Source of the DNA: Flammeovirgaceae bacterium
GTDB taxonomy: Bacteria; Bacteroidota; Bacteroidia; Cytophagales; Cyclobacteriaceae
DNA length: 40,000 nucleotides
Assembly: GCA_012032815.1 (NCBI GenBank)
Contig: JAAUQD010000011.1
Coordinates: forward strand, 1 to 40,000
Reading direction: 5' to 3'
The position numbers were made by a program, and so were the translations under genes. Under the pieces are notes generated by a model that was given only the letters and a program-made list of their open reading frames with translations, was not told the DNA's origin and ran no database searches. Below, in pieces: positions 1-40,000 of the stretch. The first letter of the stretch is position 1. Every line of letters starts with the position of its first letter.

Positions 1-230
1 CGATGAACCGGTTGCCTCTGCTCCATCCTGGTTCGATTGTCATACGTCCACTTTTTTTCAGGATCGCTTAGAACATCGTAGGCTTCATTGATCCCTTTAA
101 AATGTTCTTCCGTATTCTGAGTCAGATTTTTGTCCGGATGGAACTTAACTGCCAGTCTGCGATAAGCCTTCTTAATCTCCTCCTGAGAAGCCCCCCGATC
201 TATTCCCAATATTTGATAGTAATCTTTCAA
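1..230 (-). CDS. DnaJ-like J-domain protein (3' end outside window)
   Basis: The minus strand encodes a J domain from its first residues: KDYYQILGI at the start, then an [19 protein letters not shown] stretch with the diagnostic HPD tripeptide, and [17 protein letters not shown] domains stimulate the ATPase of Hsp70/DnaK. The start looks like TTG at 230-228, because J-domain proteins usually begin directly at this motif and no ATG lies in frame just upstream. Only about 76 residues are visible. The remainder runs off the left edge, so I cannot tell a full DnaJ (with zinc-finger region) from a short J-domain membrane protein, which is common in Bacteroidota. Confidence 0.85.
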
Positions 231-250
231 CTTGAATTGTATGAAAGTAC

Positions 251-278
251 AAAAAAAAAGCCCGCAGGTGCAGGCTTT
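251..278 (-). terminator. Rho-independent terminator
   Basis: On the minus strand AAAGCC pairs with GGCTTT around a small inner GC/GC stem with loop ACCT, and a run of T follows directly. It sits about 25 bases after the stop of the universal stress protein gene and just before the dnaJ-like start, so it should end the cbb3-linked transcript. Confidence 0.8.
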
Positions 279-301
279 ATTACCATTGAATTAAAATATA
301 A

Positions 302-1150
302 CTACCTCTTGGTTACAAAAGTCAGTACAGGTCGTTTTGAATGCCCAACTACATCCTCTGCAATACTCCCTGCCATGACATGAGCAAAACCAGTACGGCC
401 GTGTGTTGCCATTGCAATCATATCCGCGTTGATACTTTCAGCAAAATATATAACCCCCTCTTCAGTAGATGTATCGTTATACACGTTGACTGTATAATTT
501 TTAAAGCCAAGTTTCTTTGCAAATTTCTCCATGTAATCTTTTACAACCCGATCACGCTGAAAGTCACCCGGAGTGTTAATGCGAACAAAATGAACTGTAG
601 CTTTATAGATTTCCTGTGCTCTTTTTACAATGCGACTAAATACTTCTTCATCCTTGTGCATGCCCGTAGCAAAAACGATGTTTTTAAAATTAAGGTTGGT
701 TGGTTTTTGATGAATTGAAAGTACCGGACTTTTGGCGTGGCGAACTACCCGCTCTGTATTGGAACCAATAATCATACTTTCAAGATTGGTTTGACCATGT
801 GTACCCATAACCACCAAATCAGGTTTTTGCTCACTAATAATAGTGCGCATACCATGGAATGGATTACCAACTCTTATTTCTCCATTGATTGTAACTGATT
901 TATATTTTGGATCTAAAACAACTTTTTCCAGCTGCTTTTTGGCCTTCTTGATCAGCTCTGCCGTAAACATTTTCTCTTCCCATCCTTTTGGAGGTCCCTG
1001 ACCGGATACACTAAAGGATTCCAGGGTAGCTTCTTCAACTACGTGTAATAAAGTAACGTCAGCACCGGAACGTTTAGCAATGTCTAACGCTACTTCAAGT
1101 GCATTTATAGATACTTTTGAAAAGTCGGTTGGTACAAGAATATTTTTCAT
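302..1150 (-). CDS. universal stress protein, tandem UspA domains
   Basis: The protein of about 282 residues starts MKNILVPTDFS, the standard UspA beginning. A TTG two codons upstream also opens the frame, but the ATG is the natural start. It holds two Usp domains. The first ends with the nucleotide-binding signature GTHG-x9-GSN (G-2x-G-9x-GS), the second with ATHG-x9-GS, where the first glycine is replaced by alanine. Such tandem Usp proteins are cytoplasmic and in Bacteroidota are often induced under low oxygen or stress. It is the last gene before a terminator, downstream of the cbb3 oxidase genes, and two more Usp genes lie at the other end of that cluster. Confidence 0.92.
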   Translation of the reverse strand: MKNILVPTDFSKVSINALEVALDIAKRSGADVTLLHVVEEATLESFSVSGQGPPKGWEEKMFTAELIKKAKKQLEKVVLDPKYKSVTINGEIRVGNPFHGMRTIISEQKPDLVVMGTHGQTNLESMIIGSNTERVVRHAKSPVLSIHQKPTNLNFKNIVFATGMHKDEEVFSRIVKRAQEIYKATVHFVRINTPGDFQRDRVVKDYMEKFAKKLGFKNYTVNVYNDTSTEEGVIYFAESINADMIAMATHGRTGFAHVMAGSIAEDVVGHSKRPVLTFVTKR

Positions 1151-1207
1151 GATCAACTATTTATGAATTAGATATTTAAATGTAACGAATCAAAAACTAA
1201 ATTAAAA

Positions 1208-1896
1208 CTATTGACAAATGTTAAATTCGACAGCAGAACTATTTTGTAAATCATTGTGATGCAAGTGGTTGCCACTCCAAAAACTACGTCCGATTAATAA
1301 CACACCCAACCCAATCAGAACAATGCTGGTTATTCGGCTCAGTCCGATATTCCACTTCGATCGTATCCTGCCAATGATCCACGTAAACCCCACCATGACA
1401 GGCCATGTTCCTAATCCAAAAACCATCATAAAGACAAAACCATCCCATGGAATCTCGAAAGTCAGGCAGTAGGTTAATGACGCATAAGTAAGTCCGCAGG
1501 GTAATATTCCGTTTATCATGCCAAGCAGTGTTACCGGCAAGAATCCTTTCCTGCTCAAAAATGAACCAAATAGATTTGTTATATAAGAAGTATACTTCCG
1601 TACCAATCTGGAAAGCAATGGAATCTGAATGGCGTTTATTGTCCCTACGCCCAAAAGGATAAGCAACAGTCCAAGACCAATGGATACCACATTTTGTATC
1701 GGGAGTGGTTGAAACAGACTGCCAAAAAGCCAACGATCAAACCCAAGACACTGTACATGAAAACCCTCCCCGAATTATAGAACAACTTACTGGCCAGGAA
1801 TGGATTCTTGGCATGAACTGCCACCACCAGAGGGCTGCACATCCCTGCGCAGTGAAGACTGCCTGCCAATCCTAACATGAGCGCTGTAATGTACAT
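1208..1896 (-). CDS. SafE/TauE-type (DsbD-like) membrane protein of the cbb3 cluster, frameshifted
   Basis: The N-terminal part starts MYITALMLGLAGSLHCAGMC, typical of the SafE/UreH-like family that closes cco operons in Bacteroidota (GSxHCxxMC). The C-terminal part has several membrane spans and an NGILPCGLTYA motif. The two parts are in different frames. Adding one T to the run at 1724-1728 (AAAAA on the plus strand) gives VGFFGSLFQPLPIQN and one continuous protein of 229 residues. Cysteine pairs of this sort suggest metal (copper) or thiol handling during oxidase assembly; that role is inferred from context. The ATG overlaps the fixH stop by one base. Confidence 0.82.
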
Positions 1897-2327
1897 TACA
1901 AAATTACTATTTGTTCAACTTGATAATCCTGACTGTTCATCGTCCAAATCATGGATATTCTGTACAACCCCGGCTTACGATTCCTCAATTCAAATAATTG
2001 GGTGGTCTTGTCAGATGGATTGATTATAAAATTCTGATCCAAATTAGGATCGTTTGGTCGCAATACACGCAGTTCCCCTTTTTCGATTTTATGGAAGTCT
2101 GCAAATTCAATTACAATTCTTCTCTCGGTATCCAGTGAAATTGCAGGTCCATCACCAAGTGCTTGCGCATTCTCAAGACGATCCATCTTTTGTGAATGTT
2201 TTAGTTCTTCTTCATAATAATCGTTTGAAATCATTCCCACTTCTTCCCGGAAAGCAATCCACATGGCCACACCCAAAAAGCCGGCAAACAAAATCATCGA
2301 GAAGACTATCCATTTTCCAAAATTCAT
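1896..2327 (-). CDS. ccoH: FixH/CcoH family protein
   Basis: The 143-residue protein has a single N-terminal membrane span (IVFSMILFAGFLGVAMWIAF) followed by an extracytoplasmic beta-rich domain, the layout of FixH/CcoH. The N-terminal NDYYEEELKHSQKMDR stretch is typical of Bacteroidota FixH. CcoH stabilises the assembling cbb3 oxidase. It lies 10 bases after ccoG and overlaps the next gene by one base, as expected in the ccoNOP-ccoG-ccoH order. Confidence 0.88.
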   Translation of the reverse strand: MNFGKWIVFSMILFAGFLGVAMWIAFREEVGMISNDYYEEELKHSQKMDRLENAQALGDGPAISLDTERRIVIEFADFHKIEKGELRVLRPNDPNLDQNFIINPSDKTTQLFELRNRKPGLYRISMIWTMNSQDYQVEQIVIL

Positions 2328-2337
2328 AGTCTTAGCA

Positions 2338-3776
2338 TTATGGGGTTTGTTTCTTTACAATTGGCCCGATGAATCGGGCACTCATCGATTCTATTCTTTC
2401 CTCACCTTTAAATACACTAAACTGAACTTTTGTCCGCATTACGGTAAGTTGATCCTCAGGAATTTTTACCATAAACGTGCTTTTCAAAATGCCCTCGCTG
2501 GGAACCAGCAAGGGTTGTCCTCCTACCTTCATTAAAGAAGCACCCACAGGCTCTTCAATTTTCAAATCAATGGAAATGTCTTCAAACGTTTTGTTGACAA
2601 ATTCTATGTTGTACAAATTGGTGATCTGCCCGTCATCGGTGCGGGAGTAGAGCGTGCCCGGAACTTTTAGAACCGTGGTCTCTATATCGGCTCGCGTGAA
2701 AACAAAAAATGACAATAATCCTATTAAGGCAGTAAGCACAACAGTATAACCCGCAATGCGCGGAGTAAAAAGTTTTTCTTTTCCTTCCTTTATGCTGTTA
2801 AACGATGCATAGCGAATAAGGCCTTTTGGTCGGTTCACTTTTATCATTACATCATCGCACGCATCCATACACGCAGTACAATTGACACACTCCAATTGAG
2901 TTCCGTTTCTGATATCAATACCTGTAGGGCAAACATGAACACACAATTTACAGTCAATGCAATCGCCCTTCTTTTCAGTTTCTTCGATTCCTTTCTTTAT
3001 TTTATTCCTCGGTTCGCCACGCAACCAATCGTAAGCCACCACAATTGATTCTTTAACTAATAAGACACCCTGAAGCCGGCCATACGGGCAAACTGCAATA
3101 CAAGCCTGCTCACGAAATAGAGCAAACACGCCATAGAAAATACCGGTAAATGCCACCAGACCAATAAAACCCGACAGGTTTTGCATCGGAGAATGTTGAA
3201 CAATTTCAACAACCGCGTCAAGCCCTATCAGGTATGCCATAGCAGTATGTGCTATCAGTATTGAAATGACGAGAAAGATGAAATGCTTGGAAGTCTTCTT
3301 CAAAATCTTCTCACCATTCCAGGGTTGGCCGGCAGCTTACGCTGCTTGTTAGCTCCTCCTTCAATCCAATATTCAATTTTCCGAAACACCATTTCCATGA
3401 ATAAGGTTTGAGGGCAAGCCCATCCACACCAGATCCGCCCAAAGGCCACGGTGAAAAGTATTATAAAAACAAAGAGTGTAACCAGAGTTAACGCAAGAAG
3501 AAAGAAATCCTGGGGCCAAAAGACATGACCAAATAAAATGAATTTCCTTTCAAAAAAATTCAGGAGAAGAAATGGTTTTCCGTTCCATTGTATAAATGGA
3601 CCGGCAAAAAATAAAAGGAGGAGGAATGAGGTAACTACAATTCGTAATCGATGATAGTACCCGGATGGTTTTTTTGGATAAATCCATATGCGCTTACCCT
3701 CTGCATCAACAGTAGCTATGGTATCCCTATATTCCTCATCATACTGATAAAGATCCTTTACTTCCTCAGATTGCAT
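2338..3776 (-). CDS. ccoG: cbb3 oxidase accessory protein CcoG (RdxA/FixG), frameshifted
   Basis: CcoG is a membrane-bound ferredoxin-like protein that supports copper delivery to the cbb3 oxidase. The N-terminal frame contains membrane spans and FGRIWCGWACPQTLFMEMVF. The C-terminal frame carries CIAVCPYGRLQG and two 4Fe-4S motifs, CIDCKLCVHVCPTG and CVNCTACMDACDD, followed by an Ig-like periplasmic domain. The frames meet at 3322-3324, where a GGG run (plus strand) needs one more G to read PWNGEKILKKTSKH through. The repaired product is 479 residues, the normal family length. The four-base overlap of the two frames is therefore not a real gene boundary. Confidence 0.92.
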
Positions 3777-3823
3777 AGTTATTGTACAGGCTCTACACGA
3801 ATTTTCTTTACTTCACTCTCAAT

Positions 3824-4738
3824 TTACAAAGACGCTTTTACTGTCAGCGTATCAACAACAGTCTCTTTTGGCATGGGAATATACTTTTCGCCTTGTGGTT
3901 CCTTGGGATTAGGTGGATTAGTGCCTTTTAATGTTAGAATATAACTGGAGACTTGTTGCATCATTTTGGGACTCAACATCGCAGCCCAGGAAATCATGTT
4001 CGTGGCAGGCACACCGTTTTTAACAACTTTAAACAAATCTCCAATGGACCCACCATGCAGCCAGTATTCATCGGTTAAGTTGGGGCCAATATCTCCGGCT
4101 CCACTCTCTTTATGGCATGAGGCACAATTGCTAATGAAAATCTTTTTGCCCTCCTCCAATGAAACAGCGTCAGTCAGTTCAACCACTGTTGTTTCATCAA
4201 GTACAGGCCCACTTTCAGTGGCATTCATTTTTTTCATTTCTGCGTCTGCCAGTGCCAATTCAGTCGCATACTCTTCTTCCTGCATCGGGAGGCTGTCGGT
4301 GATGTGATACATTACCATATACACTACAGCAAAAATTATGGTTATATAGAGAAGCCACCTCCACCAAGGGGGCAAATGATTGTCCAGCTCGCGGATGCCA
4401 TCGTATTCATGGTGCATCATGATGTCTTTTTCTTTTTCAATGGGGGCGATATCCCATAGCCAGGCATTCAGTCTTTCCCAAATCCCCGGCTCCCGAACAT
4501 ACTCAATACCTAATTTTAAGGCCCGATCCTTTGCCTGCTGTTGCACCAGAAAATTGAGCACCTGAAGCAGATAGACTGCAACGGCCAGAATCAACAATAC
4601 CGTAATAAAAATAAAAGCTACGACCGTATAGAACATGACCATAGGATCATCCCAAACGGAGATGCCGGCATCTTGTGCCATTAGCATGGTGCCTGGCAAA
4701 CAAAATAATAATAGTAGAAGTAGAATAGTTCTTTTCAT
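3824..4738 (-). CDS. ccoP: cbb3 cytochrome oxidase subunit III (CcoP), one-haem form
   Basis: The 304-residue protein has a cleavable-looking N-terminal hydrophobic segment, a second span near residues 32-60, a third at about 126-145, then a single class I cytochrome c domain with CASCH at 205-209 and a methionine-rich region (ATNMISWAAM) for the sixth ligand. Proteobacterial CcoP carries two c haems; this shorter one-haem version is usual in Bacteroidota. The WWRWLLYITIIFAVVYMVMY span is typical. Its ATG overlaps the stop of the small ccoQ-like gene (ATGA). Confidence 0.93.
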   Translation of the reverse strand: MKRTILLLLLLFCLPGTMLMAQDAGISVWDDPMVMFYTVVAFIFITVLLILAVAVYLLQVLNFLVQQQAKDRALKLGIEYVREPGIWERLNAWLWDIAPIEKEKDIMMHHEYDGIRELDNHLPPWWRWLLYITIIFAVVYMVMYHITDSLPMQEEEYATELALADAEMKKMNATESGPVLDETTVVELTDAVSLEEGKKIFISNCASCHKESGAGDIGPNLTDEYWLHGGSIGDLFKVVKNGVPATNMISWAAMLSPKMMQQVSSYILTLKGTNPPNPKEPQGEKYIPMPKETVVDTLTVKASL

Positions 4739-4928
4739 TTCCCGTTCGTGTTTTTCACTTGATTTGACGAATCATCCTGCAAGGGCATTTCACCCATTTT
4801 TTTTATAAATCCTTTGTCCACGGTCAGCACCCACCAGATTAAAAACAGAAAAACAGAAAAAAAATGGTGAATGAAATGACCGGCCAGATTTCAATATTTT
4901 CAATTCCCCGAAGTACGTCTTTATACAT
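4735..4928 (-). CDS. ccoQ: CcoQ-like small subunit, frameshifted
   Basis: Between ccoNO and ccoP the minus strand reads MYKDVLRGIENIEIWPVISF, then a hydrophobic stretch that hits an early stop. One extra T in the T-rich tract at about 4841-4864 restores FLFLIWWVLTVDKGFIKKMG and a 64-residue protein whose TGA overlaps the ccoP ATG. One membrane span plus a short charged tail, in the gap between ccoNO and ccoP, fits CcoQ. The coupling to ccoP and the codon structure on both sides of the shift argue that it is real. Confidence 0.75.
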
Positions 4929-4943
4929 GGTTTTTATTTTATT

Positions 4944-7079
4944 TCAGACCTGAGTCAGCCGTTTTTCCAACTTTACATCTTTGCCAAGCCGCTGCAAATA
5001 AGCGATCAAGGCAACGATCTCGGCATCACCAACGGTTTCGTATCCTTCCATCGATAAGTTTTCAGCTATTGTAGAAGCTTGTTTATCCAAATCTTCATTG
5101 GCTTTATTTTCATAACCTTCCTCATAAGGCACACCGATCTTGCGCATGGCATTGATCATTTTTGGAGTAAGGGACTTATCAATGAATTGTTCATAAAGCC
5201 ATGGATAGGCAGGCATGATCGATCCATTCGAAACATCCGCTGGAGTTAACATATGACGATAATGCCAGCTGTCAATGTACTTGCCTCCGGTTCGGTGCAG
5301 GTCAGGACCCGTTCGTTTTGATCCCCATAAGAATGGATGATCATAAACATATTCACCTGCCTTTGAATATTCCCCGTCTATCGGGTCATAACGTTGAACT
5401 TCGCTTCTGAACGGCCTTATCATTTGAGAATGGCAATAGGAGCATCCTTCGCGGATATAAATGTCACGACCGTGCAATTCAAGCGGTGTATACGGTGTTA
5501 CGCTTGTGATTGTGGGTACGTTTGATTTTACCAAAAAGGTTGGCACTAATTCTATAACCCCTCCGATAAGAATGGATACAACAGTAAGGACAGTAAAGAG
5601 TACGGGCTTTCTTTCCAGTACTCGATGCCAGTATCCACCTGTTTGTGTGGTCTTAACCATCGGAGCAACATCCACCTCTTCATTGGCAACAAATTTTCCA
5701 ATGCCTGCTGTCTTCATCAGGTTGTAGGTCATGATGCAAGCACCCACCAGATATAATGTACCGCCCACCGAGCGCAAAACATACATGGGTAAAATCTGGG
5801 TAACTGTTTCGAGAAAGTTCTGATACCTCAAAAATCCCTCAGCTGTAAATTCTTTCCACATCAGGCTTTGAGTCAACCCGGCTATGTAGAGAGGCAGGGC
5901 ATAAAAAATGATTCCTAATGTGCCGAGCCAGAAATGAAGGTTGGCCAGTTTGGTAGAATACAATTTTGTTCCCCACATTTTAGGAACCAGCCAGTAGAAA
6001 ATTCCAAATATCAGAAAGCCATTCCATCCTAATCCACCCACATGAACGTGGGCAATAATCCAATCCGTATAATGCGTTATCGCGTTGAAGTTTTTTAGCG
6101 ACAACAGCGGGCCTTCAAGCGTTGCCATACCATACGCAGTAACCGCAACGACCATAAACTTCAGAACAGGATCTTCACGAACACGATCCCATGCGCCCCG
6201 AAGGGTAAGCAAACCATTAAGCATACCTCCCCATGATGGAGCTATCAACATAATTGAAAAAACCACGCCCAGCGATTGCGCCCAGGCGGGAAGGGCGGTA
6301 TATAATAAATGATGTGGTCCTGCCCAGATGTAAATAAAAATCAAAGACCAAAAGTGTATGATAGAAAGTCTATAGGAATAAACAGGGCGATTCGCTGCCT
6401 TCGGAAGAAAGTAGTACATCAATCCCAGATAGGGTGTAGTAAGAAAGAAGGCCACCGCGTTATGACCATACCACCATTGAACTAAAGCATCCTGAACTCC
6501 GGCAAACATGGAGTAGCTCTTGAACAAGGATATGGGCATGGCAAAGGAATTCACAATGTGAAGCACGGCAACTGTCACCACCGTGGCGATATAAAACCAA
6601 ATAGCCACGTACATGTGCTGTTCTCTCCTTCTTAGAATGGTTCCTATCATATTCCAGCCAAACACAACCCAAACCAGAGCAATAGCTATGTCGATAGGCC
6701 ACTCGAGTTCTGCATATTCCTTTCCACTGCTTATACCCAGCGGTAAACTTATTGCCGCAGCGAGAATGATCAATTGCCAACCCCAAAAGTGAATCCAGCT
6801 CAGTGTGTCGCTGAACATCCGGGCTTTCAACAACCGTTGTAAGGAGTAATACACTCCTGCAAACATGGCATTTCCTACAAAGGCAAAAATAACAGCGTTA
6901 GTATGCAAAGGCCGCATCCTGCCAAACGATGTGTATTGAAAATCAAAATTGAACAGAGGATAGTATAATTGAATTGCCGCTAGTAATCCGACCGTCATTC
7001 CAACTAAACCAAAAATGACAGTGACAATAACAAACGCTTTAACGATTTTATTGTCGTAACTTATTCTTTCGAGTTCCAT
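4944..7079 (-). CDS. ccoNO: cbb3 cytochrome oxidase, fused subunits I and II (CcoNO)
   Basis: This 711-residue fusion combines the catalytic haem-copper subunit and the monohaem cytochrome c subunit, the usual form in Bacteroidota. The CcoN part shows the low-spin haem ligand region MRPLHTNAV (H59), the CuB ligands WWYGHNAV (H206) and GPHHLLY (H256, H257), and HVHVGG (H344, H346) for the haems. The CcoO part starts after about residue 480 with a membrane span and has EGCSYCHSQMIRP (CSYCH at 546-550). The enzyme is a high-affinity terminal oxidase pumping protons at low oxygen. An FNR-like box lies about 95 bases upstream of the start. Confidence 0.97.
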   Translation of the reverse strand: MELERISYDNKIVKAFVIVTVIFGLVGMTVGLLAAIQLYYPLFNFDFQYTSFGRMRPLHTNAVIFAFVGNAMFAGVYYSLQRLLKARMFSDTLSWIHFWGWQLIILAAAISLPLGISSGKEYAELEWPIDIAIALVWVVFGWNMIGTILRRREQHMYVAIWFYIATVVTVAVLHIVNSFAMPISLFKSYSMFAGVQDALVQWWYGHNAVAFFLTTPYLGLMYYFLPKAANRPVYSYRLSIIHFWSLIFIYIWAGPHHLLYTALPAWAQSLGVVFSIMLIAPSWGGMLNGLLTLRGAWDRVREDPVLKFMVVAVTAYGMATLEGPLLSLKNFNAITHYTDWIIAHVHVGGLGWNGFLIFGIFYWLVPKMWGTKLYSTKLANLHFWLGTLGIIFYALPLYIAGLTQSLMWKEFTAEGFLRYQNFLETVTQILPMYVLRSVGGTLYLVGACIMTYNLMKTAGIGKFVANEEVDVAPMVKTTQTGGYWHRVLERKPVLFTVLTVVSILIGGVIELVPTFLVKSNVPTITSVTPYTPLELHGRDIYIREGCSYCHSQMIRPFRSEVQRYDPIDGEYSKAGEYVYDHPFLWGSKRTGPDLHRTGGKYIDSWHYRHMLTPADVSNGSIMPAYPWLYEQFIDKSLTPKMINAMRKIGVPYEEGYENKANEDLDKQASTIAENLSMEGYETVGDAEIVALIAYLQRLGKDVKLEKRLTQV

Positions 7080-7172
7080 AGGCGCAACTACAGGTTTTTG
7101 GGTTATTGTAATTAAGTTTTAAAACTAAATATTAATCTCAAAATGATGCATGACCAATGCAACCAGAATTAC

Positions 7173-7186
7173 ATGATTTTTATCAT
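7173..7186. promoter_or_regulatory. FNR/Crp-family operator upstream of ccoNO
   Basis: The sequence ATGATTTTTATCAT is a perfect five-base palindrome with a four-base centre and matches the inner core TGAT-N4-ATCA of the FNR consensus. It sits in the 176-base gap between ccoS and ccoNO, about 95 bases before the ccoNO start. A regulator with an FNR-like recognition helix is encoded at 11565-12281. No convincing -33/-7 pair was pinned down next to the box. Confidence 0.65.
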
Positions 7187-7255
7187 ACTTTTTTTAAATG
7201 AATGTAATTATTGGCCAAATTCATTCACCATAATTAGGTTCGTTTGCTTTCCAAT

Positions 7256-7450
7256 TTACAGCCTGCTCATCTCCGATGGCAGGCTGTTTTTTTTGTACTG
7301 ATCTATTTCTCTTTTTTCATCAAATAACATTCGTGCGGCAGGACCAAACGGGTCATCAAATTGGCCCGATTTTAAGCTCCAAATGAACAGACCCAGAAAA
7401 AATAAGGCTAATGATAAACTAATAGCAATAAGAGCCACAATAATGTTCAT
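7256..7450 (-). CDS. ccoS: cbb3 oxidase maturation protein CcoS
   Basis: The 64-residue protein has one N-terminal membrane span (IIVALIAISLSLALFFLGLF) followed by WSLKSGQFDDPFGPAARMLF, the conserved CcoS core (SGQxDD...RMLFD). CcoS is needed to insert cofactors into cbb3 oxidase. It overlaps the end of ccoI by four bases (ATGA-type coupling). Confidence 0.92.
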   Translation of the reverse strand: MNIIVALIAISLSLALFFLGLFIWSLKSGQFDDPFGPAARMLFDEKREIDQYKKNSLPSEMSRL

Positions 7451-9837
7451 AACAACATTCTTTTCTGATAGGCCACATAATTTACAGAAGCCGTTGCAAA
7501 TGCAACAACACTTATACTGCTCAGGGGCATTAAGATGGCTGCCACCAAAGGCGTAAGATGACCCGTAACAGCAAACGATAACCCAACAGAATTATAGATA
7601 AACGATATAATAAAACTTAGTTTTAAAATAAAGGTAGCTGATTTTCCAAGTTCAATAAACTTATCCAGGTTTGAAATGGACTTTCCATGAATAATACCAT
7701 CACTGGCCGGTGTGAATACTCCTGTGTCGTCAGTAACGACTAGTCCAACATCACTTTGCTTTAATGCCCCCGAATCGTTTAGCCCATCGCCCACCATCAT
7801 CACTTTGGCAGAATCTTGCTGAAGGCCCTTTATATGATTCAGTTTGTCATGAACTGATTGATTGAATTTCAATTCGGCATTTTTGGGAAAAAGATTCGTC
7901 AACCTTTTTTTATCAGCCGCACCATCACCCGACACCAAACTCAAATTTATATTCTTCATTCGGTCCAGCATTTCCCCCACTCCTTTGCGCAAAGATGTAT
8001 TTAAGGAGTAATATCCTTTCATTTCATTATTTATGGAAACATAAACACGGGGTAACGCTGTGGTCTGAATCTCGATTGCCCCTACAAACTGAGCTGAACC
8101 TATTTTATAGAAACATCCATTTACAATTCCTTCAACTCCTTCACCCACAAACTCTTCGAAATTTTCAATTGCCCCAGAAGCTTCAGTAGAGATGGATTTT
8201 GAAATGAGTACGCTTAGCGGGTGAATGGATGCTGCGGTTAATAACGCGATGCCATGCTTCTCCTCTTCTGACAATTCACCACTAAAGCTAACATCAGAAA
8301 CTCCTGAAGTCAGGGTTCCGGTCTTATCAAAAACAACAGTCGATATCGAGGAAAGACGCTCCACCACGTCAGCGTTTTTAAGATACAATCCGTATTTCCC
8401 AAATACACGCAACATACTTCCATAAGTAAAAGGTGCTGAAAGTGCCAACGCACACGGGCAGGCAATGATGAGTACAGAGGTTAACACCAGCCACATTTTT
8501 GAGGAGTCGGCAACAAACCAATAGGCTGCTGAAGCCGCTGCTATGAATAAGATTATCCAGGTGAATATCCTGGCAGTGCGGTCAATGGTTCGCTGGTAGG
8601 TTTGCTCATCTGCTTTTTGAAAAATATCGTTATTCCACAAACTGGTGAGATGACTCTGAGAAGTGGATTTATGAACAATAAACGTTGCCGGTTTTCCAAT
8701 AAGCTTTCCTCCGGCAAAAATATTTTCTCCTTTCCTTACGGCTGTCTCGGTGGATTCGCCTGTGACAAAACTGTAGTTAATTAATGCGAATTCAGATTCC
8801 AGAATACTGTCAGCGGGAATGATCTCCTGATTTCTTATTCGAATCGTATCGCCAGGTTGCAAATCAGAAAGTAAAACTGAAGTCCATTTCTGGTCGCGAA
8901 AGGTAAGGATGGCCAGCGGAAAATAGGAAGTATAATCCCGGTCAAACGACAAGCTGGCATAGGTTTTACTTTGAAACCATCGGCCTAGTAATAGAAAAAA
9001 TACAAGACCAACCAAAGAGTCCAGATAACCCGGGCCAACATGAAAACCAATATCATAAAGGCTGCGGGTAAATAAAGCTATCAGGCCAATCGCTATGGGT
9101 ACATCTATATTGATTTGCTTTTGCAGAACCGCTCGTCTTGCAGCCGTAAAGTAATCACTGGCGCTATAAAATAGTACCGGAATGGCCAGCAGAATATTCA
9201 AGTAAGAAAATGTATCTCTCAAAAACCCTTCATCACTGCCAAGCCCAAAATATTCAGGAAAACTAAACAACATGATATTGCCAAAGCAAAATCCGGCAAT
9301 TGCTATTTTCAATATTAAATTCTTATCGTGGGTTAGCAGGTGTTGGTCTTGCTTGGCTTGCAGATTTATAACGGGTTTATATCCCAATGAAGTAAGTCGG
9401 TTGGCTATTTTACTTAGCGCAATGCGTTCAGGATTGTAATCAATAGTAACAGTACGCTTCCCAAAATTTACTTTTGACAGAAGTACGCCTTCATCTATTC
9501 TATTTAAGTTTTCGAGAAGCCAAATGCACGAAACACAATGTATGGCAGGAACAGCAAACTGAACACGCGCAAAATTCGGTGAGTTAAATTGAAGGAGTTT
9601 TGATTGGACTGTTGGCTCATCGAGATAGTCATAATGCACATCGAATGTCGAGGAATTATTTATTCCGGGAGAAGAATCAAAACTATAATATTCACATAGA
9701 TCATTCTCCTTCAGAATCTGATATACAGTCTGGCAGCCAAAACAGCAAAACGATTTTTCTTCCTGTTTAAATTGAGCAGTAGTAATTGTGTCCCCACAAT
9801 GATAACATCTCAGTTGGCTGGCAACTTTTACATTCAT
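7447..9837 (-). CDS. ccoI: copper-exporting P-type ATPase CcoI/FixI
   Basis: The 796-residue P1B ATPase begins with a cysteine-rich module (CYHCGD at 11-16, CCFGC at 31-35), followed by a heavy-metal-associated domain with CVSC at 101-104, eight membrane spans with CPC at 460-462, the phosphorylation motif DKTGT (D504), a TGES motif near 359 and the GDGLND hinge. The N-terminal extra domain is typical of FixI/CcoI ATPases, which deliver copper for CuB assembly in cbb3 oxidase. The position directly before ccoS and ccoNO supports this over a detoxification pump. Confidence 0.95.
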   Translation of the reverse strand: MNVKVASQLRCYHCGDTITTAQFKQEEKSFCCFGCQTVYQILKENDLCEYYSFDSSPGINNSSTFDVHYDYLDEPTVQSKLLQFNSPNFARVQFAVPAIHCVSCIWLLENLNRIDEGVLLSKVNFGKRTVTIDYNPERIALSKIANRLTSLGYKPVINLQAKQDQHLLTHDKNLILKIAIAGFCFGNIMLFSFPEYFGLGSDEGFLRDTFSYLNILLAIPVLFYSASDYFTAARRAVLQKQINIDVPIAIGLIALFTRSLYDIGFHVGPGYLDSLVGLVFFLLLGRWFQSKTYASLSFDRDYTSYFPLAILTFRDQKWTSVLLSDLQPGDTIRIRNQEIIPADSILESEFALINYSFVTGESTETAVRKGENIFAGGKLIGKPATFIVHKSTSQSHLTSLWNNDIFQKADEQTYQRTIDRTARIFTWIILFIAAASAAYWFVADSSKMWLVLTSVLIIACPCALALSAPFTYGSMLRVFGKYGLYLKNADVVERLSSISTVVFDKTGTLTSGVSDVSFSGELSEEEKHGIALLTAASIHPLSVLISKSISTEASGAIENFEEFVGEGVEGIVNGCFYKIGSAQFVGAIEIQTTALPRVYVSINNEMKGYYSLNTSLRKGVGEMLDRMKNINLSLVSGDGAADKKRLTNLFPKNAELKFNQSVHDKLNHIKGLQQDSAKVMMVGDGLNDSGALKQSDVGLVVTDDTGVFTPASDGIIHGKSISNLDKFIELGKSATFILKLSFIISFIYNSVGLSFAVTGHLTPLVAAILMPLSSISVVAFATASVNYVAYQKRMLL

Positions 9838-9860
9838 TGGTGTTAAGCTATGAAGTAAAG

Positions 9861-10634
9861 TTAGTTATTAGAATAAAAAAGCGACATGCCTTCACCCGCT
9901 ATTCGCTTCAAGAAGGTCTTGCTTTCAATTAATTCAAGAGCAGATTGCCCCATGATCAACAGGGGTTTAGTCGATTTGGAGCCATAGTTGATCAGGTTTT
10001 CAATTAAATTTTTATTACTCATTGGTAAAATACCGACATCCTCAAAAAGGTTTTGAACATAATCAATTAAGTGTTTTTCAAAATAAACTCCAGCTTCCTG
10101 TTCCGGGCAAACGGTAACTATCGTAATGCGGGTATTATAATATTTGTCACCGAACATGGAAATAAATGATTTCAGTGCAGCCAGGCTGGAAACTGAACAA
10201 TCAAAAACAAAGACAATTTCCTGAAAATCATTTGTACTTTTTGAAATCAGGTAGAGCGGACAATGGATGCTGCTCAAAAGTTTTTCTGGAAACAAACGAT
10301 CAAAATAGGCGGCCATTTCAGGAGAAAACGAACCCACCACCATGACATCGGCAAACCGACTTTGATATACCAGTGATTGTAAGTTGCTCTGATAGTCCAG
10401 TAATTTGAAAGGCAGGTTTATATGCTGAGCCTCTGCTTCCAATTCTCCCTCCAACTCAATTCGCTCTACCTCAATTACAGGATCTATTTTACTTTTTTCT
10501 GATTTTGAAAAAAAATCACGAAGAAAGAAACCCGAAAAGCGCTTAGTTTTTAGATGAGAAAAAGTATCAGAATAATCTGATATCTGAATACCGCCAGGGG
10601 TACTGTCAACCGGTACTAGAATTTCAGTGTGCAC
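9861..10634 (-). CDS. divergent universal stress protein
   Basis: The protein of 257 residues starts MHTEILVPVD like a Usp domain and has internal repeats of the fold (FADVMVVGSFS; PLLIMGQSALEL), but the ATP-binding signature G-2x-G-9x-G-S/T is missing in both halves. It is therefore likely a non-nucleotide-binding Usp paralogue. It lies 7 bases after the next Usp gene and 23 bases before ccoI, which suggests one transcript with the oxidase assembly genes. The assignment rests on the overall pattern and the neighbourhood, not on a strong motif. Confidence 0.75.
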   Translation of the reverse strand: MHTEILVPVDSTPGGIQISDYSDTFSHLKTKRFSGFFLRDFFSKSEKSKIDPVIEVERIELEGELEAEAQHINLPFKLLDYQSNLQSLVYQSRFADVMVVGSFSPEMAAYFDRLFPEKLLSSIHCPLYLISKSTNDFQEIVFVFDCSVSSLAALKSFISMFGDKYYNTRITIVTVCPEQEAGVYFEKHLIDYVQNLFEDVGILPMSNKNLIENLINYGSKSTKPLLIMGQSALELIESKTFLKRIAGEGMSLFYSNN

Positions 10635-10641
10635 AAACTTC

Positions 10642-11472
10642 CTATTTAACTACACTTGTCCAAATTGGGCATTCAATATGATTAACCAAATCTTCGGCAA
10701 TACTTCCACTTAATAAATGACTTAATCCTTTTCTTCCATGGGTGGAGATGGCGATCATGTCTGCTTTTACAGATTTTGAGAAATTAAGAACGCCAACTTC
10801 CTCATGAATGTCATTATAAATATTGAGCGTAAAATTTTTGATCATAAACCGCTTTGAAAACTCCTCCAGTCTTTTCTTATTCTCACCATCGTTTCTAAAG
10901 TTAGCCGGTGTATTTACATATAGAATATGCAAGGTGGCTTTAAAGAATTCCTGCAACGCTTTAACTTTCATTACCAGATCTTCCTGATCTCTTTCAAGTG
11001 TATTTGGGAAGATTATATTCTTAATGGAAGAACCTTTTACATATTTCTTTATGGCAATGACAGGGACTTTTGACCATCGAACAATCTTTTCGGTGTTGGA
11101 TCCGATTACATATTCTTTCAAACCCGATGCCTCCTTCGTCCATCACTACCAGATCCGCCTTCTTTGAAGATATCATATCCCGAATAACGATTGATGGACT
11201 TCCAAATTCGATAAAGGTCTTTACAACAGGGCCGTCTTTAGCCCATTTGGTTTTCATTTTTCAAAATCCTTCTCGGCCCGTTCCTTCGTCTCTTTAACAA
11301 ATACCTGTTCAAAGGATATTGAGGGCATCAGCGCAGACTCATGCATAACCGGTAATTCGATCACAGTAAGTAACAATATTTCACCCCGGCTTTGCTTTGC
11401 CAAATCAACAGCAAACTTAAAAGCCTGAACTGCCTGATCTGAAAAATCACATGGCACAAGTATCTTCTTCAT
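10642..11472 (-). CDS. universal stress protein, tandem UspA domains, multiply frameshifted
   Basis: The start MKKILVPCDFSDQAVQAF and the end ATGA-less Usp C-terminus (STHGRKGLSHLLSGSIAEDL) are clearly UspA. The reading frame is broken near 11255 (one A lost in the A run before MKTKWAKDG) and near 11140, where MGTKEASGLKEYVIGSN needs two further bases, one G and one A. Repair yields a 277-residue tandem Usp with the G-2x-G-9x-G-S motif in the second domain. It closely resembles the Usp at 302-1150. It is the first gene after an FNR-like box and the promoter-proximal gene of the ccoI-ccoS string. Confidence 0.82.
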
Positions 11473-11541
11473 CTTTTAATTATTTATCGTAAAGGTATTG
11501 AAAGGGGCTTGCTCTGCTAATGATAGCAGTCAAAGCAAAAG

Positions 11542-11555
11542 ATGATTTTTGTCAG
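11542..11555. promoter_or_regulatory. second FNR-like operator, before the usp-ccoI genes
   Basis: ATGATTTTTGTCAG differs from the perfect box at 7173-7186 by only two of fourteen bases and keeps TGAT-TTTT-xTCA. It lies 70 bases upstream of the first universal stress protein gene and 10 bases after the stop of the Crp/Fnr gene. The shared N4 centre (TTTT) with the other box makes chance less likely, but one half-site deviates from consensus. Confidence 0.5.
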
Positions 11556-11564
11556 GAACCCGGG

Positions 11565-12281
11565 TTAACCAGGAATCAAATCAGCTTGTTTGGCTAGTTT
11601 TCTTGCTTCAATGACTCGAATGCGCTTTCCCTCAAAGGAAATCAGTCCGTCTTTTTTAAACTCAGAAAGTAAGCGAATAACTGTTTCAGTTGCCGTACCT
11701 ACAATGCTGGCCAGGTCTTCGCGAGAAAGTGCCAGATCAATTAAAGTGCTTTCTCCTCCATCCACTCCATAGGTCTCTTTTAGCATCAGTAGATTTGCAG
11801 CCAACCTCTCACGCACCGACTTATGGGCTAATTCAGCCATCTTTTCTTCCATAATTCCCATCTCAATACATATTGCCTTTACCACACGTTGCATGAAAAG
11901 CGGATTTTTATAAAGCACTCCGAAAAACTGATCTTTAGGAATAAAACAAATCTTAGCGTCTTCCAGCACCGTGGCAGTGCCGGCATAATACTCTTCGCTT
12001 AGTAACGAACGGTATCCAAGGAAATCTCCCGGTTTAGCAATGTAAACGATATATTCTTTTCCCTGTACGTTATTTTTAAAAACCTTAACCTTTCCTCCAT
12101 TAACACAATAAAGTCCCATCGGACGGGTGCCTTCATAAAAGATATTCTGACCTTTTTTATATTGAATGCAGGTTTTATGATCAGATACATTTTCAAGTTC
12201 CTCCTTGCTCAACCCATTAAACAATGAGTGTTGCAATTGTTGACAAAGCGAACAATCAATATTAATCTCTTTCTTCCCCAT
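11565..12281 (-). CDS. Crp/Fnr family transcriptional regulator
   Basis: The 238-residue protein has a cyclic-nucleotide-binding-type beta barrel (about 35-125), a long dimerisation helix and a helix-turn-helix near the C-terminus with GTATETVIRLLSEFKKDGLI. The recognition helix keeps the E...R spacing of FNR, which reads TGATnnnnATCA, and such boxes occur twice in the adjacent cbb3 region. N-terminal cysteines (C10, C13, C38) and a cysteine at the place of FNR Cys122 (AKICFIP) would allow an oxygen-labile Fe-S cluster; that is inference. It sits at the head of the respiration cluster. Confidence 0.9.
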   Translation of the reverse strand: MGKKEINIDCSLCQQLQHSLFNGLSKEELENVSDHKTCIQYKKGQNIFYEGTRPMGLYCVNGGKVKVFKNNVQGKEYIVYIAKPGDFLGYRSLLSEEYYAGTATVLEDAKICFIPKDQFFGVLYKNPLFMQRVVKAICIEMGIMEEKMAELAHKSVRERLAANLLMLKETYGVDGGESTLIDLALSREDLASIVGTATETVIRLLSEFKKDGLISFEGKRIRVIEARKLAKQADLIPG

Positions 12282-12365
12282 AGCCTTTTAAATAGTGTCT
12301 AATCACCAAAAGTCATTAAAAAATAGCATCTCACCAAAGCAATACCCGTCTTAGAGGATCGAATC

Positions 12366-13259
12366 TCAGAGCAACATGCCTGCTCCAAAGAGAAATACAT
12401 AAACCAGCGTTGTTAAAGCCATTTGCTTCAAAAATGGATCAAGTTCCAACGCATCTTTTTTATAAACGGCAATACTATTTAAAACCAGAAGTGGGGTTAC
12501 ACTTAAAAACAAAAGCTGATACCATGATCTGAATTCATGCACCACAAAAACAATAGAGCAAATCAATCCCACACTAAGCAGGGTGATGTGATAAAGAGCA
12601 GCATTTGCTTTTCCAATACGCACCGGAATTGAATTCTTCCCTGCACTCCTATCTGATTCTATATCTCGGATGTTGTTCAGATTTAGAACCGCAACGGCAA
12701 ACAACCCACAACTCAACGCGGGCAATACTTCTACCCATCGGAGCGATTTAGTAAATAAAAACAAGGAACCGAGCACACCAACTAATCCAAAAAAAATAAG
12801 AACGGAAATATCACCAAGACCTGCATACCCATAGGGTCGCTTACCTATGGTATATGCGATGGCTGCCAGTATAGCCAATAGCCCTATACCAAAAAATATT
12901 AAAAATAATTTTAAATCAGATCCAAAAGCGGTCCATAGTAGAAATAAACCAGCGCTAAGACTGAGCACACTAAAAATCAACACACCCCTTTTCATTCCTA
13001 AAGGTGAAATAGCACCAGACTGCACCATTCGCACAGGACCTTGTCGTTGGGGTACATCAGCCCCATTTACAAAATCACCGTAATCATTAGCCAGGTTGGA
13101 AAGTATTTGCAACAAGAGTGTAGTCAGACAACAAAATAGAAAAATTGATAAACTAAAAGTTCCGGATGATGCCGCCAGAAATGCGCCCATGCTTACGCAG
13201 GCCAAGGCCAGCGGCAACGTGCGCAATCTGAAGGCTGTGATCCAGGCTTTCACTGCCAT
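12366..13259 (-). CDS. menA: 1,4-dihydroxy-2-naphthoate polyprenyltransferase MenA
   Basis: The 297-residue UbiA-family membrane enzyme attaches the prenyl chain to dihydroxynaphthoate in menaquinone synthesis. The first Asp-rich motif reads NLANDYGDFVNGAD and is followed by RQGPVRMVQSG, a typical MenA signature. The second is NLNNIRDIESDRSAGKNS. About eight to nine membrane spans are visible. It follows doxX by seven bases at the downstream end of the argS-gpx-doxX string. Menaquinone supplies the respiratory chain that ends in the cbb3 oxidase encoded nearby. Confidence 0.93.
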   Translation of the reverse strand: MAVKAWITAFRLRTLPLALACVSMGAFLAASSGTFSLSIFLFCCLTTLLLQILSNLANDYGDFVNGADVPQRQGPVRMVQSGAISPLGMKRGVLIFSVLSLSAGLFLLWTAFGSDLKLFLIFFGIGLLAILAAIAYTIGKRPYGYAGLGDISVLIFFGLVGVLGSLFLFTKSLRWVEVLPALSCGLFAVAVLNLNNIRDIESDRSAGKNSIPVRIGKANAALYHITLLSVGLICSIVFVVHEFRSWYQLLFLSVTPLLVLNSIAVYKKDALELDPFLKQMALTTLVYVFLFGAGMLL

Positions 13260-13266
13260 TTTCTTT

Positions 13267-13671
13267 TCAGGAATTTCTGATTCGATCCAGTGAAAACTTC
13301 CCTGGTCCTGTAAACAGAATAACTAAATATGGGATCAGATAAAGCAAAGCCTTTTCCTTTTGGCCAAATGAATCATCACCATGAACAATAAAAACTACAA
13401 TAACGAAAGTAACAATAAGAGGAATGAGCGCAATGCGGGTAAAACCTCCAAGGATTAATAGTATTGAACAAAACACTTCAGCAAAAATGGCAAGAATGAG
13501 TGAAACCTCACTGCCTAATCCCAACGGGTCTGAAAACTTCTCAACTCGCTCCGCATAGTTCAACAATTTTGGTAAACCATGCGTCAACATCCCAAAGCCC
13601 AAAGCAAGCCTCAACAAGAGAAGTCCGACATCAATTGAAATCGGCTTGGAACCAAAAATCCATTTTTTCAT
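13267..13671 (-). CDS. DoxX family membrane protein
   Basis: This 134-residue protein has four membrane spans and the DoxX pattern LLLLRLALGFGMLTHGLPKL near the N-terminus. The family is linked to quinone/thiol redox functions, but the exact role here is unknown. It sits between a glutathione peroxidase-like gene and menA, with two- and seven-base gaps, so it is cotranscribed. Confidence 0.85.
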   Translation of the reverse strand: MKKWIFGSKPISIDVGLLLLRLALGFGMLTHGLPKLLNYAERVEKFSDPLGLGSEVSLILAIFAEVFCSILLILGGFTRIALIPLIVTFVIVVFIVHGDDSFGQKEKALLYLIPYLVILFTGPGKFSLDRIRNS

Positions 13672-13672
13672 T

Positions 13673-14203
13673 TTACTTTATCTTAGATGTTATTTGAGGA
13701 TCCAGAGGATTTATTTTGGAGGAATAGAATCCTACAACATTTCCTTCTGGATCTATCAGGTACTTATAAAAATTCCAACCGGGAGCTTCGCCTGTTTTGG
13801 CGGCAAGCCATTTGTATAAGGGATGCATGTCATTTCCTTTTACAGAAATCTTTTCAAACATCTGGAACGACACACCATAATTCTCCTTACAGAATTCAAC
13901 TATTTGCTCATTTGACCCCGGTTCCTGCCATAAAAAATTATTGGCCGGAAATCCAAGCACATTTACTTTGGCACCCATTTGCTCATGAAGCTTTTGAAGA
14001 TCGGCATATTGAGGGGTGTACCCGCATTTACTTGCCGTGTTCACAACTAACAGATAAGAGCCTTTATACTTCTCAAAATCAATCAATTCCCCATCAATTG
14101 AATTGATCTTGAAATCATATATCGACCCTTGCACATCCTGTGCAGAAATTTTGTCCTTACAATTAAATAGACCGAACATAATTACAATAATAATGTACCT
14201 CAT
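13673..14203 (-). CDS. thioredoxin-type glutathione peroxidase, putative lipoprotein
   Basis: The core shows NTASKCGYTPQY with the peroxidatic cysteine, NFLWQEPGSNEQI with the glutamine region, FCKENYGVSF with the resolving cysteine used by thioredoxin-dependent enzymes, and WNFYKYLID with the conserved tryptophan and asparagine. The usual FPCNQF reads FPANNF, so that extra cysteine is absent. I place the start at ATG 14203; a GTG five codons upstream is also open. The leader ends LFNC, a possible lipobox, so the enzyme may sit in the periplasm attached to a membrane. Confidence 0.9.
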   Translation of the reverse strand: MRYIIIVIMFGLFNCKDKISAQDVQGSIYDFKINSIDGELIDFEKYKGSYLLVVNTASKCGYTPQYADLQKLHEQMGAKVNVLGFPANNFLWQEPGSNEQIVEFCKENYGVSFQMFEKISVKGNDMHPLYKWLAAKTGEAPGWNFYKYLIDPEGNVVGFYSSKINPLDPQITSKIK

Positions 14204-14235
14204 AAAAGTTGATAACACATTACCTACAAATAAGT

Positions 14236-16014
14236 TTACATACGGTCAGGAACTTGAATGCCCAGCAATCCCATGCACTTGAAAAGTGTACTGGCTACTG
14301 ATTCTGAAAGAGCTACCCTAAAGCTAAGTTTTGCAGCATCTCCCTCACTGAAAATGGGGATAGACTGATAGAAATGGTTGTACTCTTTGGCCAGGTCGTA
14401 TGCAAATGCGGCCAACACGGCAGGGGAATATTCTCGGGCTGCCTCTTTTATGCGGGATGGATACCTGTAAAGCAAACCAACTACACTGCGCTCCGCTTCT
14501 TCTAAAACTCCAATTGAGTCATACTCCGTTCTATCAATTTTAAGTAAATCAGCTTTTCGTAAAATCGCACAGATACGTGCATGAGTATATTGAATGAAAG
14601 GCCCGGTATGTCCCTGCAACTGGATTGACTCGCTGGGATCAAACATCATTCTTTTTTTCGGATCCACTTTCAAAAGAAAATATTTGAGCGCGCCTAGTCC
14701 AATGGTTTCATGAAGCGACTTTAATTGAGCTTCTGTGAATTCATCTACCTTACCCAATTCACGGGTCTGCTTTTCCGCCTCCTCTACCATTTCATCCATG
14801 AGTTCATCTGCATCCACTACCGTACCTTCCCGTGATTTCATTTTACCTGTAGGCAAATCGACCATTCCATACGAAAGGTGATAACATTCCTTTGCCCATC
14901 CATAGCCCAGCTTTCCCAAAATCAGAAACAGGACTTTGAAGTGATACTCCTGCTCGTTTCCAACCGTATATACCTGCCGGCTGATTTTTGGGAAATCACG
15001 AAAACGCAAAATTGCTGTACCAATATCCTGCGTCATGTACACGGAGGTACCATCCGACCGCAACAGTACTTTCTGATCAAGACCATCAGCTGTAAGATCA
15101 ACCCATACGGAGCCATCCTCCTTTTTATAGAATACACCGGATTCCACACCCTTCAATACCTCATCTTTGCCAAGCTGATAGGTTTCAGACTCGTAATAGA
15201 GTTTATCAAAGGAAACACCCATTCGCTTGTACGTAGATTCAAATCCTTGATAAACCCAACTATTCATCGTTCTCCAAAGCTTCAAAGTCGCCTCATCTTT
15301 TTTTCCCAAAGCCTGAGTAAATCAATTGCCTGTTGCATAATAGGCGCTTCCTTTGCTGCCTGTTCTTCACTTTTTCCTTCAGAAAGCAACTGATTGATTT
15401 GTGCTTTGTGCATTTTGTCAAACGCTACATAATACTTTCCTACCAGTTTGTCGCCTTTCATTCCGGTATTGTCGGGAGTTTCATTGGCTGCGCTCTCCTT
15501 CCATGCCGCCATTGATTTGCAAATGTGTATGCCCCGGTCATTAATGATCTGCACTTTGTGAACATTATATCCAAGAGCTTCGTAGATAGCGGCCACACTG
15601 CCGCCAAGAAAATTATTACGCAAGTGACCAAGGTGCAAAGGCTTGTTGGTGTTGGGCGAAGAATATTCAATCATGATCTCCTCACCTGACTTATCTTCAG
15701 TTCCAAAATTTTCATGTGAATGAATGGATGTAAAGACTTCCAACCAGATTTTATCAGATATCACAAGATTCAGAAATCCCTTCACCACATTGAAGCGGGA
15801 AACCAGACCTGAATCGTTAACCAACTTTCACCAAGTTGTCGTGCTGTTTCTTCAGGCGATTTTTTGAAAGTTTGGAAAGTGGGAAACAAACCAGAGTGAA
15901 ACTTCCTTCAAATTCCTTATTGGTTGGCTGAATTTGAAATGATGTGACGGGTTGATTGTAAAGTTCTTGAAAGGCCTGCGTTATAGCAGAAATTAATTTC
16001 TCTTCCAATTGCAT
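14236..16014 (-). CDS. argS: arginyl-tRNA synthetase, frameshifted three times
   Basis: Three reading frames make one class I ArgRS: an N-terminal arginyl add-on domain (MQLEEKLISAITQAF), the catalytic core with NTNKPLHLGHLRNN (HIGH-type motif) and GKMKSREGTVVDAD (KMSKS-type), and an anticodon-binding domain at the end with FIQYTHARI. The frames join if one base is added in the T runs (plus strand) at 15298-15304, 15826-15828 and 15860-15865. The repaired protein has 593 residues, normal for the family. An essential gene of this kind is very unlikely to be a pseudogene, which points to sequence error. Confidence 0.93.
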
Positions 16015-16019
16015 CTCAC

Positions 16020-17555
16020 TTACCCGGCAGGGTTGATTATCTTCAACTCATAGAGATCTTTCCTCCGGTCTTTTAATGTATTTACACTACCGTGGTTATG
16101 TAAATCTTTAAGGTCATCAAGATCAACATCCGCAATAATCACCTGCTCGGTATTTGGAACACCTTCTTTAACTATTCCATTGGTTGGGAACGCAATATCA
16201 GAAGGAGAAAAAACGGCTGACTGTGCATAGTGTATATCCATGTTCCTTACTCGGGGAAGATTACCAACACTTCCTGCTATTGCAACATAACATTCATTTT
16301 CGATGGCTCTTGCCTGCGAACAAATTCTAACGCGTTGATAGGCAGAATTCATATCCGTAGCAAACGGAACAAATAAAATCTGCATTCCCTGGTCTGCCAG
16401 CAATCGACCGAGTTCAGGAAACTCTGCATCATAGCAAATTAAAATTCCAATTTTAGCTACGTCAGTATCAAAGGCAATTACTTTTGATCCGCCTGTGATG
16501 CCCCATTCTGCAGCTTCACTTGGCGTTATGTGAATTTTGTATTGTTTTTCATAGGTTCCATTTCTCCTGCATAGATAGCTTACGTTATATAACTTACCAT
16601 TTTCAATTTCCGGCAAGCTTCCGGCAATCACATTAATATTATAGTAGACCGCCAATTCTGAAAACTTGTTACGGATATCCGTAGTATACTCGGCCAGCTT
16701 TCGGATTGATGATGCCGAATCCATCTCATTGAATTCAGCAATCATGGGCATGTTGATAAACTCCGGAAGTAAAATAAAGTCTGCTCCATAGTCGCTCACA
16801 GAATCCACAAAAAACTCAACATAATCAAAGAAGGCTTTTAAGCTGGTTACATTTCTCATTTGCCATTGCACAACTCCAATTCTGGCAAAATGCTTTTTAC
16901 CCCCAAACATTTTAGGTCTGGGCTTGAAGTAAATGTTATTCCACTCAATGAGAGTCGCGTAAGCTTTCGATTCAATATCTTGTGGCAGGTACCCCGTCAG
17001 AATTTTCTTAACGTGAAAATCATTGCTCATCTGGAAGGAGAGAACTGGATCGTAAATTTCCCGTTCTTTAACTTTTGCGATGTATTCTTTAGGCTCTAGC
17101 TTTTTGCTATACTTATAAAAGTTGGGCATTCTGCCTCCTGCAACAATGCTTTCCAGATTTAATTTCTCGCAAAGTTCTTTTCGTGCATCGTAAATTCTTC
17201 GTCCAAGACGCATCGACCGGTAGTCAGAGTGCACACAAATTTCGATGCCGTATAACACATTTCCGTCAGGGTCGTGGGTAGAAAAAGTATAATCTCCGGT
17301 TATGGTTGGGTAGTCATGGTCATCCGGATAATCATCATAATTCACAATTATGGTCAGCGCAAAAGCGATCAGCTTTCCTTTGTCTTCAATACCAATCTGA
17401 CCTTCCGGAAAAATTGATGTTAATTTTTCGATTTGTTGTTTAGACCAAACACCTCCGATATTGGAGTATGCATTTTGCATGATTTCAACGATATCGTCAT
17501 AATCACTTAGTCTTACTTTTCGAAGTTCTAGATGTAATTTTTTACGTTTAGCCAT
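16020..17555 (-). CDS. GNAT acetyltransferase - nitrilase fusion (YhcX-like)
   Basis: Residues 1-210 form a GNAT domain with VHSDYRSMRLGRRIYDARKE as the acetyl-CoA-binding segment. Residues 222-511 form a carbon-nitrogen hydrolase with the Glu-Lys-Cys triad: LLPEF (E265), QYKIHIT (K340) and ILICYDAEFPE (C374). The best start is ATG 17555, one base after the stop of the deoxyhypusine-synthase-like gene; a TTG eight codons upstream lies inside that gene. The fusion is known from Bacillus YhcX and relatives, whose substrates are not settled. The polyamine neighbours make an amide or carbamoyl polyamine a plausible substrate. That is inference. Confidence 0.9.
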   Translation of the reverse strand: MAKRKKLHLELRKVRLSDYDDIVEIMQNAYSNIGGVWSKQQIEKLTSIFPEGQIGIEDKGKLIAFALTIIVNYDDYPDDHDYPTITGDYTFSTHDPDGNVLYGIEICVHSDYRSMRLGRRIYDARKELCEKLNLESIVAGGRMPNFYKYSKKLEPKEYIAKVKEREIYDPVLSFQMSNDFHVKKILTGYLPQDIESKAYATLIEWNNIYFKPRPKMFGGKKHFARIGVVQWQMRNVTSLKAFFDYVEFFVDSVSDYGADFILLPEFINMPMIAEFNEMDSASSIRKLAEYTTDIRNKFSELAVYYNINVIAGSLPEIENGKLYNVSYLCRRNGTYEKQYKIHITPSEAAEWGITGGSKVIAFDTDVAKIGILICYDAEFPELGRLLADQGMQILFVPFATDMNSAYQRVRICSQARAIENECYVAIAGSVGNLPRVRNMDIHYAQSAVFSPSDIAFPTNGIVKEGVPNTEQVIIADVDLDDLKDLHNHGSVNTLKDRRKDLYELKIINPAG

Positions 17556-17556
17556 G

Positions 17557-18533
17557 CTACCAATCAAGAATGTATGCAAAAATGAGTGGCGCTACAATGG
17601 TTGCATCCGACTCAATTATATATTTAGGGGTTTCAATACTTAGCTTCCCCCAAGTAATTTTTTCATTAGGAACTGCACCGGAATATGATCCATAGCTTGT
17701 TGTCGAATCACTGATCTGACAGAAGTAACTCCAATAAGGAACTCCCTCTCGTTCAAGATCCTGATGTAACATAGGTACAACACAGATTGGAAAATCACCG
17801 GCAATACCACCTCCAATTTGAAAAAATCCTATACCATCGGTTCCGGCTTCCTTGGTATACCAATCGGCAAGCCATACCATGTACTCGATACCGCTTTTCA
17901 TGGTTGAGGCTTTCAACTCACCTGTCAGCACATAGGAAGCGAAAATATTTCCCATCGTGGAGTCTTCCCATCCGGGTACAACCATGGGAAGGTTCTTTTC
18001 TGCCGCAGCAATCATCCACGAATTTTTAGGATCAATTTCATAATACTGCTTTAGATCACCACTGTTCAGCATCCGGAACATAAATTCGTGAGGGAATAAT
18101 CGCTCTCCTTTATCTTCTGCATCTTTCCAAACTTGGAATAAATGTTTTTGTAATTTCCGAAATGCCTCCTCTTCCGGAATACAGGTGTCCGTTACACGAT
18201 TCAAATGATTCTTCAACAAGTCCCACTCCTGTTCAGGAGTAAGGTCTCGATAGTTAGGAATGCGCTTGTAATGAGAGTGTGCCACAAGGTTCATTATATC
18301 CTCTTCAAGATTGGCACCTGTACATGAAATGATATGTACGTTATTACTTCGAATCATTTCAGCGAAACTGATTCCCAGTTCTCCTGTACTCATCGCTCCG
18401 GCCAATGTTACCATCATTTTTTTCCTTCTGCCAGGTGTTTCTTATAGCCTTTGGCGGCATCCACCAGTGCCGCTGCATTGAAGTGCAGATAGTGCTTTTC
18501 AATAAATGATGAAATAGGACGGTTAGGGCTCAT
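17557..18533 (-). CDS. deoxyhypusine synthase-like protein, frameshifted
   Basis: The 325-residue repaired protein starts MSPNRPISSFIEKHYLHFNA at 18533. The frame breaks in the T7 run (plus strand) at 18417-18423, where an eighth base restores GKKMMVTLAGAMSTGELG. The NAD-binding region (MMVTLAGAMS), the IGGGIAGDFP motif and TWGKL, equivalent to the catalytic lysine region SWGK of eukaryotic deoxyhypusine synthase, are all present. Bacteria have no eIF5A, so such homologues are thought to make homospermidine or related polyamines. The neighbours arginase and arginine decarboxylase support a polyamine role. Confidence 0.88.
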
Positions 18534-18587
18534 TTCGTTGATTAAAATTTGGTGCGAAATAGGTAAAACTTATAAAAGGAATGGAGC

Positions 18588-19552
18588 TCATTTCTCCACG
18601 GTCACTAATCTGTTTTTAATGGCTCGTGCTGTTGCTTCCAGTATCTCGAAAGCTCCTTCTGCCATTCGGTTTTCGGTGTCGAGTGTCGGGTTCACTTCGG
18701 CTATCTCCCAGGCACAAACTTTCGGATCTTTGGCCAACTCAACGTTCAATGTCTTTGCTTCTTCAAGTGTAAGTCCATTTGGAACTGGGGTTCCAGTGCC
18801 ACTAGAAACACGGCTATCAATACTATCCACATCAAAAGAAATGTAAATCAAGTCGCAATGATCCAGCATCTTGAGGGCGTCTTGAGCTGCCTTTATAGGT
18901 CCTTGCTTTCGAACCTCTTCCGCTGTGATGTAGCCCATCCCATATTTATTTATAAGATAGTTTTCCGGTTTCTCAAGATCGCGAACAGAAATATAAACGA
19001 TGTCTTCCGGATAAATCTTTGCACCGGGCATCCCCACATTTTTCAACTGCTCCCAATACTCAAGGGTTTCTCCCCTCGGATCATTCGCCTTACATTCAAG
19101 ATTATCAATATCACATGCCATGGCCAGTGTCATCCCATGCATGTTGCCGGAAGGTGTGGTATACGGTGTATGCATATCGGCATGCGCATCAATCCAGATC
19201 ACGCCCAGCCGTTGCTTTGGATAAGCTTTTTTTATTCCGGCAATTGTTCCATACGCGGTACTATGATCGCCAGCCATAATGATGGGGAAGAAATCTTCGT
19301 AGATGGTTTCATACACTTCAAGACAAACGCGTTCTTCCATGATCATGACACCATCTATAAACTTAGCATGAGTAAACTGTGCGCTGTCAAACAACAGCTC
19401 ATTAACATGCTCCACCTCTACGCTCTCATGTTGCTTGAAAAATCAGATTTAAGATCAAGACTGGCTATTTTCATAGCCTCAACACCCAGGCTGGCCCCGC
19501 GTGTTCCTGCACCGATTTCTGATTTCACCTCAACTATTTTTATATCCTTCAC
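18588..19552 (-). CDS. arginase (ureohydrolase), frameshifted
   Basis: The metal-binding motifs of ureohydrolases are complete: AGDHS, DAHADMHTP and SFDVDSID. The loop TTPSGNMHG is the arginase form (serine and asparagine bind the substrate carboxylate), whereas agmatinases have another loop, so I call arginase; agmatinase is the alternative. The N-terminus lies in another frame: GTG 19552 starts MKDIKIVEVKSEIGAGTRGA, and one base added to the A run at 19438-19442 joins it at SDFFKQHESVEVEHVNE. The repaired length is 321 residues. It lies 54 bases upstream of the deoxyhypusine-synthase-like gene and is divergent from speA. Confidence 0.9.
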
Positions 19553-19816
19553 ACCGTTAATAATAAATACTTACCAATAGACTTTTACTTTATAAGATCA
19601 TTCGATTTGAATAAGGTCTTGAGTGCCGACCTTAGCGATCCGGTAAAGGGGTAATAAAACCAGAAAATGAAGCTAAAAAACAGTAATTCATGCCCTTCTT
19701 GTGATTGCAAAGATGGCAAAATTATCTCAATATTGCACTCTTTAAAATGAGTTGTTGGCTGTTCGGTATACTTTGTTGCAGCCTCATAGCAGCTTAAAGC
19801 GAACAACTAAATACAA

Positions 19817-21211
19817 ATGAAAAGTTATCGGGAACTGATTGAGCAAACATTTGAATTTCCTCAGGAGGAATTTAAAGTTTGGGAACATGAACTCTTATTC
19901 AATGATGTGCCGGTCATGGACATCATAAAAGAATACGGAACTCCTCTTAAACTTACCTACCTTCCCCGCATCAGCGAAAATATTCGTTTTGTTCAGGCCA
20001 CTTTCAACAATGCACTGGAGCGATTCAAATACAGCGGAAGTTACACGTATTGCTATTGCACAAAATCATCGCACTTTTCTTTTGTGCTGGAGGAAGCGCT
20101 TAAAAACGATGTTCATATTGAAACATCTTCTTCATTTGACATCCCTATAGTCAGACAATTATTTCAGGCAGGAAAAATAAATAAGAACACGTTTATCATT
20201 TGCAATGGATATAAAATGCCATTGTACACACAATACATTTCTGAATTACTGAATGATGGTTTCACCAACTGCATCCCCATTCTTGACTCCATGTCAGAAT
20301 TATCCGCGTATGAAAGCAAGGTGAATGATCCATTTAAACTTGGCATACGGGTAGCCGCTGATGAAGAACCAAAATTTGAATTTTATACTTCTCGTTTGGG
20401 TGTGCGCTACAGTGATATTATTCCATTTTATAAAGAGCGCCTTCAGAACAATCCAAAGGCATCCTTGAAAATGCTTCACTTCTTTATTAACACAGGTATT
20501 AAAGATACGGCTTACTATTGGAGCGAACTCAGTCGCTTTATTTTCAAGTATTGCGAGCTGCGAAAAATATGTGACACCCTGGACTCGATTGATATTGGAG
20601 GTGGATTTCCAATTAAGACATCACTTACGTTCCGGTATGATTATAAGTATATGATTGAGCAGATCATTGAAAATATTAAATGGATCTGCGGCAAGAACAA
20701 TGTTCCGGTACCTAACATCTTCACCGAGTTTGGAAGTTATACCGTTGGTGAAAGTGGTGCTATCCTCTACTCCATCGTAGACCAAAAACTTCAAAACGAC
20801 AAAGAGCTGTGGTATATGATTGATGGGTCTTTCATTACCCACATACCGGATGCATGGGGTCTGAATCATAAGTATATTTTGCTTGCACTTAATAAATGGG
20901 ACGATCCATTTCATAAAGTGAACATCGGTGGGCTTACCTGTGACAGTATGGACTACTATAATTCTGAGGCACATCATGGCGAAGTGTTTTTGCCTATGAT
21001 CAATGATGATGAAAAATTGTACATCGGCTTCTTTCATACCGGAGCGTATCAGGAATCACTCGGTGGGTATGGTGGTATACAACATTGTCTTGTTCCTGCA
21101 CCAAAGCATGTTCTGGTAAATAGAAATGAAGATGGAGAAATCTCTACAAAGCTGTTTGCTCCTGAGCAAACGAGCGACAGCATGCTCAACCATTTAGGGT
21201 ACAACAAATAA
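19817..21211 (+). CDS. speA: biosynthetic arginine decarboxylase, short form
   Basis: The 464-residue fold-type III PLP enzyme carries the PLP lysine in YCTKSSHF (K83), the phosphate loop IDIGGGFP, the TEFGSYTVGESG stretch in place of EPGR, and the CDSMDYY motif that contributes the second active-site cysteine and aspartate. It converts arginine to agmatine. It is much shorter than the roughly 650-residue enterobacterial SpeA, but this size is usual for Bacteroidota. The divergent partner is an arginase. A weak TATACTTTG element lies at about 19767-19775, and the 260-base gap otherwise shows nothing convincing. A terminator follows. Confidence 0.9.
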   Translation: MKSYRELIEQTFEFPQEEFKVWEHELLFNDVPVMDIIKEYGTPLKLTYLPRISENIRFVQATFNNALERFKYSGSYTYCYCTKSSHFSFVLEEALKNDVHIETSSSFDIPIVRQLFQAGKINKNTFIICNGYKMPLYTQYISELLNDGFTNCIPILDSMSELSAYESKVNDPFKLGIRVAADEEPKFEFYTSRLGVRYSDIIPFYKERLQNNPKASLKMLHFFINTGIKDTAYYWSELSRFIFKYCELRKICDTLDSIDIGGGFPIKTSLTFRYDYKYMIEQIIENIKWICGKNNVPVPNIFTEFGSYTVGESGAILYSIVDQKLQNDKELWYMIDGSFITHIPDAWGLNHKYILLALNKWDDPFHKVNIGGLTCDSMDYYNSEAHHGEVFLPMINDDEKLYIGFFHTGAYQESLGGYGGIQHCLVPAPKHVLVNRNEDGEISTKLFAPEQTSDSMLNHLGYNK

Positions 21212-21229
21212 TCTTCTTTTCAAAAATGC

Positions 21230-21266
21230 AGATGTCATTTAATTCTATGACATCTATCATTTTTTT
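21230..21266 (+). terminator. Rho-independent terminator after speA
   Basis: AGATGTCAT (21230-21238) pairs perfectly with ATGACATCT (21247-21255) around an eight-base loop; after a four-base gap a run of seven T follows. Confidence 0.75.
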
Positions 21267-21337
21267 CTGTTTACTAAATTCCAATTATTGAATTAATTTG
21301 GTTTAATAATTGCACCAGTACCTAAAAAATAATCATT

Positions 21338-21588
21338 ATGAAAAAGAATCATTTTCAATTTTTGCTTTTAATGCTATCTGTAGTTTTACTAACCTCATTC
21401 ACCATTCAAAACTTTCAGGAGGATTGGGCAGTGCCGGCCAAGTACAAAAACATGGAAAATCCGACTAAAGCAAGTAAAGACAATCTTGATATTGCAAAAG
21501 GGAAACAGCAGAATCTATAGAGAAAGCAAAACTTAAAGAACAAACAAGATCTAAGGAAGTGTTAACACCTCAAGCTTCAGGATTATGA
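21338..21588 (+). CDS. short exported protein resembling a cytochrome c leader without haem motif
   Basis: The first 60 residues (MKKNHFQFLLLMLSVVLLTS, then EDWAVPAKYKNMENPTKASK) look like the signal peptide and linker that precede a monohaem cytochrome c domain in many Bacteroidota. The frame then ends at a TAG at 21518-21520. Adding one base near 21515 extends it with IEKAKLKEQTRSKEVLTPQA to a TGA that overlaps the ATG of the next gene, so the intended end is probably 21588. No CxxCH is encoded in any frame between 21470 and 21588. The product is either a small exported protein of about 84 residues or a remnant whose cytochrome domain was lost. Confidence 0.55.
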
Positions 21589-22429
21589 AAAGATTATTTT
21601 TTATTCTGCTTTTTATTCCACTCGCACTCGCTGCTCAGGAGGATATTCTACCTGTTGAGATGGAATTAAAATACTTGCAACGCGATACTAATTTTGAGTT
21701 GACTGCCAGTCTCGTTGATGAGGACGGGGAACCTGTTAAAGGAGTTGATGTACTTTTCACGGCTCATGTGAATGGTTCAAGCAATACTTTGGGCACTGCG
21801 GTTACAAATCCAAATGGAGTTGCAATCATTAAAAAAGAATTGAAACACTTCGAGAGCTCGGCCATCAATTCCATCTTGAGGCAGTTTTTACTGGTAATAC
21901 CGCATATGATGCAACATCAAGTGAAATTGACATCACCGATGTTTCGCTAACTGTCACCACAGAAATAGTGGATTCATTGTATATCGCAGCCATTCAGGTA
22001 ATGAAATGGAATACGGATATGAGCGAGGAACCGGTTCCAGATATTGATATCCTGTTTTATGTACCCCGACTCTTCAGCTTATTGCCGGTGGGCGAAGCCT
22101 ATACCAACAAACAAGGATCTGACGAATTTGAATTCCCAATGGACCTTCCCGGCCAAAATGGAGAATTAACAATCGTATCGAGAATTGAAGATCATGATGA
22201 TTTTGGAACTATCGAGGTGAGTAACGAAACGAATTGGGGTGTGCCCATTGCAAACGGCAATTCCAAACTTCCAAGAGCCCTGTGGAGTCCTGATGCACCC
22301 ATGTGGATGCTGATCTCATTTTTCATTTTAATGGCAGGTGTTTGGGGTCACTATCTTTATGTTGTCATTAACATGTTTCAAATTCAGAAGAGTGGTAATG
22401 TCAACGATGCATTGAACTATATCGAATAA
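21585..22429 (+). CDS. exported Ig-like domain protein with C-terminal membrane span, frameshifted
   Basis: A signal peptide (MKRLFFILLFIPLALAAQ) is followed by a beta-rich, Ig-like domain (LTASLVDEDGEPVKGVDVLF) and, after a frameshift, a second such region and a terminal membrane span (MWMLISFFILMAGVWGHYLY). One base missing near 21862 (SSAHQFHLEAVFTGN when restored) explains the break; the joined protein has 281 residues. I do not recognise a named family. The start overlaps the preceding reading frame by ATGA, so the two are probably translated together and may form a membrane-associated pair. Confidence 0.7.
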
Positions 22430-22454
22430 ATACTTCACCCATCAGGCTCAGGAA

Positions 22455-22592
22455 TTAAATTTCATCCTCAATAATAGCAATTCCAACAACGTGACCGAAT
22501 TCGCACCACACTCCGAAAAATTTCAACTCGGGTGGTCGAATATCAGGTAAAAGCCAATCTACAATGGAATGGACCATCCCAACAACGTCCAT
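22455..22592 (-). CDS. possible small protein, 45 residues
   Basis: The minus strand reads MDVVGMVHSIVDWLLPDIRP followed by a hydrophobic, tryptophan-containing end and a TAA. The open frame continues upstream of this ATG for about 18 codons without another ATG. Composition looks like a real protein and not like shadow sequence: the opposite strand carries no gene here. I do not recognise it. It fills most of the 286-base gap between the Ig-like gene and the EF-G paralogue. Confidence 0.35.
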   Translation of the reverse strand: MDVVGMVHSIVDWLLPDIRPPELKFFGVWCEFGHVVGIAIIEDEI

Positions 22593-22715
22593 AATTAGAT
22601 AACCAATAAATATTTTCTGCCGCTCTGATTTCTCTGATAAAAGTCATTGAGTTTCTCTGTTTTTTAAATTAATTTAAAAGTCCGGTTTTATCCTGCCAAC
22701 TAAAACGACTGCGTT

Positions 22716-24841
22716 ATGAAAGTATATGACGACAAACACATCAAAAACATTGTACTGCTGGGAGCCCCAAAAAGCGGCAAGACACTTCTTGCCGAAGATA
22801 TGATCTTTGAAGCAGGCATCACCCACCGCAGAGGAACCATTGAAGGAAAAAATACAGTCAGCGATTACCACGAAATTGAACACGAGCGTGGTAATTCTGT
22901 TTTGCGACTCCCCTGCATACCGAATGGCATGATTATAAAATAAACATCATTGATACTCCCGGTTTTGATGACTTTGTAGGAGAAATCGTTTCCTCTCTTC
23001 GCGTGTCTGATACCTGTATCATGGTCATCAATGCACAACATGGTGTAGAGGTTAGCACAGAACTGATTTGGAATTATGTGGAAGAATTTGAAAAACCTGT
23101 AATCTTTGCCATCAACCAGATTGATCACCCAAAAGCCAGTTTTGAAGACAGTCTTGCGTCTCTAAAAAATCGATTCGGTAGTGCTGTCACTCAAATGCAA
23201 TACCCTTTCAATTCAGGAGAGAGCTTTGATGCCATCATCGATTTATTAAAAATGACGATGTACAAGTTTCCTGAAGCAGGCGGGAAGCCTGAAAAGCTTC
23301 CTATTCCGGATTCGGAAAAAGAAAAGGCCGATAAACTCCATAACGAATTAGTTGAAAAAGCAGCTGAGAACGATGAAAAGCTAATGGAGCTGTATTTTGA
23401 GAAAGGCACGCTGGATGAAGATGAAATGCGCCAGGGGCTGAAGGTAGGTATGGTGAACCGGCAGATCTTTCCGGTGTTTTGCATGTCGGCCAAAAAGAAT
23501 ATGGGCAGTGGCCGCATGATGGGCTTTATTGATAATGTGGCTCCTTCGCCCAGCGAAGCCAAAGATGAAATATCAGTAGCCGGAAGCGCGGTACCCTGTG
23601 ATGTGAAGAAGCCAGCCGTCCTCTTCATTTTCAAATCACACATTGAGCCCAGTCTGGGCAAACTTTCTTTTTTTAAAGTAATGTCTGGTGAAATCAGCAC
23701 ATCCTCAGAATTGATCAATGCACAAACGGGTGCCGTGGAGCGTTTCAATCAATTGTTTATAATGGATGGAAAAACCAGAACACCGGTTGACAAATTGGTG
23801 GCCGGAGATATTGGGGCTACCCTTAAACTCAAAGAAACATTTACCAATCAAACGCTGCATTCAAAAGGACATGAAATAATCATTAAACCCATTGAATTTC
23901 CGGAACCTCGAATTCGCACCGCAGTTATTGCCAAAACAAAAGGCGATGATGAAAAAATTGGTGAAGTGCTCAGCAAAATTCATCAGGAAGATCCAACACT
24001 GTTGGTAGAGTACTCCCGTGAACTTAAACAACTTATTATTTCCGCTCAGGGCGAACTCCATCTCATGATGTGTAAATGGTTTCTTGAAAATGCCTACAAG
24101 CTGCACATCGATTTTATTACACCCAGAATTTCATATCGAGAAACCATTCGGAAGCCCGCCAGTTCCAGCTATCGGCACAAAAAGCAATCCGGAGGTGCGG
24201 GGCAGTTTGGTGAGGTGTATATGAAGATTGAACCCTATCATGATGGTATGCCTGAGCCAACTGAGTTCAGTGTACGTGGAAAAGAAGTAATCGAGTTGGA
24301 ATGGGGTGGAAAACTTGTGTTCTACAATTGCATCGTGGGTGGCGTAATCGATACCCGCTTTATACCCTCCATATTAAAAGGAGTAATGGAGAAAATGGAA
24401 GAAGGCCCGATTACGGGTTCGTATGTGCGTGATGTACGTGTCATGGTTCATGATGGCAAAATGCATCCGGTCGATTCAAACGATATTTCATTTAAAATTG
24501 CCGGTATGATGGCTTTCAAAGACGCATTTATGAAAGCAGAACCGCAATTGCTTGAGCCAATCTATGACCTTGAAGTAGTTTTGCCAGAGGAGATGATGGG
24601 TGAAGTGATGGGTGATCTTCAAACTCGAAGATCAATGATAATGGGAATGGATACCAAAGGAAGAAACCAGGTGATCAAAGCACGAACTCCATTAGCTGAA
24701 CTTGATCGATACTCAACTACACTGCGATCGCTTTCTCAGGGACGTGCAAGCTTCAGCCAGAAATTTGCAGAGTTTGCTCCGGTACCTTTTGAGGTTCAGC
24801 AAAAGCTGGCCAGGGAGATGCATGAAGTAGAGATGGCCTAG
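22716..24841 (+). CDS. elongation factor G paralogue (EF-G2 type), frameshifted
   Basis: The five-domain EF-G layout is present over 708 residues after repair: a GTPase domain with P-loop GAPKSGKT (16-23), switch I RGTIEGKNTVSDY, domain II, and the C-terminal domains IV/V (GGAGQFGEVYMKIEP; LQTRRSMIMGM). The G3 motif is DTPGFDD instead of DTPGH, and G4 is NQID instead of NKxD, so nucleotide handling differs from canonical EF-G. The frame breaks at TTTT 22900-22903; a fifth T gives SVFATPLHTEWHDYKINIID. This is a housekeeping-EF-G relative of unknown role, perhaps ribosome recycling or stress. Confidence 0.88.
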
Positions 24842-24917
24842 AGTCTGATTTAATTAATTAGAATTAATCCTAACTTTCTCGCGTTGATTCAAGAACGTGC
24901 AGCTAATTATTTTATAA

Positions 24918-26045
24918 ATGAAGCGATTAAAAGATAAAATTAATCCAGAGAAATTAATTCTTGGAGGCCTTAAAACCTTATCAAGTATTAATCTAAATTT
25001 TTACTCAAGATTAAAAAGCGATTCAAAAAGACGAACCGACATAACCTTTATAGGTGAAAAGAAAATTCAGAATGTAAAGTCTCAATTATTTGAATACAGC
25101 GAGCATGATTGCATTGTCACGGAACAAATCAATTCATTTGAAAAGCTCAAGGACGAGAACGGAAAAGTATTTTGGCTGAATTTTCATGGCATCCATGATG
25201 TCAATCTTTTTCAGCGATTAGCCTCAGAAATCAAACTTGACCGGTTAACCTTGCGACAACTGGTAGACACAACCCAACGACCAAAAGTTGAAGAGTTCGA
25301 TACCTATATTTTCTTCAACGTGAAGTCAATCTTAAAAGACAAGATACTGGGGCTTAAAGTAGAGCAATTGTCATTTGTATTAAGTGACCACTACATCCTG
25401 TCATTTCAGGAGGAGGAGGGTGATCACTTTGACTCCCTACGCAGCAAGTTACTCGAAAACATGGGAGTGGTCCGTAAGCGGGGATGCGACTATCTGCTTG
25501 CCCAGTTATTAGACGCAATACTGGATAACTATTTTGAAACTATTGATTCCATCAATCAGGAGATTGCAATGCTAGAAAAAAGTACAATTTCGAATCCCTC
25601 ACAAGACACATTGCTTAGCATTGAAAAAGTAAAAAAATCTACAGAGATCATTAAGAAATCCCTGCTACCATTTAAAGAAGCCCTGGTGCGTATTTTAAAT
25701 GACAAGACCAGCTACATTAAAAAGGGTAATAAAAAATATTATCGCGATTTAAAAAACAGCTGCCTGAACGCCATAGAAGAAATTGATGCCAGCAATAAGT
25801 CGTTGGAAAGTTTAACGAACATCTATTTTTCCTCTTTGAGCCACAAAATGAATGAGATCATGCGGGTATTGACTACTGTAGCTACCATATTCATTCCATT
25901 GACATTCATTGCGGGTATTTACGGAATGAATTTCGATTATATGCCCGAATTAAAGTACAAAAACGGGTATTTCATTATTTGGGGAATCATGTTGTCAATA
26001 CTGGTAGGCATGCTGGTCTATTTCAAAAGAAGAAAATGGCTTTGA
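24918..26045 (+). CDS. corA: CorA-type magnesium/cobalt transporter
   Basis: The 375-residue protein has a long cytoplasmic alpha/beta and helical domain and two C-terminal membrane spans. The signature YGMN lies in FIAGIYGMNFDYMPE between them, and the tail (KRRKWL) is basic as in CorA. CorA forms a homopentameric channel for Mg2+ (and Co2+) uptake. It stands alone, 76 bases after the EF-G paralogue; no terminator was seen just after it. Confidence 0.93.
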   Translation: MKRLKDKINPEKLILGGLKTLSSINLNFYSRLKSDSKRRTDITFIGEKKIQNVKSQLFEYSEHDCIVTEQINSFEKLKDENGKVFWLNFHGIHDVNLFQRLASEIKLDRLTLRQLVDTTQRPKVEEFDTYIFFNVKSILKDKILGLKVEQLSFVLSDHYILSFQEEEGDHFDSLRSKLLENMGVVRKRGCDYLLAQLLDAILDNYFETIDSINQEIAMLEKSTISNPSQDTLLSIEKVKKSTEIIKKSLLPFKEALVRILNDKTSYIKKGNKKYYRDLKNSCLNAIEEIDASNKSLESLTNIYFSSLSHKMNEIMRVLTTVATIFIPLTFIAGIYGMNFDYMPELKYKNGYFIIWGIMLSILVGMLVYFKRRKWL

Positions 26046-26242
26046 ACAGAATGAAAATGACCTGCAAAAAAAATCTCATATTAAACCAATTTATTTCCTT
26101 TGATCGATTGCCTGTTGAATATCAATTCATTCTACAATGTGGACAACTTGGTTGAAAACATGTTGAGTTCTTTTGTCCCGTTTCTTTTGCAAATGTCCTC
26201 CTGACAAATATCTTCACATCACTAAGTTGATCATTGACAGAT

Positions 26243-26496
26243 TGACCAGGGGAAGTCGGTAAACAACGGATTATTTTCTACGGAAACTAATAGCAAAAAA
26301 GCCGAACGAGATTGGTCATACATTCGAGAAGGATCCTTCGGGAAACCTGGCGAATCCTGAAACCGGGGCTGTTCATCGCAAGGTGAATAGAGCAAAGTTT
26401 CGTTTGTTAGTACAAATTAGCGTTATTCATGAACTACGGTTTATGAACAATGAAAGACGGGAGAAGTCAAGCAATTGAATGTTCTCCCGTTTTTTT
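26243..26496 (+). ncRNA. candidate structured noncoding RNA, family unknown
   Basis: No protein gene lies in 26046-26494, but the plus strand folds by inspection into consecutive helices. UGACCA 26243-26248 pairs with UGGUCA 26313-26318 and encloses UCGGU/GCCGA (26256-26260/26301-26305) and a hairpin 26270-26291 with loop UACG. Next come a hairpin 26322-26355 (AUUCG/CGAAU, AGG/CCU, UCC/GGA, loop UUCG), one at 26368-26393 with loop GCAA, a short UUUGU/ACAAA at 26403-26416, one at 26421-26452 (13 pairs, one mismatch, loop UACG), and the terminator. Four loops are the extra-stable UNCG or GNRA type, which chance does not readily give. The 5' end is not fixed (about 26225-26243). No RNase P, tmRNA, SRP or known riboswitch core was recognised. 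Confidence 0.7.
26457..26496 (+). terminator. strong Rho-independent terminator of the RNA gene
   Basis: ACGGGAGAA (26457-26465) pairs without mismatch with TTCTCCCGT (26482-26490) and a run of T follows at once. The plus-strand orientation shows that something upstream on the plus strand, with no protein gene since corA, is transcribed and stopped here. It may also serve the opposing HAD gene, which ends in the T run. Confidence 0.9.
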
Positions 26497-27000
26497 ATGT
26501 CAACTTTTTAGCCATAAAATGGAAGGCGTCAGCCAGTGACTTAGCCACAACATCACTTTTGAATTCAGTGGACTCTTCTCCAATTAAAACGGTTTTAATT
26601 CCCAACGATTGAGCAGGTATCAGGTCTCTGTCCCTATCCCCTACCATCCACGATGTTGAAGGATCAATGGAATAACGCGCTATCGCTTTTTCAAATAAAA
26701 GCCTTCCGGGCTTTCGCGAAAGTGATGCACTGATGCTGGGATGATAAGGACTAAAATAAAATTGATTAATTTGATTTTGCAATCACGCTGAAGCAAATCA
26801 TGAATATGATCCATTTGAACCCTGGAATAAATCCCTCTTGAAATACCAGCCTGGTTGGTGATGACAATAACCAAATAACCCAATTGCTTAAAGGCATGAA
26901 TAGCTTCTGATACTCCGGGCAGAATACGATAGTGTTCCGGCAGATAGACGTAATCGGGCCGGTCGGCAATTAAGACTCCATCCCTATCAAAAAAATACAT
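26495..27000 (-). CDS. HAD-IIIA phosphatase (GmhB/histidinol-phosphatase-like), frameshifted
   Basis: The N-terminal frame has the HAD nucleophile motif FFDRDGVLI and the second motif VIVITNQAGISRG; the C-terminal frame has LSRKPGRLLFEKA (lysine of motif III) and MVGDRDRDLIPAQSLG (motif IV). Adding one base to the AA at 26781-26782 joins them into 168 residues. GmhB enzymes hold zinc with CPHHP and CxCRKP cysteines; here the region reads SPYHPSISASLSRKPG, with no cysteines, so the zinc site is absent. The substrate is probably a sugar phosphate, perhaps a heptose bisphosphate. Confidence 0.82.
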
Positions 27001-27065
27001 GATGATTGCTTCACGGGTTTTTCATTTTCGAATCCAAAATACCTTCAAACACCGCGTTTACCAAA

Positions 27066-27096
27066 TTTCAATAAAGAAGCCATTTTGTTAGTTTTG
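27066..27096 (+). promoter_or_regulatory. Bacteroidota-type promoter for the GT2 gene
   Basis: TAGTTTTG at 27089-27096 matches the -7 consensus TAnnTTTG exactly. The tetramer TTTC at 27066-27069 lies 19 bases upstream and is one base off the -33 TTTG. The start of transcription would be near 27103, which excludes the upstream TTG at 27085 and supports the GTG start at 27112. Confidence 0.5.
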
Positions 27097-27111
27097 AGTC
27101 ACCAAAAGGTT

Positions 27112-27849
27112 GTGAGCAACGCGTTAGTAATTGTACCCACTTATAATGAAAAGGAGAATATTGCCCTGATTGCCGAGGCTGTATTCGCTCTTCAACGACC
27201 TGTGCACCTTCTGATTGTTGATGACAATTCACCCGATCAAACAGCGCAGATTGTTCAAGATCTTCAGACTCATTACAATACACAAGAAAAGAAGCTGCAT
27301 CTTTTGCAGCGTAAAGGGAAGCTGGGATTAGGTACTGCCTACATCGAAGGATTTCACTATGCACTCCAAAACAACTATGAATACATCCTCGAAATGGATG
27401 CGGATTTCTCTCACGATCCGAATGATCTCCCCAGGCTGATTGCGGCATGCGAAAAGGGAAGCGATGTGTCCGTTGGATCACGCTACGCCACCGGAGTTAA
27501 TGTAGTGAACTGGCCCATCGGACGTGTATTGCTATCTTATTTTGCCAGTAGCTATGTTCGTGTCATTACGCGCATGCCCATCCGGGATGCAACAGCAGGA
27601 TTTGTTTGCTATAAAAAGGTGGTGCTTGAGACAATTCCTCTGAACAAGGTAAAATTCATTGGCTATGCTTTTCAGATAGAAATGAAATTTCTGGCCTGGA
27701 AGTATGGATTTAAAATTACCGAAGTACCCATCATATTTACAGAGCGGGTCCGGGGCCATTCAAAACTTTCAGCGGGTATTTTTAAGGAGGCCTTCTTTGG
27801 TGTTCTGCAAATGAAAATTATGAGCTGGTTTAAATCGTACAAAAAATAA
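27112..27849 (+). CDS. polyprenol-phosphate mannosyltransferase-like GT2 glycosyltransferase
   Basis: The protein of 245 residues has the GT2 start ALVIVPTYNEKENIA, the VDDNSPDQTA and EMDADFSHDP (DxD) motifs, and the conserved DATAGFVCYKK region of the dolichyl/polyprenyl-phosphate mannose synthase group. It transfers a sugar from a nucleotide donor to a polyprenyl phosphate on the inner face of the membrane. There is no C-terminal membrane domain. The start is taken as GTG 27112 because of the promoter and the standard family beginning. It is divergent from the HAD gene. Confidence 0.9.
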   Translation: MSNALVIVPTYNEKENIALIAEAVFALQRPVHLLIVDDNSPDQTAQIVQDLQTHYNTQEKKLHLLQRKGKLGLGTAYIEGFHYALQNNYEYILEMDADFSHDPNDLPRLIAACEKGSDVSVGSRYATGVNVVNWPIGRVLLSYFASSYVRVITRMPIRDATAGFVCYKKVVLETIPLNKVKFIGYAFQIEMKFLAWKYGFKITEVPIIFTERVRGHSKLSAGIFKEAFFGVLQMKIMSWFKSYKK

Positions 27850-27850
27850 A

Positions 27851-29074
27851 TTAATCAAACCGTATTGCCTGGATAGGTTGAATACGGCTGATCAGCATGG
27901 TGGGTAAAATCAGTACGAGGGTGACAATTAAAAATGTAATCCCATTCAACCAAAGTACGATATCCCAGTTCCAACTGATGGGCACATAACTCATATAATA
28001 ATCCCTGGCATTTAGCGGTATAAGCTTAAACTGGTACTGGAGATAACAGATGCCCAACCCAATGGCATTCCCAATCAACAGCCCGATGCCGATCAACCTA
28101 ATTCCCTGAAATATGAAAACGGAACGGATTGTACGGTTCATGGTGCCCATTGCTTTCAAAATACCTATCATTTGCGTTCGCTCCATAACCAGGATTAGAA
28201 CTACAGAAATCATATTTACACATACCACTGTCAGAATTACACCCAATAATATATTCACCTGGCGCGATATTAATCCGAGCCATTCAAATACCTGAATATA
28301 TTTTTCCGAAACTTTTTCCAGATAGAAATCATAATCCATCTCCTCATTGATGAGCCCGGCAGTTTTGTCCAGTTGTGAAACATCCCGAACGAATAATTGC
28401 AGTCCACCGGCAACGGAATCCGGCCAGTCATTAAGCCGCTGGATGAGGGCCAGATCTCCGATCACAATTTTACTATCAAAATATTCTGAAAGATTGGTTT
28501 CGTACAAACCGCTTACCCTCAATTTTCTGAAGCGGGGTGGATTTTGAAAGAAATGAATAATTATATCATCCCCTGTTTTAATATTCAGCTTGTTGGCAAT
28601 ATTCACACTCAGCATAACTTCCTGCGAATAACCGGAGTCTGGAAAATTTATGAACGAACCTTCGGCAATATTTTCCAGAAATCGTTTTTGGTCAAAACTC
28701 CTTCCCACCCCTCGAAAAACTACGCCCAAAACCTCTTCCTCAGTCTTAATCATTCCCGACTTGTGGCTGTACTCCTGAATATGATCAATTGCCGGATTGC
28801 TGGTCTTATAGCTTCTATATAAATCAATGGGATAATCAAATGGTCGCTCTTCAGGCGAATTGTTCATCGTGAACTTTGAAATCAGCAAGTGACCGCTAAA
28901 ACTATAAATCTTGTTTTGGACAGTTTCCTGAAATCCTTTCATCACAAGAAATGCCACAATCGAAGCAGCCAACCCTATGGCGATGCTTGCAATAGCAATC
29001 CGGTGGATGGTAGATGAAAAGCCTCCCAAATTCTCACGGCTGATTCTTTTGGCGATGAAGTACGACAGGTTCAA
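27851..29074 (-). CDS. LolC/E-type FtsX-like ABC permease
   Basis: The 407-residue protein shows an N-terminal membrane span (IAIASIAIGLAASIVAFLVM), a large periplasmic domain of about 220 residues and three C-terminal spans with the FtsX pattern (VILVMERTQMIGILKAMGTM). The start NLSYFIAKRISRENLGGFSS is typical of Bacteroidota LolE-like proteins that release lipoproteins from the inner membrane. The ATPase partner is not in the window. It converges with the GT2 gene, the two stops being one base apart. Confidence 0.87.
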   Translation of the reverse strand: MNLSYFIAKRISRENLGGFSSTIHRIAIASIAIGLAASIVAFLVMKGFQETVQNKIYSFSGHLLISKFTMNNSPEERPFDYPIDLYRSYKTSNPAIDHIQEYSHKSGMIKTEEEVLGVVFRGVGRSFDQKRFLENIAEGSFINFPDSGYSQEVMLSVNIANKLNIKTGDDIIIHFFQNPPRFRKLRVSGLYETNLSEYFDSKIVIGDLALIQRLNDWPDSVAGGLQLFVRDVSQLDKTAGLINEEMDYDFYLEKVSEKYIQVFEWLGLISRQVNILLGVILTVVCVNMISVVLILVMERTQMIGILKAMGTMNRTIRSVFIFQGIRLIGIGLLIGNAIGLGICYLQYQFKLIPLNARDYYMSYVPISWNWDIVLWLNGITFLIVTLVLILPTMLISRIQPIQAIRFD

Positions 29075-29085
29075 CGTATATGGCT

Positions 29086-29093
29086 TAATTTTG
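29086..29093 (+). promoter_or_regulatory. TAnnTTTG box before the DUF1343 gene
   Basis: TAATTTTG matches the Bacteroidota -7 consensus exactly, 29 bases before the ATG at 29122. The -33 element is not recognisable at the usual distance. Confidence 0.35.
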
Positions 29094-29121
29094 GCTTTAT
29101 CACTGCCAAAATAACGATTAA

Positions 29122-30273
29122 ATGATCAGATCATTTGTATTCCTGCTCTTTTTGCATGTTGGTTCTGCTTTTTCACAATCCACACCAACTCAAATTGCAA
29201 CCGGAGCGCAACAACTCAATCTCCTGATTCCTCAACTGAAAGGAAAGCAAGTCGGATTGGTAGTGAATCATACGGCTACCATTAACAACACTCATCTGGT
29301 CGATTCATTATTGAAACTAAAAATCAATGTTAAAAAAATATTTTCTCCTGAGCATGGATTTCGTGGTACAGCGGATGCGGGAGAAAAGGTAGCTGATGCC
29401 ATCGATCCTAAAACTAAGCTTCCGGTGGTTTCTTTGTATGGTGAAAACCGGAAACCAAAACCCGAACAAACCAGAGATCTTGATGTTATCGTTTTCGATA
29501 TTCAGGATGTAGGCGTTCGATTTTATACCTACATCAGCACACTACATTATGTAATGGAAGCTTGCGCTGAAAATGGAAAAAAACTAATCGTCCTCGATCG
29601 CCCAAATCCGAACGGCCACTACATTGATGGTCCGGTGCTTGATCCATCATTAAAATCTTTTGTTGGAATGCACCCGGTTCCAATTGTACACGGCATGACC
29701 ATCGGAGAATATGCTCAAATGATTAATGGAGAGGGTTGGCTTGGAGATAAGAAGTGTGATCTCACCGTAATCGCCATTAAAAATTATACTCATCGTACGT
29801 CCTATTCGATTCCAATTAAGCCATCTCCCAACCTTCCTACTGACAATGCCATTGCATGGTATCCTTCCATTTGTTTATTTGAAGGAACAGTCATAAGTGT
29901 GGGTAGAGGAACTCAAAATCCCTTTGAAATTTTCGGGCATCCCTTGACACAGAACTTGCAGTATTCGTTTACCCCAAAGAGCATTAAGGGTATGTCTACC
30001 AATCCCCCGTACGAAAACGAAGCTTGTTATGGAGTGGATCTTCGTGCTGCCAAAGCTGAAAAGTTCACGATCAAGTATTTATTGCTGATGTTTCATTTAT
30101 TTCCTGATAAGGAGAAATTCTTCAATACATATTTCGATAAACTAGCCGGGACAAAAAGCCTGCAGGAGCAAATTAAAAACGGACTCAACGAAGAGAAAAT
30201 AAAAGACTCATGGAAACCCGGGCTTGACGCCTTTAAAGAAACACGAAAAAAATATCTGATCTACCCGGATTAA
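29122..30273 (+). CDS. DUF1343 protein, NamZ-like exo-N-acetylmuramidase
   Basis: After a signal peptide (FVFLLFLHVGSAFSQ) the 383-residue protein shows the DUF1343 hallmarks: GLVVNHTATINN, FSPEHGFRGTADAGE, DIQDVGVRFYTYISTLHYVM, DRPNPNGHYIDGPVLD and the FEGTVISVGRGT region. Members such as NamZ of Bacillus and Tannerella remove N-acetylmuramic acid from the ends of peptidoglycan fragments. Acting in the periplasm, it probably serves cell-wall recycling. endonuclease III follows after three bases. Confidence 0.9.
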   Translation: MIRSFVFLLFLHVGSAFSQSTPTQIATGAQQLNLLIPQLKGKQVGLVVNHTATINNTHLVDSLLKLKINVKKIFSPEHGFRGTADAGEKVADAIDPKTKLPVVSLYGENRKPKPEQTRDLDVIVFDIQDVGVRFYTYISTLHYVMEACAENGKKLIVLDRPNPNGHYIDGPVLDPSLKSFVGMHPVPIVHGMTIGEYAQMINGEGWLGDKKCDLTVIAIKNYTHRTSYSIPIKPSPNLPTDNAIAWYPSICLFEGTVISVGRGTQNPFEIFGHPLTQNLQYSFTPKSIKGMSTNPPYENEACYGVDLRAAKAEKFTIKYLLLMFHLFPDKEKFFNTYFDKLAGTKSLQEQIKNGLNEEKIKDSWKPGLDAFKETRKKYLIYPD

Positions 30274-30276
30274 TTC

Positions 30277-30921
30277 ATGCCTCGTATATCACAAGGAGAG
30301 AAAATAAAGGATATCCTGAAAATCCTTAACCGTCATTATCCAAATCCGGCAGTGCCACTTCATCACAAAGATGCTTACACACTGCTTATTTCGGTTTTGT
30401 TATCAGCCCAATGCACGGATGAGCGCGTCAATAAAACAACACCTCTTCTGTTTAAGCAAGCGGACAATCCATATGATATGATAAAGCTTTCGGTGGAAGA
30501 AATCAGGGAGATCATAAAACCATGTGGCCTCTCCCCGATGAAATCGAAGGGAATTGCCGGACTTTCTAAAATAATTGTGGAAAAGCATGACGGCAACGTT
30601 CCGGACACGTTTGAGGATCTAGAAGCACTTCCGGCTGTAGGCCATAAAACAGCATCAGTAGTAATGACCCAATGGTTTGGCAAACCTGCCTTCCCGGTAG
30701 ATACGCATATCCATCGGCTGGCTCATCGGTGGGGACTTTCATCCGGCAAAAATGTTGAACAAACTGAAAAAGACCTGAAAAAAATTATTCCTGAAAAAAT
30801 ATGGAATAAAGCACACTTGCAGATCATTTATTTTGGACGTGAATATTGTCCGGCACGCGGCCATGTTTGGACCAGTTGTCCGATTTGCAAAAAATACATG
30901 AGGCAGGAATTACGAGACTGA
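30277..30921 (+). CDS. nth: endonuclease III, with incomplete Fe-S cluster motif
   Basis: The 214-residue DNA glycosylase/AP lyase has the helix-hairpin-helix with catalytic lysine (LPAVGHKTASVVM) and the catalytic aspartate in FPVDTHIHRLAHRWGL. In the standard enzyme four cysteines (C-x6-C-x2-C-x5-C) hold a 4Fe-4S cluster. Here the tail reads YCPARGHVWTSCPICKK, with three cysteines in C-x9-C-x2-C spacing and no fourth, so the cluster is probably lost. It removes oxidised pyrimidines from DNA. It follows the DUF1343 gene after three bases and its end overlaps the converging membrane gene by 12 bases. Confidence 0.93.
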   Translation: MPRISQGEKIKDILKILNRHYPNPAVPLHHKDAYTLLISVLLSAQCTDERVNKTTPLLFKQADNPYDMIKLSVEEIREIIKPCGLSPMKSKGIAGLSKIIVEKHDGNVPDTFEDLEALPAVGHKTASVVMTQWFGKPAFPVDTHIHRLAHRWGLSSGKNVEQTEKDLKKIIPEKIWNKAHLQIIYFGREYCPARGHVWTSCPICKKYMRQELRD

Positions 30922-31275
30922 TTTTTTAAACATCGTAAAAAACAGCAGCGGAAGAAAGCCAAAAATAAATAGTCCACTTCCAACCATCAGCAGAATATCT
31001 GCTCCCTGCAAATGCCACAGCTTAAAAATGATCGAAAGACCGGCAAGTATACCACTGACCAGACCAAAGAGAAACTTTAGTCTTTCGACCTTTGTCCGTT
31101 TAATGGTGCTCTTGAAAAAATCAACGGCTAGCATGGGCAAATAAATAAAGGCAAAGCCCGCAAATCCCCAGATTGACAACTCGCTTCCTCCGGGCCATTG
31201 GAGGATGCTAAAAACCCATCCCAATGAAAAAGCAACAGTTGAAATCAGCCCAATAATAAACTTAAGCATCTTCAT
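30910..31275 (-). CDS. four-span membrane protein, GldL-like repeat
   Basis: The 121-residue protein has four hydrophobic helices arranged as two similar halves: LGWVFSILQWPGGSELSIWG and LSIIFKLWHLQGADILLMVG. The pattern of an aromatic/basic helix end followed by W-P-G or L-Q-G-A recalls the membrane part of the gliding motor protein GldL, but the long cytoplasmic tail of GldL is absent. The function is unknown; many Bacteroidota carry such short proteins. It overlaps the 3' end of nth and is divergent from fmt. Confidence 0.75.
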   Translation of the reverse strand: MKMLKFIIGLISTVAFSLGWVFSILQWPGGSELSIWGFAGFAFIYLPMLAVDFFKSTIKRTKVERLKFLFGLVSGILAGLSIIFKLWHLQGADILLMVGSGLFIFGFLPLLFFTMFKKSVS

Positions 31276-31337
31276 GTGTAAAATATTTTATCAAAGTAAA
31301 AAGAATAACACACATGTCGCTTCGAAAATTGAATGTT

Positions 31338-31345
31338 TATATTTG
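31338..31345 (+). promoter_or_regulatory. TAnnTTTG box before fmt
   Basis: TATATTTG matches the -7 consensus exactly, 12 bases before the ATG of fmt, which would leave a very short leader. No good -33 element is visible. It would drive the long operon that ends with the TauE-type gene. Confidence 0.35.
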
Positions 31346-31357
31346 ACGCTTACTGAT

Positions 31358-32274
31358 ATGACTGCATTACGAATCATATTTATGGGTACTCCCGAGTTTG
31401 CTGTACCCAGCCTCAACATTCTGATCAGGAATAATTTTAATGTAGTTGCCGTAATTACGGCAGTTGATAAACCACAAGGTCGTGGTCAAAAAATCGGGTA
31501 CTCCCCTGTTAAAGAATGTGCATTAAATAATTCTATCCCAATTTTGCAGCCCACTAATCTTAAAGACGCTGAATTCATTCATCAACTCAAATCCCTGAAG
31601 GCTGACCTGCAAATTGTTGTTGCCTTTCGCATGTTGCCGGAGGTCGTGTGGAACATGCCTCCCTTAGGAACTATAAATCTGCATGCTTCTCTTCTTCCCC
31701 ACTATCGCGGTGCAGCACCCATCAATTGGGCGATTATAAATGGTGAAAAGGAAACTGGCGTAACGACTTTCTTTTTGCAACACGAAATAGATACCGGTGA
31801 AATTTTGTTTCAGGAAAAAGAACCTATTCATGCCCAAGACGATGCTGGTACATTGTACGAACGACTTAAGATAAAAGGTGCTGACCTGATTCTTAGGTCT
31901 ACTAAAGCGATTGGGGAAGGTCAGTTTAAAACGGTTTCTCAGCCTATTGGAAGTGATTTGAAGAAAGCACCAAAAATTTTTAAAGAGATATGCGAAATTA
32001 ATTGGGATAGAAAGAGCGAAGCGGTTCGGAATTTTATTCGGGGGCTATCGCCCTACCCGGCAGCCTGGTCAATAATCAATGGCAGGAAGTATAAAATATA
32101 TCTTGTCAAAATGGTTAGTGACAATAAAGTTTCAGCAGCAGGAGAAATTCAGACTGACCAAAAATCTTTTTTATTGATCAAAACTAAAGACGGATGGGTT
32201 TCAATTCTTGAGCTGCAGCTGATGGAAAACGAAGAATGAAGATTGAGGAATTCTTTAGAGGTAATAAAATATGA
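31358..32274 (+). CDS. fmt: methionyl-tRNA formyltransferase, frameshifted at the end
   Basis: The start MTALRIIFMGTPEFAVPSLN is the normal Fmt beginning; an open frame runs further upstream to 31205 but covers non-coding sequence. The catalytic region includes HASLLPHYRGAAPINWAIIN. The printed frame stops at 32239 after LMENEE. One G added near 32223 gives [20 protein letters not shown] and a TGA overlapping the ATG of the next gene by ATGA, with a normal 305 residues. Fmt formylates initiator Met-tRNA. It heads the operon with folA, another folate enzyme. Confidence 0.93.
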
Positions 32275-32885
32275 GAACTGAACAGGGGATATTTTGTCTT
32301 TGTATTACTATGCTTTTATCCACATCCTCACGTTGTCAAGTGGTACAAAAAGGCGACTTCACTCTAGGCGGTGGAGTTGACTATATCGAATTCACTTCAT
32401 TTCAACCCCGGTATGTTGTGAGTCTGAATGGCGAAAACAGGATTGGCCAACATTTCACCACATTTTTTGTGTTGGATGCGGCCAGAGATTACCTGCATTT
32501 TGGACCCGGAACTATTTTCCTTCCATTGGGCCTTCTCCTTTTGAATTCAGATGAATCCTCTTTTGGTGATTTCTTATCAGGTTTGCTTTTTGTAGGGACA
32601 TCATTAGAACACATTGGTTATAGTTTACCTATGGGGCATCATGCCGAGATTATCCCGTATGTAAGTATGCTTCGTTTTCGATTTATGTGGGATGGTCCAA
32701 CAACTCCAGGCAATGGTAATTATGTATCCGGATCACTCGGAGTAAAACTTCAATACTTGTTTAAGGAGCGTTGGTATACATCCGCTCATGTTGAATATTC
32801 GCAACTGTATTATTCAGGAAGGCCAGGTGGTATTGAATCTGGTGTTTCGGTTAATTACATCGTAAAAAGTAATACTGTAAAATGA
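32271..32885 (+). CDS. exported beta-rich protein of unknown function
   Basis: The 204-residue protein has a plausible signal segment ([17 protein letters not shown]) and many alternating short strands with aromatic girdles ([29 protein letters not shown]), as in small outer-membrane beta barrels. I do not recognise a family. ATGA overlaps link it to fmt before and folA after, so it is cotranscribed. The function cannot be inferred. Confidence 0.7.
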
Positions 32886-33382
32886 TCATCTCTTTAATAG
32901 CTGCCGTTTCTAAAAACCGGGTCATTGGAAGAAACAATGATTTGCCCTGGCATTTACCCGATGATATGAAGTACTTTATGAAAACCACATCAGGGCATCA
33001 CGTAATTATGGGCCGAAAAAACTACCAATCCATTCCTGAAAAATTCAGGCCTTTGCCCAACCGGACTAATATTGTGGTAACCCGACAATCTATATTTGAA
33101 GCTCCGGGCTGCACCATCGCAAACAATATCAATGAATCACTCAACATAGCCAGAGTTGCCGGTGAAAAGGAAGTTTTTATAATTGGAGGTGCCGAAATTT
33201 ACATTGAAGGAATTGCCATTGCAGAAAAGTTATACCTGACTGAAATTAACGCAACGATTAATGGAGACACGTACTTTCCTGAATTCGATAAAACAAAATG
33301 GATTGAAGAAAGCCGAAAACACCATGCACATGATGAGCGCCACCACTATTCCTTTGATTTTGTAGTCTACAAAAGAAAATAG
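32882..33382 (+). CDS. folA: dihydrofolate reductase
   Basis: The 166-residue enzyme starts [20 protein letters not shown], followed by [10 protein letters not shown] with the catalytic acid (D27 equivalent), [15 protein letters not shown] with the NADPH-binding glycine, and [11 protein letters not shown]. It reduces dihydrofolate to tetrahydrofolate. It lies two genes after fmt, which uses formyl-tetrahydrofolate. The four-base overlap with the previous gene indicates coupling. Confidence 0.97.
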
Positions 33383-33402
33383 TAATATTACCTGACTAAG
33401 CT

Positions 33403-33777
33403 ATGGAGACACACAAACGTATTCTGGGAATTCTTTTTGTTATAACCGGAGCCTTTCAGTTAATTATACTGACCATTCTTTCCATTTTCTTTTCCACCAT
33501 CTTTTCTTTTGCTTTAAGTCAGGTGGATGGTGATGAGCGCATGATCACAGAGACCATACTTGGCATTGTACGATTTATTCCAATGTTCATCATCATTTTT
33601 ATAAGTATCCCTTCATTAATTGCAGGCGCAGGGCTGCTGAGCAAGCAAAAGTGGGCGATGATACTTGCATTGATTATTGGTTGCTTAAAACTTTTTTCAT
33701 TTCCTGTAGGTACGGCTTTGGGAATTTATACCATCTGGGTGTACGCTGAGGATCAAAAGCAATTAAACCCTTCATGA
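33403..33777 (+). CDS. small membrane protein of unknown function
   Basis: The 124-residue protein has about four hydrophobic segments and a short hydrophilic end (YAEDQKQLNPS). I recognise no named family. Its stop overlaps the start of the SDR gene by ATGA, so both are made from the same transcript. Confidence 0.65.
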   Translation: METHKRILGILFVITGAFQLIILTILSIFFSTIFSFALSQVDGDERMITETILGIVRFIPMFIIIFISIPSLIAGAGLLSKQKWAMILALIIGCLKLFSFPVGTALGIYTIWVYAEDQKQLNPS

Positions 33778-34577
33778 CTTACTTTTCGAATAAGGTAGTC
33801 TGGCTGACGGGTGCTTCGTCCGGTATTGGTGAAGCTGTAGCCTATGAGCTGGTTACTCAGGGTGCAATGTTGATTATGTCATCAAGAAGAAAAGAAGAAC
33901 TGGAGCGCGTAAAGGGAAATATGGATTCCACCATGCATGGACGTGTGAAGATTCTTCCACTCGATTTATCGAAATCGGAAACCCTGACCCTCAGCGCTGA
34001 GGCTGCCGTCCAATTATTTGGTCGGGTTGATATTCTAATTAATAATGGCGGGATAAGCCAACGAAGTCTTGCACGTGATACCAAACTGGAAGTGGATCGG
34101 GCTGTCATGGAAGTTGATTATTTCGGAACGGTGGGACTTACCAAAGCACTTCTTCCACATTTTTTGAAAAGGAAATACGGACATATTGTAACCGTGACGA
34201 GTGTTATCGGAAAAATCGGGACACCTTACCGGTCAGGGTATGCTGCCGCGAAACATGCACTTCATGGATTTTTTGATTCGTTGCGTGCCGAAGTTTGGAA
34301 AGATAACATTTATGTCACGCTTATTCTTCCGGGATGGATTCGAACTAACGTTACATTAAATGCCTTAACCGGTGACGGCAGTAAGCTCAATGAAATGGAT
34401 CATTCAACAGATGCCGGACTAAAGCCGGGAGATTTGGCCAAAAAAATGTTGAGAGCAATCGCGGCCAGAAAACGAGAAGTGTATATCGGTGGAATGAAAG
34501 AATGGTTGGCCATAACGGTAAAACGCTTCACACCCGGCTTGTTTGCAAAAATTATTCGCAAGGCTAAGGTACGCTGA
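33774..34577 (+). CDS. short-chain dehydrogenase/reductase
   Basis: The 267-residue classical SDR has the cofactor motif TGASSGIGEA, NNGGISQRS in place of NNAG, and the active-site S...YxxxK in TSVIGKIGTPYRSGYAAAKH. RR near residue 40 after the second strand (SSRRKEE) favours NADPH. It resembles the DHRS7B-like group. The position upstream of the flavoprotein-polyketide synthase genes makes a reductive or tailoring step possible, but the gene is also common outside such clusters. Confidence 0.88.
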   Translation: MTYFSNKVVWLTGASSGIGEAVAYELVTQGAMLIMSSRRKEELERVKGNMDSTMHGRVKILPLDLSKSETLTLSAEAAVQLFGRVDILINNGGISQRSLARDTKLEVDRAVMEVDYFGTVGLTKALLPHFLKRKYGHIVTVTSVIGKIGTPYRSGYAAAKHALHGFFDSLRAEVWKDNIYVTLILPGWIRTNVTLNALTGDGSKLNEMDHSTDAGLKPGDLAKKMLRAIAARKREVYIGGMKEWLAITVKRFTPGLFAKIIRKAKVR

Positions 34578-34615
34578 TCGGCTATTCGCTACACTTCTAA
34601 ATCATTGATGTTTTT

Positions 34616-35722
34616 TTGAAAACGGTAATCATTATTGGGGGAGGATTGTCCGGACTGATAGCAGGTATTCGCTTAAGTCGTGCGGGATTTAAATGTACGC
34701 TCATTGAAAAGAAAATTTATCCGTTTCACAGGGTTTGCGGGGAGTACATTTCAAATGAAACTCTTGAATTTCTGACTACCGAAAATCTATATCCGGCAGA
34801 ATTCCATCCCGCTCAAATCCACCGGTTTCAACTAAGTACAACTTCCGGAAAGCAGGCCACTCTTTCGCTGGACCTTGGTGGTTTTGGAATAAGTCGCTAC
34901 GCCATGGACAATTTTCTGTATGAAATCGCTCTTTCAGCAGGAGTCGCCTGTCACTTAAATGAAGAAGTCATTGAAGTTGCTTCGCACAAAAACACTTTCT
35001 TGGTGAAATCCGATAAGAAACAATATACGGGTGATTTGGTTATAGGAGGCATGGGAAAGCGGTCAAGGATTGATGCATCACTAAATCGCAGCTATTTCAC
35101 GAAACCTTCACCTTATGCTGCTGTTAAATATCATATCGTTTCTGATCACGCTCACGACACCATCGCTCTCCATAATTTCGCTGGCGGGTATTGCGGGGTT
35201 AGCAACATTGAAAATAATAAAACCAATTTATGCTACCTGGTGCATCGTGATTTACTTCGACATGCAGGAGATATAAAAACACTTGAAGAGAAAGTACTAT
35301 TTAAAAACCCTTTATTAAAAAAAATATTCACAACTTCAGAATTTCTATTTGAGAAACCTGAAACTATTAGTGAGATATCATTTGTTACCAAAGAACCCGT
35401 ATGGAAAAACATAGTAATGACTGGTGATGCCGCAGGTATGATTGCGCCTTTGTGTGGAAATGGCATGGCTATGGCCATCCATTCCGCAAAACTCCTGACC
35501 GACATCCTAATTGAAAATGAAACCCGAAGTCAAGCCTATATAGAAAAAATATACAGTCGGGTTTGGAAGCAACATTTCTCCAGTCGCCTTCGATTTGGTC
35601 GATTCGTACAAAACAATTTATTCGGCAATTCATGGAGTTCAAATCTCGCTATGCGAATAGCCGTTGATCTGCCCATCATCGCGCGATGGATTATACGAAA
35701 TACGCATGGCAAATCTTTTTAA
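34616..35722 (+). CDS. FAD-dependent monooxygenase/oxidoreductase (geranylgeranyl-reductase-like)
   Basis: The Rossmann motif IIIGGGLSGLIAGIRLSRAG opens the protein, and the second FAD motif GDAAGMIAPLCGNGMAMAIH lies near residue 270, as in PHBH-type flavoproteins. The start as printed is TTG 34616. An ATG at 34608 would be in frame if the T7 run after it had eight bases (MFFLKTVIII), so one lost T is likely. It is three bases upstream of the type III polyketide synthase. A hydroxylase acting on an alkylresorcinol, like SrsC of Streptomyces, is a plausible role (inference from order and family). Confidence 0.85.
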   Translation: MKTVIIIGGGLSGLIAGIRLSRAGFKCTLIEKKIYPFHRVCGEYISNETLEFLTTENLYPAEFHPAQIHRFQLSTTSGKQATLSLDLGGFGISRYAMDNFLYEIALSAGVACHLNEEVIEVASHKNTFLVKSDKKQYTGDLVIGGMGKRSRIDASLNRSYFTKPSPYAAVKYHIVSDHAHDTIALHNFAGGYCGVSNIENNKTNLCYLVHRDLLRHAGDIKTLEEKVLFKNPLLKKIFTTSEFLFEKPETISEISFVTKEPVWKNIVMTGDAAGMIAPLCGNGMAMAIHSAKLLTDILIENETRSQAYIEKIYSRVWKQHFSSRLRFGRFVQNNLFGNSWSSNLAMRIAVDLPIIARWIIRNTHGKSF

Positions 35723-35725
35723 ACA

Positions 35726-36828
35726 ATGAGCTACATCACATCTATTGGCACAGCGGTACCCGATCACAAATTTGATCAGGCCGAAATCGGTGCGTTTATG
35801 GAAAAGGCGATGCAGCTTTCGGAACGCGACAAAAGAAAATTGCGCACCGTGTTTCAAAAAAGCGGAATAGAAACCCGTTATTCTGTTCTTTCAGACTACG
35901 GCAAAATGAAGGATTTTTCCTTTTACGCCAATACAAAAGATTTTGAACCGTTTCCCACAACTTCTCAGCGTCTTGATGAGTTCCAAAAAAATGCGGTGTC
36001 TCTAAGCAGTAGAGCGATTAAAGATTGTCTCGGCTATCATAAAAAACTAAGCATTCAACAAATCACCCATTTGATTGTAGTTAGCTGTACCGGATTATAT
36101 GCTCCCGGTCTCGATATTGACCTGATTAAATCTCTTGGATTAAAGTATGATGTACAACGAACCTGTATAAATTTTATGGGTTGCTATGCCGCCTTCAATG
36201 CACTAAAAATTGGTGATGCTGTTTGTAAATCAGATTCAACTGCGAAGGTCCTTATTGTGTGTACGGAGTTATGCAGCTTGCATTTCCAAAAGGAAGTCAA
36301 TGATGATAACATGTTGGCCAACGCGTTGTTTGCAGATGGGAGTGCAGCCATTTTAATGGAATCTACACCACGAAAAGGCATCAATCTAAATCCAGAGGCA
36401 TTTCATAATTCCCTTGCTGTGAACGGAGCTGAGCATATGACATGGAGCGTGGGGAACATAGGATTTGAAATGAAACTGTCATCGTATGTACCCGATGTCA
36501 TTCAATCAGGAATTTCTAAACTGACATCCGATCTATTAAAAAAAATACAAATCAAACCATCTGGAATCAGGTATTTTGCCATCCACCCGGGAGGTAAAAA
36601 ATTCTTCAGGTAATCGAGGAGGAACTCCACCTCACCAAAAAGCAAACAACTTCAGCTCATTCGGTATTAGCTGGATACGGCAACATGTCATCACCCACAG
36701 TTTTGTTTGTACTGAAAGAAATTATGAAAAATCTAACACCGGATGATGAAGGGCAAAGAATTCTAAGTTTCGCCTTTGGTCCCGGTCTTACCATGGAAAG
36801 TATGTTATTAAAAATACAATTCAACTGA
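35726..36828 (+). CDS. type III polyketide synthase, frameshifted
   Basis: The chalcone/alkylresorcinol-synthase fold is evident from RTCINFMGCYAAFNA with the catalytic cysteine (C153), YFAIHPGG with the histidine (H287) and, after a frameshift, AGYGNMSSPT with the asparagine (N320). The frame breaks at the A run near 36596-36601; one more A gives HPGGKKILQVIEEELHLTKK and a 367-residue enzyme whose TGA overlaps the next ATG by one base. Such enzymes extend a starter acyl-CoA with malonyl-CoA to make resorcinols or pyrones, often phenolic lipids. Confidence 0.93.
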
Positions 36829-37521
36829 TGCCTGATCTTTCCAGGCGTTCGTTGCAGGCGGAACTCATGGACAATCTTGATTGTGAAGGTAAAGTTGTAG
36901 AGCAGACGCTCTACGAACTGGATGTTATCAACAAGTGGCTCGGAGGAAATGCCGTAACGCTCAACGGCCTAAAGAAACTACTTGATAATTCTACTGTACC
37001 GATACAAATCGTTGATATAGGATGTGGAAGTGGAGAAATGTTGAAAAAAATCAATCACCATTATAATAGCCGCTCCATTTTTCTAACGGGCATTGATGCT
37101 AACCCAAACATAGTTGCGCTGGCTCAACGACATACCGGCAATGTTTCCAACATTCAACTTATTTGTGAGAATATTCTTACAGAAAGTTTCTACCAAAAAA
37201 ATTGATTGTCGTACTGGCTACACTTTTTCTCCATCATTTACGAATGATCAACTCGTAAACATATTTAAAAGACTTAAGCAGCAGGCCCGAATAGGCATCG
37301 TAGTCAACGATCTTCACCGGCATGCATTGGCCTACTATTCAATCATGTGGATTACCCGGCTCTTTTCAAAATCGGAAATGGTAAAAATCGATGCGCCTCT
37401 TTCTGTACTACGGGGATTCAGACGCAGCGAAATCATTTCCATTCTGAATCAGGCTGAAATAACAAACTATACGCTCCGATGGAAGTGGGCATTCCGATGG
37501 CAGCTTATTATCCGTGTGTAG
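36828..37521 (+). CDS. class I SAM-dependent methyltransferase, frameshifted twice
   Basis: The SAM-binding motif I reads IVDIGCGSGEMLKKI, followed by LTGIDANPNIVALA and FLHHF after repair. The frame breaks at A7 near 37194-37200 (one more A gives YQKKLIVVLATLFLHH) and at TTT near 37238 (one more T gives HHFTNDQLVNIFKR). The repaired length is 231 residues. It overlaps the polyketide synthase stop and belongs to the flavoprotein-synthase-methyltransferase trio, so it should methylate a polyketide product, as SrsB does. Confidence 0.87.
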
Positions 37522-37560
37522 CGTTGCTCCCATTCATCATTTCGCTATTTTGCTTTCGCA

Positions 37561-38325
37561 ATGGAAATGATGGACTCTTTTTTAGAATGGGGAATTATCA
37601 TCGCAGTGGGGTTCGCTTCCGGTTTTCTCAATACCGTTGCCGGAGGAGGTAGCTTAATCACGTTACCCGTCTTAATTTTTCTGGGCCTTCCGGGTACGGT
37701 AGCCAATGGAACAAATCGTGTAGCCATACTTTCGCAAAACTTTTTTGCGGTTGGAGGATTTCATAGCAAAGGCGTAAAAATTCCTATCCGCTACACTATT
37801 TATTTAGGACTGGCCTCACTGGCCGGTGGTATTATGGGGGCCCTGATTGCTGTTGACATTCGCGATGAACTTTTCAACCGCATCCTCGCGGTGATCATGG
37901 TGGTAGTGGTACTCACCATCATTTTCGATCGTAACGATGTACGAACAATTCGCCCGGAGAAACTTGAAACCAAAAATCAACTAATTGGAATTCTGTCTTT
38001 TTTTCTGCTAGGGATCTATGGCGGTTTTATTCAGGCCGGTATTGGATTTTTGGTTATTGCGGTGCTTACACGCGTCAATCATTTCAGCCTGGTAAAAACA
38101 AACTACGTCAAAGTAATGGCAGCTATTGTTTACACAGGTGCTGCCGTAGTGGTGTTTGCCATCGAAGATAAAATTGTCTGGACCATCGGATTAATCCTGG
38201 CGATCGGACAAGGTCTGGGCGGATGGTATGCCAGCCGGTGGAGTGTAGTAAAAGGTGATGTGTGGATAAAACGGATAATGGTTGTAGCAGTAATCGGGTT
38301 GGCTATAAAGCTTTGGTTTTTCTAA
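37561..38325 (+). CDS. TauE/SafE (YfcA-like) permease
   Basis: The 254-residue protein has about eight membrane spans and the family motifs GFASGFLNTVAGGGSLITLP and, in the second half, YGGFIQAGIGFLVIAVL. Such permeases export or import sulfite, sulfonates or related anions. It differs from the SafE/DsbD-like protein at 1208-1896. It follows the methyltransferase by 39 bases and may share the operon, but a link to the polyketide is not evident. Confidence 0.88.
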   Translation: MEMMDSFLEWGIIIAVGFASGFLNTVAGGGSLITLPVLIFLGLPGTVANGTNRVAILSQNFFAVGGFHSKGVKIPIRYTIYLGLASLAGGIMGALIAVDIRDELFNRILAVIMVVVVLTIIFDRNDVRTIRPEKLETKNQLIGILSFFLLGIYGGFIQAGIGFLVIAVLTRVNHFSLVKTNYVKVMAAIVYTGAAVVVFAIEDKIVWTIGLILAIGQGLGGWYASRWSVVKGDVWIKRIMVVAVIGLAIKLWFF

Positions 38326-38361
38326 CTGATTATTTTCTAATCCACAATTGCGTACATCAGT

Positions 38362-38377
38362 TGTTCAGTTATGAACA
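38362..38377. repeat. short inverted repeat TGTTCA-GTTA-TGAACA
   Basis: Six bases pair perfectly with the inverse copy around a four-base spacer, in the 145-base gap between the permease and the DUF4440 gene. There is no T run after it, so it is not a terminator. It could be an operator, or chance. Confidence 0.35.
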
Positions 38378-38470
38378 GCCCCAATTAAGAATTGATAGTT
38401 AAGATACGAGGGCGCAATTAAAAATCAGGAACAAGATTTGTATAAGCTCTGGACAACTAAATAAAAATCC

Positions 38471-38968
38471 ATGAAATTACTTTTACTTCCACTTCTCATC
38501 ATCCCATTGTATGCGCATGCTCAATGTCCGACAAAAGCAATTGACAGGGAGGACGTATTTAAAAAAATAGCTGCCATAGATAGCTGCTTCTTTGCAACGG
38601 CTTACTCCTGCGATGCCAAAAACAATCGTCACCTGTTTACGGATGATCTGGAATTCTATCATGATGTTACCGGAGTAACGCATTCGGCTGAAGAGTTCAT
38701 GGATATAGTAAACAAAAATTTTTGTGAAACAACCCGGAAAACAGGCCTTAAGCGGTTAGTGAAAGCAGGCAGTATGTCGGTGTTTCCTTTGTATAACAAT
38801 GGTACGGTTTATGGCGCTGTTCAATACGGTGAACACTACTTTTATGAGGTCTATTCCGATTCAGAAAAGCGCGTAGGCCTGGCAAAGTTCACGCATGTCT
38901 GGGTAATTGAGAATGGGTCATGGAAAATATCGCGTATTCTCAGTTATGACCATCAGCCATCTGATTAG
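38471..38968 (+). CDS. exported DUF4440/NTF2-like protein
   Basis: After a signal peptide (LLLLPLLIIPLYAHAQ), the 165-residue protein has an NTF2-like fold with DDLEFYHDVTG and the closing strand THVWVIENGSWKISRILSYDH, as in DUF4440 proteins. These small exported proteins are common in Bacteroidota and of unknown function. The next gene starts 18 bases later. Confidence 0.82.
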   Translation: MKLLLLPLLIIPLYAHAQCPTKAIDREDVFKKIAAIDSCFFATAYSCDAKNNRHLFTDDLEFYHDVTGVTHSAEEFMDIVNKNFCETTRKTGLKRLVKAGSMSVFPLYNNGTVYGAVQYGEHYFYEVYSDSEKRVGLAKFTHVWVIENGSWKISRILSYDHQPSD

Positions 38969-38986
38969 TAGCTTTGTTAATAAAAT

Positions 38987-39646
38987 ATGAATCGGTTCAC
39001 CCTATTTGTTTTTCTAAGCTGGCATTCTCTCACTGGCCAATCGATACAGACAAGCCTTCCTAAAACAATTGATAGTGAAAAAACTTACGTTTTTTATCTG
39101 CATGGCGGTATAATCCAGGACGAAGGAATCGATGCCACCAGTACCTACTTTGGAAAATACGAATACACTAAAATTCTGGAAACGTTGAAGAACTACAACC
39201 TCGAAGTGATTAGCGAAAGAAGACCAAAGGGAACAATTGAACTGGAGTATGCCAAAAAAGTTTCCGCTCAGATCAATACCCTGATGCGTCATTCGGTTCC
39301 TGTAGAACGTATTATTGTCGTGGGCGCTTCACAAGGCGCATGGATTACACTTGAGCTGGCCAACATTAAAAAGAATTCAAAAATCAAATATGCCATACTT
39401 GGTTTGTGCAACGACTACAATGTCAATTACTTCTCGAAGTATAAAAATGAACTCTGCGGTAATTTTTTATCGATTTATGAAAGATCCGACCAAAAAAAGT
39501 CTTGTGAAACACTTCTCAACAGCCCATTCTGCAAATCAGGTTTTAAAGAAATAGCACTGAACATGGGCAATGATCATGGTTTCCTGTACAAACCCTATGA
39601 TGAGTGGGTTCTGCCACTGGTAGACTGGATAAAAAATGAAAACTAA
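38987..39646 (+). CDS. exported alpha/beta hydrolase
   Basis: The 219-residue protein has an N-terminal signal segment and an alpha/beta hydrolase core: YVFYLHGGIIQDEG for the oxyanion region, VVGASQGAWITLE with the nucleophile elbow GASQG, and a terminal histidine in NMGNDHGFLYKP. The substrate is unknown; the short size suggests an esterase- or lipase-like enzyme. Confidence 0.78.
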   Translation: MNRFTLFVFLSWHSLTGQSIQTSLPKTIDSEKTYVFYLHGGIIQDEGIDATSTYFGKYEYTKILETLKNYNLEVISERRPKGTIELEYAKKVSAQINTLMRHSVPVERIIVVGASQGAWITLELANIKKNSKIKYAILGLCNDYNVNYFSKYKNELCGNFLSIYERSDQKKSCETLLNSPFCKSGFKEIALNMGNDHGFLYKPYDEWVLPLVDWIKNEN

Positions 39647-39715
39647 GAATCTCTTTTTGGTGCAACCTTTTGTTTGTCAACCCGTCCTTACATCTGAATC
39701 AACAAAAAAATCATT

Positions 39716-40000
39716 ATGAAACTATCCAGATCCCTTTCCATGGTTATCGCTTTTATCAGTGTGATAGCGTTTTCATCTGCCTATGCACAAGAAGTATCAA
39801 AAACCTTTTCCGGAATCAAGAAAATAAAACTACAATACCAGTGCTGGCGATTGCATCCTTAAAAAAAGGCCCCGGCACGGATGTGCAGGTAAACCTTTCC
39901 TATACCTACTCCGATGAATCTTTTACACCGGTGATGGAACAGGAAGGAAATACCCTGATTCTAAAAGAGGATTTTAAAAAGGGAAGTGTGTCCGGCAACT
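39716..40000 (+). CDS. DUF4097-like exported adhesin domain, partial and frameshifted
   Basis: The gene starts with a signal peptide (SMVIAFISVIAFSSAYAQ) at ATG 39716. The frame then fails near 39830 and again at the A7 run near 39860. The pieces TSAGDCILKKG and TDVQVNLSYTYSDESF with TLILKEDF are characteristic of the DUF4097 head-GIN family of Bacteroidota. The 3' end lies outside the window. The family's function is unknown. Confidence 0.72.

Follow-up and report, generated by a model that had tools for sequence, protein, structure and literature searches.

The window analysed here, a 40,000-nucleotide stretch of DNA from a Flammeovirgaceae bacterium, contains a gap of 449 bases between the corA gene, which ends at 26045, and a HAD gene, the frame of which starts at 26495. 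The corA gene (PF01544) is on the same strand as the RNA described below, 175 bases upstream of its predicted start, and the HAD frame is on the opposite strand. Pfam was run for the genes of the window alone, and the genes of relatives were annotated by open reading frames. The HAD phosphatase beside the RNA is split into two frames that overlap, 26495-26782 and 26680-27000, and both match HAD in part. Further upstream, two frames seem to share the gene for elongation factor G: 22716-22943, recognized by sequence, and 23003-24841, recognized by Pfam. A frameshift or an assembly error is therefore likely in this part of the window (22716-24841).

A first-pass annotation of the window had described the gap as 449 bases without a credible protein gene. 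The size is confirmed, and no reading frame is conserved: among 36 sequences of the RNA, the longest frames within it measure 22-88 aa, lie at varying places and are on the other strand in 25 of the 36.

Predicted RNA and its fold

For the plus strand from 26225 to 26505 the folding energy is -90.8 kcal/mol; shuffled versions average -63.4 (sd 4.2, z -6.5), and none of 200 shuffles folds as well, in agreement with the earlier suggestion of a multi-helix fold beyond chance repeats. The evidence points to a free-standing structured RNA encoded in the gap, predicted on the plus strand at approximately 26221-26496 (approximately 276 nt). The predicted start is taken from the promoter and the predicted end from the U run. 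The RNA had been thought to begin at 26225, which we correct here, as the closing helix begins at 26222 and transcription would probably begin at approximately 26221, four bases earlier.

The RNA would close on itself through two helices, P1 and P1b, around three inner domains, and would continue with a UACG hairpin and then a terminator hairpin. All helices are on the plus strand. In the closing helix P1 (26222-26229 with 26413-26420), 84.8% of alignment cells are paired and 7 of 8 pairs change on both sides; the window forms 7 of the 8. The inner closing helix P1b (26233-26242 with 26402-26411) was found by covariation and has 10 pairs in the window fold. It aligns less well across sequences, with 68.8% paired when taken as a 5-pair helix; for the 8 pairs tested, 15 to 32 of 34-36 sequences pair, the best two being paired in 28/36 and 32/36 with 5 and 6 pair types. 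The domain P2/P3 (26243-26249 with 26312-26318, and 26256-26260 with 26301-26305) encloses an internal loop with an A-rich consensus, with 89.6% of cells paired in P2 and 77.8% in P3. This is the domain previously marked at 26243-26318, and it is present in the minimum-energy fold of the window. Hairpin P4 (26270-26291), with a UACG loop, is 92.6% paired and 8 of its 9 pairs change on both sides.

The P5 region (26318-26358) is where the window and the consensus part. Consensus P5 (26318-26322 with 26354-26358) has 82.7% of cells paired, but only 1 of its 5 pairs forms in the window, where 26330-26334 pairs with 26354-26358 instead and 26338-26342 pairs with 26346-26350. A small consensus stem with a UUCG loop (26335-26342) has 100% of cells paired, the loop (26337-26340) closing on only two pairs in the alignment consensus. 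Thus, of the four loops UACG, UUCG, GCAA and UACG named in the first-pass annotation, the two UACG loops and the GCAA loop are present in the best fold of the window, whereas the UUCG stretch is paired otherwise. P6 (26359-26363 with 26397-26401 in the window; 94.9% of cells paired) and hairpin P7 with its GCAA loop (26369-26390; 84.8 and 93.4% of cells paired) are both in the window fold.

Hairpin P8 (26421-26452) had been read as 13 pairs with a UACG loop, and exactly these 13 pairs occur in the minimum-energy fold of 26221-26496; all 13 consensus pairs change on both sides, 86.7% of cells are paired, and the hairpin has a counterpart in the second group of RNAs described below. The terminator hairpin P9 (26453-26496), with a GCAA-capped tip and a U run, has 95.0% of cells paired and 97.2% in the tip. 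A plus-strand terminator of nine pairs had likewise been recognized; in the minimum-energy fold its stem is of 13 pairs (26453-26465 with 26482-26494), with the U run extending to 26496. The consensus comprises 79 pairs (74 and P1b), of which the window can form 67, and its best fold contains 59.

Covariation

RNAalifold applied to a 15-sequence MAFFT alignment gave 58 pairs, 35 of them with changes on both sides. For a structure of 74 pairs in 36 distinct sequences, 66 of the 74 pairs change on both sides yet stay paired, and 89.5% of cells are paired; shuffles average 42.5 (0/500 reach the value of the structure), and slid partners are at most 54.7% paired. As the alignment of 36 sequences was fitted to the covariance model R1 (see below) and leans towards its structure, the fold predicted from the window only was also counted on a plain MAFFT alignment. 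There, 74.1% of cells are paired in the other 35 sequences, compared with 64.5% in shuffles (maximum 65.8%) and at most 51.3% for slid partners, and 557 cells are compensatory against a shuffle maximum of 367. By mutual information, the 13 strongest of 38,630 column pairs are all in the structure, as are 27 of the top 80, and two strong covarying pairs outside the 74-pair structure led to the additional helix P1b. The homologues collected, when tested for covarying pairs, therefore display strong compensatory change in the stems, and this covariation is strong enough to support most of the predicted secondary structure.

Homologues and distribution

The RNA is single-copy in its own draft genome (84.8% complete). 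BLAST found it in 15 of 58 genomes, its own included, all within the genus. The covariance model R1, built from 15 sequences, matches the window at 26217-26501 with 217.5 bits, the window sequence being among its training sequences. Within the genus R1 matches 28 of 62 genomes, 26 with scores of at least 150 bits, and in a sample of the family it matches 20 of 118 genomes (16/84 genera), 9 with at least 97 bits. The other 34 genus genomes, including the single-contig genome G195, may have lost the RNA, may carry a diverged copy or may be incompletely assembled. Such patchiness within the genus argues that the role is not essential, except if these copies have become too divergent for the model to find.

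The weak model matches define a second group, which shares with the RNAs above (the first group) the 5' end, closing helix, UACG-type hairpin, terminator, promoter and boxes, but differs in the interior. A third model, R3, finds RNAs in 86 of 196 family genomes (46/84 genera) at E <=0.001, and in 70 of the 196 at 45 bits or more by a count from the table; a few of these are first-group copies (e.g. in G251). Some R3 rows are opposite-strand matches to the terminator, which inflate the copies listed per genome; with these excluded, genomes carry up to four copies, as in G115 (all above 88 bits) and G130 (four within 10 kb). R3 missed the copies in G019, G072 and G122, which R1 or R2 find at 170 bits or more. 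The alignment of the second group is without the A-rich bubble, and the conserved single strands differ between the groups. In cross-scoring, model R2 gives 35-62 bits on second-group copies and R3 gives 33-55 bits on first-group copies. That the two groups form one family is thus a modest claim, resting on the shared architecture and these modest scores, as the interiors are not alignable.

At L157, L158, L159, L160 and L247, two to four second-group RNAs lie within 1-10 kb in a genome, and such clustered copies sometimes flank a single open reading frame on both sides. L166, L167 and L168 hold longer second-group relatives with repeated GACGGGCAACCGCAGAA-like modules, which look as if they grew by internal duplication.

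Beyond the family, a terminator pattern that covers 17 of the 36 known first-group copies was scanned against one genome per species of 84,980 species. It yielded 23 stretches, in 22 of which R2 confirms the RNA (at least 177 bits); the titles of these 22 read Cyclobacteriaceae, Cytophagales, Chryseolinea, Flammeovirgaceae or just Bacteroidetes. The remaining stretch, from a Clostridia record, matches by the terminator alone (17.2 bits). Among 291 genomes in the order, R2 matched 30, including 11 that do not belong to the family (25-35 bits). In a phylum sample of 296 genomes, R2 matched 19 and R3 matched 13; the matches beyond the family numbered 14 for R2 (23-33 bits, apart from G561 with 44) and 8 for R3 (25-35 bits, apart from G561 with 41). 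E-values of these covariance-model searches are rough, and the best control scores in 798 kb of other stretches were 28.2 bits for R2 and 15.3 bits for R3, so that only matches of about 45 bits or more were trusted. G561, just below that level, looked like a homologue by eye. The hairpin behind the 28.2-bit control score lies at approximately 6340-6380 of L176 (G142:C1, approximately 4.2034 Mb) and is terminator-like, with the TCAAGCAATTGA tip seen in the RNA, in another context without the RNA.

The neighbours of the RNA differ among clades (first-group loci, annotated by open reading frames). At 7 of 21 loci (L105, L108, L109, L110, L111, L114 and L096) the RNA is divergent from what we take to be cbb3-like oxidase genes, and in G019, G061 and G143 (L104, L101 and L103) from a gene that presumably encodes a universal-stress-protein-like product; unrelated genes lie beside the RNA at the remaining loci.

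Comparison with known RNAs

The first-pass annotation recognized no known RNA core here, and this is borne out by Rfam 15, which at gathering thresholds has no match anywhere in the window. The best match below threshold, sraA (RF02029; 24.4 bits against a cut-off of 56, E 0.19), covers the 3' part of the RNA with the terminator, but its score is at chance level; the next two have E 3.8 and 9.2. Rfam searches of 11 second-group stretches and 12 of the 23 terminator-pattern stretches gave two tRNAs and one SAM riboswitch, none of them on the RNA. Absent from Rfam 15 and uncatalogued, the predicted RNA is, as judged from its sequence and its relatives, a new folded RNA family.

Bacteroidales-1 (RF01693) and Flavo-1 (RF01705), listed in a table of PMC2864571, are likewise candidate structured RNAs of Bacteroidota, but neither model matches the window or any of the 23 scanned stretches of relatives. 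Rfp18 and other independent transcripts of Flavobacterium psychrophilum (PMC9723704) resemble the new RNA as stand-alone small RNAs of Bacteroidota; Rfp18, described as widely conserved within its genus, comes from another family of the phylum, and we set it beside the new RNA by description alone. An Algoriphagus genome is annotated with three ncRNA genes, given without names (PMC11532033), and PMC6848030 supplies a metagenome gene count. Our literature searches on non-coding or small RNAs of Cyclobacteriaceae found no study of such an RNA, those combining DnaA box, small RNA and promoter in Bacteroidetes found nothing, and those on replication- or cell-cycle-linked structured RNAs found none of this sort for Bacteroidota.

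Promoter and upstream element

In the 15-sequence alignment, conservation runs from an upstream element to the terminator and ends there. Conserved promoter DNA occupies 26138-26216, beyond the 5' end of the RNA. On the plus strand, TTTG at 26186-26189 likely represents what we take to be a -33 box, 19 bases before TATCTTCA at 26209-26216, the likely -7 box, which resembles the Bacteroidota consensus TAnnTTTG. The arrangement in the alignment, TTTG-N19-TANNTTCA, was compared by eye with the published consensus, for which a sigma-A box TAnnTTTG at -12 to -5 is described in Flavobacterium (PMC9723704). The placement of the -7 box would put the transcription start at approximately 26221, the base before helix P1. 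Both groups carry such a promoter-like sequence of the Bacteroidota sigma-A type.

Further upstream, at 26138-26174 on the plus strand, lies the element TGTKNAYAA-N4-GTNNANAAGTTGTKNANTWCTTTT, which consists of DnaA-box-like repeats; the copy in the window departs from the pattern at 2 positions. When up to 2 mismatches are allowed, this 37-base pattern has exactly one match in 14 of 15 first-group genomes (the miss is G018), at a distance of 79 bases from the start of the RNA model in 13 genomes and 78 in one, and the pattern written backwards has 0 matches. Since the pattern was written from the same alignments, the telling part is the absence of a second copy. On the RNA strand, the 150 bases upstream contain the relaxed box TGTKNAYAA in 20/21 first-group and 17/18 second-group copies, where approximately 0.017 would be expected per copy, and the strict box TGTGGATAA in 3/21 and 9/18. 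On the other strand, the corresponding numbers for the first and second group are 1 and 0 (strict) and 3 and 1 (relaxed). These counts take one copy per genome, from 21 first-group loci and from the 18 second-group copies with a placeable 5' end (L055, L059, L127, L165-L167 and L173 were left out). The strict box is the classical DnaA box, TTATCCACA, read on the RNA strand. Dedicated boxes at a fixed distance would suggest a specific regulator, for which DnaA is the first candidate; from box resemblance, it is a first guess.

Discussion

The structure of the RNA is conserved, it has homologues, and its control DNA is conserved with it. The reading that we favor, at middling confidence, is that the locus encodes a free-standing, trans-acting folded RNA that is probably protein-binding and whose synthesis is set by a DnaA-like factor. 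The most likely start of transcription is at approximately 26221, driven by a sigma-A-type Bacteroidota promoter, and the U run at 26496 would end it. As the RNA appears untranslated and unattached to a neighbouring gene, action in trans is expected. Selection acts on most helices, and each group conserves different single strands; this favors, at modest odds, that the folded RNA would bind a protein rather than pair by a fixed antisense stretch, although one common protein partner is not obvious when so much of the interior differs between the groups.

Alternatively, the RNA could be a base-pairing small RNA, in which the folds protect and present single strands, such as the A-rich loop strands of the first group, for mRNAs. 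A promoter, a terminator and a position between genes are what one expects of such RNAs, and the A-rich strands (AAAAC-AAA and ACAAAAAA) belong to the best-conserved positions in the first group. We nevertheless find this option possible but doubtful, as the conserved single strands are unlike between the two groups and covariation spans nearly the whole molecule. The single target tried, dnaA, gave no consistent pairing and was rejected: in a crude test on 8 genomes, the seed score beat shuffles in only 2 (G000 and G019), and the start codons of these two are doubtful. It is unlikely that the RNA is 6S-like and binds RNA polymerase via an open bubble formed by P3, the A-rich internal loop and P4. 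It does share with 6S RNA (RF00013) and 6S-Flavo (RF01685, listed in a table of PMC2864571) a free-standing chromosomal location and, in the first group, an internal stem-bubble-stem element, and a substitute for 6S is conceivable, as RF00013 has no match in 12 of 12 family genomes; however, RF00013 also missed a Bacteroides control genome, so that its absence carries no weight. Moreover, no 6S family is listed at E up to 10 in 26000-26560, the RNA is multi-branched, with several domains, UACG loops and an intrinsic terminator, rather than one long hairpin, and the A-rich bubble is lacking in the second-group alignment.

Slightly less likely still is a reading in which conservation chiefly preserves a DNA site, such as a DnaA-titrating or origin-like locus, to which the RNA is secondary. 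The DnaA-box-like repeats upstream would fit, as would the local GC skew, which changes sign within the window (negative over 1-20000, around zero or positive over most of 20001-40000, with no origin shown by it), but the compensatory changes point to an RNA. As a candidate oriC the RNA locus was rejected: the skew sampled in G030 turns near 1.9 and 4.5 Mb, with the origin placed at about 1.9 Mb, but the RNA maps to 3.55 Mb; neither in G023 (noisy) nor in G142 does the RNA coincide with a skew flip. With 10 to 20 stretches per genome this sampling is coarse and tests only gross position. In G142, furthermore, a tandem box array sits elsewhere, at 1.266 Mb. That the RNA belongs to a phage, plasmid or transposon is very unlikely. 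Several nearby copies do occur in some genomes, but same-genome copies are often within kilobases of each other, as after local duplication, and homology stops at the upstream element and the terminator; plasmids and phages gave no match at blastn sensitivity, and viral contigs, scanned by the terminator pattern only (17/36 known first-group copies), gave none either. Least probable of all, in our view, is that the RNA forms part of a neighbouring gene, as its leader or its 3' region. corA does lie upstream on the same strand, but the neighbours change between clades, no downstream gene is conserved and co-directional (the nearest downstream frame is opposite in strand at 15 of the 21 annotated first-group loci), which led us to reject a cis-regulatory leader or riboswitch, and the RNA has promoter-like and terminator sequences of its own. 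The preference of the first-pass annotation for a free-standing RNA over a leader is thereby upheld.

The array in G142 merits a description of its own. At 1501-1529 of L279 (G142:C1:1266202-1266230), two copies of TTATCCACA enclose a variant, TAATCCACA, with a 10-base period, inside an AT-rich stretch, and as the array is near the sampled turn of the GC skew, it is a candidate oriC of this genome. No tandem box array was found in the 6 genus genomes examined, and their origins are thus not located by boxes.

Returning to the free-standing, trans-acting RNA, its synthesis would be set by a factor, DnaA as a first guess, that binds the upstream box array. Taken further, and only tentatively, this could be a fast-evolving Bacteroidota RNA with transcription tied to DnaA via a dedicated box array at fixed distance, and so linked to replication or the cell cycle. 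As DnaA boxes would suggest a role in the cell cycle, a comparison with CcnA of Caulobacter, described as a non-coding RNA tied to cell-cycle control (PMC8959179), is apt by analogy only.

In conclusion, a complete-looking RNA gene, with control element, promoter, structure and terminator, was found from raw sequence. Many genera of Cyclobacteriaceae carry the RNA or its second-group relative, and the promoter region suggests a link of the RNA to a specific regulator.
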